Positions 1-64,000 of a DNA stretch of 64,000 nucleotides are shown here, piece after piece (positions within the stretch are counted from its first letter, which is position 1; each line of letters opens with the position of its first letter). The position numbers were made by a program, and so were the translations under genes. The DNA is from Flavobacterium sp. Root420 (GTDB lineage: Bacteria; Bacteroidota; Bacteroidia; Flavobacteriales; Flavobacteriaceae). The stretch is from contig NZ_LMEF01000009.1 of assembly GCF_001427905.1 (NCBI RefSeq), positions 1 to 64,000 on the forward strand, read 5' to 3'. Under the pieces are notes generated by a model, which had not been told where the DNA came from, did not search any database, and worked only from the letters and a program-made list of their open reading frames with translations.

Positions 1-42
1 ATGGCTTTAGGACACAACTTAAGAAAGAAAATTGCAGCATAA
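1..42 (+). CDS. 3' end of an unidentified gene (possibly a transposase)
   Basis: The first 42 bases are one open frame that ends in TAA and encodes 13 residues, MALGHNLRKKIAA. The rest lies outside the window. The 'GHNLRKK' ending resembles the C-termini of some IS transposases (IS1182 or IS4 types), but 13 residues are too few to decide. No inverted repeat of an insertion sequence is visible just downstream, so the transposase idea is only a guess. Confidence 0.3.
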   Translation: MALGHNLRKKIAA

Positions 43-105
43 GGGCAATTTTTTTCCTTCCCTTAAAATCAAAACATTAAAAGCCAAAATGGGCAACAAA
101 TAAAA

Positions 106-137
106 AACCGCCTCAAATTTTGTTTTGAGACGGCTTC
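106..137 (-). terminator. Intrinsic terminator of the lipocalin gene
   Basis: Read on the minus strand, a GCCGTCTCAAAA arm pairs with TTTTGAGGCGG (plus-strand arms at about 108-117 and 123-133) and is followed by a run of T. It lies just past the stop of the minus-strand lipocalin gene. Confidence 0.75.
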
Positions 138-144
138 TTTGCTT

Positions 145-690
145 TTAATTGGCCTTATCATGTTCGACCCAAACGAGATCTGAAACAGTATAACCAATTT
201 CCTGTGCCTTTATAAGATAATCTGATTTTACATTTTCAGGAATAGTTTTTTTCTCTGGAAAGAATCCACATGTATTTTAAACTTTCTCCTGCTACAAGTG
301 CATATTTATAATCCGGATCAATGACAATTACATTATAACCGGAATAAAAAGGACCAAAAAATGAGCCCTTAAGCATACCAACATCGTCCTTTGTGACAGA
401 TTTGGCTTTCCCGATGCTTTTCTCCCATTTGTCTTTTTTGACATTATAGCCCTTATTATCAATTTTTATAGTTCCGTTGTCGTTTAGCGAGTATTCTGCA
501 GTAACATTGTTTAAACCCCTTTTTCAGACTTAAAATCTAATTGGGCAATTTCGTACCATTTACCCAAGTATTTAGATTTATCAAAGTTTTGTACAGCAGT
601 CGCTTTTTTTGGAATTGTAGAACCGCAAGAGTAAAGCAGAAAAGCAATTCCTGCTCCAATTAAAACAGGAGCTATATATCTATTTTTCAT
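145..690 (-). pseudogene. blc: Lipocalin family protein (Blc-like), broken by two frameshifts
   Basis: Across three frames the sequence spells a bacterial outer-membrane lipocalin of about 180 aa. The parts are an N-terminal lipoprotein signal ending in YSCGS (lipobox Cys), YLGKWYEIAQLD (the lipocalin GxWYEIA signature), NNVTAEYSL, FFGPFYSGYNVIVID, YKYALVAG, YMWILSR and a C-terminal LVWVEHD. Lipocalins of this family bind lipids or fatty acids at the outer membrane. Two single-base losses break the frame. One is near 515-524 in an A5G4 run on the minus strand, the other at 246-252 in a run of seven A that would need eight. Both are homopolymers, so sequence error is as likely as a true pseudogene. 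A terminator follows. Confidence 0.75.
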
Positions 691-796
691 AACGTTATCT
701 TTTTACATAAGTAAAGATAGCATCAGAATTATACATCTAATTTACGAAATTATTTTTGAATTTTATATGATATGTGCCAGAAAATTACAGTAAAAG

Positions 797-837
797 AAAA
801 ACCCATCAATCCCGAGGTTTGGGACTGATGGGTTTTA
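797..837 (-). terminator. Intrinsic terminator of lpd
   Basis: A long hairpin has AAAACCCATCA and TCCC arms (797-814) that pair with GGGACTGATGGGTTTT (821-836), with T runs on both sides. It lies 18 nt past the lpd stop and would also work on the plus strand. Confidence 0.75.
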
Positions 838-855
838 AAATATAATTTACGTAAA

Positions 856-2259
856 TTATACGTGTAATGCTCTATTATCAGTAGCGGCCAAAGCTGCTTC
901 TTTTACCGCTTCCGCGAAAGTTGGATGTGCGTGGCTCATTCTTGAAATATCTTCAGCAGAAGCTTTAAATTCCATTGCAGTAACTGCCTCAGCAATTAAA
1001 TCCGCTGTACGTGCTCCAATCATGTGAACTCCTAAAACCTCATCAGTCTTTGCATCAGCGATAATTTTCACGAATCCGTCTAAATCTCCACTTGCTCTTG
1101 CACGACCTAAGGCTTTGAAAGGAAAACTTCCCACTTTGTATTCTGTTCCTGAAGCTTTAACCTGCTCTTCAGTTTGTCCAACTGCAGCAACTTCTGGCCA
1201 GGTATAAACTACACCAGGAATTAAGTTATAATCGATATGTGGTTTTTGACCTGCTAAGATTTCAGCAACCATAGTTCCTTCTTCTTCTGCCTTATGCGCC
1301 AACATTGCTCCACGAACAACGTCACCAATGGCGTAAATATTTGGAACGTTAGTTTGTAAATGATCGTTTACTTCAACTTGTCCTCTGTCTGAAATTTTCA
1401 CTCCTGCTTTGTCAGCGTTCAATCCGTCTGTGTAAGGACGGCGACCAACAGAAACTAATGAATAATCTCCTTCTAAAGTGATAGTTTCTCCTTTTGCATT
1501 TTCAGCCTGAACTACTACAGCATCGCCACTTCTTTCAACTGATTTTACTTTGTGAGAAACGTAGAATTTCATTCCTTGTTTTTTCAATACTTTAGTCAAT
1601 TCTTTAGACAAAGAAGCATCCATTCCAGGAATGATTCTGTCCATGAATTCTACTACAGAAACCTGAGCACCTAAACGCAGGTAAACTTGTCCAAGCTCGA
1701 TTCCGATTACTCCTCCACCAATAATTACCAAGTGTTTTGGTACTTCTTTTAAAGCCAAAGCCTCAGTAGAAGTGATGATTCTTTCTTTATCAATTTTAAT
1801 GAAAGGTAAAGAAGATGGTTTTGAACCTGTAGCGATTACAGTATATTTTGCTTCGATAGTTTCTGAAGTTCCGTCTGCTTTTGCAACTGCAATGTGCGTT
1901 GCGTCTACGAAAGAACCTAAACCATTGAAAACAGTAATTTTATTTTTATCCATTAAGTAGTTAATTCCACCTACGGTTTGATCCACAACTGCTTGTTTGC
2001 GTGCGATCATTTTCTCTAAATTGATTTTCACATCGCCAGAAACTTCGATTCCGTGATCTGCGAAATGAGCAATTTCTGCATAATGATGAGAAGAAGATAA
2101 TAATGCTTTTGAAGGAATACAACCTACGTTAAGGCAAGTTCCGCCCAAAGAGTTATACTTTTCTACAATTGCTGTTTTGAAACCTAATTGTGCGCAACGA
2201 ATTGCTGATACATATCCGCCAGGACCTGAACCTATAATGACTACGTCAAATGAACTCAT
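856..2259 (-). CDS. lpdA: Dihydrolipoyl dehydrogenase (E3)
   Basis: This 467-aa protein has the normal family length. It reoxidises dihydrolipoamide in the 2-oxoacid dehydrogenase complexes and passes electrons to NAD+ in the cytoplasm. Visible features are the FAD-binding GSGPGGYVSA (residues 10-19), the redox disulfide in GGTCLNVGCIPSK (C42/C47), the NAD-binding GGGVIGIELG near 180 and the second FAD motif AIGDV. The interface active site HAHPTFAE includes H445 and E450. No E1 or E2 gene is adjacent, so the complex is encoded elsewhere. The start is an ATG; a TAATTTTG sequence on the minus strand (plus 2287-2294) could be its -7 box, but the -33 box is poor. Confidence 0.97.
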   Translation of the reverse strand: MSSFDVVIIGSGPGGYVSAIRCAQLGFKTAIVEKYNSLGGTCLNVGCIPSKALLSSSHHYAEIAHFADHGIEVSGDVKINLEKMIARKQAVVDQTVGGINYLMDKNKITVFNGLGSFVDATHIAVAKADGTSETIEAKYTVIATGSKPSSLPFIKIDKERIITSTEALALKEVPKHLVIIGGGVIGIELGQVYLRLGAQVSVVEFMDRIIPGMDASLSKELTKVLKKQGMKFYVSHKVKSVERSGDAVVVQAENAKGETITLEGDYSLVSVGRRPYTDGLNADKAGVKISDRGQVEVNDHLQTNVPNIYAIGDVVRGAMLAHKAEEEGTMVAEILAGQKPHIDYNLIPGVVYTWPEVAAVGQTEEQVKASGTEYKVGSFPFKALGRARASGDLDGFVKIIADAKTDEVLGVHMIGARTADLIAEAVTAMEFKASAEDISRMSHAHPTFAEAVKEAALAATDNRALHV

Positions 2260-2340
2260 AGTTTGTCTATTTTATTTTTAGCGCTACAAAATTAAGGAAT
2301 AAAGTTTTGTTTAAAGTTTAAATTTCAATGTTTTTTGTGT

Positions 2341-2575
2341 GATTTTTAAGGTGGAGATTTTCTGCCACGAAGGCTCGAAGACACAAAGTTTTTTTTAGGA
2401 TTGTGGGTTTTTACCGAAGGTTCGCAAAGCTTTATTTTTTTAGTCTCGCAAAGTCGCAGAGCCGCAAAGTTATTATATTCTTTGCTTCTTTTTAATTTTG
2501 CTAGAGACAGAAAATAACTTCGTGACTTTGCGAGATTATTCTAAAACCTTTGCCTCTTTACCCCTCTGAACCTTT
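2341..2575. repeat. Intergenic repeat block (GCAAAGTCGCAGAG words)
   Basis: The gap between lpd and the Lrp gene carries words that recur in other gaps of this window. CTCGCAAAGTCGCAGAGCC near 2453 is answered by CGTGACTTTGCGAGA near 2521, forming a loose inverted repeat. The block also contains CCACGAAGGCTCG and CCTTTGCCTCTTTACC-like runs. No gene is visible in it. Confidence 0.6.
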
Positions 2576-2581
2576 GTCCCT

Positions 2582-3040
2582 CTAAAAAGAAATTACCGTC
2601 GAATTCTTCACCTCACTAATCATAAAGGTGCTTTGCGTACTTCCTATATGTTGTAACGTTGTGAGTTTGGTTACCAAAAATTCTCTGTAGGCTTCCATGT
2701 CTTTTACTAATACTTTTAATATATAGTCATAATCTCCACTTACATGGTGGCATTCCAATACTTCGTTTAGTTTAACGACTTCGCTCTCGAATTTGGTTAG
2801 GAATTCTTTGGTGTGCTGAATAAGTTTTAAATGACAGAAAACCACAAAACCTTTTTCAATTTTTGATTTATCGACTAAGGCTACGTAGTTTTTTATGATT
2901 CCTTCGCGTTCTAGTTTTTTGATTCTTTCATAAACAGCAGTTACGGAAAGGTTCAGTTTTAAGGATAATTCTTTGGTTGTCTTTTTACTGTCAGTTTGTA
3001 GTAAAACCAGGAGTTTTTTATCGGTGGCGTCTAAGATCAT
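2582..3040 (-). CDS. Lrp/AsnC family transcriptional regulator
   Basis: This 152-aa protein has an N-terminal helix-turn-helix (about residues 1-60, with TTKELSLKLNLSVTAVYERIKKLEREGII) and a C-terminal AsnC ligand-binding (RAM) domain (about 65-145, including HHVSGDYDYILKV). Regulators of this family bind amino acids and control amino-acid metabolism. It is divergent from a methionine-gamma-lyase-like gene 380 bp away, so that gene is the natural target; this is inferred from position. The start is the ATG at 3040, just downstream of an A/C-rich heptamer repeat in the leader. Confidence 0.9.
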   Translation of the reverse strand: MILDATDKKLLVLLQTDSKKTTKELSLKLNLSVTAVYERIKKLEREGIIKNYVALVDKSKIEKGFVVFCHLKLIQHTKEFLTKFESEVVKLNEVLECHHVSGDYDYILKVLVKDMEAYREFLVTKLTTLQHIGSTQSTFMISEVKNSTVISF

Positions 3041-3116
3041 TTTTTACAGTTTGTGGTTTGTGGTTTGTGGTTTTCGTTGTGATGAAAAAAAATCTATTAA
3101 TTTGAGTTTTATCAAA

Positions 3117-3143
3117 CAAATTTAAATTAAAAATCCATAACAA
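3117..3143 (-). promoter_or_regulatory. Putative flavobacterial promoter of the Lrp gene
   Basis: On the minus strand TTG (plus 3141-3143) is followed after 16 nt by TAAATTTG (plus 3117-3124), matching the TTG / TAnnTTTG consensus with slightly short spacing. The leader to the ATG would be roughly 70 nt and contains three copies of a GTTTGTG-type heptamer (plus 3050-3076). Confidence 0.4.
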
Positions 3144-3420
3144 ATTCATTTTATAGTTTTAAAATCTAATTATAATCTTAGTCATTGATTAATTTTCTAA
3201 TAAGATGTTATTTTGAATAGAATTTCCTTTGAAAATGAGTCCTAGCCCTGATTACTTCACTATACTTTTATTTTAATCGGAGTTCAGTGAATTTCATTTG
3301 AAGTGGAAATCCTTTTGTGGCGGCGTTCGACACAAAAGATTGAAACGGATAGCAGGAACAGCTCCTAAAAAATATCAATGATAATTTCAAACAACAAACA
3401 ACAAACAATAAACTAAAACT

Positions 3421-4623
3421 ATGAATGACTTTAATCCGGCAGATAAAATTCAGGATTTGCAGTACTTTGGTGAATTTGGGGGTGTGAATCCTTCGATTTC
3501 TGACTCTTCGACTTATACTTTCCTTTCGGCGAAAACTATGTTTGATACTTTTGAAGGCAACATGGAAGGCTGTTATTTGTATTCTCGCCATTCTTCGCCA
3601 AGTAATTTGTATTTGGATCAGGCTTTGGCGGCGATGGAGGGAACGGAAACCGCAAACGTATCAGCTTCGGGAATGGGAGCAATTACGCCTACGCTATTGC
3701 AGTTGTGCGGCGCCGGCGACCATATTGTTTCAAGCCGAACTATTTATGGCGGAACGTATGCTTTCTTGAAGAATTTTACGCCTCGTTTTGGCATTGAAAC
3801 GAGTTTTGTTGATATTACAAAATTGGAAATTGTGGAAGCTTCGATTACGCCAAAAACGAAAGTTATTTATTGTGAAACAGTAAGCAACCCTTTATTAGAA
3901 GTGGCTGATATCGCTGGTTTGGCAAAGATTGCTAAAAAACATAATTTGAAATTGGTGGTTGATAATACGTTTTCACCTTTATCCGTTTCACCAGCAAAAT
4001 TAGGTGCTGATATCGTGATTCACAGTTTGACGAAATACATTAACGGAAGTAGTGATACCGTTGGAGGTGTGACTTGTGCCTCGAAAGAATTTATCAATTC
4101 ACTGAAAAATGTGAACTCCGGAGCAAGCATGCTTTTGGGACCAACAATGGACAGTTTGCGTTCGGCTTCGGTAATGAAAAATCTTCGTACGCTTCATATC
4201 CGTATCAAGCAACACAGTCATAACGCGCATTTCCTGGCGGATCAATTTGAAGCTGACGGTTTAAAAACGGTTTATCCGGGATTGAAAAGTCACCCGAGTC
4301 ATGAATTGTACAAAACGATGATTAATCCGGAATATGGTTTTGGCGGAATGATGACTATTGATGTTGGAACTTTGGAAAAAGCCAACGAATTAATGGAATT
4401 GATGCAGGCCAGAAACCTAGGTTATTTGGCAGTAAGTTTAGGGTTTTATAAAACGCTTTTCAGCGCGCCGGGAACCTCAACTTCTAGTGAAATTCCGTTA
4501 GAGGAACAAGCTGAAATGGGATTGACAGATGGTTTAATTCGTTTTTCTATTGGGTTGGATAATGATATTCAGCGTACTTATGAGATGATGAAAGCTTGTA
4601 TGGTTGAATTAGGGATTTTGTAA
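3421..4623 (+). CDS. Cys/Met-metabolism PLP enzyme (methionine gamma-lyase-like)
   Basis: This 400-aa enzyme belongs to the trans-sulfuration PLP family (cystathionine gamma-synthase / gamma-lyase / methionine gamma-lyase). Visible features are YSRHSSP (54-60, PLP phosphate contact from the partner subunit), SGMGAI (83-88), the VVDNTF aspartate D181 that pairs with the pyridine nitrogen, and the Schiff-base lysine K205 in HSLTKYING. The family breaks or forms C-S bonds in methionine and cysteine metabolism; the exact substrate cannot be read from motifs. The divergent Lrp-type regulator fits a methionine-responsive catabolic enzyme. The leader directly before the ATG is an A/C-rich run with AAACAAC heptamers. 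Confidence 0.9.
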   Translation: MNDFNPADKIQDLQYFGEFGGVNPSISDSSTYTFLSAKTMFDTFEGNMEGCYLYSRHSSPSNLYLDQALAAMEGTETANVSASGMGAITPTLLQLCGAGDHIVSSRTIYGGTYAFLKNFTPRFGIETSFVDITKLEIVEASITPKTKVIYCETVSNPLLEVADIAGLAKIAKKHNLKLVVDNTFSPLSVSPAKLGADIVIHSLTKYINGSSDTVGGVTCASKEFINSLKNVNSGASMLLGPTMDSLRSASVMKNLRTLHIRIKQHSHNAHFLADQFEADGLKTVYPGLKSHPSHELYKTMINPEYGFGGMMTIDVGTLEKANELMELMQARNLGYLAVSLGFYKTLFSAPGTSTSSEIPLEEQAEMGLTDGLIRFSIGLDNDIQRTYEMMKACMVELGIL

Positions 4624-4675
4624 TTGTTATTTCACAGAGATTCACAGAGAGTTTTCGCAGAGAAGCGCAAAGTTA

Positions 4676-4783
4676 TTTCACGCAGATTTTAAAAAGGATT
4701 TAAGCAGATCGGCGCAGATTTATTTGCTATACCTTAAAAAACTCTTTTTTAAATCTGCTTTAATCTGCCAAATCTGCGTGAAA
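4676..4783. repeat. Intergenic inverted repeat, CACGCAGATTT family
   Basis: The left arm (from 4676; TTTCACGCAGATTT and TTAAGCAGAT) is matched by a right arm (4751-4783) whose reverse complement begins TTTCACGCAGATTTGGCAG. The same words recur at 6966-7055, so this is a dispersed family rather than a local chance palindrome. Confidence 0.65.
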
Positions 4784-4794
4784 AATAAAAACAA

Positions 4795-4828
4795 AAAAGC
4801 CGTTCTGAAATTGATCAGAACGGCTTTT
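4795..4828. terminator. Bidirectional intrinsic terminator
   Basis: AAAAGCCGTTCTGA (4795-4808) and TCAGAACGGCTTTT (4815-4828) form a perfect 14-bp stem with a 6-nt loop and T runs both ways. It separates the plus-strand PLP enzyme from the convergent minus-strand permease. Confidence 0.85.
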
Positions 4829-4847
4829 TACATATAACTTCTAACGT

Positions 4848-6788
4848 TTAACTTCTAACCTCTTCAGGGAAGTTCAGTTTGCTATTCTTTCTACTATAAG
4901 TAAAGTAAATAAACAATCCGATTAACAGCCAGATCGTAAAGTAAATCCAATTCCACACGCTTAATTCGGCCATCATGTACAGGCAGCAGATTAATCCTAA
5001 AAGTGGAATTAAAGACAGATTTTGTCTGAATGACCAAACCGCTAATCCAACCAAAACGAAAAGGAAAATCCACATTGGAATTTTGTGTTTGAATAAACTG
5101 AAACCAGATTCGTATTTTAGAGAATCATTAATTGGCAAACCTTTTACAACTTCAGCATATTTAGCGTCATCGTCTTGATACTGGCTTAATAAATGTTCTA
5201 AATCTGATGTTTCGGCCGTTTTATTTTTAAGGTCGATACTTTCTAAATAATTGAAAACTTTCGCAGATTCTTCTTTATCTAAAGACGTAATAATTGTTGT
5301 CGCATCGTTTGTTTGTGCTTCATTATTAATGAAAGCCATTGTCGCTTTATTATTGAAAGCAAAAGCGTAATATATTCCGGCAATCATTAAAACCGGTAAA
5401 ATATACTTCGAATTCACATATGGTGTTTTGAATTTCCCTCTTGGAATTTCAGGTTTGTTTTGTAAAACCAAAACTCCTGCACAAACCAATACAAAGGCAA
5501 ATAAAGTTCCGATACTACATAAGTCGGTTACCATTGTCAGGTTCAAAAACAAAGCCGGAACTGCCACCACAAAACCCGTTACAATGGTTGCAAAGGATGG
5601 CGTTTTGAATTTTGGATGCACTGTCGAGAATTTCTTTGGCAATAAACCATCACGGCTCATACTCATCCAGATACGAGGCTGTCCCATTTGGAAAACCAAT
5701 AAAACGCTCGCCATAGCGATTACTGCACTTACAGCAATAATTCCCGACATCCATTTTAAGTTTAATTTATCGAAAACAAACGCCAGAGGATCTCCAACAT
5801 TCAATTCGTTATAACGCACCATTCCGGTTAAAACCAAAGCAATGGCAATATATAAAATCGTACAGATAATAATCGCCCACATCATTCCGCGCGGTAAATC
5901 GCGTTGTGGATTTTTACATTCTTCAGCCGTTGTCGAAATCGCATCGAAACCAATATAGGCAAAGAATACCGCTGATACTCCTTTTAAAACTCCGCTAACT
6001 CCATTTGGAGCAAACGGATCCCAGTTCGCTGTATCTACATAAAAAACTCCTACTGCAATTACCAAAAGTACAATACAAAGTTTTACAACAACCATCGCAT
6101 TACTTGCATTACGAGATTCCTTCATTCCTCTGTAAACCAAAGCCGTAATCAAAACAATGATGAATAAAGCGGGTAAATCGGCAACAAAATGAAAAGAACC
6201 AATGGTTGGCGCCGTTGTCCAGGCTGTATAGGCGGCTTGTAATCCTGCACCTAAGTTTTCGTATGTTTTTCCGCCTTGCATTAAAGCTGTGGCATCTTTA
6301 AATCCGTTTGAGGCTGTTAGATAATCCATCTGAATCCATTGCGGTAAATGAATCTCGCCGCTCTGGAGCAGTCCGGTAAAATAATCACTCCAAGATATCG
6401 CCACAGTTATATTTCCGACGGCGTATTCCATGATTAAAGCCCAACCGATAATCCATGCAATAATTTCTCCAAAAGCTACATAAGAATACGTATAAGCACT
6501 TCCTGAAACCGGTACCATTGAGGCAAATTCGGCGTAAGCAAAAGCGGCAAAACTACAGGCCAAAGCCGTAAATAAAAATAAGAAAATAACAGCTGGTCCT
6601 CCATCGGCACTTGCTTTTCCGATTGTACTAAAAATTCCCGCTCCAACAATTGCTGCGATTCCAAAAGCAGTTAAATCCCTGGTCGTTAAATGTTTTCCTA
6701 ATGCATTATGACCATCTGCTTCGTTCTTTGCAACTTGCTTGAGAATATCTTGTACCGTTTTTTTTCGGAATAAACCTGATAATGCCAT
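4848..6788 (-). CDS. APC-family amino-acid permease (cationic amino-acid transporter type)
   Basis: This 646-aa inner-membrane transporter starts with a cytoplasmic segment (about 1-35) and the first helix motif GIAAIVGAGIFSTIGKAS, the hallmark of APC permeases. The GFDAISTTAEECKNPQRDLPRGM segment near residue 280 is the conserved CAT/YfnA stretch. About 12-14 membrane segments can be counted. A polar insertion of about 75 residues (roughly 490-570, DATTIITSLDKEE onwards) sits between late helices, which lengthens the protein relative to typical members of about 480-500 aa. The substrate is probably an amino acid; which one is unknown. It shares a bidirectional terminator with the convergent PLP enzyme. 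Confidence 0.9.
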   Translation of the reverse strand: MALSGLFRKKTVQDILKQVAKNEADGHNALGKHLTTRDLTAFGIAAIVGAGIFSTIGKASADGGPAVIFLFLFTALACSFAAFAYAEFASMVPVSGSAYTYSYVAFGEIIAWIIGWALIMEYAVGNITVAISWSDYFTGLLQSGEIHLPQWIQMDYLTASNGFKDATALMQGGKTYENLGAGLQAAYTAWTTAPTIGSFHFVADLPALFIIVLITALVYRGMKESRNASNAMVVVKLCIVLLVIAVGVFYVDTANWDPFAPNGVSGVLKGVSAVFFAYIGFDAISTTAEECKNPQRDLPRGMMWAIIICTILYIAIALVLTGMVRYNELNVGDPLAFVFDKLNLKWMSGIIAVSAVIAMASVLLVFQMGQPRIWMSMSRDGLLPKKFSTVHPKFKTPSFATIVTGFVVAVPALFLNLTMVTDLCSIGTLFAFVLVCAGVLVLQNKPEIPRGKFKTPYVNSKYILPVLMIAGIYYAFAFNNKATMAFINNEAQTNDATTIITSLDKEESAKVFNYLESIDLKNKTAETSDLEHLLSQYQDDDAKYAEVVKGLPINDSLKYESGFSLFKHKIPMWIFLFVLVGLAVWSFRQNLSLIPLLGLICCLYMMAELSVWNWIYFTIWLLIGLFIYFTYSRKNSKLNFPEEVRS

Positions 6789-6920
6789 ATATGGTTTTGC
6801 TTTTTAAAATTAATTTATATCGGTCTTTGTGGTTTTATTTTGCAAATAATGCAAAAATTATCCTGATTTCAAATATATAAAACGATTTTGTTTATATGTG
6901 ATTTTTTTGCTGGGAATTTT

Positions 6921-7154
6921 GGCACGCGGATGACACGGATTTAGGCGGATTTGCACTGCGTTTTGTTTCACGCAGATTTAAAAAGATTTAAGCAGATGAG
7001 CGCAGATTTGTTATTAGAGTAGCTTAAAAAAATCAATTTAAATCTGCTGTAATCTGCTAAATCTGCGTGAAAAATTTTAGCCACAGATTACAAGGATTAA
7101 AATGATTAAAAAAAATCAGCTACAATCCGCCTAAATCCGTGTCATCCGCGTGCC
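6921..7154. repeat. Nested 234-bp intergenic palindrome
   Basis: A perfect 31-bp inverted repeat flanks the block (6921-6951 and 7124-7154; begins GGCACGCGGATGACACGG). Inside it sits a second imperfect pair, TTTCACGCAGATTT at about 6967 answered by AAATCTGCGTGAAA at about 7040-7054, the same words as at 4676-4783. The rest of the 615-bp gap (6789-7403) shows no gene. Confidence 0.85.
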
Positions 7155-7403
7155 ATTTTCGTATTTCAAAATGCACACCTATTTTTTCACAAATTAGAAA
7201 AATTCTCACATTTTTTTGCCGCTAACCTTAATAAGAATCTTTCATCTTTTTTTTACATTTGTTACATTATGATAAATGTAAATCACACACTATAATTCCT
7301 AATTATTTTTGAATGAGCATTTTACAAAAAAAAAAAACCACCAATGTAATATTTCTCAAAAACACCTATTAATAAACCACCACTACTATAAAAACCAAAC
7401 CAC

Positions 7404-8558
7404 ATGGAAAAAATTTCAAGACGATCATTTGTGAATAAATTTGGGGCTGGTGTTGGAGCCTCCGTGATCATAACAACACTGCCTGCTTTTTTAACGGCAC
7501 CCGATCCTGACAAAATACCGTATACCGGAAAAAAATTAAATGTTGCACTTTGCGGATTAGGAGTTTATGCCCGAAAAGTAGCAGAAGGCCTGGAAGTTTC
7601 TCAATATTGTACGCTTACCGGAATAGTAACCGGTACTCCTGAAAAAGCAACTAAATGGAAAGCGAAATACAATATCCCGGACAAGAATATCTACAACTAT
7701 CAAAATTTTGATGAGATCGTCAATAACAAAGATATTGACTTAGTGTATGTGATACTGCCAAACAGCATGCACAAAGACTTTGTTGTTCGTTCTGCAAAAG
7801 CCGGCAAACATGTCATTACCGAAAAACCTATGGCGATTACAGTCAAAGAATGTGAGGAAATGATCAAGGCCTGCAATGATAATAAGGTACAGCTGGCTGT
7901 TGGCTACCGTCTGCATTATGAACCAACACACATAGAAATTAAACGACTCGGGCAAGAGAAAGTCTTCGGACAAGTGCGATACATAGAAACATCCCTCGGC
8001 TATAAAACCTATGATACGATCGCCAAAACTCCTGTCAATATAAATGATCCAGGCGTATGGAGGTTAAATAAAAAATTATCCGGCGGAGGTCCGTTAATGG
8101 ATCTTGGGATTTATTGTATTCAGGCAAGCCGCTATATTTTAGGAGAAGAACCTATTGCTGTAACCGCTCAATTCGGAACTGTAAATGATAAAAACAGATT
8201 TTCAGAAACGGAAGAAAGTATTTCGTGGCAAATGGAATTTCCAAGCGGTGCGATGGCCAATTGCAATTCTTCTGTTGGTTATTATATTGACCGAATTTAT
8301 GCCACTGCCGATGAAGGTAATTTTCAATTAAGTCCGTCTTTGAGTTATGGACCGTATGATGGCAAAACATCAAAAGGACCATTGAAATTCCCGGAAATCA
8401 ATCAACAGCAAACGCAAATGGATGAAATTGCGAAAGTACTGTTAGAAAACAAAAAACTCCCAAGCCACATTACCGGCGAAGAAGGACTGAAAGATATTAA
8501 GGTCATAAACGCCATATACCAAGCCGCCGAAACCGGGAAGAAAGTTTCACTAAAGTAA
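7404..8558 (+). CDS. Gfo/Idh/MocA family oxidoreductase with Tat signal
   Basis: This 384-aa protein begins with a twin-arginine signal (SRRSFVNKFGAG at residues 5-16, then a hydrophobic stretch), so it is probably exported folded with its nicotinamide cofactor. A Rossmann domain follows (LNVALCGLGVYARKV, about 37-50), then the family VITEKPMAI (lysine of the EKP motif, near 137) and the C-terminal GGGPLMDLGIYCIQASRYILG. Periplasmic members such as glucose-fructose oxidoreductase keep NADP bound and act on sugars. The sugar is not evident here and no sugar genes are adjacent. It is transcribed alone and ends at a strong hairpin at 8601. Confidence 0.9.
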   Translation: MEKISRRSFVNKFGAGVGASVIITTLPAFLTAPDPDKIPYTGKKLNVALCGLGVYARKVAEGLEVSQYCTLTGIVTGTPEKATKWKAKYNIPDKNIYNYQNFDEIVNNKDIDLVYVILPNSMHKDFVVRSAKAGKHVITEKPMAITVKECEEMIKACNDNKVQLAVGYRLHYEPTHIEIKRLGQEKVFGQVRYIETSLGYKTYDTIAKTPVNINDPGVWRLNKKLSGGGPLMDLGIYCIQASRYILGEEPIAVTAQFGTVNDKNRFSETEESISWQMEFPSGAMANCNSSVGYYIDRIYATADEGNFQLSPSLSYGPYDGKTSKGPLKFPEINQQQTQMDEIAKVLLENKKLPSHITGEEGLKDIKVINAIYQAAETGKKVSLK

Positions 8559-8600
8559 TTTTGCCACAAGGTGCTAAGTCACAAAGTTTTTAAATTATTT

Positions 8601-8656
8601 CAATTCGTGAATTCGTGGCTATTTTTTCCGCCACGAATTCACGAATTGTTTTTTTT
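8601..8656 (+). terminator. Strong hairpin with T run after the oxidoreductase gene
   Basis: A perfect 19-bp inverted repeat (8601-8619 and 8630-8648, CAATTCGTGAATTCGTGGC) with a 10-nt loop is followed by nine T. It uses the same 'ATTCGTGAATTCGTGG' word as the repeat block at 15945-16257. Two smaller palindromes follow, CCCGAGGCTTCGGG (8668-8681) and TCCCGATAGCTATCGGGA (8699-8716). Confidence 0.75.
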
Positions 8657-8722
8657 AATCTTTGCGTCCCGAGGCTTCGGGATTGCGTAGACCTTTGCTC
8701 CCGATAGCTATCGGGATTGCGG

Positions 8723-11632
8723 TTAAGCCTTCAGGCAGCTTCTTAAAATACTCACCGGATGCTGTGCTTCCCTACTCGTTCCATCATAAATTTGATGCCG
8801 GCAGCTTGTTCCTGCAGCGGCAATTTTTACATTTTCGGCTGTGGCACGCACTTTTGGGAATAAAGTATCCTCTCCCATTTGCATACTCACCTGATAATGT
8901 TCTTTTTCGTAACCGAATGATCCCGCCATTCCACAACAACCCGAATTATAAATCGTAACCGTATTATTAGTTGGCAAATTCAACATCGCGAAAGTCGCTT
9001 CGACAGAACTCAATGATTTCTGATGGCAATGACCGTGAATCTTGATTTCTTTCTTTTCTTCTGAGAATGAATCTGGTTTTATCTTTCCATCGATAATTTC
9101 CTTTTTAAAGAATTCTTCAATCGTAAAAGCATTTCGGGATAACTTCTCTGCTTCTTCCTTATCATCTGCCAAGCGAAGATATTCATCCCTGAAAGTTAAA
9201 ATGGCAGAAGGTTCAATACCAACCAAAGGCGCATTGCCCAAAACCAAATCTTTAAAAATGTTGACATTATGATTGGCTATTTTTTTTGCTTCCTCCAAAA
9301 AACCTTTAGATAAATAGGCTCTTCCGCTTTCTTCATGGTCGATAACCAGAACCTGATAACCTAGTTTAGTTAATAATTCGAAAGCATCTATTCCGATATT
9401 TACATCATAATAATTGGTAAATTCATCTACAAACAAGTACAATCTTCCGTTCGGAAAATCCGTAACTGTAGGTTTATGGTTTTCATGCCATTTTCTGAAA
9501 GTCTTTTTCGCTAAAAGCGGCACTTGTCTTTCCGGTGCAATGCCCATACTTTTTTTAACCAGCGACTGATTCGAAATAAAGTTGGTGATTGAGGGAAACA
9601 AACTTCCCATTTTATTCAGTTTTGCATTGTGTGCAAAAATCTTATTTCGGGTTGAGAAACCGTTTGCTTTTTGATATTGATATAAAAATTCCGCTTTTAA
9701 AGTGGCAACATCCACATTACTTGGACATTCGCTGGCGCACGCTTTACAGCTCACACACAACTCAAAAACTTCGTATAATTCTTTCTGGTCGAATTTATTT
9801 TCTTTTTCAGAATATGTCAGATATTCACGCAACGCATTCGCTCTGGCGCGCGTAGTTTCTTTTTCATTTTTGGTAGCCCGATAACTCGGACACATGGCTC
9901 CTCCTGCTGATGGCAATTTTCTACAATCGCCGGAACCGTTGCATTTTTCGGCGGCGCGCAAAATCCCTAAACTGTCTGAAAAATCCTGAAACGTTTTAAT
10001 ATCCGGTTCTACCCTGCCCGAAACCACACGATGGTTTTCATCCATCTTTAAAGCGTTCACAATCTTCCCGATATTCAAAACCGAATTCGGGTCGAAAGCC
10101 AGTTTAATGCGTTTCAGCAATTCATAATTTGTTTCGCCAATCATAAACGGAATAAACTCTCCGCGCACAATTCCGTCGCCGTGTTCCCCGCTTAGCGAAC
10201 CTCTGTATTTCTTCACCAAAATCGCCACATCGGTTGCGATGGTTCTAAAGAGTTTTAAGTCAGATGTTTTCTTCAAATTCAAAACCGGACGCAAATGCAG
10301 TTCGCCCGCACCCGCATGCGCATAATAAATCGCACCTTGTCCGTGACGCAGCATCATTGCCGAAAACTCCGCAATATATGCCGGCAAATCACTCAATTCA
10401 ACGGCAGTATCTTCAATAGAATCGGCTGCTTTGTCGTCTCCAACGATACTTCCTAAAAGTCCGAGGCCGGCTTTTCTAAGTTCGTTTACTTTTTCAATAT
10501 CCGCTCCGTAAATTTTTACAAGCGCGTAACTAAAGTTATTTTTTTCTAAATCGGCAATTAAAGCGTTCGCCTGATTTTCGGCATCCTGAGCATCATGTGA
10601 AGCTACTTCAAACATCATAATTGCTTTTGGTTCTCCAACCAAAAAGAAACGATTTTTAATGTGCTCGCGATTCGTTTTCGTACAATCCAGAATCGTGTCG
10701 TCGATCATTTCTGCTGTGTACAAATGATGTTTCATCGCCACCACAACAGATTCCAGCGATTCCTGAATACTATGATAATGCGCCACAACCATAATATTAT
10801 TGGCCGGCGGTAAATCGTCCACTTTTAGGGTAATTTCATACGTAAAGGCCAAAGTTCCTTCGCTTCCGCAGAGTAATTTTCCAAGATTGATGGTTGGTTC
10901 GGTTCCGCCAAACAAATCCGATTTCAGTAAAATATCAACCGCATAACCCGTATTTCTTCTGTGAATCTCCGGTTTCGGAAACTCTTTTACAATTTCGTCC
11001 TGCGTTGCTTTTATCGAAAGTTCGTCGTAAAGGCTTTTGTATATTTTATTTTCTAAGGTCTCGCCTTTAGTTTTTTCGATAAATTCCACCGAAGTCAGTT
11101 CCTTAAAAACCACTTCAGATCCGTCGCTCAAAATCGCTTTGATCTCCACAATTTTATCGCGCGTCACGCCATAGCGAATCGAAGTCGTTCCCGATGAATT
11201 ATTTCCCACCATTCCGCCAATCATACAACGATTGGATGTCGAAGTATTCGGGCCGAAAAACACGCCATGCGGTTTCAAAAATAAATTCAGTTCATCGCGA
11301 ATCACGCCGGGCTCGACTGTAACTGTTTTTTTAATCGGGTCGAAATTCAGGATTTTGGTAAAATTCTTCGAAACATCGACCACAATTCCGTCGCCCACCG
11401 TTTGTCCGGCCAGCGAAGTTCCCGCCGTTCTTGGCGTAATCGAAATCTGATGCTCCCCCGCAAACCGAATCAGTTTACTAATATCTGCGATCGTTTTAGG
11501 CACGGCAACCGCTTTTGGTTTAATCCGGTACACCGAAGCATCGGTCGAATAAAGTGTTTTATGAAGATCATCGTATAAAAGTGTTCCTTCCAACGATGCT
11601 GATAATTGTTCTAAATCCTTAAGTAGTGACAT
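8723..11632 (-). CDS. FAD/Fe-S D-2-hydroxyacid dehydrogenase (GlcD-GlcF-type fusion)
   Basis: This 969-aa protein is a fusion. Residues about 1-530 form a PCMH-type FAD domain plus FAD-oxidase C-terminal domain, with TPRTAGTSLAGQT near 60-73, MIGGMVGNNSSGT near 137-149 and GSLSGEHGDGIVRGEF near 480. A ferredoxin-like region follows, with a CNGSGDC cluster near 565 and CVSCKACASECP near 625. The C-terminal CCG-type domain has CHQKSLS near 867 and NSGCCGMAGSFG near 897. This is the layout of D-lactate, glycolate or D-2-hydroxyglutarate dehydrogenases that pass electrons to quinone at the membrane. The substrate cannot be decided. The gene is monocistronic. Confidence 0.9.
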   Translation of the reverse strand: MSLLKDLEQLSASLEGTLLYDDLHKTLYSTDASVYRIKPKAVAVPKTIADISKLIRFAGEHQISITPRTAGTSLAGQTVGDGIVVDVSKNFTKILNFDPIKKTVTVEPGVIRDELNLFLKPHGVFFGPNTSTSNRCMIGGMVGNNSSGTTSIRYGVTRDKIVEIKAILSDGSEVVFKELTSVEFIEKTKGETLENKIYKSLYDELSIKATQDEIVKEFPKPEIHRRNTGYAVDILLKSDLFGGTEPTINLGKLLCGSEGTLAFTYEITLKVDDLPPANNIMVVAHYHSIQESLESVVVAMKHHLYTAEMIDDTILDCTKTNREHIKNRFFLVGEPKAIMMFEVASHDAQDAENQANALIADLEKNNFSYALVKIYGADIEKVNELRKAGLGLLGSIVGDDKAADSIEDTAVELSDLPAYIAEFSAMMLRHGQGAIYYAHAGAGELHLRPVLNLKKTSDLKLFRTIATDVAILVKKYRGSLSGEHGDGIVRGEFIPFMIGETNYELLKRIKLAFDPNSVLNIGKIVNALKMDENHRVVSGRVEPDIKTFQDFSDSLGILRAAEKCNGSGDCRKLPSAGGAMCPSYRATKNEKETTRARANALREYLTYSEKENKFDQKELYEVFELCVSCKACASECPSNVDVATLKAEFLYQYQKANGFSTRNKIFAHNAKLNKMGSLFPSITNFISNQSLVKKSMGIAPERQVPLLAKKTFRKWHENHKPTVTDFPNGRLYLFVDEFTNYYDVNIGIDAFELLTKLGYQVLVIDHEESGRAYLSKGFLEEAKKIANHNVNIFKDLVLGNAPLVGIEPSAILTFRDEYLRLADDKEEAEKLSRNAFTIEEFFKKEIIDGKIKPDSFSEEKKEIKIHGHCHQKSLSSVEATFAMLNLPTNNTVTIYNSGCCGMAGSFGYEKEHYQVSMQMGEDTLFPKVRATAENVKIAAAGTSCRHQIYDGTSREAQHPVSILRSCLKA

Positions 11633-11844
11633 TATTTATGACCTGAAAATGAATTACAAAAATAGTTTTTTTTAGGTTGTTTTGATAGGTACAGAGGTGC
11701 AAAGTTTTTCCTCATTTTATGTCATTTTCGCCGGAGGAGAAATCCTCGCGAGAAGCTCGACAAAGATTGGATGTTTAGTGATATAAATTGTGCGCACGAG
11801 CGAGACGCTCGCACCAGCAGACTTCGAAAATATCAAGTAATTAA

Positions 11845-12918
11845 TTATTCATAGTTTTTTATAGTAGAAAGTAATTCTTTTTTGAATTTATAAATTTCAT
11901 CAAGACTTTGCAAAGATTGCTTTTCACCATTATCTTTTCCATTATGAAATAACTCTACATATTTGTTAGCAGAATTAAAATGTAATCTACATAATGGTTT
12001 TCTGTTATTATCATCTAATAAAATTCCAAAGTAAGATTGTGTATCTCTAAAAAATATTCTATTAGCAGGAATTGATTCTCTTAAAATTGCTTTGATAATT
12101 TGTGAACCTTCTATTTCTTCTTCGGTTGTAATAAATCTTGGAGTTTCAATTTCTTCATCTACAGAAGATAATTTTTGATTTTCTTTTGATGGAATAGTTT
12201 CACCAATATTTAATGCGTTTTTAAGCCTGAAATTTATTGATTCATTTATAGAGTTAGAAAAAGCTTTCTTTGTGTATTCTTTAAAAGCTACTAATCTTGA
12301 TGCAGTTAATGGTTTATTAAAGAATTTGCTCACTAAAAGTTTTACAATTTCATCAGACGGATTTTGTAATTCTTTTTCAAATTCATTTCTTATTGCTTTT
12401 ATATATTTTAATGCTTCTGCCGAGTCTAAAATATTTTCTAAATTATAACTGCTTTTGGTGAAATTTTCAAGAATTTTTAAACTAGAATCAGAAATATTTG
12501 CCAAGTCTAATGTAAAAAATGGCTTTTCATCCATTATGTTTGGTTTTTCTAAATCAGCATAAAAATTATAAGTATGACCATTAGTTAAAACTCCAAAACG
12601 AGATTTTGAAACATGATAATATCTATGAAGCTGTGAATTATGTGCATCAGCATTTTCTTTCCAATGTTTACATTCAATAATTAAAATGGGTTCGCCGTCT
12701 TTCTTAATTACATAATCTATTTTCTCTCCTTTTTTTGTACCAATATCACATATGAATTCTGGAATTACTTCTGTAGGATTGAAAATATCAAATCCCAAAA
12801 TTTGAATAAATGGCATTACAAATGCATTTTTAGTAGCTTCTTCGGTGTTAATTTGATCTTTTAATGAATCAACTCTTTTGTGTAATTGCTCAAGTTTTAG
12901 TCTTAAATCCGCTTCCAT
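11845..12918 (-). CDS. Stand-alone HSDR_N-type (type I restriction R-subunit N-terminal) nuclease protein
   Basis: This 357-aa protein carries a PD-(D/E)XK core like the N-terminus of HsdR: D68 in EKIDYVI, then E82-x-K84 in ILIIECKHW, preceded by a short coiled coil (1-30). There is no helicase and no M or S subunit nearby, so it is not a complete type I system. Orphan proteins of this kind are common in Bacteroidota chromosomes and their role is not established. The C-terminal half (about 170-357) is not recognised. Base composition is more AT-rich than the neighbouring dehydrogenase gene. Confidence 0.8.
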   Translation of the reverse strand: MEADLRLKLEQLHKRVDSLKDQINTEEATKNAFVMPFIQILGFDIFNPTEVIPEFICDIGTKKGEKIDYVIKKDGEPILIIECKHWKENADAHNSQLHRYYHVSKSRFGVLTNGHTYNFYADLEKPNIMDEKPFFTLDLANISDSSLKILENFTKSSYNLENILDSAEALKYIKAIRNEFEKELQNPSDEIVKLLVSKFFNKPLTASRLVAFKEYTKKAFSNSINESINFRLKNALNIGETIPSKENQKLSSVDEEIETPRFITTEEEIEGSQIIKAILRESIPANRIFFRDTQSYFGILLDDNNRKPLCRLHFNSANKYVELFHNGKDNGEKQSLQSLDEIYKFKKELLSTIKNYE

Positions 12919-13170
12919 ATTTTTAGTGTATTGGTGTTTCTATTGTTTCTAAATGTTTGTTTGGGTTTAGTCAATTCTCTACACAGTAGCAAAAATGATT
13001 ACCCGGTGGCGCGAGCATCTCGCTCATAAACGCAATTTTCAAATGTAGACTGTTGATTTACAATTTTTTTACGGAAAACCTTATTTGTAGCGGTAAATCT
13101 TATTTATCAAAAGTATCTATTAACCATTCTAAAACAAACAAGTACTTATACCTGATTTTGTCCACAAAAA

Positions 13171-13194
13171 AAGCCCAACCAAAACGGTTGAGCT
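13171..13194 (-). terminator. Intrinsic terminator of the esterase gene
   Basis: On the minus strand AAGCTCAACCGTTTTGGTTGGGCTT forms a stem and is followed by seven T. It lies just past the stop of the esterase gene. The rest of the gap 12919-13170 shows no gene. Confidence 0.8.
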
Positions 13195-13216
13195 TCTATA
13201 TCTAATCAAATAAAAT

Positions 13217-14428
13217 CTATTTCTTCTCCTTCATCAACTTCTCCAATTTCTCTTTTGTTTCCGGAATTGCTTGGAGCGTTAAAGCTTTTTTGAAAGTTTC
13301 AATTGCTTTTGGTTTATCGCCTTTTTCAAGATATAAATCGCCAAGAGAATCATAACAATTGGCACTTTCAGGATAGTTGGTTGTGTTGAGTTTAAATAAG
13401 GTTTCGGCTTTTGTTAATTGTTTCGCACCCATCATTTGGTAGCCTAAATTATTAATCTGGCTTTCTCCTGGTTTTACGATATAACCCATGTTTTCAGAAA
13501 CATTTTTGTAGTGGGCTACCAATAAAGAATCTAATTTAAAATCAGGATTTTTTAATTCGCTGTCGTAAATTTTAAGTTTATAGAATTCAAAAATAAATCG
13601 AAGCGCGTCATATTCTCCAATCAAACGTACCGAAGGGTGATTGTCATCTTCATAAAATTTGTATTTAAAACGCAATTGGTTCTTTTTGTTTTTAGACTGT
13701 TCTTTAATAAATTCTAAATTACTGCGAATAAGTCCCGTGGTTCCGCTTGTATCTTTTTGAACGCTTAACGTATCTACGCCCCTTTCTAAACGGTTTGCCA
13801 TTGCCATATACAATGTTTTTCCTTTATAATTTTGAGTTGGTAAAATCGTTTTGGCTTCTTTTACCGCTTTCTGATTGTCCCACCACAAAGAAGCATCAAG
13901 AGAAACATATGAATTAAACAATTGTGGATTATGCAAAAAAGTATTCATAACCGTTAAACCTCCAAGCGAATGACCAATAAAAGTTTTATAGGATGTTGTT
14001 GGATAATTGGCATCCATATACGGAATCAATTCTTTCTCGACATACGACATAAATTTTTCCCCGCCGCCTATAACATCTGGCAATTCTTTGTCTGTACCAG
14101 TTGTTAAATCAACAAGTCGGTTTTGGTGCAGGATTCCAACTACAATCATGGGTGGGCAAAGATTAGATTCTGCCATATGTTCTGTAATACTCACAATGGT
14201 ATTGAAATTTTCGCTTCCGTCTAACAAATAAATTACAGGATAATTACCTCTGTCTTTAATTTTATTTCCTCCGTTACTATTCGGAATATGGATCCAGACT
14301 TTGCGTTGCTGTCCCAATATTTTTGAAGAGATGGTTTCTTCAAATCCTGTTTGGAAAGGACTGTTTTCCTGCGCCTGCATGCAAAAAGTAAGCATAAATA
14401 AGGTGACAGAATAAAAAAATGTTTTCAT
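13217..14428 (-). CDS. Secreted esterase (Esterase D / Fes-like alpha/beta hydrolase) with TPR tail
   Basis: This 403-aa protein has a signal peptide (MKTFFYSVTLFMLTFCMQAQ, cleaved after AQ). The alpha/beta-hydrolase domain of the putative-esterase family (PF00756) runs to about residue 280. The nucleophile is S154 in FIGHSLGGL, and the histidine is probably in DDNHPSVRL near 263. The C-terminal part (about 325-400) contains tetratricopeptide-like helices (AETLFKLNTTNYPESANCYDSLGDLYLEKGD). Relatives include siderophore and acyl esterases; the substrate is unknown. It is probably periplasmic, and is transcribed alone. Confidence 0.88.
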   Translation of the reverse strand: MKTFFYSVTLFMLTFCMQAQENSPFQTGFEETISSKILGQQRKVWIHIPNSNGGNKIKDRGNYPVIYLLDGSENFNTIVSITEHMAESNLCPPMIVVGILHQNRLVDLTTGTDKELPDVIGGGEKFMSYVEKELIPYMDANYPTTSYKTFIGHSLGGLTVMNTFLHNPQLFNSYVSLDASLWWDNQKAVKEAKTILPTQNYKGKTLYMAMANRLERGVDTLSVQKDTSGTTGLIRSNLEFIKEQSKNKKNQLRFKYKFYEDDNHPSVRLIGEYDALRFIFEFYKLKIYDSELKNPDFKLDSLLVAHYKNVSENMGYIVKPGESQINNLGYQMMGAKQLTKAETLFKLNTTNYPESANCYDSLGDLYLEKGDKPKAIETFKKALTLQAIPETKEKLEKLMKEKK

Positions 14429-14673
14429 AATTTTTTAAGATTAAATGTTTGATTGATGATTCAAATTCAACAAAACAATTTTGATGAATTTCCGAGCAAA
14501 CTTAACCAATTAATTATAAAATTTTTTCTACATCTTTTACCTTTTTAGAATTGAGTTCCTTTTTCCGAATTACGGATTTTTAGAAATAAAAAATTCCTTT
14601 TTCATTATATTTATATGCAAATAAATCTGATTTTAGCGTTACCAAATAAACACTTCCTTAAAACCTCATTTTA

Positions 14674-15882
14674 ATGAATAAAAATATAAGCGCCCTTTTT
14701 GAAATCGCTCAAAAAGAGACCCGAAAAATAATAGGTTTAATGTCCGGGACTTCACTTGACGGATTAGATATTGCGCTTTGTGCTATTTCTGGTGCGGGCG
14801 AAAATACGGCTGTAAAAATTCTGGAATTCGAAACCATCAGTTATACCGAAGACATTAAAACCGAAATACGTAAAGTGTTTGCCCAGAAAACCATCGATTT
14901 TCAGCATTTGGCTTTACTAAACGAATGGATCGGTCTTTTGCACGCCGGCATGGTCAACGATTGTCTTCAAAAATGGAATATTCCTGCTCACGAAGTCGAC
15001 TTAATCGCCTCGCACGGACAAACGGTTTTGCACGCTCCGAAGTTTTTGCATCAGCAGGAAAAATTCCCAAATGCGACTTTGCAAATTGGCGACGGCGATC
15101 ATATTGCCGTAAAAACCGGAGTTATAACCTTATCTGATTTCAGGCAAAAACACGTTGCAGGCGGTGGCGAAGGTGCGCCTTTAGCGGTTTATGGCGATTA
15201 TTTATTGTTCAGCAAAAAAGGCGAAAACCGCATTATGCTCAACATGGGCGGCATCGCGAATTTCACTTATTTACCCGCTTCCCAAAACGCCGAGGAAGTT
15301 TTTGTAACCGATACCGGAACCGCAAATACGTTAATGGACATTTTTACCAAACATTTTTTTCCCGAAAAAAGTTACGATAAAGATGCCGAAATTGCCCAAA
15401 CCGGAACCGTAAACCAAATCCTTTTAACCGAATTAAAAAGCGATACTTTCTTTCAGAAAAGCTTCCCAAAAACCATTGGTCAGGAATTATTCAATAAAGC
15501 TTTTGTCGATTTGGCTTTGGCAAAAACCAAACTCGAAAATATTTCGGCACCAGATTTGCTTGCCACTTTAACAAGACTAAGCGCTGAAACAATTGCAGAA
15601 GCGATTCAGTTTGTGGTAAAAAACACGGGAACGCCAATCGAGGAATTCACGGTTTATATGTCCGGCGGAGGCGCAAGCAATCCGTTATTGGTAAAATGGT
15701 TAAAGGAATTATTATCGTGCCCGTTCCAGAAAAGTGACGATCTCGGTATTTCGGGTGATGCGAAAGAAGCGGTTTTATTTGCTGTTTTAGCAAACGAAAC
15801 TGTTGCCGGCGGAGATTATAACTTTGGCACAAAAAAAGGAATCCCCTCCGTCACAATGGGGAAAATTTCTTTACCGAGTTAA
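14674..15882 (+). CDS. anmK: Anhydro-N-acetylmuramic acid kinase
   Basis: This 402-aa enzyme phosphorylates and opens 1,6-anhydro-MurNAc in the cytoplasm, giving MurNAc-6-phosphate during cell-wall recycling. The signature GLMSGTSLDGLDIAL (about 21-35) is followed by IASHGQTVLHAP, ATLQIGDGDHIAVKTG, MLNMGGIANFTYLP and DTGTANTLMD, which are the ATPase-fold nucleotide and sugar sites. The length is slightly above the usual 370-390 because of an N-terminal extension. The GHL10 hydrolase, AmpG-like carrier and NagZ-like genes downstream fit the same pathway. Confidence 0.95.
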   Translation: MNKNISALFEIAQKETRKIIGLMSGTSLDGLDIALCAISGAGENTAVKILEFETISYTEDIKTEIRKVFAQKTIDFQHLALLNEWIGLLHAGMVNDCLQKWNIPAHEVDLIASHGQTVLHAPKFLHQQEKFPNATLQIGDGDHIAVKTGVITLSDFRQKHVAGGGEGAPLAVYGDYLLFSKKGENRIMLNMGGIANFTYLPASQNAEEVFVTDTGTANTLMDIFTKHFFPEKSYDKDAEIAQTGTVNQILLTELKSDTFFQKSFPKTIGQELFNKAFVDLALAKTKLENISAPDLLATLTRLSAETIAEAIQFVVKNTGTPIEEFTVYMSGGGASNPLLVKWLKELLSCPFQKSDDLGISGDAKEAVLFAVLANETVAGGDYNFGTKKGIPSVTMGKISLPS

Positions 15883-15892
15883 AAGAGGTTTG

Positions 15893-16340
15893 CCACAGAT
15901 TAAAGGATTAAAATGATTGATCATTCTGCGTGGAATAAAAAATAGCCACGAATTCACGAATTATTTTTTTTAATACTTTGTGTAAAAATAATTTGTGAAT
16001 TACTTCATCTGTTCCCTTCGGTCGATTCGTGGCGAAAAAAAAGCTTAAAAATTTTAAACACATAGAAAACATAGATTTTAAACTCTCAAAAAAGGTGTTT
16101 TTAAAAAATCTAGATTTTCACACATAGGCTCTGTGTTTTGGAGCAAGTGAAACGCCTTTATCGACAAAGAAAAACTATGTTTCTATGTGTTTAAACAAGA
16201 CCGTCACGAATTTATTTCTGTAAAGTATCTAAAAAAAATAATTCGTGAATTCGTGGCGAAAAAAAAGCATTAATCATTATAATCCTGTAATCTGTGGCAA
16301 AATAAAAACTTTATGCCTTAGCACCTTTGTGGCAAAAGGC
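15893..16340. repeat. Multi-layer nested inverted repeat filling the anmK-GHL10 gap
   Basis: At least three inverted pairs are nested. The outer pair is CCACAGATTAAAGGATT (15893) with AATCCTGTAATCTGTGG (to 16299). Inside it is a pair of about 27 bp at 15945-15971 and 16231-16257 (GCCACGAATTCACGAATTATT). The innermost is AAACACATAGAAAACATAG near 16056 with CTATGTTTCTATGTGTTT near 16174-16192. A GCACCTTTGTGGCAA word follows at about 16321. No gene is visible in the 562-bp gap. Confidence 0.8.
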
Positions 16341-16444
16341 ACGTATAAGAAATTCAAATTAATACCGTTAAAATTATAATCTATTAATTATTTACGATAA
16401 TCAGCTAAAAAAACTATTTTTGGTTTCTGTTAAAAAAGATTGCA

Positions 16445-18016
16445 ATGCATAAAAATCAGCCACTACTATTCTCTATCATATTCTTACTTTTCTTCGGATG
16501 GAAATCCAACGCGCAGGAAAAACTACTACATCCTAAAAACGAATTTAGAGGGGTCTGGATCGCCACCGTCGTCAATATCGACTGGCCAAAGACAGCCATT
16601 GATGGAGTTAACAAAGAGAAAGCAGACTACATTGCCACTTTAGAAGCTTACAAAAAATTAAATTATAATGCCGTAATTGTTCAGGTTCGTAGTGTTGGGG
16701 ATGCTTTTTATCCTTCAGAACTGGCGCCCTGGTCTCGATTTCTGACCGGAAAAGAAGGTCAGGCTCCAAATCCGTATTACGATGCACTAGCCTGGATGAT
16801 TGAGGAAGCGCATAACAGAGGTTTCGAATTTCACGCGTGGCTGAATCCGTATCGTGCGACTTTCGATTTAAATAAAAACCTTTTAAGTCCAACTCACGAC
16901 GTTTTCAAACATCCGGAATGGATGATCGAATACGCCGGAAAAATATATTACGATCCTGCATTGCCTGAAGTTCAGGCGCATTTGACAAAAGTCGTAAAAG
17001 AAGTCGTTGATAAATACGATATCGACGCGATTCATTTTGATGATTATTTCTACCCGTACACCGTTCCCGGAAAATCATTTAACGATACCGCCTCGTTCAG
17101 AAAATACGGAGCTGGATTAAGCCTTGCCGATTGGCGTCGTGCGAATGTGAGCAACTTTGTACACACGATTTCCACCACTATAAAAGCAAGCAAACCGTGG
17201 GTGCAATTCGGAATCAGTCCGTTTGGGGTTTGGAGAAATAAATCACAGGATCCTAAAGGTTCTGAAACACAATCAACATCCAATTACGACGATTTGTACG
17301 CAGATCCTATTTTATGGATGGACCAAAAATGGATCGATTATATCATGCCGCAATTGTATTGGAGTATGAATAATCCAAGAGCATCGTATTCAAAACTGGT
17401 AAAATGGTGGTCAGAAAACTCGAATAATACTGCCCTTTATATAGGTCACGCATCCTACAAAATTAGAGGTGATGCCGATAAAAGCTGGAACTTCGTTAAT
17501 GAAATTCCAACCCAGATTGATTATGCCAGAAGTTTCAAAAAAGTAGGCGGAAGTGCCTATTTCAGTGCCAAATGGTTTACAGATAAAAACTTTGACATCG
17601 TTCGTCTTTTAGAAGAAAATCAATATAAATATCCTGCGCTTCCGCCTCCGGTTCCCAATTTAAAACATGTGATTATTGACACTCCGGTGGTGACTGAATT
17701 TGATCAGGACAGTTTGAAATACAGGTTCACTATTAAAGATCCGCTGAACACCAAAGTGCGCTATATGGTACTTTACGGTGCAGATCATATTTCGAAAATC
17801 GATATTAATGATGCCCGCCAAATCATCGAAAAAGTGATAGTGCGCCAAAACACTGGGGATATTTTAATTTCGGCTACTGCTGCAAAAATGAATCAGTATA
17901 ATGCTTGCGCTGTGACATTTATTGATTATTTTGCAAACGAAAGTACGCCAACTATTATTGACTTAAAAAAGCCATTTAAAATCGCTTACCCTAACCAACC
18001 AAATGAAAACAGATAA
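16445..18016 (+). CDS. Secreted GHL10 family glycoside-hydrolase-like protein
   Basis: This 523-aa protein has a signal peptide (to about residue 24, ending SNAQ). It carries the GHL10 / DUF187 TIM-barrel domain (about 30-370): FRGVWIATVVNIDWP, GFEFHAWLNPYRATF, DAIHFDDYFYPY (catalytic-type acids) and QFGISPFGVWRN. A fibronectin-like C-terminal domain fills about 390-520. Members are secreted hydrolases, and relatives act on peptidoglycan or other glycans. Its stop overlaps the next start by 14 bp, so it is translationally coupled to the AmpG-like carrier. That coupling favours a cell-wall substrate by inference. A TATTTTTG -7-like box lies at 16415-16422. Confidence 0.9.
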   Translation: MHKNQPLLFSIIFLLFFGWKSNAQEKLLHPKNEFRGVWIATVVNIDWPKTAIDGVNKEKADYIATLEAYKKLNYNAVIVQVRSVGDAFYPSELAPWSRFLTGKEGQAPNPYYDALAWMIEEAHNRGFEFHAWLNPYRATFDLNKNLLSPTHDVFKHPEWMIEYAGKIYYDPALPEVQAHLTKVVKEVVDKYDIDAIHFDDYFYPYTVPGKSFNDTASFRKYGAGLSLADWRRANVSNFVHTISTTIKASKPWVQFGISPFGVWRNKSQDPKGSETQSTSNYDDLYADPILWMDQKWIDYIMPQLYWSMNNPRASYSKLVKWWSENSNNTALYIGHASYKIRGDADKSWNFVNEIPTQIDYARSFKKVGGSAYFSAKWFTDKNFDIVRLLEENQYKYPALPPPVPNLKHVIIDTPVVTEFDQDSLKYRFTIKDPLNTKVRYMVLYGADHISKIDINDARQIIEKVIVRQNTGDILISATAAKMNQYNACAVTFIDYFANESTPTIIDLKKPFKIAYPNQPNENR

Positions 18017-19544
18017 TAAACCCTGGTATTGGATTCCGCTTCTAAATTTCGCGTCAGGACTACCTTACGCCGTCATCATTTCCGTTTCGGTTATCATGTA
18101 CAAAAAACTCGGAATCTCTAACAAAGACATTGGTCTTTATACCAGTTTATTATATCTGCCTTGGGTAATCAAACCATTATGGAGTCCGTTTATTGAATTA
18201 ATCGGAACTAAAAGAAAATGGTTTCTATCAATGCAATTGCTTATTTCGATAGCCTTTTTATTAGTCGGTTTTACTATTCCAACAAGTGGTTTTTTCATGA
18301 TGACTTTGGCTATTTTTTGGGTTGCTGCCTTTGCTTCAGCATCTAATGATATTGCCAGCGATGGCTTTTATTTATTGGTTTTACCCGAAGATCAACAATC
18401 TTTTTTTATCGGAATCAGGAGTACCTTTTATAGACTCGCCATGTTGGCCGGAAACGGATTAATTGTTTTATTAGCGGGATATCTGGAACACAAATACGGC
18501 GACAATACTAAAGCCTGGTCTTATACCATGATTGCTGTTGGCTTGTTAATGACTTTTATAACGGTCTACAACTTTTTCTCGACACCAAAAACCGAAATAA
18601 ATGCAGGCGAAAAACCTGTAGATACCAATAAACAAAGTTTTGCAAGCATTTTTGCAAGCTTCTTCAGAAAAAAACAAATTATCCTGGTGCTTTCTTTTAT
18701 CTTATTATTCAGATTAGGAGAATCGCAATTAATTAAGATGCTGACTCCCTTTTTGGTAGATCCAATTAAGTATGAACTAGTTGAAACCGGATCAGATGAA
18801 AGTCAGACAAAAGCTTTGGAAATATACAATTCAAAAGTAAAAAACGGAGAAAAATTATCTGATTCAGAACTACAGTTACTTTATTCTAAACTTCCCATTT
18901 TAGTAGAAATGAGAGATCAGAAGAAACCGTTGGCAGAAGTAGAAAATAAAGATAAAGCAGAATATAAAAATGCAAATAAGGCCAGAATTGACTTTGTAGA
19001 TTTATTGATTGTTAATAAAGGAAATCAAAAAACAATTAAAAAAGGCGGGATGGGACTTGAAACCGAGGACATCGGTTTGATTTATGGAACTTTTGGATTA
19101 ATCGCTTTAACCTTAGGCGGAATTCTTGGTGGAATTGCTATCTCAAAACAAGGTTTGACAAAGTGGATGCTGCCAATGATTTTAACCATGCACTTGCCAA
19201 TAATTGGTTTTATCTTATTAGCGCATTTTCATCCGGCTTCCATTTATTATATTTATACTGTTGTTATTATCGAACAATTTGGTTACGGTTTTGGTTTTGC
19301 AGCTTTTATGATGTATTTGATTTATGTGGCTGAAGGAGAATCAAAAACCGCGCATTACGCTCTGGCAACCGGATTTATGGCGATGGGAATGATGCTACCC
19401 GGAATGGTTAGCGGTTACATTCAGGAATATTTAGGTTACGGAAATTTCTTTATTTGGGTATTTCTGGCTACAATTCCTGGTATTATTTTATCACGTTTTT
19501 TAATTTTCCCGAAAGATTTTGGGAAAAAATCTGAAGAAGTTTAA
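18003..19544 (+). CDS. AmpG-like MFS transporter (muropeptide permease type)
   Basis: This 513-aa inner-membrane carrier of the major facilitator superfamily resembles AmpG. It begins with WIPLLNFASGLPYAVIISVSV and has the LYLPWVIKPLWSPFIELIGTKRKW loop after TM2 and ASNDIASDGFYLLVLP in TM4. A long charged cytoplasmic insertion sits in the middle (about 255-345, KYELVETGSDESQTKALE onwards), which is unusual for E. coli AmpG but seen in Bacteroidota members. AmpG imports GlcNAc-anhydroMurNAc peptides. The 14-bp overlap with the GHL10 gene and the nearby anmK and nagZ-like genes support a role in peptidoglycan recycling. Confidence 0.85.
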   Translation: MKTDNKPWYWIPLLNFASGLPYAVIISVSVIMYKKLGISNKDIGLYTSLLYLPWVIKPLWSPFIELIGTKRKWFLSMQLLISIAFLLVGFTIPTSGFFMMTLAIFWVAAFASASNDIASDGFYLLVLPEDQQSFFIGIRSTFYRLAMLAGNGLIVLLAGYLEHKYGDNTKAWSYTMIAVGLLMTFITVYNFFSTPKTEINAGEKPVDTNKQSFASIFASFFRKKQIILVLSFILLFRLGESQLIKMLTPFLVDPIKYELVETGSDESQTKALEIYNSKVKNGEKLSDSELQLLYSKLPILVEMRDQKKPLAEVENKDKAEYKNANKARIDFVDLLIVNKGNQKTIKKGGMGLETEDIGLIYGTFGLIALTLGGILGGIAISKQGLTKWMLPMILTMHLPIIGFILLAHFHPASIYYIYTVVIIEQFGYGFGFAAFMMYLIYVAEGESKTAHYALATGFMAMGMMLPGMVSGYIQEYLGYGNFFIWVFLATIPGIILSRFLIFPKDFGKKSEEV

Positions 19545-19566
19545 CCCCAAATCAAACATCTTAAAT

Positions 19567-19908
19567 ATGGAATTCAACGAAAATCTGCAAGCCGAACGCA
19601 ACCTAAAAGGAGCTGAGTTCGAGAAAACAGGAGATTTTGAAAAAGCAATTGAAGTATATGAAGAAAATGTCGCGGAAAGCTTTAAAGGAAATCATCCTTA
19701 TGATCGGTTAGCTACGATCTACAAAAACCAAAATGATATTGACAACGAAATTCGGGTACTCGAAAAAGCAATTATTGTTTTTGAAGAAATCACACTCGAA
19801 GACCGACTCGAAGGTCTGCCAAAACTTTTCCGTTTCAAAAACCGCTTAGAAAAAGCAATTGAAACAAAGAAACAATTGGCTAAACAAAAGAAAGCAAAAT
19901 TGAAGTAG
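19567..19908 (+). CDS. Small tetratricopeptide-repeat protein
   Basis: With the ATG at 19567 this is a 113-aa protein of two or three TPR-like helix pairs (GAEFEKTGDFEKAIEVYEENVAE, then NHPYDRLATIYKNQNDIDNEIRVLEKAI). The frame stays open upstream into the transporter gene, but the internal ATG gives the natural start, 22 nt past the AmpG-like stop. It has no signal peptide, so it is cytoplasmic, probably a protein-interaction module. It belongs to the same transcription unit as the transporter; its own role is unknown. Confidence 0.75.
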   Translation: MEFNENLQAERNLKGAEFEKTGDFEKAIEVYEENVAESFKGNHPYDRLATIYKNQNDIDNEIRVLEKAIIVFEEITLEDRLEGLPKLFRFKNRLEKAIETKKQLAKQKKAKLK

Positions 19909-20072
19909 TAAATTATCGAATAACATTCTTTATTATTTACTGACACCGGAACTGTTTTTCTTTAAAATTAAACTTAATTTTCTTTTCACCATTAAGATAT
20001 TAAGTAATTTAAGCCAAGCTTTATGAACTTAATGCCTTAATGGTAAAAAACAAAGAAACTTTTTATATAATC

Positions 20073-20522
20073 ATGATTACCTTAAAAAGAACAAATTCTG
20101 ACGATACTGATTTTAAAAATCTGGTTGTTTTATTAGACCAGGAATTAGCGATCAGAGACGGAGAAGATCATGCCTTTTACAATCAGTATAATAAAACCGA
20201 TAAAATAAAACACATTATCGTTTTTTATGAAAATGAAAATGCAGTGGGTTGTGGCGCTTTTAGAGAAAAAGAATCAGATACCGTAGAAATCAAACGTATG
20301 TTCGTTCATCCCGATCACCGAAAAAAAGGAATTGCATCTGCGGTTCTTAAGGAACTGGAAATTTGGGCGAAAGAAACAAGTTATGCTTACACGATTCTGG
20401 AAACCGGAAAAAATCAGCCGGAAGCGATTAATTTATACCAAAAACAAGATTACACTATAATTCCGAACTATCCCCCTTACGAAACTATGGATAATAGTGT
20501 TTGCATGAAAAAGACTTTATAA
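20073..20522 (+). CDS. GNAT family N-acetyltransferase
   Basis: From the ATG at 20073 this is a 149-aa protein; an upstream in-frame ATG at 20040 would add 11 residues that do not look conserved. The acetyl-CoA site is clear: IKRMFVHPDHRKKGIASAVLKELEIWA, the motif A Q/R-x-x-G-x-G/A region, then YTILETGKNQPEAINLYQKQDYTIIPNYPPY typical of motif B. The acceptor substrate is unknown. It ends 2 nt before the NagZ-like gene, so the two are co-transcribed. Confidence 0.88.
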   Translation: MITLKRTNSDDTDFKNLVVLLDQELAIRDGEDHAFYNQYNKTDKIKHIIVFYENENAVGCGAFREKESDTVEIKRMFVHPDHRKKGIASAVLKELEIWAKETSYAYTILETGKNQPEAINLYQKQDYTIIPNYPPYETMDNSVCMKKTL

Positions 20523-20524
20523 TA

Positions 20525-22138
20525 ATGAAAATGACAGCTGAAGCATTAAGACAAAAAGTGGGACAATTCTTTTTTCCCGCAGTTTTCATCAACGATACCG
20601 AAGAAAATATTCAGGAAACCGAGCGTTTAATCAAAGAACATAACATTGGCGGATTGACTTTTTTTCACAGCCGTGCGAGTGCGGCAACAAATTATGAAAG
20701 CAAGAAAAAAATTGTTTTTAATGATGACAGTTATCAAAAAATAAAAGAGCTGATTGTTCGTTACCAAAAAGCCGCTTCTACTCTCCTTTTGATCAGTATT
20801 GATGCCGAATGGGGTTTAGCCATGCGCATCGAAAAAACGCCGCAATATCCGTACGCGATTACGCTTGGCGCTTTGCCGGAAAGTAAATCGAAGTTGGTTT
20901 ACGAAGTTGGAAAACAAATCGGTCTGGACTTAAAAGCAGCCGGAATTCATTACAATTTATCGCCTTTGGCAGACATCAACAACAATCCGAATAATCCGGT
21001 TATTGGGTACCGTTCTTTTGGCGAAAACAAAGAAAAGGTTGCCAATTTTGCTGTTGAATATTTGAACGGAATGTCAGAAGTAGGCGTTTTAGGCTGTCTG
21101 AAACACTTTCCCGGACACGGAAATACCAATGTTGATTCGCATTTAGGATTGCCGGTTTTAAAGGAAACTTTAGAAGAATTACTAGAGAATGAATTATATC
21201 CTTTCATCAAAGGAATTGAAAATAATGTCGATTCGATTATGATTGGACATTTGGCTGTTCCGAGTTTAAATGACGGAAAAGATACTTCGGCTACCTTATC
21301 AAAAGCAGTTATTCAGACCCTTTTGCGTGAGAAATTAGGTTACGATGGTTTGGTTATTTCTGATGCATTAAATATGCACAGTGTTTCTAAATTATATGAA
21401 ACAAAAGGTGATTTAGAATGGGAAGCCTTCAACGCCGGAAACGATGTTTTATGTTTTGCAGAGAATGTTCCCGAAGGAATTGAAGCGATTCTTAAAAATG
21501 CTTCGCCGGAAAGAATCGAAGAAAGCTTCAACCGAATCAGAAAAGCCAAAGAAAAGGTTGGAATTCTATCTGAAAACAAGTTTACTTCAGGCGAATTAAA
21601 TTTCGAAAAAGCAGCCGAACTAAATTTTGAAATTGCGCAAAATTCCATCACAAAAATCATTGACAATTCCAATACAGACTTAGCTTTTGAAGCTCAGAAA
21701 AACAATCAATTAGCCAAATTGAGTCTGTATAAAAATACCGAAAATACGTTCTTCAACACGCTGAATTCAAAATTAGAATCTCCGGAATTTGCTTTTGAAA
21801 ACGTAGAAGTTTCGGATATTGCTACAATCAAAAAAGAACTTCAAAATTTCGAAACGATTCTTATTTCCTTATTTGTTCCCAAGGCAAAACCAATGAACAA
21901 TTTCGAAATTAATGGCGAAGTTTTAGCATTGCTTTCTGATTTGCTTCAAACCAAAAAATGTATCGTTTACGTTTTCGGAAATCCGTACGTTTTACCAATT
22001 ATTCCGAATCTTTCAAAGGCTTCCGGATTAATTCAGGTGTATCAGGATTTTGAGGAATTTCAAAAAAATGCAGGAATTCAATTTCTTGAAAATAAAGTTT
22101 GCAATGGAAATTTACCCGTAAATATTGAACTTCAATAA
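20525..22138 (+). CDS. Glycoside hydrolase family 3, NagZ-like beta-N-acetylhexosaminidase
   Basis: From the ATG at 20525 this is a 537-aa protein. The GH3 N-terminal barrel shows ISIDAEWGLAMRI, GIHYNLSPLADINNNPNNPVIG and the NagZ-type loop KHFPGHGNTNVDSH (K193, H194, H198, D204, H206), whose His-Asp pair acts as acid/base in this subfamily. The nucleophile is D280 in LVISDALNMHSV. A C-terminal domain of about 160 residues follows. NagZ removes GlcNAc from muropeptides. An upstream in-frame ATG at 20501 lies inside the GNAT gene and is less likely. No signal peptide is visible, so it is predicted to be cytoplasmic, as for recycling enzymes. Confidence 0.9.
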   Translation: MKMTAEALRQKVGQFFFPAVFINDTEENIQETERLIKEHNIGGLTFFHSRASAATNYESKKKIVFNDDSYQKIKELIVRYQKAASTLLLISIDAEWGLAMRIEKTPQYPYAITLGALPESKSKLVYEVGKQIGLDLKAAGIHYNLSPLADINNNPNNPVIGYRSFGENKEKVANFAVEYLNGMSEVGVLGCLKHFPGHGNTNVDSHLGLPVLKETLEELLENELYPFIKGIENNVDSIMIGHLAVPSLNDGKDTSATLSKAVIQTLLREKLGYDGLVISDALNMHSVSKLYETKGDLEWEAFNAGNDVLCFAENVPEGIEAILKNASPERIEESFNRIRKAKEKVGILSENKFTSGELNFEKAAELNFEIAQNSITKIIDNSNTDLAFEAQKNNQLAKLSLYKNTENTFFNTLNSKLESPEFAFENVEVSDIATIKKELQNFETILISLFVPKAKPMNNFEINGEVLALLSDLLQTKKCIVYVFGNPYVLPIIPNLSKASGLIQVYQDFEEFQKNAGIQFLENKVCNGNLPVNIELQ

Positions 22139-22207
22139 CTTACAAAACCCCCTCTCTTACTTATAACTAAATACTATCACTTAATAAATATTTATAATTA
22201 CTTCTTA

Positions 22208-22239
22208 TTGTAAGTGACTCTACTTATACCCTACTTTTG
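22208..22239 (+). promoter_or_regulatory. Putative flavobacterial promoter of the peroxiredoxin gene
   Basis: TTG (22208-22210), a 21-nt spacer and TACTTTTG (22232-22239) fit the Bacteroidota housekeeping consensus TTG / TAnnTTTG. Transcription would start near 22246, giving a leader of about 30 nt before the ATG at 22275. Confidence 0.65.
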
Positions 22240-22274
22240 CACCACAAATAAATTTTAACTTTAAAACGAAAAAT

Positions 22275-22913
22275 ATGTCTTTAGTAGGAAAAAAATTCCC
22301 AAGTATTGCAGTAGACGCTATCTCAGAAATGGGTGATAACTTGAAAATCAACATTTTTGAAGAAGCAGTAAATAACAACAAAAAAGTATTATTGTTTTGG
22401 TACCCAAAAGATTTCACTTTTGTTTGCCCAACTGAATTACACGCCTTTCAAGCTGCATTACCAGAATTTGAAAAAAGAAATACTATCGTAATCGGAGCTT
22501 CTTGCGACACAAACGAAGTACACTTTGCGTGGTTAAATACTCCAAAAAATAACGGTGGAATCGAAGGTGTAACGTACCCAATCCTGGCAGATACAAACCG
22601 TAACTTATCTAATATTTTAGGAATTTTAGATATCGAATCTACAGAATACAGCGAAGAAACTGATTCAGTTATCATCGAAGGTTCAAACGTAACGTACAGA
22701 GCGACTTACTTAATTGACGAAACTGGAAAAATCTTCCACGAAAGTGTTAACGATATGCCATTAGGCCGTAACGTAAACGAGTACTTACGTATGGTTGATG
22801 CTTACACACACATTCAAACTAAAGGTGAAGTTTGTCCTGCAAACTGGGAAGCTGGTAAAGAAGCAATGTCTGCAGACAGATTGAGTACAGCTGAGTACTT
22901 GAGCGCAAACTAA
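22275..22913 (+). CDS. Typical 2-Cys peroxiredoxin (AhpC/Prx1 type)
   Basis: This 212-aa enzyme reduces hydrogen peroxide and organic peroxides in the cytoplasm. The peroxidatic cysteine is C51 in DFTFVCPTE and the resolving cysteine is C187 in GEVCPANW near the C-terminus. The C-terminal tail ends STAEYLSAN, close to the YF-containing tail of sensitive Prx1 proteins. A thioredoxin gene 210 bp downstream is a plausible reductant. Its GC3-poor, highly regular codon use suggests strong expression. Confidence 0.95.
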   Translation: MSLVGKKFPSIAVDAISEMGDNLKINIFEEAVNNNKKVLLFWYPKDFTFVCPTELHAFQAALPEFEKRNTIVIGASCDTNEVHFAWLNTPKNNGGIEGVTYPILADTNRNLSNILGILDIESTEYSEETDSVIIEGSNVTYRATYLIDETGKIFHESVNDMPLGRNVNEYLRMVDAYTHIQTKGEVCPANWEAGKEAMSADRLSTAEYLSAN

Positions 22914-22919
22914 TTTTTT

Positions 22920-23112
22920 ATAAAGGTACAAAGGTTCATAGGTACAGAGTGGCAAACGTTTTTGCTGCGAATGTTTTACAAAGGTTTTAAAACCTTTGTT
23001 CCTTTGAATCTTTGCTACTTTGAAATTATTCAAAAACATAAAAGCTACAGAGCGAAAAAGATAAACAAAGTTTCAAACCTTTGTTCCTTTGAACGTTTAC
23101 CACTTTGAACCT
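22920..23112. repeat. Intergenic repeat with a perfect 22-bp palindrome
   Basis: A perfect 22-bp palindrome (22978-22999, ACAAAGGTTTT and its complement) is surrounded by repeated words of the type CCTTTGTTCCTTTGAA (at about 22994 and 23078) and TTTGCTACTTTGAA / TTACCACTTTGAA. No gene is seen between the peroxiredoxin and thioredoxin genes. Confidence 0.65.
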
Positions 23113-23126
23113 CAAAAACAAAAAAC

Positions 23127-23435
23127 ATGTTAATCGACTTAAACGAAGATACGTTAGCAGATTTAGTTGCTAAAAACGAAAAAGTAGTAGTACAATATTC
23201 AGCTTCATGGTGTGGAAATTGCCGTATTATGAAACCAAAATTCAAAAAATTAGCAACAGAAAATGAAGCTATCACTTTTGTTTTGGTTGATGCTGAAAAC
23301 TCTCCGGAATCAAGAAAATTAGCCAATGTAAGCAACCTGCCTACTTTCGCCACTTTTGTAAACGGACAATTGGTTGGAGAAACGCAAACCAACAAACAAG
23401 AAGTTTTAATCGACCTGGTAAACGCAATCGCTTAA
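23127..23435 (+). CDS. Thioredoxin-family protein
   Basis: This 102-aa single-domain thioredoxin has the active site WCGNC (C29, C32) in SASWCGNCRIMKPKF, and the cis-proline in NLPTFATF. It has no signal peptide, so it acts in the cytoplasm. The WCGNC variant differs from the classical WCGPC. It lies between a 2-Cys peroxiredoxin and a small conserved gene and probably feeds electrons to the peroxiredoxin, an inference from position. Confidence 0.92.
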   Translation: MLIDLNEDTLADLVAKNEKVVVQYSASWCGNCRIMKPKFKKLATENEAITFVLVDAENSPESRKLANVSNLPTFATFVNGQLVGETQTNKQEVLIDLVNAIA

Positions 23436-23436
23436 T

Positions 23437-23529
23437 TTAGATTGCTAGACTTGCTTAGATTTTAGACAACTTAGATGTTGCTAAAATTCAAAGAAAGTCT
23501 AAGTAGTCTAAGCAAGTCTAAAAATCTAA
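23437..23529. repeat. Imperfect inverted repeat between trx and the small gene
   Basis: A 23-bp arm (23437-23459, TTAGATTGCTAGACTTGC...) is matched by 23507-23529 with only two mismatches. The transcript would form a long hairpin without a T run, which could serve as attenuation or mRNA protection between the two genes. Confidence 0.65.
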
Positions 23530-23541
23530 GAAGTCTAAATT

Positions 23542-23799
23542 ATGAAATTACCCGTAATAAAGCAATTGACCCAATTTATCGAAGAAAACGATCAGGATTA
23601 TATCATCGAAACGATTGAAGTTCTGGAAGCGATGACTGAGATTCCGTCTTTAAAAGACGAAGAATTAGATGTAATTGGCGAATTGATCTCAAACATGTAT
23701 GGCGCGCTTGAAGTACACAAAATGGTAGTTCAGGGCACAGATAAAAAAGAAGCTCTAAATGCGTTCATGAAACGTGTTTTAGGTTCTATCGACAAATAG
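23542..23799 (+). CDS. Small conserved protein (DUF6952-like)
   Basis: This 85-aa acidic, probably all-helical protein (IKQLTQFIEENDQDYIIETIEVLEAMTEIPSLKDEELDVIGELISNMYGALEVHKMV) is one I associate with thioredoxin genes in flavobacteria (DUF6952). No catalytic motif is visible and the function is unknown. It lies 106 bp after the thioredoxin gene in the same direction and is followed by an intrinsic terminator. Confidence 0.75.
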   Translation: MKLPVIKQLTQFIEENDQDYIIETIEVLEAMTEIPSLKDEELDVIGELISNMYGALEVHKMVVQGTDKKEALNAFMKRVLGSIDK

Positions 23800-23843
23800 T
23801 CGGCCTCTTTCAAAGAAAAAACAAAAAAAAATTAGGACTGAAG

Positions 23844-23872
23844 AAGCGTTTCTGGATAAGAGACGCTTTTTT
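23844..23872 (+). terminator. Intrinsic terminator of the peroxiredoxin-thioredoxin unit
   Basis: AAGCGTTTCT and AGAGACGCTT form a stem (one mismatch) and are followed by TTTTTTT. It lies 45 nt past the stop of the small gene. Beyond it, up to 24174, the gap holds repeat words (CCAGCGCAAACCCGCCCAAATCC, ATCCGCGTGCCATTT) of the same family as 6921-7154, and a TACTTTTG -7-like box at 24142-24149 ahead of tpx. Confidence 0.7.
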
Positions 23873-24174
23873 TATGCGCAATCTTGTCATCTCGACGAAG
23901 GAGAGATCACACTAGAATTTCCGCAATCAAAATTATCGAGCTACTGGTCATTCTTCTACTCCGCTCAGGATGGCAAAAATGAGAATAAAAACCAGCGCAA
24001 ACCCGCCCAAATCCCTGTCATCCGCGTGCCATTTCTCTTCCACCAAAATACTAAACCATATCGTTTTTCCGTTAGTCTTAAAACTCGCCTAATTGTGCTC
24101 ACAACCCACAACAAATACTTTTAGATTCAAATATTAATCCTTACTTTTGAACCTCATTAATTTAAACAAAAATC

Positions 24175-24672
24175 ATGGCTTCAATAACATTAGGAGGAAA
24201 TCCTATTCATACTTCAGGAGAATTACCAACAGTTGGATCACAACTTGCTGATTTCAAATTAGTACAAAACGATTTATCAGTGGCTTCATTAAGCAACTTC
24301 GCTGGTAAAAAATTAGTTTTAAACATTTTCCCAAGTATCGATACTGGAACTTGTGCAACTTCTGTTAGAAAATTCAACGAAAGTGCAAGTAACTTAGAAA
24401 ACACGACTGTACTTTGTATTTCAAGAGATTTGCCATTCGCTCAAAAACGTTTTTGTGGTGCTGAAGGTTTAGAAAATGTAGTAAACTTATCCGATTTCCA
24501 GACTGGAGATTTTGGTAAAAAAAACGGTTTAGAAATCGTTGACGGACCATTGGCAGGTTTACATTCAAGAGCAATTATTGTTGTTGATGCAAACGGAAAA
24601 GTGCTACACACAGAACAAGTTGCTGAAATTGCAAACGAACCAAATTACGAAGCGGCTTTAGCAGCACTATAA
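24175..24672 (+). CDS. tpx: Thiol peroxidase
   Basis: This 165-aa atypical 2-Cys peroxiredoxin of the Tpx family reduces lipid and alkyl hydroperoxides using thioredoxin. The peroxidatic cysteine is C60 in [15 protein letters not shown] and the resolving cysteine is C94 in [13 protein letters not shown], the exact spacing of Tpx. The length is normal. It follows the peroxiredoxin/thioredoxin cluster and is 10 bp upstream of the diacylglycerol kinase gene, so it probably heads that transcript. Confidence 0.95.
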
Positions 24673-24682
24673 TACCCATTAA

Positions 24683-25057
24683 ATGGAATTTCAAAAAGAT
24701 AATACTTTTGTTACAGGCCGGTTAAAAAGCATGACATATGCTTTTAACGGAGCTGTAAAACTTATAAAAACAGAACACAGCATTATGGTTCAATTCTCAT
24801 TGGGAATTGCAATGACCATTGCCGGGTTTTACTTTCATATTTCACAAACCGAATGGCTTTGTCAAACATTAGCTATCGGTTTAGTTTTAAGTGTTGAAGG
24901 ATTGAATACAGCAGTTGAAAAAATTGCCGATTTTATTCATCCAGATTACAGCAAACGAATCGGTTTTATCAAAGATATTGCAGCTGGAGCGGTATTTTTT
25001 GCCGCACTGACAGCAATCGCGATAGGTTTGATTATTTATGTCCCAAAATTTATATAG
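24683..25057 (+). CDS. dgkA: Diacylglycerol kinase family protein (DgkA type)
   Basis: This 124-aa inner-membrane protein has three predicted helices (about 44-62, 64-80 and 103-122). The conserved segment is ALGLVLSVEGLNTAVEKIADF, here AIGLVLSVEGLNTAVEKIADFIHPD, whose Glu and Asn form the active site and metal site. It phosphorylates diacylglycerol or undecaprenol; in Bacteroidota the lipid has to be inferred. It sits between tpx and ftsK with short gaps (10 and 18 bp). Confidence 0.9.
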   Translation: MEFQKDNTFVTGRLKSMTYAFNGAVKLIKTEHSIMVQFSLGIAMTIAGFYFHISQTEWLCQTLAIGLVLSVEGLNTAVEKIADFIHPDYSKRIGFIKDIAAGAVFFAALTAIAIGLIIYVPKFI

Positions 25058-25075
25058 GCAATACTAAACGCAAGA

Positions 25076-27529
25076 ATGGCAAAAACAACCAAAAAAGAAA
25101 CTGTAGATAAAAAAAACGAACCAAAGGCCGGGAATAAAAGATCCTGGGAGATAACCAAACAACAAAAATTTGTTTTGGGCTGTCTTTTGGTACTCTTTTC
25201 TATTGCATTATTAGTTGCATTTATCTCATTTTATGTCAACGGACAATGGCAAACAGATCAGAGTGCGGTAAGCCATCTTGGCGATCGCTCTGAAGAAGTG
25301 CAAAACTGGCTCGGAAAATTCGGGGCTTATCTTGCCGATCTAATTGTATACAGAGGTTTTGGCCTTGCTTCTTTCATATTAGTACGCTTATTTTTCTTAA
25401 CCGGATTATTTCTGGCGTTAGAAATGTCTACTAAAAGACTAAAAAGTATTTGGTTCTGGGATTTATTTGCCATTATTATCGTCTCCATCCTATTTGGATT
25501 TTTCGCCACTTCAGCACCTGAATTAGGCGGAACTATTGGATATGAACTGAATTTATTTTCACAGGATTACATCGGAAAAACTGGAACTTTATTAGCCCTG
25601 CTTTTTGGATTAATTGTGTATTTAATTTTCAAAATAAAATTATCTCCGGAGAAAATTCAATCCTATTTTGATTCTACTAAAAAAGAATTGAAATCAGAAT
25701 TGAATGCTTTAAAAACGCCGCAACAACCTGAAAGCGCTTATAATCTAGAAGAATTTGCTATTGAAGCAGAAGATCCTGAATTAGACAATATTCATCTAAA
25801 AACAGAAGACACTCAATTCGAAATCAACAAAGAAGCTTTAAAACCAACAATTTCAAATTCATCAGAAATTGATTTGAATCCGGTTGTAAAGCCAGTTCAA
25901 ATGGATATCAAACCCGCAATTGTAACTGCTCCGGTTCATACCGAAGAATTTGTTATTGAAAAAGCGGAGGAAGAAGATATTATTGAAGAAAATTTGGCTT
26001 CCCGCCTTGTTGCCGATTTTGGATTATTTGACCCAACTTTGGATTTATCGAATTATAAATTCCCAACCATCGATTTATTAAAAGAATATTCGACTGGCGG
26101 AATTACAATCAATCAGGAAGAATTAGAAGAAAATAAAAACAAAATTGTAGATACGCTGCGTAACTACAAAATTGAAATTGCACAAATTAAGGCGACGGTT
26201 GGTCCATCGGTAACTTTATACGAAATTGTACCGGAAGCCGGAATCAGAATCTCTAAAATTAAGAGTTTAGAAGATGATATTGCGTTGTCTTTATCCGCTT
26301 TAGGAATTCGTATTATTGCTCCAATTCCAGGAAAAGGAACAATTGGTATCGAGGTTCCGAACAAGAACCCAACCATGGTTTCTATGAAAAGTGTTATTGG
26401 ATCAGCTAAATTTCAGGAAGCTGAAATGGAATTGCCAATTGCTTTGGGGAAAACCATTTCGAACGAAACTTTTGTTGTCGATTTAGCCAAAATGCCTCAC
26501 TTACTGATGGCGGGTGCTACAGGGCAAGGAAAATCGGTTGGTTTGAATGCGGTTTTAACTTCTCTTTTGTACAAAAAACATCCAGCCGAAGTAAAATTTG
26601 TTTTGGTTGACCCGAAAAAAGTGGAGCTTACACTTTTCAATAAGATTGAAAGACATTATTTAGCCAAACTTCCTGATACTGAAGATGCCATTATTACCGA
26701 CAATGCTAAAGTAGTGAACACTTTAAACTCTCTTTGTGTTGAAATGGATAATCGTTATTCACTATTGAAAGATGCGATGGTTCGTAATATTAAAGAATAC
26801 AACGATAAATTTAAAGCCAGAAAATTAAACCCGGAAGCAGGACATCGCTTCTTACCTTATATTATATTGGTTGTCGATGAGTTCGCCGACTTGATTATGA
26901 CTGCAGGAAAAGAAGTCGAAATTCCGATTGCGCGTTTGGCTCAGTTAGCCCGTGCTATTGGTATCCACTTGATTATCGCGACACAAAGACCATCGGTTAA
27001 CGTAATTACAGGTTTGATTAAAGCGAATTTCCCTGCGAGAATTGCTTTTAGAGTAACGTCAAAAATTGACTCAAGAACAATTTTAGATCAACAAGGAGCT
27101 GATCAGTTGATTGGTCGCGGAGATTTATTGTACACAAACGGAAATGATGTCGTTCGTGTTCAGTGTGCTTTCATTGATACTCCCGAGGTTGAAAAAATTA
27201 CAGATTTTATTGGTTCACAAAAAGCGTATGCCACGGCTTATTTGCTTCCAGAGTTCGTTGGAGAAGAAACTGGCATCAATCTTGATATGGATATTTCCGA
27301 AAGAGATACTTTATTTAGAGAAGCTGCAGAGATTATTGTCAATGCACAACAAGGTTCCGCTTCATTATTGCAAAGAAAATTAAAATTGGGTTACAACAGA
27401 GCCGGTCGTTTGATCGATCAGCTGGAAGCAGCTGGAATTGTTGGTCCCTTTGAAGGCAGTAAGGCACGAAGTGTGAACATTTCGGATTTAAGTGCTCTTG
27501 ATCAATTTTTTAACAATGAACAAAATTAA
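25076..27529 (+). CDS. ftsK: DNA translocase FtsK
   Basis: This 817-aa septal DNA pump has four N-terminal membrane helices (about 28-200), a charged linker (about 205-310), the alpha/beta RecA-like motor and a C-terminal gamma winged-helix domain. Walker A is GATGQGKS near 480-487 and Walker B is IILVVDEFAD near 597-606. The gamma domain has SLLQRKLKLGYNRAGRLIDQLEAAGIVGP. It moves chromosome ends to the dif site at division. The length is typical for the shorter SpoIIIE-like forms of Bacteroidota. Confidence 0.96.
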   Translation: MAKTTKKETVDKKNEPKAGNKRSWEITKQQKFVLGCLLVLFSIALLVAFISFYVNGQWQTDQSAVSHLGDRSEEVQNWLGKFGAYLADLIVYRGFGLASFILVRLFFLTGLFLALEMSTKRLKSIWFWDLFAIIIVSILFGFFATSAPELGGTIGYELNLFSQDYIGKTGTLLALLFGLIVYLIFKIKLSPEKIQSYFDSTKKELKSELNALKTPQQPESAYNLEEFAIEAEDPELDNIHLKTEDTQFEINKEALKPTISNSSEIDLNPVVKPVQMDIKPAIVTAPVHTEEFVIEKAEEEDIIEENLASRLVADFGLFDPTLDLSNYKFPTIDLLKEYSTGGITINQEELEENKNKIVDTLRNYKIEIAQIKATVGPSVTLYEIVPEAGIRISKIKSLEDDIALSLSALGIRIIAPIPGKGTIGIEVPNKNPTMVSMKSVIGSAKFQEAEMELPIALGKTISNETFVVDLAKMPHLLMAGATGQGKSVGLNAVLTSLLYKKHPAEVKFVLVDPKKVELTLFNKIERHYLAKLPDTEDAIITDNAKVVNTLNSLCVEMDNRYSLLKDAMVRNIKEYNDKFKARKLNPEAGHRFLPYIILVVDEFADLIMTAGKEVEIPIARLAQLARAIGIHLIIATQRPSVNVITGLIKANFPARIAFRVTSKIDSRTILDQQGADQLIGRGDLLYTNGNDVVRVQCAFIDTPEVEKITDFIGSQKAYATAYLLPEFVGEETGINLDMDISERDTLFREAAEIIVNAQQGSASLLQRKLKLGYNRAGRLIDQLEAAGIVGPFEGSKARSVNISDLSALDQFFNNEQN

Positions 27530-27536
27530 TCCCATC

Positions 27537-28229
27537 ATGAAAACGAAAATTCAGGAAATCACAAACAATTCTATCACTAACATGACTAAAAAGTGTTTTC
27601 AAATGGCAATTTTATTGCTTTTGAGCTTTACTTCTATTCAGGCACAGGATAAAAAAGCCAAAGATTTATTGAATCAGGTAACGGCAAAAATAAAAAGCTA
27701 CGATAATATTTCTATAGATTTTAAATACTCTTTAAACAACGCCAAAGAAAACATTAATCAGGACAGCAAAGGAAATGTAATCATGAAAGGCAATCAATAT
27801 GTATTGAATTTTATGGGCGTAACTAAAATATTTGATGGTCAAAAAACATACACAATCAACCCTGAAGATGAAGAAGTTACTGTTTCTAAAGTAAACGAAA
27901 AGGATGATAATGCGATCACACCTTCAAAAATGCTTACTTTTTTCAATTCTGGTTACAAATACAATATGGACATCGTTCAAAATGTTAAAGGAAGAAAAAT
28001 CCAATACATCAAATTAGCACCAACAAACACTAAAGATCAAAGAAAAGAGATTCTTTTAGGAATTGATGTACAAACAAAACACATCTATAATTTGATCGAA
28101 ACAGGAAAAAATGGAACAAAAACCACTTTAACCGTTAATTCTTTTAAAACCAATCAGCCTTTATCAAAAAATCAATTTACCTTTGTAGCGAGTAAATATC
28201 CAAAGTACTACATCAATAAATTAGATTAA
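27537..28229 (+). CDS. LolA-like outer-membrane lipoprotein carrier
   Basis: The gene starts 7 nt after ftsK (ATG 27537, 230 aa). A later ATG at 27582 places the signal peptide (MTKKCFQMAILLLLSFTSIQAQ) exactly at the N-terminus and may be the real start (215 aa). The mature part is a LolA/DUF4292-like beta sheet (ISIDFKYSLNNAKEN, KGNVIMKGNQYVLNFMGVTKIFDGQKTYTINPEDEEVTV). LolA shuttles lipoproteins through the periplasm. The order ftsK-lolA matches the proteobacterial order, and the next gene is an LptF/G-type permease. Confidence 0.85.
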   Translation: MKTKIQEITNNSITNMTKKCFQMAILLLLSFTSIQAQDKKAKDLLNQVTAKIKSYDNISIDFKYSLNNAKENINQDSKGNVIMKGNQYVLNFMGVTKIFDGQKTYTINPEDEEVTVSKVNEKDDNAITPSKMLTFFNSGYKYNMDIVQNVKGRKIQYIKLAPTNTKDQRKEILLGIDVQTKHIYNLIETGKNGTKTTLTVNSFKTNQPLSKNQFTFVASKYPKYYINKLD

Positions 28230-28237
28230 TTACAAGG

Positions 28238-29689
28238 TTGAAAATTTTAGACAAATACTTACTAAAAACATTTCTGATTACGTTTACTACGGTATTCGTA
28301 ATCCTTTTTTTTATATTCATACTTCAAACCGTATGGCTCTTTATCTCTGAACTTGCCGGTAAGGACCTTGATTTGATATTGGTTGTAAAATTCCTTCTTT
28401 TTTCAATGCCGAGAATTATACCGTTGGTTTTACCACTATCGGTTTTATTGGCCTCCATTATGACTTTCGGAAACCTGGCTGAGAATTACGAATTCGCAGC
28501 TATGAAATCTTCCGGAATATCACTACAAAGAGCGATGCGCGTTTTAATCATATTTATCTTTGTTTTGAGTATTGTGGCGTTTTGGTTTGCCAATAATGTG
28601 ATTCCGTACGCTGAATACAAGTTTGTTAATTTCCGAAAAAACATTGCTCAGGCAAAACCTGCTATGGCTATTGCCGAAGGTCAGTTTAATGATGTCGGAA
28701 CTTACAATATTAAAGTCAATAAAAAGTCGGGCGAAAATGGGAATATCTTAACCGGAGTTACCATTCACGAAAAAGCGAATAACGTTGGTGAAAACAAAAC
28801 CGTTATCAAAGCTAAAAACGGGAAGTTAATCAGTAATGAAAAATCCAGCATTTTAAAATTAGTTTTAAATGATGGTTATTACTATCAGGATGTTACGCCG
28901 AAAAAATACGAAGACCGCGCAAAATTGCCGTTTGTAAAAGCTGCATTTAAAAAACAAATCATCAATATTGATTTGTCTGAACTAAATAAGGTTGACGATA
29001 ATCAGGAAATCAGCAGCACCAACGGAATGCTAAATGTAAACGAATTGCGTTATACATTAGACTCTTTAAATAAAAATCTGGACAATGAAATCCTATCATT
29101 TTCAGAAAATATAAATCAGCGTGTTGGATTTAAAAAACAACCTCCTATTGTTATAAAAACGGAGAAAAAGAAAAAATCGTTGCCTAACGATCTTTTATCT
29201 CTTTACGACTATAAACAAAAGCTGGACATTTTAAAAATGGCCGCTAGCAACGTTACCAGCAACACCTATTCTATAGACGCTACTCAAAAAGAACTAAAAG
29301 ACAAACAACGAGACATCAACAAGCATCTCAGCGCTTTATATGAGAAGTTTGTAATTGCTTTTGCTTGCTTTTTAATGTTTTTTATTGGTGCACCGTTAGG
29401 CGCAATTATCCGTAAAGGTGGACTAGGTTTGCCTATTGTTTTTGCGGTATTAATCTTTATTACTTTTCATTTCATCAATACTTTTGGAAAACGACTTTCT
29501 CAGGAAGGTGGAATGAGTCCGTTTATGGGATCATGGATGTCTTCTTTTATACTACTTCCATTAGCTGTTTTATTAACGTATCGTGCCACAAACGACAACG
29601 GATTAATAAATTTTGATGCAATCACAACTCCGATTTCACAACTATTTCAAAAAATTTCTGAGCGGTTTACTCCTGCTCAAAAGCAATAA
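28238..29689 (+). CDS. LptF/LptG family LPS-export permease
   Basis: This 483-aa inner-membrane protein starts at a TTG codon 8 nt after the lolA-like stop (MKILDKYLLKTFLITFTTVFVILFFIF). Three helices at the N-terminus (about 10-35, 50-72, 98-118), a periplasmic beta-jellyroll domain (about 120-330) and three C-terminal helices (about 375-455) are the LptF/G layout. The family extracts LPS with LptB and hands it to LptC/A. A linker near 290-360 is rich in Lys and Gln, longer than in E. coli. Confidence 0.9.
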   Translation: MKILDKYLLKTFLITFTTVFVILFFIFILQTVWLFISELAGKDLDLILVVKFLLFSMPRIIPLVLPLSVLLASIMTFGNLAENYEFAAMKSSGISLQRAMRVLIIFIFVLSIVAFWFANNVIPYAEYKFVNFRKNIAQAKPAMAIAEGQFNDVGTYNIKVNKKSGENGNILTGVTIHEKANNVGENKTVIKAKNGKLISNEKSSILKLVLNDGYYYQDVTPKKYEDRAKLPFVKAAFKKQIINIDLSELNKVDDNQEISSTNGMLNVNELRYTLDSLNKNLDNEILSFSENINQRVGFKKQPPIVIKTEKKKKSLPNDLLSLYDYKQKLDILKMAASNVTSNTYSIDATQKELKDKQRDINKHLSALYEKFVIAFACFLMFFIGAPLGAIIRKGGLGLPIVFAVLIFITFHFINTFGKRLSQEGGMSPFMGSWMSSFILLPLAVLLTYRATNDNGLINFDAITTPISQLFQKISERFTPAQKQ

Positions 29690-29694
29690 TAATT

Positions 29695-30828
29695 ATGTCA
29701 ACAATAAAAATACAACTGAACACCATTGAAGAAGCTATAGAAGATATTCGTCAAGGTAAAGTAATCATTGTAGTCGATGATGAAGATCGCGAAAACGAAG
29801 GTGACTTTCTGGCTGCAGCTGAGAAAGTAACTCCGGAAATGATCAATTTTATGGCGACTCACGGTCGTGGTTTAATTTGTACACCGCTTACTGAAAGCCG
29901 TTGTAAGGAGTTGGATTTACGTGCAATGGTAAGTAACAATACAGATCATATGGAAACCGCTTTTACCGTTTCTGTAGATTTAAAAGGACATGGTGTTACG
30001 ACAGGAATCTCTGCAGCTGACCGATCTAAAACAGTACAGGCTTTAGTTGATGGCAATACAAAACCTCATGATTTAGCACGCCCTGGACACATTTTTCCTT
30101 TAATTGCAAAACAAGGTGGTGTTTTAAGAAGAACTGGCCACACAGAAGCTGCTATTGACTTCGCAAGATTAGCTGGATTTAAATCTGCCGGTGTAATCTG
30201 CGAGATTTTAAATGAAGACGGAACAATGTCTCGTTTACCTGAATTGGTGAAAGTGGCGAAGAAATTTAATTTAAAATTAGTTTCGATTGAGGATCTTGTT
30301 GCTTATAGAATGCAGCATGATAGTTTGATCGTTAAAAAAGAAGATTTTGATATCGAAACCCGTTTTGGAACTTTCAGACTTAGAGCTTACGAGCAAACTA
30401 CCAATAAACAAATCCATATTGCTTTAACGAAAGGAACATGGAATCTTGGAGAACCAATCTTAACGAGAATTCACTCTTCGCAAGTAAATAATGATTTATT
30501 AGGAACCTTAACCAACAATGCCGAACAACAATTAGACGGTATGTTTAAAGTTATTAATGAAAATGGAAAAGGTGCCGTGGTTTTTATCAATCAGGATATG
30601 CAGGCAGTAAACCTATTAAGCCGCATCTCCGAACTTAAATCATTACAGGCAGGAGGTACGATGAAAGCGCCTAAAGTAATTATTGACAGTAAAGACTACG
30701 GAATTGGGGCTCAAATCCTTCATGATATCGATATTTCTAAAATTAGATTAGTATCTAACACCGAACAAACAAAACGTGTCGGAATGATTGGCTACGGACT
30801 TGAAATCACTGATTACGTAAACTATTAA
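29695..30828 (+). CDS. ribB: 3,4-dihydroxy-2-butanone-4-phosphate synthase with degenerate GTP-cyclohydrolase-II domain
   Basis: This is a 377-aa RibBA-shaped protein. The N-terminal RibB domain (1-205) is intact: DDEDRENEGDF (28-38), THGRGLICTPL, ADRSKTVQALVD, ARPGHIFPL and RRTGHTEAA, and it should make dihydroxybutanone phosphate for riboflavin. The C-terminal domain (about 222-377) keeps the RibA fold (RFGTFRLRAYE, KDYGIGAQIL, KIRLVSN, GYGLEITDYV). However, the zinc/catalytic loop at 260-280 reads HSSQVNNDLLGTLTNNAEQQL instead of HSECLTGD...RCDCGPQL, so all three zinc cysteines are gone. GTP cyclohydrolase II activity is therefore not expected from this protein. Confidence 0.9.
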   Translation: MSTIKIQLNTIEEAIEDIRQGKVIIVVDDEDRENEGDFLAAAEKVTPEMINFMATHGRGLICTPLTESRCKELDLRAMVSNNTDHMETAFTVSVDLKGHGVTTGISAADRSKTVQALVDGNTKPHDLARPGHIFPLIAKQGGVLRRTGHTEAAIDFARLAGFKSAGVICEILNEDGTMSRLPELVKVAKKFNLKLVSIEDLVAYRMQHDSLIVKKEDFDIETRFGTFRLRAYEQTTNKQIHIALTKGTWNLGEPILTRIHSSQVNNDLLGTLTNNAEQQLDGMFKVINENGKGAVVFINQDMQAVNLLSRISELKSLQAGGTMKAPKVIIDSKDYGIGAQILHDIDISKIRLVSNTEQTKRVGMIGYGLEITDYVNY

Positions 30829-30829
30829 T

Positions 30830-31219
30830 ATGGGTACATTAGAAGAACGAATCATAAAATCAGAAACTCATATATTTAAGGCAGTTTTTCCGAGTACAAC
30901 AAATCATTATGATACTTTATTTGGAGGAACAGCACTCCATTTGATGGATGAAGTCGCTTTTATTTGTGCGACAAGATTCAGTAGAAAGAAAGTGGTAACA
31001 ATTTCAACCGGCCAAATTGATTTTAAAAAAGCAATTCCAGCAGGAACTTTAATCGAATTAGTTGCCAAAGTGATTAGCGTAGGAAGAACAAGTTGCAAAA
31101 TTCACGTCGATATTTTCATGGAACAAATGTATTCTGAGCTTCGGGAAACGGTAGTTTCAGGAACTTTTTCGTTTGTCGCAGTCGATGAAAACAAAAAACC
31201 AGTGCCTATTTTGGACTAA
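30830..31219 (+). CDS. Acyl-CoA thioesterase, hotdog fold (YciA-like)
   Basis: This 129-aa hotdog protein has the family core VFPSTTNHYDTLFGGTALHLMDEVAFICATRFSRKKVVT, with the catalytic-type Asp in LMDEVA and the TISTGQIDFKKAIPAGTLIELVAKV strand. It hydrolyses acyl-CoA esters in the cytoplasm; the chain length is unknown. It starts 1 nt after the ribB stop and is co-transcribed. A weak 14-nt palindrome (31222-31235, ACGTTATTTAACGT) follows. Confidence 0.9.
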   Translation: MGTLEERIIKSETHIFKAVFPSTTNHYDTLFGGTALHLMDEVAFICATRFSRKKVVTISTGQIDFKKAIPAGTLIELVAKVISVGRTSCKIHVDIFMEQMYSELRETVVSGTFSFVAVDENKKPVPILD

Positions 31220-31318
31220 TCACGTTATTTAACGTAAAATTGTTTTTAAAATAAATACTGATTATGAATGACTTAAAAATTAATTTAAAATAATCAGTAA
31301 AAAAGCTCTAAAAAAGTT

Positions 31319-31347
31319 TTGAGAACCGAAAAAGCGTCTTATATTTG
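31319..31347 (+). promoter_or_regulatory. Putative promoter of tRNA-Ser
   Basis: TTG (31319-31321), 18 nt, then TATATTTG (31340-31347), an excellent match to the flavobacterial consensus, with 32 nt to the first base of the mature tRNA. Confidence 0.7.
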
Positions 31348-31379
31348 CACTCGCAATCAGCAAATGATCGCAACATACT

Positions 31380-31464
31380 GGAGAAATGGCAGAGCGGTCG
31401 AATGCGGCAGTCTTGAAAACTGTTGACTGTAACAGGTCCGGGGGTTCGAATCCCTCTTTCTCCG
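31380..31464 (+). tRNA. tRNA-Ser (anticodon TGA)
   Basis: The 85-nt gene folds as a class II tRNA. The acceptor stem is GGAGAAA with TTTCTCC and G as discriminator. The anticodon stem GCAGT/ACTGT carries the loop CTTGAAA (anticodon TGA), followed by a long variable arm typical of serine and the T-arm GGGGGTTCGAATCCCTC. CCA is not encoded. The island integrase starts 300 bp downstream and GGTTCGAA of the T-arm recurs at the right end of the island, so this gene is the likely integration target. Confidence 0.95.
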
Positions 31465-31530
31465 CGAAGGCCCGAAAACAAAGGAAAAATAAGATTTTCA
31501 AAGTTTTCAAAAAAGGCCAAAAAAAGCGGT

Positions 31531-31566
31531 AAACCCTGCAAATCCAATGATTTGCAGGGTTTTTTC
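31531..31566 (+). terminator. Intrinsic terminator downstream of tRNA-Ser
   Basis: AACCCTGCAAAT and ATTTGCAGGGTT pair around a short CCAATG-type loop and are followed by TTTTTC. It lies 70 nt past the tRNA. Confidence 0.8.
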
Positions 31567-31607
31567 TTTTATACCGCTTTTCAATATTTATAAAATCGAA
31601 CAAAAAC

Positions 31608-31658
31608 TTTGTGGCGCATTCGTGGCGCATTTTCAAAGTTCAAAGTTGCGCCACAAAA
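31608..31658. other. Putative left att arm (attL side)
   Basis: TTTGTGGCGCATTCGTGGCGCAT (31608-31630) contains two GTGGCGCAT words and is followed by an inverted GTTGCGCCACAAAA (31645-31658). The same arm type occurs at 42741, 60933, 61026 and, degenerate, at 58466 and 59860. Its position between the tRNA and the integrase suits a recombinase arm-binding site; this is inferred. Confidence 0.55.
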
Positions 31659-31762
31659 TTCCATCTTAAGTCCCGATATCAAAGGGGTTAAGCACGTTTA
31701 CATCTTGTTTAAATGAGGTTATAATTCTACATTTACTAATCTAATAAGTTGAATTATGCTAG

Positions 31763-33055
31763 TTGATTTTCTTTTTGAAAGCACCCCGCCACAATGAGAG
31801 TAACATTAGAAGTGTCTATTTCAGGATAACCGTTGACGGAATCCCGAAAGAAGCATCCACCAGACGCCAGTGGGACACTGAGCGCTGGAACAAGAAAACC
31901 GAAAGAGCAACAGGCACAAAAGAAGATGCCAAGTCGCTGAACTTTTTTCTGGATTCACTCACTGCGAAAATCCATGAAATCAAATCCGAAATTATGTACA
32001 CCGGAAAACCCATAACTTCACAAAAGATTATGGATCATGTCATGGGAAGAATAACTCCCAGAGCAAGGGTGCTGGAAGAATTTCAAAAACACAATGATGA
32101 AATGAAAGCCCTGATTGGCAACGGATATACAGAAGCGACACTGGAGAGATTCAATATCACTAAAAATCACGTAACGGCTTTCATTAAATTCAAATACAAA
32201 ACTGGTGATTTTGAATTTGCTGATTTAAATTTTGAATTTATAAAAGACTTTGAATTCTATCTTCGTACCGTAAGGAAATGTGCAAATAATACCACACTAA
32301 AATACATTTCCAACTTCAAGAAAATTGTAATACGAGCCATCGATAAAGAAATCATTATCAAAGATCCATTTAAGAATTTTAAAGGAAAGAAAACTAAAAT
32401 CGTAAAGAAGCCTATATCTGCAAAAGAATTGTCTGAACTGGAAAGACGTGAATTTTCGACTGACCGGCTTAATACCGTGCGTGATATTTTTGTTTTCCAG
32501 TGCTACACAGGACTTGCTTATATTGATGCATTTCAGCTCCGGAAAGCTGATATAAAAGATGGCGTTGACGGAAATCAGTGGATTTTATCTGAGAGGCAGA
32601 AAACAAATTCTACGGCAAGAATCCCGCTGCTTCCAAAGGCGATCGAAATTCTTGAAAAATACAAAGATCATCCGCTCTGTCTTAAGCGCGGAACTGTATT
32701 GCCGGTTTCTTCTAATCAGAAAATGAATGAATACCTTAAAGAAATTGCTGCTTTGTGCGGTTTTCCATTCACGCTCAATACACATATGGCACGCAGAACT
32801 TTTGGAAGTACTGTAACATTGAACAATAACGTCCCCATTAATGTAGTAAAGGAAATGCTCGGACATTCATCAGTTAAACAGACAGAATCTTACGCTATCA
32901 CAGAACAGGCTACTATAGGCCGGGAAATGACATTACTGAATAAAAGACTACACCCTGAAAAAACTGAAATGTCACAGGAAGATCTAAAGGCACTAATCAG
33001 ACTGGAGAATGAATTAGAATTAATTAAAGAGAAATATAAGATACCATCCTCTTAG
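31763..33055 (+). CDS. Tyrosine recombinase (integrase) of the island
   Basis: This 430-aa integrase has an N-terminal arm-binding domain (about 1-75), a SAM-like core-binding domain (about 100-205) and a catalytic domain (about 215-410). H341-x-x-R344 in HMARRTF, LGHSSVKQTESYA and the nucleophile Y377 are visible. The usual first catalytic arginine is replaced in CYTGLAYIDAFQL, as in many Bacteroidota integrases of the CTnDOT type. The frame opens at a TTG directly after a TAG, and the usual first few residues are missing, so the 5' end may be slightly damaged or start at this TTG. It points away from the tRNA it probably uses. Confidence 0.9.
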   Translation: MIFFLKAPRHNESNIRSVYFRITVDGIPKEASTRRQWDTERWNKKTERATGTKEDAKSLNFFLDSLTAKIHEIKSEIMYTGKPITSQKIMDHVMGRITPRARVLEEFQKHNDEMKALIGNGYTEATLERFNITKNHVTAFIKFKYKTGDFEFADLNFEFIKDFEFYLRTVRKCANNTTLKYISNFKKIVIRAIDKEIIIKDPFKNFKGKKTKIVKKPISAKELSELERREFSTDRLNTVRDIFVFQCYTGLAYIDAFQLRKADIKDGVDGNQWILSERQKTNSTARIPLLPKAIEILEKYKDHPLCLKRGTVLPVSSNQKMNEYLKEIAALCGFPFTLNTHMARRTFGSTVTLNNNVPINVVKEMLGHSSVKQTESYAITEQATIGREMTLLNKRLHPEKTEMSQEDLKALIRLENELELIKEKYKIPSS

Positions 33056-33088
33056 AATATAATTTCTAAAATAATTTGATATAAAAAG

Positions 33089-33122
33089 AAAGAGGTTATC
33101 TCAATTATGAGATAACCTCTTT
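33089..33122. terminator. Bidirectional terminator between integrase and HTH gene
   Basis: AAAGAGGTTATCTCA (33089-33103) and TGAGATAACCTCTTT (33108-33122) form a perfect 15-bp stem with a 4-nt loop. The minus-strand stop codon (33101-33103) lies inside the stem. Confidence 0.8.
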
Positions 33123-33418
33123 TGATATAATTCAACTTCACTTCTGTAACCAGGATGATAAGAAGGCATATACTTAATATAGCCCAAATCCTGAAGCTGT
33201 TTGAAATATTTATGATAAGTGGGCAGTGTATTGATATGTGACAATAACATAAGCTTACGACGGCTGACTTTAATTCTCTGCCTCTCTCCCTGCCTATAGC
33301 CTAAACTTAAAATTGCATTTAAAATAGCCAAATGCCAAACGTTGAGCTGCGGATCATCCATATAAATAGATAAGCAATCTATGACTTGGCCTTCCGTTAT
33401 ATTATTAATTTGATTCAT
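33101..33418 (-). CDS. Small winged-HTH-like protein of the mobile element
   Basis: This 105-aa basic protein contains WHLAILNAILSLGYRQ and RRKLMLLSHINTLPTYHKYFKQLQDLGYIKYMPSYHPGYRSEVELY. The second stretch is the recognition-helix and wing-like pattern seen in replication or regulatory HTH proteins next to Bacteroidota integrases. It shares this 'TYHK...L..LGYIKY.PS' core with the broken gene at 33734-34018. Its start overlaps the upstream excisionase-like gene by 14 bp. The function is not established; DNA binding is likely. Confidence 0.7.
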   Translation of the reverse strand: MNQINNITEGQVIDCLSIYMDDPQLNVWHLAILNAILSLGYRQGERQRIKVSRRKLMLLSHINTLPTYHKYFKQLQDLGYIKYMPSYHPGYRSEVELYQKRLSHN

Positions 33419-33680
33419 CTTTGAAAAGTTTTAGCAGGTCTTCTTTATTGTAGTAGTACGAGCCAAGAACCTTTTTAAATCGGACTTTCTTTGTCATTCG
33501 AAGATTTTGAACTGAACCTGCAGAAATATCAAGCAGTTTCCGGACAGCTTTACTTTTTAACCACTCGGGATCTGACGATTCTTTTTGCTGAGAATTCTTT
33601 TCTTTAAATATCGTTTGTATTTTATCCAGTAATAGAAGACCGAACTGCCTTAGATCTTCCTTTGTAACAATTTCATTCAT
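33405..33680 (-). CDS. HTH / excisionase-like DNA-binding protein
   Basis: This 91-aa protein has a C-terminal MerR/excisionase-like helix-turn-helix: EWLKSKAVRKLLDISAGSVQNLRMTKKVRFKKVLGSYYYNKEDLLKLFKD. This pattern (x-S-x-V-x-K-L-L-x-I-S-x-x-T-x-x-x-L-R and YYYNKEDL) is that of the HTH_17 proteins beside Bacteroidota conjugative transposons. It probably controls excision or element genes. It overlaps the next gene and reads toward the integrase. Confidence 0.8.
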   Translation of the reverse strand: MNEIVTKEDLRQFGLLLLDKIQTIFKEKNSQQKESSDPEWLKSKAVRKLLDISAGSVQNLRMTKKVRFKKVLGSYYYNKEDLLKLFKDESN

Positions 33681-33733
33681 AGTACATTTTCATAAAATTA
33701 TTAATTGCAGAACCTTTAACTGTCCGCATCAGC

Positions 33734-34018
33734 TTAAAACAAAAAATATACTTCACTGCCACGATTTTTTTTAAAAGATGGTCTATACTTTATGTATCCA
33801 TACTGATGAAGTTCCTGGACAGATTTATGATACGTATTTGCTGAAGAAACTTTTGCAATAACAATAATCTCCGAGCTGAATACAAAAATTGGATTAATAA
33901 AGCCCTTAACGGATCTAAATTGTTATAGAGCTGCATAAATGGCAATATGCATCGGACTAATCCGGTAATCATTCTCTATTGCGGTGAAAAAATCCGATAA
34001 AGGCTTTAATTTTTCCAT
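33734..34018 (-). pseudogene. Second small HTH-like gene with an in-frame stop
   Basis: Reading from the ATG at 34018 gives MEKLKPLSDFFTAIENDYR then ISPMHIAIYAAL, a TAA stop, and then in the same frame QFRSVKGFINPIFVFSSEI and KVSSANTYHKSVQELHQYGYIKYRPSFKKNRGSEVYF. The 'TYHK...L...GYIKY.PS' part matches the intact gene at 33101-33418. One nonsense codon thus splits an otherwise whole reading frame of about 94 codons. Confidence 0.7.
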
Positions 34019-34023
34019 AACTT

Positions 34024-35175
34024 TTAAAGTGAAGGAGTTTTTCTTTTCTTTACTTTATTATCTTTCCTCCCTGAATCACCTTCATCAGAATCTAGATTTT
34101 TTTTTTGATCTTTAGATACTGATTCTTTTTGAGATTCAGCCTTTTTCTCTTCCTTGCTCTCTCGATGATTAATTCTTTGTAAATTTTCATCATAAACATT
34201 AACAGTCTTAAACTGGGGATTTGCCTCCACAAACATTTTACTTTCAACACCGCTAACTACGAAAGTCGCTGACTGAAGATTTCCTTTTTTAAGGGAATTT
34301 AAAAGGTCTTCTTTATACTGCGGAGTATTGAGCTCTTTGATTGAATGTTTTGCCAGACTTGCTTCCAAATCATACCCATAATTCTGATGGTATTGGTTCA
34401 GCTTAAAATTCCCATTGTCAGATTGTTTAAAGTCGATTTTCAGCCAGCAATTATAGCTCTCCCCTTCTTTGTTTTTAAGATCTTTATTGACAGATCTGCC
34501 TTCCATCAAATTATAAGCCTCTTTCATTGTAATGCTGGCGTTGTCTTTGTTGATGTAGAAGGTCTGTTCCAGACCAGGTTTGTTTTCTTCTTTCTGAAGA
34601 TTGACATGATAGGAATTAAAAAAGTACATATCTGTCTGCTCAGACCTTTTGAAATTTAATTCTACAATTAAGGTATCCTTATTTGGCAGACCATTGTTCA
34701 TAATGCTGGTGTGCATAATTTTAAAATCCTTATCTCCCTTCATTATGTTCTCTCGCAGTTCAGCATCGAACGTTTCTCCAAATCCAGTATATTTTAACTG
34801 GTCTTTCAGGTATTCTAAATTTTTCTCATTCATTGCGTTTTCATTTAAATTATTTTCTAAAATTTCTCTCCTATCTATTTCCCTTTTGGCAAATCCAGTA
34901 AGTTCTATTGCTTCATTTTCGGAAGTATCTGCCCCGCTATTTAAAACTGCTCGCAAGTCGTCGATAACTGATTCAATCGGCAGGCTCTGAAAATAATTCA
35001 CATCATTGGTCATAACCAGACAGTACTCCTTCGCATCCAATGGGTTTCTAAAAAACTCAATTGTGTAGGTATCAGTTACCTCACCTGTATTAAAGGCAGC
35101 AAATCGATGGCCGTTATAAGCCATTTCCTCAGCAAATGGCAGCATCATTTCAGTGTCAGCTAAATTGATTATCAT
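34024..35175 (-). CDS. Uncharacterised conjugative-element protein
   Basis: This 383-aa protein is not a family I can name. The middle (about 110-330) repeats a pattern of short conserved blocks (NEKNLEYLKDQLKYTGFGE, ELNFKRSEQTDMYFFNSYHVNLQ, FYINKDNASITMKEAYNLMEGRSVNKDL, CWLKIDFKQSDNGNFKLNQYH). These blocks are known from DUF3945/DUF4099-like proteins of Bacteroidota mobile elements. The tail (about 335-383) is very rich in Lys, Glu and Ser. It follows traN by 15 bp on the same strand, so it belongs to the transfer operon. Confidence 0.65.
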   Translation of the reverse strand: MIINLADTEMMLPFAEEMAYNGHRFAAFNTGEVTDTYTIEFFRNPLDAKEYCLVMTNDVNYFQSLPIESVIDDLRAVLNSGADTSENEAIELTGFAKREIDRREILENNLNENAMNEKNLEYLKDQLKYTGFGETFDAELRENIMKGDKDFKIMHTSIMNNGLPNKDTLIVELNFKRSEQTDMYFFNSYHVNLQKEENKPGLEQTFYINKDNASITMKEAYNLMEGRSVNKDLKNKEGESYNCWLKIDFKQSDNGNFKLNQYHQNYGYDLEASLAKHSIKELNTPQYKEDLLNSLKKGNLQSATFVVSGVESKMFVEANPQFKTVNVYDENLQRINHRESKEEKKAESQKESVSKDQKKNLDSDEGDSGRKDNKVKKRKTPSL

Positions 35176-35190
35176 AATTTATTTTAAAGC

Positions 35191-36054
35191 TTAAAAAGTG
35201 TCACTGCTTAATTCGGAAATCGGAAAAACCAGGTCAGTCAGATTATTATTTATGTCTACTTCCAAATGTCTTCCGCCGTTTTTTTCAATCATCTGAATCG
35301 TTAAATACTTATTCTCAGGTATAGTAAATTTCTCCAGCGCATAGACTTTTATTATTTCAGATTTATAAGGAATTACAGAAGACGATGAAGTTGCATACAA
35401 AGGCTCCAATTCAATTTCCTGTGAGGCAGTTCGTTTTGATTTTCTCTTATCCCTGATAAAAAAACGAAACTGATCAATATCATAATTAATCTTTGATTTG
35501 TTTTCAAAAACAACACGCAGATACAAAACATCCTGCTGGATAAAGATCCCGTTCACCTCCAGTCTGATCTGATACTTTGATTTTTTTAGACCACTGATTT
35601 TTTTCTTTTTGGAATACGCAGTCAAAGCACACTGTTCAATTCTTTTCTGATTTTCGTTTTCTAAAGAAAACAGCACATCCCTGCTTGCAACCACTGCATT
35701 TTCAGCCTTAAAATTTAAGTCAGGGCACGTTTCATCATAATTCAGTACAAAAACGTACAATTTCCCGTCAGATGTAACAACTGTCAGATTGGTCTGGAAA
35801 AAATGCTGTTTAGCAGCTTTTACAAGTAGTATATTCTCAACTCCTTTTGCTTTTTGTACAAGCACTTCTGCGCTTCCTTTATCTATGCTCTTGATTGTAT
35901 AAGGAAAAATAATGCTTGTGGTTTTAGAAAAACCTACTTGTAGATTTTTATACTGGTCTTCGTAAAAGGCAGTTTCCTTTGCGTTTGACTGTGGATTAAC
36001 TGAAACACAAACCAGCAGTAAGCTGATTAAAAACAAATAATTCACTCTTTTCAT
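35191..36054 (-). CDS. traN: Conjugative transposon protein TraN
   Basis: This 287-aa protein has a signal peptide (MKRVNYLFLISLLLVCVSVNPQS) and a mature beta-rich domain. The TraN pattern is FSKTTSIIFPYTIKSIDKGSAEVLVQKAKGVENILLVKAAKQHFFQTNLTVVTSDGKLYVFVLNY, which resembles VirB9-like proteins. It would be the periplasmic or outer-membrane part of the mating apparatus. It follows traM by 12 bp in the standard Bacteroidota order. Confidence 0.88.
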   Translation of the reverse strand: MKRVNYLFLISLLLVCVSVNPQSNAKETAFYEDQYKNLQVGFSKTTSIIFPYTIKSIDKGSAEVLVQKAKGVENILLVKAAKQHFFQTNLTVVTSDGKLYVFVLNYDETCPDLNFKAENAVVASRDVLFSLENENQKRIEQCALTAYSKKKKISGLKKSKYQIRLEVNGIFIQQDVLYLRVVFENKSKINYDIDQFRFFIRDKRKSKRTASQEIELEPLYATSSSSVIPYKSEIIKVYALEKFTIPENKYLTIQMIEKNGGRHLEVDINNNLTDLVFPISELSSDTF

Positions 36055-36066
36055 ATTTTCTCTCTT

Positions 36067-37356
36067 TTAAGGTTTTAAATTCTTTTGCTTTTCATCATAC
36101 AGCAGCACCTGATACCCCGCCTTTACAACCACTTTTATGAGTTTTACCTTTTTGCTCATCAGACTTTTGGCTGCCTCGATGCCCATACCTGCGGCCTGTG
36201 CACCCCAAGATTCCGAAATCCCGGTAAGGCCGAGTGTCTGGATAGAACGATCGGCAGATGCTTTAGCCACATCCCTGTTAATCGCTCCGGGAATATAGAT
36301 GCCGTCAATCCCGTCCATATCATAGACTGCCAGCTCGACGGGAAATATCGAATTATTGTACTGGATGTTTGTGATTTTCACCTCCAGCCTCTCTCCTTTT
36401 AAAGCCGCCATACCATACAGAAAAGCATTTCTGGGTATAATTGTTCCTTGGAGAAAAATATCATTCGTGAGTCTTAATTTAACCACCGAGCCATTGACAA
36501 TAGTCTGCGTCTGATGCACAACTGCTTCAATAGAATTTTGTATTTCTTCACCAGGCTGTGCTTCGTCCAGAGAATAAAATTCATTTGTTTTCAAAGAGGT
36601 CTGCAAATCGGCATTCCGCTGAAGTGAGCTTATGTTATTCTCTGCTTCTTTTTTCTGCACTGAATATATTTTGCCTTTTTTGCTCTCAGATGTTTTTTTA
36701 AGCCTTTCCTGCACGCGCTGCGGATGCTGTATATCCAAAATATTTTCCAGCATACCGCCTAACTGCTGAAGTTCTGGATCAGGTTCCTGGGTCGTGCTCA
36801 TCGTCGACATTAGCCCTTCAAGTTTTTTAATCTCTTCCGATTCTCCACGAGAAGTGCCGTAATTTTCAAATTCCCTCATGTCCTGACCGTAAGCAGGGAC
36901 AGCAGGCTGGCTGATTATGTTTTCAAGAGCCCTCAGCTTCTCATAAACTTTCTGTTCATTGCGGTCCTGAAAAGACTGAGAATTAAAAGCTGATCTGTTT
37001 TTTGGAAGCATGCGGGATTCAAAATCACTTGTGGAAAAAGAATCTGCTTTATCTTCCGAGACTTTATTATCAATATAGTTAGGATCTTTTTTTATCTGCT
37101 CTCGCAGTTTTATCGAATCAACTGCTGCCTGATCGTAATAGCTCATCTTATCCAGTGCTGAATCTTCTTTAAATTTAGGCAGTGGCAGATGAAAATTGAA
37201 TCCTTTCCTTTCGTCGTTCCCTGCCATCTTGGATTCCATTCTTCCGCCGCCTAATGAATAAAATAAGAATGTGAGAAATGGAAATGTTATAAGAGGCAGC
37301 ATTAAAAGCATCTTTCTCTTTTTAGATTCCTTTGGAGATAATGTTTTCTCTTGCAT
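36067..37356 (-). CDS. traM: Conjugative transposon protein TraM
   Basis: This 429-aa protein has one N-terminal membrane helix (about 16-34, LLMLPLITFPFLTFLFYSLGG), a long polar region and a C-terminal VirB10-like domain (about 270-425). The C-terminal domain includes VVHQTQTIVNGSVVKLRLTNDIFLQGTIIPRNAFLYGMA and AVYDMDGIDGIYIPGAINRDVAK, typical of Bacteroidota TraM. It links the inner and outer membranes in the mating channel. It sits between traL and traN with gaps of 4 and 12 bp. Confidence 0.9.
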   Translation of the reverse strand: MQEKTLSPKESKKRKMLLMLPLITFPFLTFLFYSLGGGRMESKMAGNDERKGFNFHLPLPKFKEDSALDKMSYYDQAAVDSIKLREQIKKDPNYIDNKVSEDKADSFSTSDFESRMLPKNRSAFNSQSFQDRNEQKVYEKLRALENIISQPAVPAYGQDMREFENYGTSRGESEEIKKLEGLMSTMSTTQEPDPELQQLGGMLENILDIQHPQRVQERLKKTSESKKGKIYSVQKKEAENNISSLQRNADLQTSLKTNEFYSLDEAQPGEEIQNSIEAVVHQTQTIVNGSVVKLRLTNDIFLQGTIIPRNAFLYGMAALKGERLEVKITNIQYNNSIFPVELAVYDMDGIDGIYIPGAINRDVAKASADRSIQTLGLTGISESWGAQAAGMGIEAAKSLMSKKVKLIKVVVKAGYQVLLYDEKQKNLKP

Positions 37357-37360
37357 AATT

Positions 37361-37612
37361 TTAGTTTTTTAAATTGATTGTCTTAATTTTTGAAGCTGTT
37401 GAAACCTCAGCTTGTTTATAAAATGTCCTATACAGGTTATAAATTAAATAACCCGATGTCAAAACCGTAAAGAACAGAAGTCCCCAGATCAGTTTTGTTT
37501 TAGAGAGCCCATCTGTGACTCTCTTCATTTTTTCTGCCCATCTTTTCTGCAATAGCAGATAATACTTGTGATACACAAAAGGCTCAGTCTGTCTTGTAAA
37601 AAAGGATTTCAT
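37361..37612 (-). CDS. traL: Small conjugative transposon membrane protein (TraL position)
   Basis: This 83-aa protein has one predicted membrane helix (about 44-64, KLIWGLLFFTVLTSGYLIYNLY). It lies between traK and traM with gaps of 6 and 4 bp, exactly where the small TraL gene sits in Bacteroidota conjugative transposons. The name rests mainly on position and size. Confidence 0.7.
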   Translation of the reverse strand: MKSFFTRQTEPFVYHKYYLLLQKRWAEKMKRVTDGLSKTKLIWGLLFFTVLTSGYLIYNLYRTFYKQAEVSTASKIKTINLKN

Positions 37613-37618
37613 AAATCT

Positions 37619-38239
37619 CTATTTTCTGATCTCTGCGGAAAGATCTTTGTTTTCAATCGTATTAAACCGCTCGATAAGAAAACCATGCGGATTATTATCG
37701 CTTCTTGATACATTGCGAAGCGCACCTTCTGTAAGCAGGCTTCTTTTCAAAATACTGGTAGTACGGATAATGTTCTGTCTGGCATAACATCTAAAACGGT
37801 AGGGATATTCACGGATATCAATGCTTATGCTATCAATCTGGATGCTCTGGCTGATATTTCCTGATATAATACCCGAATAAAAATTGTTTTCCTTCAGGTC
37901 ATCATAAATCCGTTTTGCACTGTCGTCTGCCAGATATAGCGCTTTTGTGATATTCGTTTTAATGACCTTATCATCAGGATCAAGGGTAAAGAAAAACTTG
38001 TGAAAGGTTTTCACATGGTCCCTTGCTTCAACAGCAATGTTATCTTTTCTTTCCGAAGCGTAAGCTTCCAGCGCTTTACCGTTTGCCAGAATATATACTT
38101 TATCCTGCATAAGGCTCACTGTCTGGAAACTTTTATAGACAGCATAGCAGCTTATTATGATGCAGCCTGCAATTACAAGCATCGTGAAACCTCTCACATA
38201 TCTAAATGCCGTATCAATGTTTTTCATTTTGGTAAACAT
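37619..38239 (-). CDS. traK: Conjugative transposon protein TraK
   Basis: This 206-aa protein has an N-terminal anchor (about 15-37, GFTMLVIAGCIIISCYAVYKSF) and a VirB8-like periplasmic domain. The family pattern is VEARDHVKTFHKFFFTLDPDDKVIKTNITKALYLADDSAKRIYDDLKE, followed by FYSGIISGNISQSIQIDSI. A later ATG at 38227 (MKNIDTAFRYVRG) fits the family start better than the ATG at 38239. It is part of the J-K-L-M-N operon. Confidence 0.9.
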   Translation of the reverse strand: MFTKMKNIDTAFRYVRGFTMLVIAGCIIISCYAVYKSFQTVSLMQDKVYILANGKALEAYASERKDNIAVEARDHVKTFHKFFFTLDPDDKVIKTNITKALYLADDSAKRIYDDLKENNFYSGIISGNISQSIQIDSISIDIREYPYRFRCYARQNIIRTTSILKRSLLTEGALRNVSRSDNNPHGFLIERFNTIENKDLSAEIRK

Positions 38240-38251
38240 ATGCTCCTGTTA

Positions 38252-38854
38252 TTAAGTCTGTTTAGAATTTCCTTTAAGCCTGTCATTCATATAGTTTCCT
38301 TTATCAGTAAAATAAGGACTGCTTCCTGCTGTCGCAGCCATGCTGCTGGTCATTCTCCGATCCGCATCTCCCATCGCATCAGCAGTCATTCCAACCGCAT
38401 TTGAAGAGGTTCTCATAACAGAACTAGCTGAATTTCCAAACATGCTTGTCACTTTATGACCCAGGGCTCCTCCTCCGCCTGCGTGAACAATATAATTGGC
38501 AACAGAAGGCACGGTAAAATATCCTATGATGCCTATTATCATGAAAATTAAATATGACATATCGGTCCTGCTGAAAAAAGTGTCACCTGTTGCCTGCACC
38601 TGCGAGAGGTCCAGCTTGAGCATGAGTTCCTGAATCTTTCCGATTATGCTTCCGAATATATTGGCAACAGGAAGCCAGAGGTAAATATTGATATATCGGG
38701 CAAGCCAGACAGTGAGCGTGTGCTGGAAGCCGTCAAATACTGCTATTCCAAATACCAGCGGACCTAAAATGGAAAGCACCACGAGCTGAAAGGTCCGAAG
38801 GGTGTCAATGCATAAGGCGGCAGCTTCAAACAAAACCCTCAGCACCTCGCTCAA
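38252..38854 (-). pseudogene. traJ: TraJ C-terminal remnant
   Basis: The 200 residues match the C-terminal part of the conjugative transposon membrane protein TraJ (about 330-400 aa in full): LFEAAALCIDTLRTFQLVVLSILGPLVFGIAVFDGFQHTLTVWLARYINIYLWLPVANIFGSIIGKIQE. Four membrane segments and a Gly/Ala/Ser-rich tail follow. Its 5' part is missing. At about 38835-38855 the sequence switches to the opposite-strand traG remnant. The protein could be made from an internal start but would lack its N-terminus. TraK follows 12 bp downstream. Confidence 0.85.
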
Positions 38855-39728
38855 CCGCGCATTCCTGAATGAGGCAGTCGACCAGCTGGAGGGTCAGATA
38901 GCGTCGGCTAAAATCTCGCTGGCGAAACTCTCCTCTCCTCAGCTTTACTACGTACTCTCGGGCAGTGATTTTACCCTTGACATTAATAATCCATCCGACC
39001 CGAAAATTGTTTCAATGGGGAACAATCCGCAGAAGATACAGACTTACGGGGCAGTTCTTTCCCTTTTTGTCAGCCGCCTTATCAAGCAGGTAAACCAGAA
39101 AGGAAAACTTAAAAGCAGTCTTGTTTTTGACGAGTTCCCCACTATCTATCTCAATAATATTGACAGTCTGATTGCAACAGCAAGAAGCAACAGAGTGAGC
39201 ACCTGTCTTGGAATTCAGGACTTCAGCCAGCTTCGTAAAGACTACGGCCGTGAGCAGGCTGATGTGATCATTAATATAGTCGGAAATATTGTCTCTGGAC
39301 AGGTCAGCGGGGATACTGCAAAACAGCTCTCAGAGCGTTTCGGAAAAATAATGCAGGATCGGGAAAGCCTTTCAATAAACAGCAGCGACACCTCCATCAG
39401 CCGTTCGCGACAACTCGAATCCGCAGTACCGCCTTCAAAGATTTCTTCGCTGAGTTCGGGGGAATTCGTGGGCATGACAGCCGATAACCCGGACTGCAGA
39501 ATTGAGCTTAAAACCTTTCACTGCGAGATCATCAACGACCACGAAAAAATTAAAAAAGAAACAGATAATTACCAAGAAATTCCGATCATACGGACAATTG
39601 ATAATGTTATCATCCAGAAAAATTATCTGCAGATTAAAATTGAGATTCAGGAAATAATCCACAGCGAAATGGAACGGATAATCAAAAGCCCGGCGCTTTC
39701 ATCGCTGGTTCTCAAAAAAGAAAAATAG
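38850..39728 (+). pseudogene. traG: TraG coupling-protein C-terminal remnant
   Basis: The plus strand encodes about 290 residues of the C-terminal half of the TraG/VirD4-type coupling ATPase: NEAVDQLEGQIASAKISLAKLSSPQLYYVLSGSDFTLDINNPSDPKIVSMGNNP, SSLVFDEFPTIYLNNIDSLIATARSNRVSTCLGIQDFSQLRKDYG (Walker B) and IVGNIVSGQVSGDTAKQLSERFGK. The Walker A half is absent. In intact elements traG lies upstream of traJ on the same strand; here it is inverted and joined head to head with traJ. The 5' boundary is the rearrangement junction near 38840-38850. Confidence 0.85.
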
Positions 39729-39778
39729 CCTCTAATAATGTAATGTATTCATTCTTTAGAGAAAAGAAAAATGGTCCG

Positions 39779-39916
39779 TTACCTGCCAGGTTCTTTTAAA
39801 ATCTGAAGCGTATTTTCGTCCTTCTCTCCATTTGTAATATCTTTCAAACACATATCCAAAACAGTCACGCGCAGAAGGCTAAATAGAGTCTTGCAGGATT
39901 GCAGTTTTTCTTTCAT
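39779..39916 (-). CDS. Possible small protein of 45 aa
   Basis: From the ATG at 39916 the minus strand encodes MKEKLQSCKTLFSLL followed by RVTVLDMCLKDITNGEKDENTLQILKEPGR. It has normal flavobacterial codon use, but no recognised family and no clear promoter. The rest of the gap (39729-40417) shows nothing I can support. Confidence 0.3.
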   Translation of the reverse strand: MKEKLQSCKTLFSLLRVTVLDMCLKDITNGEKDENTLQILKEPGR

Positions 39917-40417
39917 ATCGTATGCCCAAAATTAACACCACACAGTTTTACAGGAAGAATTATGTACAACATAAAAAAAATCCTTAACTAACTTATAGCT
40001 CATGCATTGTTTTTTTATATGAGGGCGCAGACAATTTAAAGTTTTGATGATTTTCTACACGAAGAACTTTTTGGATTTCGATAGAAGCTCTCGCAATTCA
40101 GGTAGAAAAACTCCTCGATATAAATGCACTTGATTATACAATCATCACTCTTGACTCTTATTAATCCTTTACCGATCATAGCATTTTATAAATTCTATTA
40201 TTTTTATTTTTTCCTGCTACTTCTAAAATATCAAAGAGCTAAAGATCTGAAAAAGACAACAATATCTGCAAAAAACAGTAGTTCTACCCGATATTTTCAA
40301 AAAAATAATCCATATGTTTACCCTTTAAATAATATCAGCAGTTACGGTTTTCCGTAAAAAAGCTTTAAAATAAAAAAGAATATTTGCCCTATTGTCTAAC
40401 TTTAACAAATCAGAAAA

Positions 40418-40744
40418 ATGGCAGAATACAGAATTTCTGGAATTTGGAAAAATTCCGATGGCATCATAACACATTATGCAGTTCACCTCAGAACAAAAAA
40501 TGCAGACGGGAAAAGCTATACTATAGATAAGGCTGTGAAAATGACTAAAGCCGCTGCAGTGGAGCTGTTGCAAAAACCAAGCAATACAGCAAAAACATAT
40601 CTCTGGGACTATGCCGCAGCGAGCTGGTTTGCAGGGGGAGATGTGCACGTTGTAGCAGGAAATCAGTCCTTCCTGAGAACAACACACGACGGTACGGTGC
40701 GTGATAATCTACTGCATCTGATCAATTACAGATATATATATTAG
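40418..40744 (+). CDS. DUF3892 domain protein heading the CBASS operon
   Basis: This 108-aa protein has the DUF3892 pattern (YRISGIWKNSDGIITHYAVHL near the N-terminus, then GGDVHVVAGNQSFLRTTHDGTVRDNLLHL). The family consists of small beta-rich proteins of unknown role, found beside mobile and defence genes. Here it precedes a CD-NTase gene by 46 nt in the same direction and probably belongs to the operon, either as an accessory or an independent cargo gene. Confidence 0.7.
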   Translation: MAEYRISGIWKNSDGIITHYAVHLRTKNADGKSYTIDKAVKMTKAAAVELLQKPSNTAKTYLWDYAAASWFAGGDVHVVAGNQSFLRTTHDGTVRDNLLHLINYRYIY

Positions 40745-40790
40745 AAGGCCGGTCAGAATAACCATACGTTGAACTAAATTTCTTTTAAAG

Positions 40791-41792
40791 ATGGCAACAA
40801 CCGTAAATCAGGCATTTGAGCAGTTCCTGCACTACTATGTCAGAATAGACACCGCAAGGTCAGACACAGCTAAATCCAGTAAAAATAATCTGGTATCTGA
40901 AATCAAAAAATTTCCAGATGATAATAAATTCCCTCTCCTACATCCCGATGTAAGCATCGACTACGGATCATTTTCCAGAAAAACCAAAATCAGGCCTCTG
41001 GACGATATCGACCTGATGATTGTCCTACATGCCGAATCAAACTCCAGGACTCAGTACTCCGATCGCTTCGAGATTTCCGTACCACCTGCAGCCACAAGAC
41101 AGATAGCTCTGTGCAATGCGGGAACAAATATTTTAAATTCAATCAAAGTAATAAATAAATTCATAAGCTCTCTTTCTAGTGTATCTTACTACGATAAGGC
41201 AGAAATAAAACGTAATCAGGAAGCCGTTACTCTTAGTCTTAAATCCTACGAATGGGTGTATGACATTGTTCCGTGTTTCATTACTGCTCCTCTGGCTGAC
41301 GGGAGCACTTTCTATCTCATTCCCGACGGGAAGGGAAACTGGAAAGCTACCGACCCTCGAATTGATAAAAAAAGAATGGATTACATCAATAGCATCCAAG
41401 AGGTATCGGTAATTGAGGTAATCCGTATCTTGAAGTACTGGACCAAAAGACCTACTATGCCGACAATGAAATCCTATTTTCTTGAGAATCTGATACTCAA
41501 CTATTACAATTCAGGAGTTGAAAGTTCGAAATATATTGATATTGAAATACCAAAAGTCCTAGCTTATATCCATAATAACATCCACAAGCCTCTCAATGAC
41601 CCTAAAGGTTTTCAAGGAGACATAAATCATTTAACCTATGAAGAGAGAAATTCAATTCAGTCAAAAGCAGCCGTAGACTTCAAGACTGCTAACGAAGCAC
41701 GCCAGCTTGAAATAGGCAAGAAGATAAAAGAATCTATCATTAAATGGGGAAGCATTTTCGGAAGCGAATTTCCAAAATATACAGGAAGTTAA
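40791..41792 (+). CDS. CBASS cyclic-oligonucleotide synthase (CD-NTase / SMODS nucleotidyltransferase)
   Basis: This 333-aa protein has the Pol-beta-like nucleotidyltransferase core: G59-S60 in DYGSFSRKTKI, the metal-binding pair D72 and D74 in LDDIDLMIVL, and the third acid D158 in YEWVYDIVPCF. CD-NTases sense phage infection and make a cyclic nucleotide that activates an effector. The next gene, 3 nt downstream, is a four-helix membrane effector, giving a minimal (type I) CBASS without Cap2/Cap3 or HORMA/TRIP13 genes. The exact cyclic nucleotide cannot be read from the sequence. Confidence 0.9.
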   Translation: MATTVNQAFEQFLHYYVRIDTARSDTAKSSKNNLVSEIKKFPDDNKFPLLHPDVSIDYGSFSRKTKIRPLDDIDLMIVLHAESNSRTQYSDRFEISVPPAATRQIALCNAGTNILNSIKVINKFISSLSSVSYYDKAEIKRNQEAVTLSLKSYEWVYDIVPCFITAPLADGSTFYLIPDGKGNWKATDPRIDKKRMDYINSIQEVSVIEVIRILKYWTKRPTMPTMKSYFLENLILNYYNSGVESSKYIDIEIPKVLAYIHNNIHKPLNDPKGFQGDINHLTYEERNSIQSKAAVDFKTANEARQLEIGKKIKESIIKWGSIFGSEFPKYTGS

Positions 41793-41795
41793 GAT

Positions 41796-42671
41796 ATGAA
41801 TACAATAAAAACTTTACAGAATGATTGTGGTAAACTGAAGTATCTCAAAGCCGGAAGAGTATTGTATAGCAACGCTAAATATGCATTTGGAATACAAATT
41901 ATCGTTACGGTTGGTCTTACCATTATATTCAGTTTTATGAAATTAATTCCTAGGAACCAACTGGCTTTTGATCTCAATGCCTGCATCGGCATTGCCGCAG
42001 TTATAATTACATGCTCAGAAATTCTTTATTTCAATCTTTATGTTTCAGGCCTGCGTACATCAGGAGCTAAAGCACAGGAGCTATTTGATTGCAGTGTGTA
42101 CGTCCTCACATGGAATGCTATTAATTCGGGGTCAAAACCTGAAAAATATATAATTGAGCATAATTCCGCCCTGTATCTTCCTGACCCAAAAGCTCCCATT
42201 GAAAATTGGTATGACATTGATCTTGAAAATCTCTCTCGTGAACGTGCCATACTTCTCTGTCAGGAAACAAATTTATTTTACGATACGAAACTCAGAGAAC
42301 ATTTCAAAATGGCAAATATTTTAGTTTGTTTGGGTTTAGTTATTATATCCCTTGTTATAGCGGTGCTTTCTGACATTAAAGTTAACAACTATATTACTAC
42401 AGTGCTACTTCCAGTACTGCCTATGATAGTCTTAACTTTAAAAATTGTGATGGAAAACAGAAAATCATTGACATCCTCGATTGAGCTCAGAAAAACTATA
42501 CTGCAGCTTAAGGAAAGATCACAAGATCCCACTGAAGCCGAACTTAGATCAGTTCAGGATAAAATTTTCTGCAGCAGAAAAGACAGTCCACTAGTTCCCG
42601 ACTGGTATTACAAATGGAGAAGAACTTCACTGGAAATACTGATGAAAAAAAATGCAAATGCGGCTGAGTAA
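41796..42671 (+). CDS. CBASS S-4TM family putative pore-forming effector
   Basis: This 291-aa protein has four membrane segments in two pairs: about 29-50 and 60-84, then about 170-192 and 195-217. A cytoplasmic stretch between the pairs and a C-terminal helical domain (about 225-290, RKTILQLKERSQDPTEAELRSVQDKIF, then LVPDWYYKWRRTSLE) complete the S-4TM layout. Such effectors permeabilise the inner membrane once the CBASS nucleotide is made, leading to growth arrest or death of infected cells. Translation is coupled to the synthase, with stop and start 3 nt apart. Confidence 0.85.
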   Translation: MNTIKTLQNDCGKLKYLKAGRVLYSNAKYAFGIQIIVTVGLTIIFSFMKLIPRNQLAFDLNACIGIAAVIITCSEILYFNLYVSGLRTSGAKAQELFDCSVYVLTWNAINSGSKPEKYIIEHNSALYLPDPKAPIENWYDIDLENLSRERAILLCQETNLFYDTKLREHFKMANILVCLGLVIISLVIAVLSDIKVNNYITTVLLPVLPMIVLTLKIVMENRKSLTSSIELRKTILQLKERSQDPTEAELRSVQDKIFCSRKDSPLVPDWYYKWRRTSLEILMKKNANAAE

Positions 42672-42740
42672 AGATAATTTAGGAAAACAATAGAATTATA
42701 AGGAACTCATATTTAGATTGTTAAATATTGTCTTAAATTC

Positions 42741-42759
42741 TGTGGCAAAATCGTGGCAC
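42741..42759. other. Internal att-arm-like motif at a junction
   Basis: TGTGGCAAAATCGTGGCAC matches the arm motif of the island ends (GTGGCAGAATCGTGGCGC at 61030). Immediately beyond it the sequence becomes the 3' end of a pcfJ gene, so this looks like an old recombination scar between the CBASS block and a lost mobile module. Confidence 0.5.
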
Positions 42760-42777
42760 TTGCAATTTTATAGAACT

Positions 42778-42978
42778 ATAAACATATCACTTTCTAAAAT
42801 GGAGATAGTCCAATGCCGTGGTATGAAAAATAACAAATCCCCGCATGATAAAATCATTATGGAGCTCATGCAAAAAAACCTCTACCAAGCCAGTTCCCGA
42901 ATGAAAAAGCAGAAAAGCGAAAAAGCCTCAAAGTGGAAAAACCGAAGAGAATTCGGTTATTCCGCTTTTTACTATTAA
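42778..42978 (+). pseudogene. pcfJ 3' remnant with terminator
   Basis: The frame encodes INISLSKMEIVQCRGMKNN, KSPHDKIIMELMQKNLYQASSRMKK and ends FGYSAFYY. It is clearly homologous to the last 70 or so residues of the intact PcfJ protein ending at 52817 (IEISLFKMEILQCRGLKNK, ending ISAFYVLYF). The 5' nine tenths are missing. A hairpin (AGTGGAA/TTCCGCT with an inner ACCGAA/TTCGGT) and a T run overlap the last codons, as in the intact gene. Confidence 0.85.
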
Positions 42979-43068
42979 TACATTTCTATTCTCTAAACTA
43001 AATAAAAAATTCACTGCTGTGTGCTTGTTTAGATACAATATTGTAGTAGTCAACAAGGAGTATTTTAA

Positions 43069-43076
43069 TATATTTG
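43069..43076 (+). promoter_or_regulatory. Possible -7 box of the NACHT gene
   Basis: TATATTTG fits TAnnTTTG; a TTG lies at 43041-43043, a long 25-nt spacing. If used, transcription would begin about 10 nt before the ATG at 43094, which supports that start over an upstream in-frame GTG at 43019. Confidence 0.35.
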
Positions 43077-43093
43077 AGAGAAAATTATTAACT

Positions 43094-46000
43094 ATGACAA
43101 ATCAGGAGAAAGGCAGCAGCTTTGAAAAAATTACACATGATTTTTTTATGTTTTTGTTCAAACAATTAAAAATTCAGGTGAATAATAACTGGGTTCAAAA
43201 GTCTGGTTTTCAGCATGGATTTGATGTAGGATTTGAAGTTGCGATTTTAAATGATGCTTTTTTTAAACGGGGTATATTTATTGAGTGTAAAAATTATGAG
43301 AAATCCATACTTGAACAAGCACATTTGCTTACCAAAGTAATGCAATTTGATAGATCGGCCTATGAAAAAAAAGACTCAATATTTATTTTTTTGTCTCCAA
43401 AAATTGATTTGAGCAAATGTACACAAGACTCAAATCCAAAACATTTGGAAGATTATTTCAATAAAATTAATCCGTTTAAGATCATTATTCTCACTCCAAA
43501 TAATAAAATAAAGGAAATATTATCTCTCAATGAAGAAATATTTTGCAAAGTCTATGAGGGTGAAGTCTATGCTAAAATGAATTCTGATACTCATAACAGC
43601 ATTCTGGAATACTTTGAAAAACTTCTATACTCAAAAGGTGAAATTCCAAATTTCAAGTTGTCTCAAAAACGAAAAGAATATTTGGAACAAGCATCAGTTT
43701 CTAAACCTAAACTCTATATAAGCAGAAAATTAAAAACAAATAAATTTTCATTCTCCTTTCAGGATAAAAATCTGCTGGATGTAATTAAAACAAACAGCCT
43801 TGTTTTATTGTTAGGCGAACCTGGTAGCGGCAAAACCACTGAACTCATCAATGTCTCAAAGTACTTCGAGAAAAACATTTCAAAACTTGAGATCACACCC
43901 ATATTTGTAAGTTTATCGGGTGTCAAAAAATTTGACAACCTGGATGATCTTTTACCTACCGATTGGGCTTTGAATAAAAAAACTGTACTGCTTCTTGATG
44001 CTTTGGATGAATTTGAATTTAAAAACGAGTTAAACAAGGTAATAGAAAATCTATTGGCATATAAGGATATAAGTTTTAAAATAATTGTTTCCTGCAGAAC
44101 ATATGCTTACAATGATGAACTAAAGTCTTTGGAGCCGGCAGCATTCTATTTAGATAATTTCAATTCTGATCAAAGTTTTGAACTGCTCAACAAAAAATAC
44201 AATATTCCATTAAGCAAATTTAATAAAATCAGCAGAAGCAATTTTAAGGATATACTTCAAGATCCCTTTATGCTTAACAGATTTGGTAAATATTATGAAA
44301 ACCATAAAAAATTACCTGTCTCTCTTTCTAGCATTTACGATGATATCAAGGAAGAGCTGGCTCAGGATGATCTGGAAGTATACAAAATCTTATCCCTTGT
44401 TTTAGAACTGACAAAACAGACAAGTGTTGATAAGAAGCAGCTCAAAGACCTTTTTGGAATTAAATATAAAAAATTAGTAAAACTGAGTTTAATAGAAAAT
44501 TCATTTGATAAAAGCAGTTTTAAATTTATCCATAAGAATTATCAGGAGTATTTTGCAGCGGCAGCCATCAGTGAACTAAGTTTTGAGCAGATCTTAAGTT
44601 TTATTTCGATTCAGGGAATAGAAAAGACGCACCCTACACTATTCAATACAATCACATTTTTAATTAATATTCTCGAAGATGACAAATACAATTCATTAAT
44701 AGGGTGGCTGACTATAAACAATCCTGAATTACTTATTAAGGCTGATAAAAGCAGGACCGCAAATTTTAGAGTTAAAGTGTTTCAGGATTATTTTAAATCC
44801 GAATGTGTCGAAAAAACTTTTTGGATTTCATCGGGAACCTTCTCTATCAAAGAAATCGCAGAATTTGGAAACTGCGAAGACAATTTTGACTATCTGGTTT
44901 CATTCATAACGGATCCCAACAATCATTTTAGAGCAGTTATCTCGGCACTGGAACTTTTAAGCTATTTTACAATACCTGAATACAAAAAAGAAAATCTTAA
45001 AACCCTATTTTTTAACTTCCTTACCAGCCCGGGACACTCAGAAATGATCAAGTCCCATATACTGGATTGTATTGCAGATCAAAAACTATGTGATGAAGAT
45101 CCCAAGTATTTAAATAACATTTTTGAACTCTTTAAACAGGAAACAAATAAACAGCTCAATAGATCGCTGCTATCTTTGATTGAATACCGTAAAGAAATTG
45201 ATACTTTCTTTTGGTTTATTAAAATGGAGTTTCTACTAGAAAAAGGATATAATGAAAGAGCGGTAAAAGATGAAGTAATAAGAGGAACAAGCTGGGTACT
45301 CGAAGAATTAATCCTTAGATTAGAAAAATCATCTCATTTTATCACTTTGGCTAAATATTATTTTGATGATGAAAAAGATGACTACAGCAGCAATGACTTT
45401 ATTGAAAAATTAATAAACAGATGCCTTTACTTTGAAGAGAGGGAAAAATCTTTTCTTACTGAACTGCTTTCTTCACTTCTTGATACAACAAAATTTTACC
45501 TTAGAGAAGATGCTTTAAAAACGTTGCTTCTAAAATTAAAGCCCGGAAGTCAGTTAGAAGCTTTTGATTGCTTAATCAGCCGTTTTTCTTTTGACAGGGT
45601 TGGTTATTTTCTAGCTTCCATTACCAATGAGAATACTATTGAGTTAATTATCAATAAATTTAGTGACGGTTCAGTGGAAGCCGCCAATCTTGATTATTAC
45701 AGAAATATAATGGCAAATCACGGGAAAAGATCTCTTGCCGAGCACTTCAACAATACTATGCTGGAGAAAGGATTCAAGTTTAACGAACCGCTATTAACTG
45801 ATAAAGAATATGATGAATTGGTTGCAAAATTCAAGAGTTTACCGCAGCAGAATTTTGATCTGTTATTCCATAAATCCGAATTGATTTCAAGAATAAAATC
45901 TTTATTTGAAGAACACGGGTCATCTATAAGTTCAGAGATGATTCGAAAAATTGAAACAAATTGGTACCATAAAAATGGTCATTCCAATAAAGGAGACATT

Positions 46001-47218
46001 GCAATCACTTTATTAAGAAGGCTCATCCATCAGCAAAATACGGAAGTAAAATTTGATGATGTCGAGCATCTACTGGAAGATGAAGCTACCTTAATAAATG
46101 AAATGAAATCACAGATTAGTGCATTAAATGATACCCATAATAATTTTGTAATCAGTAATGAACAGCAAAACAGGCTAAATCAATGGTGCCAAAAAGAATC
46201 ATACGAAATCCGTTTTGACAGAATCCTGCGATATGTTACTGCCGATAGATACGGTGCCCTTGAGGATTATGCCAAATTAAAAACAGTATTATTTTTTCTT
46301 ATGAAGTTTAATTTTGACCTGCCACAGGAATTTCTTTTAAACTGCATTGAATTCGTAGATGTAAATAATTCAAACGAAGGCGATGACAAACTTGAATGGT
46401 TAAAGCGTAAAATTAATAATGACCTTATTTTTAATCAAAGGATTATTGACAATATCAATACTAAAAATTTAGTATTTCTGCCTTTAAATATTCATATTCA
46501 ATATGCACTTGACAATAATTTAAGCGCAGCATTTTCAAAAATCAAAGAACATTTCTTAATGCCTGATTACAATTATAATATTGAAAAGAAACTTGAGCTA
46601 TTTGTAAATCTTACAAAAGATGTTGAACTGTTAAAAAAACTTTGTCAGGATGTTACAAGCCACAAATGCTGGTCTTCACTTAAAATTCTAATGGATTTAA
46701 AAATTGAACAAGATTTCTGCCAGCGGAAAGCAGCAGAATATCTTGAAACAGAAATCTTGGACGAAAAGAATTATTATAGCTCCACTGCCCTATCAATATT
46801 ATTTGAACTAAATTCAATTTCAGCAGTGAAATATGTTTCTAGCTTTTTAAACAAAAATCAACTTCCTTCATTAAGCCAGGCTTCCTATACAAATTATACT
46901 GCTATAGAAGACTTTAATATTTTAAAAACTTTATTTGATAAAATTTATAGAGTAGATTCAGAAGAAAGAGGATTTAGTGGATTAGGAAATTTTATTTTCG
47001 CCTACGTTTCAAATTTATCTAAAACTAAGCAAAGTTATGATTCGGTACAAGCCGAACTTATAAATATTAAAGTATGGGCGAAGGAACAAAATTTAGACAA
47101 TGAATTATTTCACGTTAATCAATTAATAGATAAATCTAAAAACAGTTACATAAACGCGCAATCCAAAGCACTCAATTTCAATGAAGCGTTACAAAAAGTA
47201 GAGCAAATCTTAAAATAG
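43094..47218 (+). CDS. Restriction-nuclease-fold / NACHT ATPase (bNACHT/Avs-like defence protein)
   Basis: This is a 1374-aa protein from the ATG at 43094. Residues 1-130 form a PD-(D/E)XK nuclease-like domain (D44 in HGFDVGFEV, E64-x-K66 in IFIECKNY). The NACHT NTPase follows, with Walker A GEPGSGKT (241-248), Walker B LLLDALDEF (D302, D305, E306) and the sensor-like IIVSCRTYAYN. The C-terminal region of about 850 residues is long and helical, Leu-, Phe- and Asn-rich, without a repeat I can name; in this class it is the ligand sensor. STAND NTPases of this type detect a phage protein, oligomerise and activate the N-terminal nuclease. It is transcribed alone. No partner gene is required by its architecture. 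Confidence 0.82.
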   Translation: MTNQEKGSSFEKITHDFFMFLFKQLKIQVNNNWVQKSGFQHGFDVGFEVAILNDAFFKRGIFIECKNYEKSILEQAHLLTKVMQFDRSAYEKKDSIFIFLSPKIDLSKCTQDSNPKHLEDYFNKINPFKIIILTPNNKIKEILSLNEEIFCKVYEGEVYAKMNSDTHNSILEYFEKLLYSKGEIPNFKLSQKRKEYLEQASVSKPKLYISRKLKTNKFSFSFQDKNLLDVIKTNSLVLLLGEPGSGKTTELINVSKYFEKNISKLEITPIFVSLSGVKKFDNLDDLLPTDWALNKKTVLLLDALDEFEFKNELNKVIENLLAYKDISFKIIVSCRTYAYNDELKSLEPAAFYLDNFNSDQSFELLNKKYNIPLSKFNKISRSNFKDILQDPFMLNRFGKYYENHKKLPVSLSSIYDDIKEELAQDDLEVYKILSLVLELTKQTSVDKKQLKDLFGIKYKKLVKLSLIENSFDKSSFKFIHKNYQEYFAAAAISELSFEQILSFISIQGIEKTHPTLFNTITFLINILEDDKYNSLIGWLTINNPELLIKADKSRTANFRVKVFQDYFKSECVEKTFWISSGTFSIKEIAEFGNCEDNFDYLVSFITDPNNHFRAVISALELLSYFTIPEYKKENLKTLFFNFLTSPGHSEMIKSHILDCIADQKLCDEDPKYLNNIFELFKQETNKQLNRSLLSLIEYRKEIDTFFWFIKMEFLLEKGYNERAVKDEVIRGTSWVLEELILRLEKSSHFITLAKYYFDDEKDDYSSNDFIEKLINRCLYFEEREKSFLTELLSSLLDTTKFYLREDALKTLLLKLKPGSQLEAFDCLISRFSFDRVGYFLASITNENTIELIINKFSDGSVEAANLDYYRNIMANHGKRSLAEHFNNTMLEKGFKFNEPLLTDKEYDELVAKFKSLPQQNFDLLFHKSELISRIKSLFEEHGSSISSEMIRKIETNWYHKNGHSNKGDIAITLLRRLIHQQNTEVKFDDVEHLLEDEATLINEMKSQISALNDTHNNFVISNEQQNRLNQWCQKESYEIRFDRILRYVTADRYGALEDYAKLKTVLFFLMKFNFDLPQEFLLNCIEFVDVNNSNEGDDKLEWLKRKINNDLIFNQRIIDNINTKNLVFLPLNIHIQYALDNNLSAAFSKIKEHFLMPDYNYNIEKKLELFVNLTKDVELLKKLCQDVTSHKCWSSLKILMDLKIEQDFCQRKAAEYLETEILDEKNYYSSTALSILFELNSISAVKYVSSFLNKNQLPSLSQASYTNYTAIEDFNILKTLFDKIYRVDSEERGFSGLGNFIFAYVSNLSKTKQSYDSVQAELINIKVWAKEQNLDNELFHVNQLIDKSKNSYINAQSKALNFNEALQKVEQILK

Positions 47219-47276
47219 CAAAACCATTCTTCATGGTTATCTAGAAAAAAATTGAATACATCAAAATGCTAATAAA

Positions 47277-47771
47277 CTATTTGTTTTGAAGAGTTAAAAC
47301 TCTATTCAAAATTAATAAGCATCTCATTAATGTTAGAGCTAATATGAAAAGGCTAAATATCAAAAAATAAAACAGATATTCCATAAAGGATTTGGGAGTA
47401 ATTATTTTAAATACATAACCTGTCAAACCAAGAATTACTAGAGACTTTATGCAGTTTTTTAAATGATGTGTCGTTTGTCCGTACAATGCTGTTTGGAAGA
47501 AAAAATCTAACGCAGAGTCATAATTTTCAATTTTATCCTTTTTATGACTCCCTGCTTTAAAAGTAATCAAAACTGTCAGAATTGTTAAAATAAATCCAGT
47601 ACTACTAAAACTTATATTAGCTATGTCCGATACAGACGACAAAATAAAATCATTTTTGGGAACTTCTATTACTTTATCATAAGTCAGCTTGCAAGTACCT
47701 GCAGCTACAAAAACACTGATTATGCAATCCCACGATAAAGGATTTCTAAAATATATGTCTACAATTTTCAT
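47277..47771 (-). CDS. Four-helix membrane protein, second gene of an uncharacterised pair
   Basis: This 164-aa protein has four predicted membrane segments (about 13-29, 54-70, 107-124, 130-153) and a short polar loop with KAGSHKKDKIENYDSALDFFFQTALYGQTTHH. I do not recognise the family. Its ATG lies 1 nt after the stop of the 322-aa gene (TAATATG), so the two are translationally coupled. The size and topology recall small membrane partners in two-gene defence systems such as KwaA of Kiwa, but I see no sequence evidence for that identity. Confidence 0.6.
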   Translation of the reverse strand: MKIVDIYFRNPLSWDCIISVFVAAGTCKLTYDKVIEVPKNDFILSSVSDIANISFSSTGFILTILTVLITFKAGSHKKDKIENYDSALDFFFQTALYGQTTHHLKNCIKSLVILGLTGYVFKIITPKSFMEYLFYFLIFSLFILALTLMRCLLILNRVLTLQNK

Positions 47772-47772
47772 A

Positions 47773-48741
47773 TTAAAGTGAATTTACAAACAATGTTAAA
47801 TCATCTTTTATTAAATCATAACTTTCACCTTGTTTCAAATCTTTTCCTTCTTCAATTTTTCTTTCGAAGAATTTCTTGTCTTTTAATAAATTAAAAGTTT
47901 CCTCAACACCTTTACCATCCTCATATACTACAACGAAATTATCGTAATAATCAGTTTCTTCAGGATTAGCCTTGAATACTTCGAGAGCTTTTGCAAACAT
48001 TCCAGTTGCAATTTTATTTTCAGTTGGCAAGTTCACTTTTTTACCTTGTTTTTTAAAAAATGCTTCAATTCGCAAAAACTCTGGTTTATAAAGATTAGTA
48101 ATTAAATTAAAACCTTTAAAATAGTTCTTTTCCAATTGCTTATCAATAAGTTCCAAATTTGCAGATTTTAGTTTAATATTGAAACTAAGCACATTTTTCA
48201 TAGCGCCTAAAGTATTTTCAATACTATTATCCATAAATACGTTTAACTCCGTAAACTTGGCTAATTGTAGCTCGTCTCTTGCTATTTTTTTAAAATAATA
48301 TTCTATATCAGCAATATTAGGACCATGCGGATTTCTTTCTACACAAACTACATTTTGATCTGTTTTATAATCAATAAAAAAATGTGTGATTTCTACAATA
48401 TCTCCCATTTGTTTTAATTCCTCCAAAGCAAATGTCCCTTTTTTCATAAACATAGGATTCTTTCCTTTACGAATCAAAGCCATAGTACATCTTATACGAC
48501 GTTCAGCGGGCAATAAGACTGCACTGGACAAAAAAAGCTCTCTGGGAGAAAAACCCTGCTTTCTTTCATTTCTGTCAACTAAAACTGCCTTACCCTGACT
48601 CCTAAGATTTGCTAAATGGTTAGCAACTTCCTTAACAATTTTTGAACTACTATATTCTTTAGCTTTATCAGCATAAGGTTTCATTATAATCGCATATAAA
48701 TAATATCTAACTTCAGTTAGCTTCGTAATTGTCGTGGTCAT
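47773..48741 (-). CDS. Soluble protein of unknown function, first gene of the pair
   Basis: This 322-aa protein has no membrane segment. The N-terminal half contains VDRNERKQGFSPRELFLSSAVLLPAERRIRCTMALIRKGKNPMF and ITHFFIDYKTDQNVVCVERNPHGPNIADIEYYFKKIARDE, which looks like an alternating strand/helix core. The C-terminal half is helical with many lysines. The ERNPHGPN block is the best candidate for a conserved site. It loosely recalls DUF4747-type proteins, which I cannot confirm. It is coupled to the four-helix membrane protein downstream and lies between a NACHT gene and a broken HerA-like gene. Confidence 0.6.
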   Translation of the reverse strand: MTTTITKLTEVRYYLYAIIMKPYADKAKEYSSSKIVKEVANHLANLRSQGKAVLVDRNERKQGFSPRELFLSSAVLLPAERRIRCTMALIRKGKNPMFMKKGTFALEELKQMGDIVEITHFFIDYKTDQNVVCVERNPHGPNIADIEYYFKKIARDELQLAKFTELNVFMDNSIENTLGAMKNVLSFNIKLKSANLELIDKQLEKNYFKGFNLITNLYKPEFLRIEAFFKKQGKKVNLPTENKIATGMFAKALEVFKANPEETDYYDNFVVVYEDGKGVEETFNLLKDKKFFERKIEEGKDLKQGESYDLIKDDLTLFVNSL

Positions 48742-48963
48742 GGGTTAGTGATTATAATTTCATTAACAGAATGATGAAATTGTTAGTTTAATGACAAATC
48801 TAATAAACTATAAAACAGTAAACATCTTACAACAAATAACTTATTGACAAAATTTTAGTTATAATTGTTTACATTAAAGTGTTATGAAAGTTCAATTTAT
48901 TATAAAGATTTAGAGCCACAACAATGTACTAATAGAGAAGTTTTGAAAATCAGACCATATATT

Positions 48964-49703
48964 TTATTTCCATTTTGATATCAATACAATTGTTTCATTA
49001 TAAGGCTTATATTCATCTAATACTTTATCGACCTTCATGACCACAGGTAGATCAGCCGAAAGTCCAGCAAGAATACAACATCCTTGTGGTAATATTGATA
49101 AGCTATCGAATGATATTTTATCTAAATAAGAAACTGTCCTACCGATCGCTTCAATATCTTTATTGTTGATCAGTCTATGCAGAAAGTAATCATACAACTG
49201 GGATATTATTGTGTCGGATATATCATAGGTCTCTGGCTGGATATGGTTAAAAATACTCCGAACTTTCTTCCTTCCTTAATAATTTCTTCAAAGGTTTCCA
49301 ATCGATAATCTTTCCAAGTTTCACTTTCCCTGATAGAATTGCGTGATAAAATATTGTGAGCCTCATCTGCAATGATGTTCAGATACTTCTGCCTGTCAAG
49401 ATTGCTTCGTTTAAAGTATTCATAATAGTACTTACATATTACCAAAGGGATTATTACTTTCATCTCAACATTAACGTCATTAAGATTTATAATAACTACA
49501 GGTTTAGTATTTGTAATTAATTTATCAGCTTTTGTCACGGCAAAAACTTTTGTAATTTCGTTATATTTACTTTCCAATTTGTTATAAAGAGGACCTATGT
49601 GTTCTTTGGAATAATACCCCTTAGTTATAACATCGAAATAATTTATTATAATTTGTATTCTAATCTTAATAAATGCATTGTATACAGAGAGGTCTATTGT
49701 CAA
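48964..49703 (-). pseudogene. HerA-like ATPase remnant, 5' truncated and frameshifted
   Basis: The minus strand reads the C-terminal part of a HerA/DUF87-type ATPase: YLNIIADEAHNILSRNS (Walker B), WKDYRLETFEEIIKEGRKFGVFLTISSQRP, and after a frame change DISDTIISQLYDYFLHRLINNKDI then DKISFDSLSILPQGCCILAGLSADLPVVMKVD. One T is missing after the ARG-PRO codons near 49238 (CCTATGATA instead of CCTTATGATA). The Walker A half is absent; upstream of 49703 the frame is closed. HerA ATPases pair with Sir2, DUF4297 or nuclease partners in defence systems, but no partner is left here. Confidence 0.8.
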
Positions 49704-49767
49704 AGAAAAAATAATTTAGTGTAACCTTTGTAAAAATGCTATGGAATTTTCATTACTTTTTATAGAA

Positions 49768-49938
49768 TCAAGAACATATGGTGCCCATCTGCTGTGCACC
49801 TTCAAAAGACCGTTTTTGAGGGATAGGGTCCAAGATTTCAACATGGTCTCCCCAAAGCAGTTCAATAAGAACATCCTCTCCGTCCCTTGCCTTGTAGACT
49901 TTAGCTGTTTCTGATTCTAAATATTTGATCGTCTCCAT
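49768..49938 (-). CDS. Possible 56-aa protein, perhaps a gene fragment
   Basis: From the ATG at 49938 the minus strand encodes METIKYLESETAKVYKARDG followed by EDVLIELLWGDHVEILDPI and PQKRSFEGAQQMGTICS. The sequence looks truly coding (regular codon use, alternating hydrophobics) and like the N-terminus of a longer protein that has lost its remainder. I cannot name the family. The rest of the gap up to ssb holds a GC-rich stretch at 50074-50185. Confidence 0.45.
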   Translation of the reverse strand: METIKYLESETAKVYKARDGEDVLIELLWGDHVEILDPIPQKRSFEGAQQMGTICS

Positions 49939-50073
49939 AATTCCAACATTGGTTAAAAGATTGATTTTCAGTTAAAAACACCCTCAAATCTACAGCTTTA
50001 CATTTATTTTTCACTACGTATAATTACTCATTTTCAAGGAATTAGATAAAATATTTCAATTCAAAACGGATTA

Positions 50074-50185
50074 AAAGGGCAGCCAAAGTAGTGCCCGCCC
50101 TCACCTGCATGCGCATAACGGCTCTTCGCCGCCCTTCGGGACTTATAGCACTCCGGCTCGGTATCCGGACACTGGTCTTCCGCTT
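50074..50185. other. GC-rich, hairpin-forming leader upstream of ssb
   Basis: This stretch is much richer in G+C than its surroundings and holds GGGCA...TGCCC (50078-50096), CGCCGCCCTTCGGGAC and CCGG-CTCGGTAT-CCGG. It lies 90-200 nt ahead of the element's ssb gene. It could be a structured leader, a single-strand promoter/origin or part of oriT; none can be proven from sequence alone. Confidence 0.35.
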
Positions 50186-50275
50186 TCTTTTTTCCCGTTT
50201 TTTCTTTTGAAAAATTTCATTTGGGGGATATGGGGAAAGAAAACTTGAAAAAGTATTCACTAAAAATTTTATGTC

Positions 50276-50662
50276 ATGGAAATCACAGGACGAATTGTAA
50301 AAGATGCCTCAGTTTTTAAAGTAAAAGAAAACCGTGAGGTGGTAAACTTCTCCATAGCAGTCAACGACAGCTATAAACCCAAAGGAAGCACCGAAACTAA
50401 AAAGATTGTAACCTATATCGACTGTTCGTATTGGATGAGCGCAGGACTGGCACAGTGGCTGAAAAAAGGAACTTTAGTACAGCTCTTCGGGCGCATCGGG
50501 CTGAATGTCTATATCGGGAATGACGCTCAGGCGCACGGCTCACTGACCTTTCATACATCAGATATTAAGATACTGGTATTTGCGCAAACGGATAATAATA
50601 CCCATACACCCGCACTTAAACCGCAGAATGCATCTGATAATCCCGATGACCTGCCTTTCTAG
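50276..50662 (+). CDS. ssb: Single-stranded DNA-binding protein of the mobile element
   Basis: This 128-aa protein has the OB-fold pattern MEITGRIVKDASVFKVKENREVVNFSIAVND, then TYIDCSYW, GTLVQLFGRIGL and FHTSDIKIL. It has a short linker and the acidic partner-binding tip DDLPF. It binds ssDNA during transfer or replication of the element. It is shorter than chromosomal Ssb and heads a run with a small gene, pcfK and pcfJ, the usual grouping on Bacteroidota plasmids and conjugative elements. Confidence 0.92.
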   Translation: MEITGRIVKDASVFKVKENREVVNFSIAVNDSYKPKGSTETKKIVTYIDCSYWMSAGLAQWLKKGTLVQLFGRIGLNVYIGNDAQAHGSLTFHTSDIKILVFAQTDNNTHTPALKPQNASDNPDDLPF

Positions 50663-50704
50663 TTTTTCAACGCCTTTAATTTTTATACGCCTAAATATTA
50701 TATC

Positions 50705-51064
50705 ATGAAAGCCTTAAAAAAATCCAATTACAGCGAATATCGTGTAAGCGATGCCTTCAATCAAATTATTCTTCAAAGCATCACTTCTTACGACGGGAAA
50801 AGAAGAGAACAACTGAAAGCTTTTTTTCTTGACCTACAGCAAGGAGGCTGTGTGAGCGGTATGATTTCAGAATTTATCTACCACGCCGACTGCAAAGAAT
50901 TTTACATCGAGCATATCGATGACCTTGAAAATATCCGAACCGAATTGGAAGAAGCTATCGGCGAACCGATTGAAAACCGATTTGGGGCACCGCATTACAC
51001 TTTTGTATGCTGGCTCTGCTTTGAAGAATACTGCTTTGACCTCTATTCAAGACTTTTTGAATAG
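50705..51064 (+). CDS. Conserved mobile-element protein (DUF7222-like)
   Basis: This 119-aa protein contains YSEYRVSDAFNQIILQSITSYDGKRREQLKAFFLDLQQGGCVSGMISEFIYHADCKEFYIEHIDDLENIRTELEE, a pattern I associate with small proteins (DUF7222) between ssb and pcfK in Bacteroidota elements. The name is from memory and not certain. Cys and aromatic residues near the C-terminus (FVCWLCFEEYCF) are striking. The function is unknown. Confidence 0.65.
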   Translation: MKALKKSNYSEYRVSDAFNQIILQSITSYDGKRREQLKAFFLDLQQGGCVSGMISEFIYHADCKEFYIEHIDDLENIRTELEEAIGEPIENRFGAPHYTFVCWLCFEEYCFDLYSRLFE

Positions 51065-51090
51065 CAATTTTCACTCTTAAATATACTCTT

Positions 51091-51477
51091 ATGAAAGCAT
51101 CTGAAAATTTTAAAAATGCCATAGAGAACTATCTCAGCACTTTGGCGCAGGGCGATACCGCCTTTGCACCGCACTACGCCAAAGCTTCTAAAAATTTGGA
51201 AAGCTGTCTGCACTACATTTTCGGGGAGGTCAAAAAAACAGGATTATGTGCCTTTGACAATCAGGAAATCTTCGACATGGCAGTAAAGTACTACACCGAT
51301 GATTCCATCGGCACGCCTGCCCCAGTAGCATGCAAAGTTGTGGTGCAGACCCCTGCTCCGTCCGACCTTTTTACGCAACCTGAAATACCTGCTATGACAG
51401 TCAAAACAGAAACTGTTCCACCAGTAAAAAAAGAAGTTAAACCCGTGCAGACCGAACTAACACTCTTTGACCTATGA
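51091..51477 (+). CDS. PcfK-like protein
   Basis: This 128-aa protein has the PcfK-like domain at residues 1-75 (MKASENFKNAIENYLSTLAQGDTAFAPHYAKASKNLESCLHYIFGEVKKTG and DNQEIFDMAVKYYTDDSIG) and a proline- and valine-rich tail ending QTELTLFDL. It overlaps the pcfJ start by 4 bp (ATGA), so the two are translated together. The PcfK/PcfJ pair is named from an enterococcal conjugative plasmid; its role in Bacteroidota is not established. Confidence 0.8.
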   Translation: MKASENFKNAIENYLSTLAQGDTAFAPHYAKASKNLESCLHYIFGEVKKTGLCAFDNQEIFDMAVKYYTDDSIGTPAPVACKVVVQTPAPSDLFTQPEIPAMTVKTETVPPVKKEVKPVQTELTLFDL

Positions 51478-52817
51478 TACCCAGAACCCACATCGAAAAA
51501 CAACTTACGGCGTTAAGCAGTTCACTTGCGCCCATAAGACCTGAGGTATTCACTTGGGCGGAGCAGAATATTTTTCTCAAATGGGGCGTATTGTCACGCT
51601 CCAAATTTTACTGTTTGCAGTGCACCCATGTTTGGAAACCCTCCTGCCAAAGTACCTGCGCTAAGTTCACTTCCTGCCCTGCCTGCGCAGGAAAACTTAA
51701 AATGATGCCTTATAATCAGGTGCATTTTAAAGAAACTGAATACTCTGCCGTTGTGGATAGCTGTGAGGGGTTTCAGGTCGTGCGCATGATAATTAGCCAC
51801 AAACACATGAAAAAAAATTTCACGCCGACCTATTTTCATAAGGAAGTCATGCAGCATTGGATTAATCCCAAAGGCGAAGTCCGCACGCTCGCACTCAGCA
51901 CCAATGTGTTTTCAAGTACGCTAGATGCATGGAAATTCTATTCCCCGCTTGAAATAAAGCCAAAGGATTTCAGCCGTAATGCTAAATTTTATATCAATCC
52001 TTTTAAAGTTTATTCGCAGATTAAAGTGCTTCCGATTTTAAAAAGAAATGGCTTTAAAAGTTCGGTCTACGATATTGCACCGCACCTGCTCTTCTCATCA
52101 CTTTTATCCGACCCCATCGCAGAAACCCTGCTAAAATCACGACAGCTGAACCTCTTGCAGTACTATCTCGGCGCTTCAAGACAGAACATCCGACGAAACT
52201 GGCAGGCTGTCAAAACGGTCATCAGAAATGGCTATAAGATTTCGGATGTGCAGATTTGGGAGGATTATCTCGAACTGCTTCGGTATTTCAAAAAAGACCT
52301 CTGTAATTCCGTTTACGTCTGCCCCGAAAACCTCAGCGAAGCGCACGACCGTTTGTTGCAGAAAAAAAGGGGTTTGCTAAGAATGAAAAAGCTCCAAGAC
52401 CTGCGCCTTGAAATCGAAAAGGCGCAGAAAAGATACCAAAGCGACAAGAAGCGTTTTTTCGGGCTGTCGTTCCACAAAGGGGAACTCAGCATTTCCGTTA
52501 TAGAAGAAGTAAAGGATTTTATGCGGGAAGGCGACGATTTGGGGCATTGCGTATTCACCAACGAGTATTATGATAGAAAGGATTCGCTGATACTCTCCGC
52601 TAAGGTCGAAGACAAATCTGTCGAAACCATCGAAATCTCACTCTTTAAAATGGAAATCCTGCAATGCAGGGGACTAAAAAACAAGCCCTCCAAGCACCAC
52701 AAGCAGATACTGCAGCTCCTTTCCGAAAACCTATACCGCATAAGGGAACGCATGAAAAGGAGAAAGAAAAAAAGAAAGCCGATAGTTATATCGGCTTTTT
52801 ATGTTCTGTACTTTTAA
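51474..52817 (+). CDS. PcfJ-like protein
   Basis: This 447-aa protein has an N-terminal zinc-finger-like cluster (CLQCTHVWKPSCQSTCAKFTSCPACAGK, about 49-76) and the C-terminal PcfJ domain (FMREGDDLGHCVFTNEYYDRKDSLILSAKVEDKSVETIEISLFKMEILQCRGLKN). Proteins of this type are hallmarks of Bacteroidota mobile elements. The last codons are built into a hairpin plus T run. A homologous 3' fragment lies at 42778-42978. Confidence 0.85.
   Translation: MIPRTHIEKQLTALSSSLAPIRPEVFTWAEQNIFLKWGVLSRSKFYCLQCTHVWKPSCQSTCAKFTSCPACAGKLKMMPYNQVHFKETEYSAVVDSCEGFQVVRMIISHKHMKKNFTPTYFHKEVMQHWINPKGEVRTLALSTNVFSSTLDAWKFYSPLEIKPKDFSRNAKFYINPFKVYSQIKVLPILKRNGFKSSVYDIAPHLLFSSLLSDPIAETLLKSRQLNLLQYYLGASRQNIRRNWQAVKTVIRNGYKISDVQIWEDYLELLRYFKKDLCNSVYVCPENLSEAHDRLLQKKRGLLRMKKLQDLRLEIEKAQKRYQSDKKRFFGLSFHKGELSISVIEEVKDFMREGDDLGHCVFTNEYYDRKDSLILSAKVEDKSVETIEISLFKMEILQCRGLKNKPSKHHKQILQLLSENLYRIRERMKRRKKKRKPIVISAFYVLYF
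52775..52801 (+). terminator. Intrinsic terminator inside the 3' end of pcfJ
   Basis: AGCCGATA (52777-52784) and TATCGGCT (52789-52796) pair around GTTA, followed by TTTTT; the reading frame runs through it and stops at 52817, encoding ISAFY across the right arm. The truncated pcfJ copy has the same arrangement. Confidence 0.75.
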
Positions 52818-52833
52818 TCTTTGAAACGTCTGG

Positions 52834-52860
52834 AGCCCGCCGGCATTCTGCCGGCGGGCT
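52834..52860. repeat. GC-rich perfect hairpin
   Basis: AGCCCGCCGGCA and TGCCGGCGGGCT pair perfectly with a 3-nt loop. No T run follows, so it is not a clear terminator; it marks the boundary between the pcfJ block and the following minus-strand cargo. Confidence 0.6.
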
Positions 52861-52878
52861 GTCTGTATCTAGGAAGCC

Positions 52879-53122
52879 CTATTTCAGGCTCACCGTATCT
52901 GAAAGGTTTTCCATGCCTATAAAGGCTTCAATATATTGCATTACTTCGTTGCGGTTTCTTGGATCGGTTTCAAATGAATTGATATGGAATTCATCATCCT
53001 GATCTTCAATATGGATAATCTCATTATAGGCTTTGGAAATAAGGCTTCCCTTAAGCCTTATTACCTTATTCTGTTTTAGGGCATCCAAATCTTTTCTCTC
53101 TTAATTCTATTGCCGTCTCCAT
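52879..53122 (-). pseudogene. Small protein gene with a homopolymer frameshift
   Basis: From an ATG at 53122 the minus strand begins METAIELREK. After removing one A from an A4 run (about 53092-53095) it continues DLDALKQNKVIRLKGSLISK, AYNEIIHIEDQDDEFHINSFE and ends GMENLSDTVSLK, about 80 aa. As written, the frame stops early, and a 69-residue open frame starts only at a TTG. The product is unknown. The extra A may be a sequence error. Confidence 0.5.
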
Positions 53123-53226
53123 CCCTAAAAGAATAAAAATTTAAAATTGATTGCAATTGCTTTCCAAATTTAGAAATTATTCCCCCATTACAATCGCAGA
53201 GCGTGTTAAAATAACAATAGCCTTTG

Positions 53227-54210
53227 CTAATGGGAGTTTCTCAATAAGTCAGTAATTTTGATCTGCACGATATTCTTCTGGTCAATTCCCATTAAAGAAA
53301 GCGTCTCTTTGTGGGCATCTTTTTCTACTTCCGCAAAATAAGAAACATGCCAGACCGCATCGGCTTTAATCTTTGCCTTTATCTCCTCAAAATACTTCAG
53401 GTCGACCTCAGAAATGGAGTGTCCCAAAACAATCACCTTCCCGACATCCCCAAGGCTTGAGAAGAACCTGCTGTTCTCTATGATGATTGCCGCAGTATTT
53501 TTAAAGGCTTTGGTATAGTAGGACAATATTTCCTCTTTGGCGCTTTCATATGAGTAGTCGTACTGGTCTGCACGCTCCTGCTCCCATTCAAAAAGCTCCT
53601 CATCACTGAGCCCCGCAGGAGGTCTTTGCTCTTCAGATTGGAAATTTGCGGGATCCGTTCCATGCCCTAAAATCAGGCTACTCTCGTCCTCCGAAGCTCT
53701 GTTATGTATATAGGTTATCCTTTTATCTCCTATCTCGTAGGCTTGAGAAAGCGTGCTGGTGTAATTGAAGCTCAAAAAATGGCTGTCATCGTCAATTTCT
53801 ATAAGTGCCTTTTCAAGAATGCTTCCATAATCGGCTTTAAGTATGAAACTGTTGAACTCGCCCACTAGGTTTGTGGTCAGATCCTTAATAATCAGCTCCA
53901 TCTGCTGCTGGTACTGGTGCCATTCCCGGTCTTTGAAATCCTCTGCAGACGGATTGGCAATCCAGTCGGAATTGTCATCCAGCACAGAAATATAGTCCAA
54001 GTCTGCAAGAGCCTGCTCAAATCTAGACCATATGCCGTACTCCTCGTCGGTAAGATCAGGATCGGTGATGTCGGGAAGGCCGTAATAGGTAAGCAGAAGA
54101 TTATAGAGCTCTGAATTGTTTTCATCCAGATATTGCGCAAAGCTCTGATATCTGGTGTCAAGGCCATGGTGGATATCAAAACCGTTGCCGATAATGTAGA
54201 GTGTCTTCAT
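53227..54210 (-). CDS. abiH: AbiH-family abortive-infection protein
   Basis: From the ATG at 54210 this is a 327-aa protein starting MKTLYIIGNGFDIHHGLDTRYQSFAQYL, the AbiH signature (GNGFD at 8-12, followed by HGLxTxY). Further family blocks are HFLSFNYTSTLSQAY, YIHNRASEDESSLILGHGTDP and VIVLGHSISEVDLKYFEEI. AbiH proteins stop phage growth by abortive infection; the mechanism is not known. The open frame extends upstream by 14 residues, but the internal ATG matches the family start. A DUF3800 gene ends 63 bp upstream on the same strand, suggesting a two-gene unit. Confidence 0.88.
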   Translation of the reverse strand: MKTLYIIGNGFDIHHGLDTRYQSFAQYLDENNSELYNLLLTYYGLPDITDPDLTDEEYGIWSRFEQALADLDYISVLDDNSDWIANPSAEDFKDREWHQYQQQMELIIKDLTTNLVGEFNSFILKADYGSILEKALIEIDDDSHFLSFNYTSTLSQAYEIGDKRITYIHNRASEDESSLILGHGTDPANFQSEEQRPPAGLSDEELFEWEQERADQYDYSYESAKEEILSYYTKAFKNTAAIIIENSRFFSSLGDVGKVIVLGHSISEVDLKYFEEIKAKIKADAVWHVSYFAEVEKDAHKETLSLMGIDQKNIVQIKITDLLRNSH

Positions 54211-54273
54211 TCTGTAGTATTTACATTTTATATTTCTTTTTTTCAATCTCAAAATATGTTTGCCCGTAAACTT

Positions 54274-55332
54274 TTAGGAAAAGTACTCCGCCAAAAAGTC
54301 ATTCGGATTTATGCCACTGGGATCCGCGCTTCTTACGGCGTCTAGGGACTCGCTGTCCGATGGCCAGAGGATTACCGCGTTCGAGAGGTCAAGGAGCTTG
54401 GTTTTCTGGATTTCTCTCGCGAAAGGCGAATTGCTTCCTTGTTCATTCTTGTACATAAAGGTTATAGCGCTTGCAATCAAGTCCGCGCACTGCACCCCGA
54501 ACTCATCCTTTGAGTCTACCATCTTAAGATCGCCGATCTGCGGAGGAAAAGTCATCACGCGCTCATCGTACCCGAGCTGGGTCTTCTCCGCTCCGCTTGC
54601 GGCCAGTTGCCTTGTATGGTCCAGATAATCGCTGTAATGGCTGACCTGCTTAGAAACGTCAAGCTTCACATCGATAAGGCCTTTATGAAGCTTGTACCAG
54701 CGGTCGCACAAAACCAGAAATGAAGAGAATGTGACGTCAATGGTATACTTGTCAGCGCAGTCCAGTATGTCATCAATATATTTTCTGCTTTCCAGAACCG
54801 GCTCAAGCACGCTTTTCTCTTCCACCGAGTCCAAAAGCGTTGCCGCAGTTTGGTAGAAACCCTCCACGGACTCGGGTGTCTTGGTTCTGATCATCTCAAC
54901 AAAGTACCGTATCAGATCAGCATATAACTGCTTGTCCCAGAAAAAATTTCCAAAATAAAATAGATAGTTCATGTAGAATAGGTTGTTTCCCTTTACATAG
55001 ATATCATGTCCGCGGTGATGCATGACAGTTTCGATCAGCTGGTCTGTAATCTGCCCGCAGACATTGAATTCCTTATGCACCGCATAAAACATAATATTCG
55101 ATTCGGTTATCAATTCGTGATCGAGGAACTCCAGTATCTTTTTCCTTCCCTCAATGCTCTTTCTCAACTTCTTGAAATGCATCTCCCCCTTGACTCCGAA
55201 AATCTTTTCAAGCTCTCCAAGCTCCTTTTCATTAAAACTTACTGAAGCCAGCACAAATACCGGCTGCTCTGCATTGAGCATATCCTGTCCCGTATTTCCT
55301 GACTCATCGAAATAAACTATTCTTTTTGACAT
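54274..55332 (-). CDS. DUF3800 domain protein
   Basis: This 352-aa protein begins MSKRIVYFDESGNTGQDML, the DUF3800 start (D9, E10, the first acids of an RNase-H-like fold). It has HFKKLRKSIEGRKKILEFLD in the middle and the C-terminal EFGVQCADLIASAITF, whose aspartate completes the acidic site. DUF3800 proteins are predicted nucleases often found in defence islands. It precedes AbiH by 63 bp and probably shares its transcript. The divergent gap (55333-55764) contains its promoter region. Confidence 0.85.
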   Translation of the reverse strand: MSKRIVYFDESGNTGQDMLNAEQPVFVLASVSFNEKELGELEKIFGVKGEMHFKKLRKSIEGRKKILEFLDHELITESNIMFYAVHKEFNVCGQITDQLIETVMHHRGHDIYVKGNNLFYMNYLFYFGNFFWDKQLYADLIRYFVEMIRTKTPESVEGFYQTAATLLDSVEEKSVLEPVLESRKYIDDILDCADKYTIDVTFSSFLVLCDRWYKLHKGLIDVKLDVSKQVSHYSDYLDHTRQLAASGAEKTQLGYDERVMTFPPQIGDLKMVDSKDEFGVQCADLIASAITFMYKNEQGSNSPFAREIQKTKLLDLSNAVILWPSDSESLDAVRSADPSGINPNDFLAEYFS

Positions 55333-55764
55333 AAGCGCTCTGATTAAAATTATTGCTGTTTTATAGAAACTAGAGCTAAAAATAGTCTATTATCAAGGAA
55401 TGCCAAAGAGTAGAAATACCTATTCTTCTTCAAGTCTATTTCGATACCTGGAAATTAGGCGTGCAGAAATATCGGGATATCACAAGTGGCGAAAAGCATC
55501 TATTTTTTTATTTTCTTTCTCCTGCAAACTATTGAAAACTTACCTACTTTTGTAGAGTAAAGATACGAACTGGGACAGAACCTTATCCCAAATATCAAGT
55601 CGCTGATTTTAAGGACGGAAAAACATTCTGAAACTATTAATCAATCCAGATTCTCGAAATACAATACGCTTTAAAGAAACCTCTGATTCAAATTTGAAAT
55701 GATACTGTGAATCTCAAATTACATAAAACCTGAACTATACTTAACCAAAATCCGAACTATAAAC
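55333..55764. other. 432-bp divergent intergenic region
   Basis: No gene is seen. A TACTTTTG -7-like box lies at 55545-55552 on the plus strand, but the only TTG just upstream is too close (10 nt), so the promoter is doubtful. Direct repeats CCTGAACTATA and CCGAACTATAA precede the ATG at 55765. Confidence 0.4.
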
Positions 55765-57492
55765 ATGATTTATCAGATAATTTTGCCCTTCTGTGCAGTT
55801 TTTCCAAATGAATCTCCGAGAGAAATTAAAGAATATATCAAGGGAATTTCAAAAGAAACACTGATCACCGCCGGCTGCTTCTTTCTTGGATTCAAGACCT
55901 ATGGTTCCAAGTATGCAGATCCTTCAGCTTTCTTGAAGATGCTTTTCGGCAGCGACAAAGTACAGATTGAAAAAGCAGAACAAAACATTAAAGCATTTCT
56001 CGCCGCAAACCGATATGTTTCGGAAACCCCTACAATTCCGCATGTGGTAAGCAGTTTGCAGTTTTTTGAAATTGCCTATAAACTTGATGCAGCAGAGCAG
56101 ACTAAAACACAAAAACAAAGCGAGCTGGATATTCTCAAAGCTTATCTGCTTTTGAATGAGAGTTTATCCGAAAGAACCCGAACCGTTGAACAGATTGAAC
56201 AGCACTTTCAAGGTCACATGAGAATTGTCGCCAATCACCTCTTCTACCAGTTTGACAGGTTTGATTTGACCAATTACGATACCGATAAGCTCTATTCCAC
56301 CCAATTATTGAGAGCCTGCATGTTTTTTGAATTCTTAAGCCAGAGGAAAGACTGCGCACTGCTTCTGCATGAATTCTATCGCCATTTTGAAGTTAAAGAC
56401 CATAAGGATTACCTTAAGCGCATATTAACCCTATCCTTTGTAGTAATTACTGCAGAAAAGGAGGCCCAAACGGATATCGTTTTGGAAAATGATCCAGAGC
56501 AGGCATCTTTTCTCGACAGGATGGCAATAAATAATGCTGAAATTATAGACGATTTTGATTTTAAAGCAATCAGGGCAAATCCAATATATAAGGTTTCAGA
56601 GGGAATATACAGAATAATATCGCCTCTTTTTGCAATAGAACTGATCTACAATGGATTAGTCTGGAAATTTAAAGAAATATACGATAAGATGCCTGAACAG
56701 GACAGGCCAAAAAGTTTTCAAGGTTTGAAAACCCTCGATTTTTCAGAAAAATTTGTGCTCAATAGCGTTCTTCCAAAATATTTTGATGAGCGGCATATGC
56801 AAAAGACTGGCCAAGAGCTGGACGAAAACTATCAAGGCGCTCCAGACTACTACGTCAGGAATTTGAATAGCATAATTCTATTTGAATCTAAGGATATCAT
56901 GATTAATGCTGAAGTAAAGCAATCTGTTGATTTTCTGAAAATAGAGCAGGCATTAAAGGAAAAATTGTATAAAAAATCAAACGGCAAATCAAATGCCGTG
57001 CTGCAGCTCATTAAATCAATCGAAAAAATACTGTCCAAAAAGCAGGCTTTCGACAGCGACTATTCTCTCGACAAAGTTACCATCAGCCCAGTAATAATAC
57101 TACATAACAGAATGTTTAATAACACGGGCCTCAATAAATTCATAAATTTCTGGTTTCAGGAAGAGCTTCAGATCCTAAAAAATAAAGGTTTTAAAATCTC
57201 CAATATAAGGCCACTCGTCATTATTGACATAGACACGTTGATTTTTAACCAGGACCTTTTTTCTGATCGAACTCTCGATTTGGAATCTTGCCTGCATGAA
57301 TACCAGACCCAATATGTAGGTTACAGCGGCCCAGGATCTGTCCAGCATCCAATTGCGCAACAATTTAGTCCAACCGCCGATAAAGAAAGCTTGCTGCCAT
57401 TTGCAAAATATCTGGAAAATAAAATTCTCCATATGGGGCTGCGCCGCATACCTCGGGAAGCAAAATTAAAGAACACTGAAATATTTAATTAA
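55765..57492 (+). CDS. Uncharacterised PD-(D/E)XK-like protein, first gene of a pair
   Basis: This 575-aa protein belongs to no family I can name. Residues about 320-480 look like a PD-(D/E)XK nuclease core: D361 in GAPDYYVRNLNSIILFE, E374-x-K376 in FESKD, then a helix with KQSVDFLKIEQALKEKLY and LQLIKSIEKIL, and a later strand VTISPVIILHNR. The N-terminal 300 residues are helical (LLRACMFFEFLSQRKDCALLLHEFYRHF). It is followed after 21 bp by a PIN-like gene on the same strand. The setting among AbiH, DUF3800 and AbiTii points to a defence role by association. The nuclease assignment rests on pattern and predicted layout only. Confidence 0.6.
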   Translation: MIYQIILPFCAVFPNESPREIKEYIKGISKETLITAGCFFLGFKTYGSKYADPSAFLKMLFGSDKVQIEKAEQNIKAFLAANRYVSETPTIPHVVSSLQFFEIAYKLDAAEQTKTQKQSELDILKAYLLLNESLSERTRTVEQIEQHFQGHMRIVANHLFYQFDRFDLTNYDTDKLYSTQLLRACMFFEFLSQRKDCALLLHEFYRHFEVKDHKDYLKRILTLSFVVITAEKEAQTDIVLENDPEQASFLDRMAINNAEIIDDFDFKAIRANPIYKVSEGIYRIISPLFAIELIYNGLVWKFKEIYDKMPEQDRPKSFQGLKTLDFSEKFVLNSVLPKYFDERHMQKTGQELDENYQGAPDYYVRNLNSIILFESKDIMINAEVKQSVDFLKIEQALKEKLYKKSNGKSNAVLQLIKSIEKILSKKQAFDSDYSLDKVTISPVIILHNRMFNNTGLNKFINFWFQEELQILKNKGFKISNIRPLVIIDIDTLIFNQDLFSDRTLDLESCLHEYQTQYVGYSGPGSVQHPIAQQFSPTADKESLLPFAKYLENKILHMGLRRIPREAKLKNTEIFN

Positions 57493-57513
57493 AGCCTTAA
57501 CATATCAGTTTTG

Positions 57514-58344
57514 ATGAGATATTATTTGGATACTGTCGCAATTAGAAAATTAAGCAGAGAGCTTAATGGAATAAAAGACCGTTGCTACACATCGGCCCTG
57601 TGCATTTTCGAATTGATTTCGGGAATAAACCAAAAAGAATTTTCCGCAAGGAAGAAGGCCCTGGAAAACCTGTTCAATTCTGGTATCCAAATCATATGGG
57701 AACTTCCTGAAGCCATGAAAACCTATGCATTTCCACTTGTTGAAATACAGGAAAGCAGGACTCCTGGCTTAAAAATGCTATCCAACCACCTCTTAAAAAG
57801 CGCTGATATTGATGAATTTATATCTAACACTAGAGATCATATTTATTCACAGGACTTTTTTAATGAATTGGACGGCATTTATTCATCCGGTTTTATCACG
57901 GCAACAAGCAGAGGCAATCAGACATTAAAAGAAATATTCCAGCAAATAAGGGAGAAAGATGGCGAAGTATTTGAAAAGATAGCAAAAGATTATTTAAGAT
58001 CTTTAGCCACCGATCCGATTAACAGGCAAATTACCATCAGTGCAATTGCCAACAATCTGGCTGCTGGGGTAAGAAAATCAGGAGATCAGATCGAGGTTAC
58101 TGAAGTTATTGAAAGTTATAACGGAAGCATAGACGTTTTCATAGATGCATTTTCGCTCTATACAATACAAAAAAGCGCGCTTTTTAACAGTCCCTCCAAA
58201 AATGATTTCGTAGACCTGCACCATCTACTATACCTAGGAAATGAACAGAAAGACTGCATTGTCACTGACGATAAGATGATTCTTGAAATTACTCCGTATT
58301 CCATTTCAATTGATGGTTTTAAAAATATAATTGCAAACTTTTGA
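57514..58344 (+). CDS. PIN-like domain protein, second gene of the pair
   Basis: From the ATG at 57514 (a TTG sits just before it) this is a 276-aa protein. It begins MRYYLDTVAIRKL (D6, first PIN acid) and has ALCIFELISGIN (E33). The C-terminal segment is NDFVDLHHLLYLGNEQKDCIVTDDKM (D231, D234, D252), the order of acids in PIN ribonucleases. An insertion of about 150 residues (about 70-215) separates the halves, which makes it larger than VapC toxins (about 130 aa). No VapB-type antitoxin is adjacent. It is probably an RNA-cutting effector partner of the preceding protein; the target is unknown. Confidence 0.65.
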   Translation: MRYYLDTVAIRKLSRELNGIKDRCYTSALCIFELISGINQKEFSARKKALENLFNSGIQIIWELPEAMKTYAFPLVEIQESRTPGLKMLSNHLLKSADIDEFISNTRDHIYSQDFFNELDGIYSSGFITATSRGNQTLKEIFQQIREKDGEVFEKIAKDYLRSLATDPINRQITISAIANNLAAGVRKSGDQIEVTEVIESYNGSIDVFIDAFSLYTIQKSALFNSPSKNDFVDLHHLLYLGNEQKDCIVTDDKMILEITPYSISIDGFKNIIANF

Positions 58345-58465
58345 AAGAAATGAACTTATTTAAAAAAAGAAAACCTTAAAAAAATCAATACTTAAACAGC
58401 TCATGTTCGAATGTGCATTAGAAATATCTTTGACAGATCAAACATCGAAAAAGATGCTTGAATCC

Positions 58466-58544
58466 GGGTGCAAAATCGGTGCATTCATTTATAACAAACA
58501 ACTTAAAACTCTGTAAAAAAACAGTTTAAAAGCTTAGGTTCGAA
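58466..58544. other. att-like module 1 (degenerate)
   Basis: The arm GGGTGCAAAATCGGTGCAT (58466-58484) is followed 70 nt after its GGTGC by the core GGTTCGAA (58537-58544). The spacing equals that of the two modules at 59860 and 61026. It lies right after the PD-(D/E)XK/PIN pair. A 37-codon open frame overlaps it (58403-58516) but has no support as a gene. The rest of 58345-58851 shows no gene. Confidence 0.5.
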
Positions 58545-58851
58545 ACATTACTAGATCGTTGAATATAAAAATTGAATCAAAAAGTAAGGTTTTATAGTCT
58601 AATACTGCGACATATTCTAACAATTTAATTACAACTTCAAATAACTAATATTAACTCATTTTAAAAGTCTGAAATTCTACTTTTTTAAAATAAGAATGCA
58701 AAAATCCCCCCATAACTTAGCCCCTACTTTTTGTTAGATCATGAAGAAGGAAAATAATATTTTAATCACTCTTTTATAAAAATTAATAATTATTTTAGCA
58801 CAAAAGAAATTAAAGTAACATCCATACTCTAAGTTAAAGCAAATACTTGAA

Positions 58852-58998
58852 ATGATAAAACAGCTTATTACAGATTTAAGTTATGATCAAATTTCATTAA
58901 TTCAAGGCCTTTCAAGAGCAAAATTAATTGCCTTCGAAATCCAAAACTCAGACTTTAAAAACTGGATTGTAAGTGAGCTAAAAGGATATCAAGCGTAG
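58852..58998 (+). pseudogene. AbiTii domain N-terminal fragment
   Basis: The 48 codons MIKQLITDLSYDQISLIQGL, SRAKLIAFEIQNSDFKNWI and VSELKGYQA match the start of the AbiTii domain (LI-D-L, L---L-KAK-LA--L---E---W---EL-GY). Intact proteins continue with PxYR and several hundred residues. Here the frame is cut at TAG, which overlaps a GGTTCGAA core sequence at 58998-59005, so the gene was probably truncated by recombination at that site. Confidence 0.7.
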
Positions 58999-59061
58999 GT
59001 TCGAAAAACTGTATTACGCAGTTTTAATGTTGTTCTACGCAGCTCAAAAATTGATTTATTT

Positions 59062-59757
59062 CTAATTTAAATCGATATAATATTGTTTCAAATTTTTACG
59101 TATTGCGTCTCCAGTATATGATAGTTCAAATTCAAGCTCATTTTTATTGAGTTTGTATTCATTCCCTCCTTCGTAACCATAATTTGTAATCTCCTCCAAA
59201 TCGACGAAAAATTCTTTAAAACTCAATAATCCCCAGCTCAGTAAATCCGAATTAAATGCAATTGAATATACTAGATTGTCTTCTAGTACAAATTCTCTCA
59301 ATTCTACTAAAATACATTTTTCTATAACACTACAGCAACTTATGAAATAACCGTAACTAATTTTTTCCAGTAGAAAAGCTCTAAATAATACACCAACGAT
59401 TTCTGCTTTTTCGTGGTCATCGCATTTATCAACAATATAAAGTAGCTTTTCGCCAACTTTTACTCTGTAATCATTAGAATCGTCTATTTTAGAAATAACT
59501 TTCTCCCTTTGTTCCACTTCCACATCACTAAGTTGAGTTAAAAAGTATAGAATCTTTTTTGCAAACATCATATCTTTAACAGTTCCACTTGTTTTAAAAA
59601 CTGCCAAAAGTGTATTAAGAACAGGAATGCTTTTTGCCACACCATCCTCTAAAAACGAATCTAGGATCACTTCCCCATACTCAGCTGTTAAACCTTTTAA
59701 ATCTGATGCTTTTAAAGTTTCAGTTATTGACTTGGTAATGTTCTTAATGCTTGACAT
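59062..59757 (-). CDS. Uncharacterised island cargo protein
   Basis: This 231-aa, mostly helical, acidic protein is not a family I can name. It has a short apolar stretch (SIPVLNTLLAVFKTSGTVKDMMFAKKILYFLTQLS, about 43-77), with the rest helical, and a C-terminal ELEFELSYTGDAIRKNLKQYYIDL. No signal peptide is seen. It lies alone between two GGTTCGAA-containing junctions (58998 and 59933), which marks it as a small inserted cargo unit. The setting suggests defence or element maintenance, without direct evidence. Confidence 0.65.
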   Translation of the reverse strand: MSSIKNITKSITETLKASDLKGLTAEYGEVILDSFLEDGVAKSIPVLNTLLAVFKTSGTVKDMMFAKKILYFLTQLSDVEVEQREKVISKIDDSNDYRVKVGEKLLYIVDKCDDHEKAEIVGVLFRAFLLEKISYGYFISCCSVIEKCILVELREFVLEDNLVYSIAFNSDLLSWGLLSFKEFFVDLEEITNYGYEGGNEYKLNKNELEFELSYTGDAIRKNLKQYYIDLN

Positions 59758-59817
59758 AAATAATTAGATAAAATGAAAGATACTAATTTAGCATAAATTG
59801 GAGTTGCCTTCAAAAGT

Positions 59818-59940
59818 GCCACAAAAGGTTAAGAAAAATTTGCCGAAAAAAAATTACGGTTTTGTAGCAAAAGCGTAACGCACGACTTTTTGATTTCTCT
59901 AGTTTTAGAAAAATCAAACACTTCCAAATCTGGGTTCGAA
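59818..59940. other. att-like module 2
   Basis: In order: TGCCACAAAAGGTTAAG (59818-59834), the arm TTTTGTAGCAAAAGCGTAACGCA (59860-59882) and the core GGGTTCGAATC, which contains GGTTCGAA at 59933-59940. The core shares GGGTTCGAATC with the T-arm of the tRNA-Ser. The same three elements in the same order and spacing form module 3 at 60978-61107. Confidence 0.6.
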
Positions 59941-59965
59941 TCGCAGAACAATTTAATATGTCTTC

Positions 59966-60715
59966 TTATAGAACTGAAAAATTTAGAAACTTTTTGAATG
60001 TAACGGCATCTGTCTCGTAATACTTTTTCGCTTTCTGACTTTCATCATCTTCATATTCAATGTCCATACTGTATGAATTGGCATCGTATAGATAAAATTG
60101 TACAAGGTTTTTTGCTTTAAAATAATAGATATTCAAACCTAATCTATGTTCAAAAAAATCTCGATGGTTTGAATTCTCTTTAATATTAGAAGCTAGGTCT
60201 TTTGATATTGTTCTATCATTAAAGGTTTGGGTGTTGATAAACATCAGAGTTCCTTCGTATAATATCCTAACTGTTGTTTTGTTAAGATAATCAGCTTTTA
60301 CATCGTATGCTTTAGCTAATTCTGCTTTTGATACCACATAGTATTTACAACTAACTTTATTATTCCAGCCTTTTTGGATTGAACTATAAGTATAAAAGCC
60401 GTCTCGATATTTTTTAATTATAATTGCATACGTACTATCAGCTATTTTTACGTCTTTAATTTCAAGTGAATTAAAATTATCAGTACCTAAGCCATACGAT
60501 TCATAGTTACCTAAAAGCTTCTGATTTTCACCAAGATCTTGTGGTATTTTATTTTTTCCACTTATCCATTGTCCGGAAGAGTTTTTTAACCAACCCGTAG
60601 CTAATATTAATGCGCTACTTTTTTTTGTTATTATTGGCACTGCGTCATCAACTCTATTTTGAGCATTGATGGTAACTGCAACTAATGTAAAAATTATAAG
60701 TAGATTTATTTTCAT
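59966..60715 (-). CDS. Exported protein of unknown function
   Basis: This 249-aa protein has a signal peptide (MKINLLIIFTLVAVTINAQ). The mature part is a beta-rich chain with ILATGWLKNSSGQWISGKNKIP, IADSTYAIIIKKYRDGFYTYSSIQKGWNNKVSCKYYVVSK and a C-terminal DAVTFKKFLNF. Similar secreted proteins with 'GW.....G.W....N.IP' are common and uncharacterised in flavobacteria. It lies alone between att-like modules 2 and 3, so it came as separate cargo. Confidence 0.7.
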   Translation of the reverse strand: MKINLLIIFTLVAVTINAQNRVDDAVPIITKKSSALILATGWLKNSSGQWISGKNKIPQDLGENQKLLGNYESYGLGTDNFNSLEIKDVKIADSTYAIIIKKYRDGFYTYSSIQKGWNNKVSCKYYVVSKAELAKAYDVKADYLNKTTVRILYEGTLMFINTQTFNDRTISKDLASNIKENSNHRDFFEHRLGLNIYYFKAKNLVQFYLYDANSYSMDIEYEDDESQKAKKYYETDAVTFKKFLNFSVL

Positions 60716-60932
60716 AAGATACTTGTGGGTTTATTAAATTTATTAATATGACGAAAGTATAGAAAATAAATTAATAAAAAGCCTATAGATCTAACAGAAT
60801 TGAAGACCTCAATTAAGTAAATTCTAGTAAGTTTTTAATTCAAAAAAAGTCGTTCATTTATTTGGACGTGATATAAATCCATCTAAAAAAAGCAATCGCC
60901 AATACGGTAGATATTTAATCTTAAACGGTTTT

Positions 60933-61107
60933 ATGGCAGAATCGTGGCACATACTATTTTGGACTGGATACCTTTTTTGCCACAAAAAGTTAAGGTGACT
61001 TTTAAAGATATTTCACCCTTCTAAGTTTTGTGGCAGAATCGTGGCGCATGGAGTTTTTGAAAAATAGAAACTTAGCAAAACCAGGGTCTGGCGAGTTTAG
61101 GTTCGAA
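60933..61107. other. att-like module 3 with an extra arm; proposed right island end
   Basis: An extra arm ATGGCAGAATCGTGGCACA (60933-60951) precedes TGCCACAAAAAGTTAAG (60978-60994), the arm TTTTGTGGCAGAATCGTGGCGCA (61026-61048) and the core GGTTCGAA (61100-61107), 74 nt after the arm. It is the outermost copy and the least degenerate one, and chromosome-like genes begin just after it. The remaining part of 60716-61255 shows no gene. Confidence 0.6.
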
Positions 61108-61255
61108 ACTTTTAGAGCAAGACAATCAAAAATTCTCAGTGCGTCGTCAGGGTTTGCTATTGAACAATTAATCCTATTTTAACATTTTTTCAAACAAATA
61201 TAAGTTTTTTAAATTGGTTAATATTGTTAAGAATATAAGTTCCCTAAATTAGAAA

Positions 61256-63028
61256 CTATGTGATTTTATTTTGTATGTCCATTTTTATTTTGGATATTAT
61301 TTTTCTTGTTTCATTTTTTATATCAGTAATTGTTTTTGAAGGGACTTTAACAGGCATTTTTAATATAGAATTTCCCCAATTTAATGCTTTTTTAAATTGT
61401 CTAGTCTCATAGTAAAATTTGAACAGAGATGCCCTATTACTAAATAATTTAGGATTAATAAAAACAGCTTTTTTGTATTGTTTTTCTGCTTGCAAAAACA
61501 TTCCTTTTTCCTGAAGTAAATTCCCCATGAGTATGGCACTTTTATCATTATTTAGATAATTCGAAGCTTTACGGAGAACGATCAATGCCGAATCTACTTT
61601 ATTGATTTTGGCTAATTCATCCGCATAGTTGTATAAAACATCACTATCTTCCATAGAATTGTCTGATATTTTCGAATAGGTTTGAATTGCTTTTTTTCGA
61701 AATCCTGTATTCGAATACCTGATAGCTTCATTTGATTTCATGTAGAATTTAAATGATTCTTGTCCAAAAAATAAAAGACAAACTGCGAGTGATAAAAGGG
61801 TAGTCCTCGCTAAGATTACATGTATTTTTCCTAAAGAAATTCGATATTCAAATGACTTCTTTACACTTTCCTCGTCAATAATGATAGCAATGCAAAACAA
61901 AAAATGCAGCAAAATACCCATAATTTGAAAAGGATAAGAAAATAATGAACTGATAATAATACAGATTACACTAAGATATGCACCGTTTAAAATTGGTTTT
62001 TCTCTTAGAAGTATGTAATTCCGTTTGAACAGAGCGAAAAATTTTATAAATAAGAATGATAAAATGATTAGTCCCATTAATCCGGTTTCAATTATAATTT
62101 GTAAGGGATCATTAAACATATAATATGTGTTGTTGGCTAATAAAGCTTCATTGCTGTCGATTGATTCTTTTGAAAAATATTTCGCTTGAAATTCATTATA
62201 TTTTACTTTAAATTTTCCATAGCCAATTCCGGTAATAAACTCCTGTGGTTGTAGTTGTGTGATGATGACTTTGTAGATTAATAAACGACCACTAGAAGAG
62301 TTACTTTTAAAATTTAATAATAGTAATAATAAACAAGAAGCGATTATTATTCCTTTAAAGCAACCCATTTTCAGCTTTAAATAGCTATAGTTTAAAACAC
62401 ACAGTGCAATAGTAAATCCTATGATTCCGGCCCTTCCTTTTGTGTAGAATAGAAGACAATAACATAAAAGAAAATAACAAATTAGAAAGATCTTAGCTAG
62501 TCTTGTGTCTTTTATAAAACCCTGGCTGTATTTTTTTAAGTAGGGAGTAATAAACAATAATTGCGCTGCAATAAGTATAGAAAAAATGCTCACATTTGGA
62601 TAAAACTTTAACGAAGAAAAAAAAAATGACAATGCAAAAAATAAAATTTCTACACCTATTATAACAATATAGCCCCTAATCAAAACTTTTATAATTGAAT
62701 TTCTATTAGTTGTCAAAAAAGCCAATGCTATTTTGTAAAAGAGGAATAATGCCAAAAGATAAACATATGAGAATAGTTTTATATCCCATTTAAAATAAAA
62801 CTTTAAAAGGACTAATAAAACAAACAACTGAATTACCAGGTTTGTTAAAATAGTTGAGAAGGGCGATTTTACTTTACTAAAAAAAATCAAACCAAGAAGA
62901 CCAACAATAAATAAGAGAACGGGTTTCATAAACAATCTTACCTCACCCCAAAAATAGAGCAAAGAAAAAGAGAGTAAAATGAGAAAAATTAAATTATCAA
63001 GTTTTAACGAAAACCGTTCTTTTATCAT
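61256..63028 (-). CDS. O-antigen-ligase-like membrane protein with TPR tail
   Basis: This 590-aa protein has about 11 membrane segments (about 10-420). The Wzy_C/WaaL-type region is present: KGRAGIIGFTIAL near 200 and, after a large periplasmic loop, NTYYMFNDPLQIIIETGLMGLIILSF near 300. Residues about 435-580 form three to four TPR-like helix pairs (AIQTYSKISDNSMEDSDVLYNYADELAKINKVDSALIVLRKA). Proteins of this type transfer or polymerise O-antigen or attach glycans to proteins; the substrate is unknown. No other glycan genes are in view. It lies just outside the proposed island end. Confidence 0.8.
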   Translation of the reverse strand: MIKERFSLKLDNLIFLILLSFSLLYFWGEVRLFMKPVLLFIVGLLGLIFFSKVKSPFSTILTNLVIQLFVLLVLLKFYFKWDIKLFSYVYLLALFLFYKIALAFLTTNRNSIIKVLIRGYIVIIGVEILFFALSFFFSSLKFYPNVSIFSILIAAQLLFITPYLKKYSQGFIKDTRLAKIFLICYFLLCYCLLFYTKGRAGIIGFTIALCVLNYSYLKLKMGCFKGIIIASCLLLLLLNFKSNSSSGRLLIYKVIITQLQPQEFITGIGYGKFKVKYNEFQAKYFSKESIDSNEALLANNTYYMFNDPLQIIIETGLMGLIILSFLFIKFFALFKRNYILLREKPILNGAYLSVICIIISSLFSYPFQIMGILLHFLFCIAIIIDEESVKKSFEYRISLGKIHVILARTTLLSLAVCLLFFGQESFKFYMKSNEAIRYSNTGFRKKAIQTYSKISDNSMEDSDVLYNYADELAKINKVDSALIVLRKASNYLNNDKSAILMGNLLQEKGMFLQAEKQYKKAVFINPKLFSNRASLFKFYYETRQFKKALNWGNSILKMPVKVPSKTITDIKNETRKIISKIKMDIQNKIT

Positions 63029-63084
63029 TTGAGAGAAGAATTAATGTAATAATTCAGTTTTCTGGAATAAGTTTAATATATAAA

Positions 63085-63119
63085 AGCAAAAGCAGTTTCG
63101 AAACTTGAAACTGCTTTTT
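63085..63119 (-). terminator. Intrinsic terminator of the minus-strand gene at 63127
   Basis: AAAGCAGTTTC (63089-63099) and GAAACTGCTTT (63107-63117) form a perfect stem; on the minus strand it is followed by TGCTTTT. It lies just past the stop at 63127. Confidence 0.75.
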
Positions 63120-63126
63120 ATTACTA

Positions 63127-63732
63127 TTAATAAAACACATCGAGTTGGTAAGATTTATTAATCACAACCCATTTTCCATTTTCTTTTTTCATGATTATTA
63201 AATAATTATCAGTTAAGCCATTAATTGATTCAGTTGTTCCTTGACCAACTTTAAAAACTAAATACTTTTTACCACTATAATATATAGGCTCTGAAAAAGA
63301 AAAAATATTTGTGATTGGACGATGTTGTTCAGAATGCCCAACAATAAATTCTATAAATAAATGACTTGAAAAGAATTCAATATGTTTATAATCAAAATCA
63401 GTTGAAAGCCATAAGTTATCTGCCGCAGTGTTTTCTTCAGTTTTATGATAGTATTTCTTTTTCATTCTTGCCCAATCCGCTTCATTATAAAGAGGAGGTT
63501 TGATTTCTTCTCTTTCGTCTCTTTTATATTCATTGGTTATGGAATCTTTAGAAGTTTTACCTTTAAAAATATCAATTACGTGATTTACATTGGTTTTCTC
63601 CTTGATGACAAATATCTTTTTATTATAATCAGGAATGATTGTATGCAAAAAATCATTTATGGCTTGCTTTTTATCTTGAGCAAATGACAAATTACTAATA
63701 AAAAAAAGAGTAAATAATAATAACTTTTTCAT
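63127..63732 (-). CDS. Secreted protein of unknown function
   Basis: This 201-aa protein has a signal peptide (MKKLLLFTLFFISNLSFAQ). The mature part shows a small beta-rich domain with FFSSHLFIEFIVGHSEQHRPITNIFSFSEPIYYSGKKYLVFKVGQG and YLIIMKKENGKWVVINKSYQLDVFY, which looks like an NTF2-like or lipocalin-like barrel; I cannot name it. It starts 12 nt after the stop of the upstream gene that leaves the window, so the two are co-transcribed. Confidence 0.75.
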   Translation of the reverse strand: MKKLLLFTLFFISNLSFAQDKKQAINDFLHTIIPDYNKKIFVIKEKTNVNHVIDIFKGKTSKDSITNEYKRDEREEIKPPLYNEADWARMKKKYYHKTEENTAADNLWLSTDFDYKHIEFFSSHLFIEFIVGHSEQHRPITNIFSFSEPIYYSGKKYLVFKVGQGTTESINGLTDNYLIIMKKENGKWVVINKSYQLDVFY

Positions 63733-63744
63733 TTTTTTATTTTT

Positions 63745-64000
63745 TTAGTTGCAGGGTTTTCCCACTGGTTTTTGTTCATTTGGAGTTCCCTGTCCAATTA
63801 CATTTCCAACAGACTCGGAAGCATATCGGTTTTTAATTCTCATATCATCAGCACCTCCACGTGTAAATTTCGCATAAAATACTGGAGCATCTCTTAAACC
63901 TCCCCAAGCCAAATCTGTATATACCTGACTTGGTATTCCTCCATCAGGAACTGCAATTCCTGTATTATATTCTTGTAATGCTGTGGCAATTGAATAAACA
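63745..64000 (-). CDS. 3' end of a larger gene (runs off the window)
   Basis: The minus strand is open from the window edge to a TAA at 63745-63747 and encodes 84 residues, including ATALQEYNTGIAVPDGG, SQVYTDLAWGGLRDAPVFYA and GADDMRIKNRYASESVGNVI, ending NEQKPVGKPCN. The family is not recognised. The polar, glycine-rich end with a terminal cysteine would suit the end of a large secreted protein, possibly of the RHS or polymorphic type. The following secreted-protein gene is 12 nt downstream. Confidence 0.7.
   Translation of the reverse strand, partial: VYSIATALQEYNTGIAVPDGGIPSQVYTDLAWGGLRDAPVFYAKFTRGGADDMRIKNRYASESVGNVIGQGTPNEQKPVGKPCN

Follow-up and report, generated by a model that had tools for sequence, protein, structure and literature searches.

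Solitary PD-(D/E)XK nucleases encoded in defence-rich mobile DNA are a known kind of gene, of which Shedu is an example. Among enzymes that combine a cleavage domain with a separate part for site recognition, Nt.BspD6I has its active centre in the C-terminal domain and binds its recognition site through the N-terminal domain, and its D456A and E418A forms are catalytically deficient (PMC6261011). Here, we compared such systems with two adjacent genes found in a DNA stretch of 64,000 nucleotides (the window, meaning the whole stretch that was analysed), which a sequence-only reading had presented as a cassette of a PD-(D/E)XK-like protein and a large PIN-like protein. Both open reading frames are real and lie where that reading had placed them: gene 1 (P0001; 55765..57492, + strand; 575 aa) and gene 2 (P0002; 57514..58344, + strand; 276 aa from the ATG at 57514, or 277 aa from the earliest start called by the ORF tool, a TTG at 57511) are intact, share one strand and are separated by 21 bp (57493-57513). 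Our analyses favour, at a probability of roughly 0.6, a reading in which gene 1 is a self-standing nuclease cargo of a conjugative element with a FokI/BspD6I-type domain and gene 2 is an independent, rare cargo.

The nuclease core proposed earlier for gene 1 (D361, E374, K376) proved to be fully conserved when gene 1 was aligned with 36 relatives (22 to 56% identical to it). The predicted catalytic aspartate of the PD motif (P360-D361; D361 codon at 56845..56847, + strand) and both charged residues of the ExK motif that ends strand 369-376 (E374-S-K376; codons at 56884..56892, + strand) were found in 37/37 sequences, as were Q414 and E328 (codon at 56746..56748, + strand), an acid in a helix ahead of the nuclease strands. 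Further invariant positions are E120, D265, S327, P360, F373, P442, G455, N457, and D490. The alignment draws on 36 of the 49 genome-collection loci with a gene 1 relative; 13 redundant, broken or incomplete ones were dropped (L029, L030, L033, L037, L041, L045, L047, L049, L054, L061, L069, L070, and L071), while two near-identical pairs of rows were retained (L028/L031 and L032/L035). The search peptides span the PD and ExK motifs, so that the conservation of these two partly reflects how the relatives were selected; the peptides do not include E328 or Q414. In a first alignment of ten sequences gathered without these peptides, five of whose rows came from plasmid or family searches only, D361, E374, K376, E328, and Q414 were again invariant. 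Across the larger alignment, the predicted catalytic pattern is far beyond chance (37/37).

Structural modelling pointed to the same part of the protein. The AlphaFold2 model of gene 1 (mean pLDDT 87.7, pTM 0.89) places helix 318-338, strands 345-348, 362-366, and 369-376, helices and strand 439-446 in the usual order, with E328 inside helix 318-338, strand 362-366 starting beside D361, and Q414 within helix 411-423. The best structural match was Nt.BspD6I (Z 10.4 over 201 residues, a loose fit at rmsd 5.0), followed by FokI and by R.BspD6I2, the small subunit (Z 8.5), and the named matches with high Z are for the most part restriction enzymes or nucleases related to them. Upx (Z 7.2, rmsd 9.0) as well as Can2 and Cdn1 were set aside as structural relatives, their Z values lying in the common range. 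Foldseek returned nothing at E <=0.001, its best match again being Nt.BspD6I (E 4.4e-3, query TM 0.21), and gave R.BspD6I2 a probability of 0.99 with a target TM of 0.55. The nuclease match covers residues 172-561, and the N-terminal ~170 residues, helical in the model, are barely covered by the fold-search matches. Motif and predicted fold together strongly support gene 1 as a putative PD-(D/E)XK nuclease with a restriction-endonuclease-like core.

At the level of sequence, gene 1 matched no model in Pfam, NCBIfam or PADLOC at E <=1, none in PHROGs at E <=0.001 and, used singly or as a profile, no PDB sequence at E <=10. The earlier statement that no named defence system is known for the pair was borne out, in that neither protein matches PADLOC-DB 2.0.0 (2023) at E <=1, and none of the model libraries consulted, of which the most recent for defence dates from 2023, contains the gene 1 family. 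When all 37 gene 1 members were compared with PADLOC-DB 2.0.0 at E <=1, three families were matched, the Shedu model not being among them, and one of the 37 matched the generic PD_DExK model (E 1.7e-4). Word searches of one open-access library found no paper recognisable as dealing with the gene 1 family or with the gene pair. In its own genome gene 1 is a single copy, and a strict pattern search upstream of it found no Bacteroidota-type promoter.

Relatives of gene 1 were found at 49 loci of the genome collection, 48 of them titled as what we take to be Bacteroidota taxa, in 8/299 genomes of the window's taxonomic family (own genome counted) and in eight plasmid records, all from Hymenobacter. 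The remaining locus is titled as a Limnohabitans MAG; misbinning or transfer is likely there, because the relative adjoins a gene pair that is also present in the window's genus. A relative identical over 1740 nt occurs at loci titled Zeaxanthinibacter, Maribacter spongiicola, and Aquimarina MAG, that is, in three genera, which points to a recent transfer provided that the MAG contig is correctly assigned, and a copy in Maribacter litoralis differs from it at two positions. No relatives were detected in phages. One of three viral-contig searches yielded a single relative (L074), but a viral origin was rejected since this relative lies within a TraM-bearing element that looks like a conjugative transposon. 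Some copies may reside in prophages, because the gene next to the relative at L063/L019 weakly matches a terminase (E 1.6e-6).

The surroundings of these relatives are varied. One relative adjoins TraN, TraM, and TraK together with an AbiEii pair (L010), and others adjoin MmeI (L009), a long pAgo-type gene (L012), BrxL with part of PglZ (L062), an LmuA-like gene (L023) or a PDC-S06/AAA_13 ATPase (L018). Two of the 16 loci scanned for this feature have the relative directly after a tRNA gene (tRNA-Met in L067, tRNA-Leu in L068). A neighbour in L067 that matched PADLOC mad3 was dropped as a defence gene, its Pfam match being an ABC-transporter ATPase. A tally of 113 neighbouring proteins from 30 loci gave, among the matches listed, AbiEii (3), pAgo (3), AbiEi (2), PDC-S06 (2), LmuA (2), BrxL (1), and PglZ (1), next to Phage_integrase (3), T4SS coupling protein (2) and commonplace genes, among them metal-transporting ATPases (3) and parts of cytochrome oxidase; the tally has no control set, and its counts are descriptive rather than a test of enrichment for defence genes. 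Taken together, the gene 1 family is mobile, being carried by conjugative transposons, by plasmids and in regions with defence genes, and it has no fixed partner in the loci examined.

This distribution bears on two other readings of gene 1. Its repeated presence in conjugative transposons and plasmids would also be expected if it served the mobile element itself, for example by excluding rival elements, and not phage defence; however, relatives also stand in regions with pAgo, BrxL/PglZ or AbiE genes, and we consider such a role unlikely. Alternatively, gene 1 could be a type IIS restriction enzyme of the classical kind, its partner methylase lying elsewhere in the genome or having been lost, as its top structural matches are type IIS enzymes. 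We judge this quite unlikely: no methylase was recognised among the window genes tested beside gene 1, methylases are few among the matches listed for the 113 neighbours (MTase_II 2, N6_N4_Mtase 2) with no constant partner, and transfer into many genera with no methylase alongside would place a burden on the recipient.

The window itself shows the kind of DNA that carries the two genes. A tyrosine recombinase (integrase; 31763..33055, + strand) begins ~300 bp after a tRNA-Ser (31380-31465), and this arrangement is likely to mark the left end of the carrying element. Conjugative-transposon transfer genes follow at 35191..39728 (TraN-like DUF4138, TraM, a VirB8-like gene below cut-off and TraG/coupling protein), and the element also encodes SSB and PcfJ, while its cargo includes an nSTAND3 protein, AbiH, and DUF3800. 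Short repeats of the type GTGGCGCAT (exact or with one mismatch) lie at 31610-31630 and at 60943-61049, and such sites number six in the window versus 1.30 expected; these are possibly arm sites of the recombinase at either end of the element. The att-like module by which the sequence-only reading had bounded the locus on the right found little backing. Copies of its repeat lie at 58531, 58992, and 61094, but the 13-base core (<=2 mismatches) occurs three times in the window against a shuffle mean of 2.43, no more often than by chance, and a right boundary at this repeat is therefore weak. Of the defence neighbours named earlier, AbiH (53227..54252, - strand; Pfam E 9.8e-65, PADLOC E 3.8e-20) and the DUF3800 protein (54274..55332, - strand; Pfam E 1e-14) were confirmed by Pfam, whereas AbiTii is present only as an N-terminal piece of 48 aa with an early stop (58852..58995, + strand; Pfam E 5.7e-9, profile positions 3-48 of 189). 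On the best reading, the carrying element is conjugative and has many defence genes, and gene 1 and gene 2 are independent cargo within it that is now adjacent.

The element further encodes a CBASS-like pair of a SMODS nucleotidyltransferase and an S_4TM effector (40791..42671, + strand; Pfam E 4.5e-12 and 3.1e-65). Its presence in the window, together with the appearance of Can2 and Cdn1 among the structural matches of gene 1 (Z about 6.3-7.1), could suggest that gene 1 is an effector switched on by a signal made by a neighbour such as this pair, in the manner of the cyclic-nucleotide-activated Can2/Cdn1. We regard this as very unlikely, given that what gene 1 has in common with Can2/Cdn1 is chiefly the nuclease core, at Z values in the range that the search tool rates as common, and that the varied neighbours of gene 1 relatives include no constant signal maker.

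For gene 2, the four acids named earlier as those of a PIN ribonuclease (D6, E33, D234, D252) are present, with D231 and D253 as further candidates, yet the PIN assignment itself came out weak. The Pfam PIN model scored 14.3 bits (E 0.066), short of its curated cut-off of 23.6, and hhalign against a profile of eight PIN proteins gave a probability of 1.4%, which is no signal. The searches turned up two true relatives of gene 2: a 34% identical protein in G310 and a copy in G1188, a genome of the window's genus, that is divided between two frames. Neither matched the PIN profile at E <=1. D6 is replaced by Glu in both and D252 by Gly in the broken G1188 copy, whereas E33, D231, D234, and D253 are retained in all three sequences. 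PIN domains usually have ~55-60 residues in the interval that corresponds to E33 and D234, which are 201 residues apart in gene 2; the 150-residue insertion described before is hence right, at ~140-150 residues, if gene 2 is a PIN domain. Structure prediction, which the sequence-only reading had proposed for both proteins, revealed the core fold in gene 1 but gave a single-sequence model of gene 2 with a pLDDT of 40.4, too low to use. Searches against PDB sequences returned short matches only, and the best of these, CpcN (E 2.5e-4, 41 residues), was taken as a chance match with no stretch passing alone. The motifs tip the balance slightly towards a PIN-like fold, and gene 2 is a rare, separate gene whose product possibly cuts RNA.

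Gene 2 is indeed rare in the samples searched. The order sample gave matches in 2/395 genomes (own and G310), the phylum sample of 395 genomes only the own genome besides a false match, and a search of 249 genomes three matches, namely the own genome, G1188, and a doubtful one in G1143 (E 7.3e-4) with four internal stops. The false match, in G678 (E 6e-4), lies inside a long ORF of another protein, which we take to be an aminoacyl-tRNA synthetase. Plasmids, phages, and viral contigs yielded no gene 2 relatives. Of these two relatives (G1188 and G310), one is broken and one is near a contig end: the G310 copy has ~390 bp left to the end of its contig, a stretch with no long open frame, and the G1188 copy sits after a TPR protein.

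Two nuclease-like genes can lie side by side with little space between them and still not form a system, and a test of co-occurrence separates the two cases. We therefore compared the open frames around gene 1 relatives with a gene 2 profile and found no gene 2 relative in any of 61 loci, while both controls (the window locus and the G310 locus) were recovered. These loci comprise 59 scanned first, among which three places were fetched twice (L016/L026, L017/L029, and L019/L063) and 14 span less than 15 kb owing to contig ends or smaller flanks, plus two more in a repeat. Neither was a gene 2 relative present anywhere in 51 genome entries that bear gene 1 (44 of the 49 genome-collection loci, with L029, L037, L045, L048, and L061 out, and seven further genome entries; at least two genomes were entered twice), searched with a profile that recovers the window and G310 in other searches. 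Conversely, the two genomes with a gene 2 relative, G310 and G1188, showed no gene 1, in a search whose control matched 6/6 known carriers.

On this evidence the two-gene cassette was abandoned as a conserved unit, the homologues not being neighbours in any locus examined, and with it fell the notable pairing of a DNA-type and an RNA-type nuclease, one side of which is in any case only weakly PIN-like. Gene 1 and gene 2 are not a conserved system. A true two-gene system, in which one nuclease for DNA and one for RNA act jointly and which is young or confined to few strains, would agree with the shared strand, the 21-bp gap and a matched base composition. G+C is 38.0% in gene 1 and 36.7% in gene 2 (40.3 and 35.7% at third positions), unlike the 43-46% of AbiH/DUF3800 on the left and the 26-31% of the genes on the right, which would fit a joint arrival. 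We nevertheless hold such a system to be very improbable and reject it as the main reading, because gene 2 relatives are absent from the 61 loci and 51 genome entries; they also stand without gene 1 where they do occur, within the partial sampling of 395, 395, and 249 genomes. Co-transcription of the two genes is likely here because the gap is so short, and they may share a transcript and act together in this strain without being one conserved system. In the preferred reading, gene 2 would be a separate cargo gene that came to lie 21 bp downstream of gene 1 and may encode a PIN-like RNase toxin.

The noteworthy part of the locus is accordingly the gene 1 family, a good candidate family for which we infer a defence function. 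Somewhat short of even odds, we propose that it represents an immune nuclease of Bacteroidota, unnamed and encoded by one gene, which combines a FokI/BspD6I-type domain with a helical sensor and moves among genera on conjugative elements. The lack of a methylase or fixed partner would then place self/non-self discrimination within the protein itself. Gene 1 would use metal ions at E328/D361/E374/K376 to cut double-stranded DNA, and its N-terminal region, proposed as the sensor because no methylase travels along to protect the host, would respond to a feature of the invading DNA or of infection. The host might be spared through recognition of modified or foreign DNA, or gene 1 might be switched on during infection, so that it could act either as a solitary (type IV-like) restriction enzyme or as a DNA-cutting abortive nuclease. 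If gene 1 defends, the Bacteroidota defence inventory gains a transferable single-gene nuclease family that has no recognisable model in the libraries consulted, and the question is posed how a FokI-like enzyme spares the host genome without a linked methylase.

Compared with known systems, gene 2 resembles VapC-like PIN RNases in its MRYYLDT-like start, its early Glu and its late acids in SPSKNDFVDLHHLLYL and IVTDD. It differs from them in a PIN score below cut-off, a long insertion and a first acid that is Glu in both relatives, and no antitoxin gene was recognised. Gene 1 would share with Shedu (SduA) the format of a single-gene defence with a PD-(D/E)XK domain, the structural match between them being weak (Z 5.7, 5.1). 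With FokI it has the same type of C-terminal cleavage domain in common (Z 8.8), whereas its N-terminal part falls outside the match and it lacks a linked methylase. The type IIS, heterodimeric Nt.BspD6I/R.BspD6I likewise has a C-terminal PD-(D/E)XK cleavage domain in common with gene 1, although gene 1 has no detectable sequence similarity to Nt.BspD6I and stands without a fixed second subunit or a methylase. The match to Nt.BspD6I leaves out the N-terminal region, which is the site-binding part of that enzyme (PMC6261011). Within the matched domain, E328 and D361 of gene 1 may be comparable, judged by chain order alone, to E418 and D456 of Nt.BspD6I, which that enzyme needs for catalysis (PMC6261011).

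Repeats of the GTGGCGCAT type lie at 31600-31640 and 60900-61060 of the window, near each end of what is presumed to be a conjugative element. Its right end carries a 55-base sequence in two similar copies, at 60909-60963 and at 61006-61060 (73% alike), which may represent a tandem pair of element ends. Within the window, a SMODS nucleotidyltransferase and an adjoining S_4TM effector (40791-42671) form a CBASS-like pair, which is followed by an nSTAND3 protein of 1399 aa (43019-47218). AbiTii is represented by a fragment retaining the first 48 residues (58852-58995), and this fragment is adjoined by the repeat AGCKTAGGTTCGAAA, present at 58531 and 58992.

Relatives of the 575-aa predicted FokI/BspD6I-type nuclease and of the 276-aa weakly PIN-like protein were also observed in other settings. 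On an IMG/VR contig classed as viral (L074), a nuclease relative occurs together with a conjugative-transposon TraM. Two further loci (L056 and L079), from different genomes, have a chromosomal gene pair in common (products of 1025 and 360 aa); a relative of the nuclease adjoins it in one genome and a relative of the PIN-like protein adjoins it on the opposite side in the other, and the site may be a hotspot that incoming genes share.

In loci L018 and L062, a large AAA_13 ATPase immediately precedes the nuclease relative. The frames of the two genes overlap in L018 (7647-9383 and 9343-11634), and ATPase and nuclease relative possibly constitute a two-gene arrangement in that branch. The L018 ATPase matched PDC-S06 and, weakly, PrrC.
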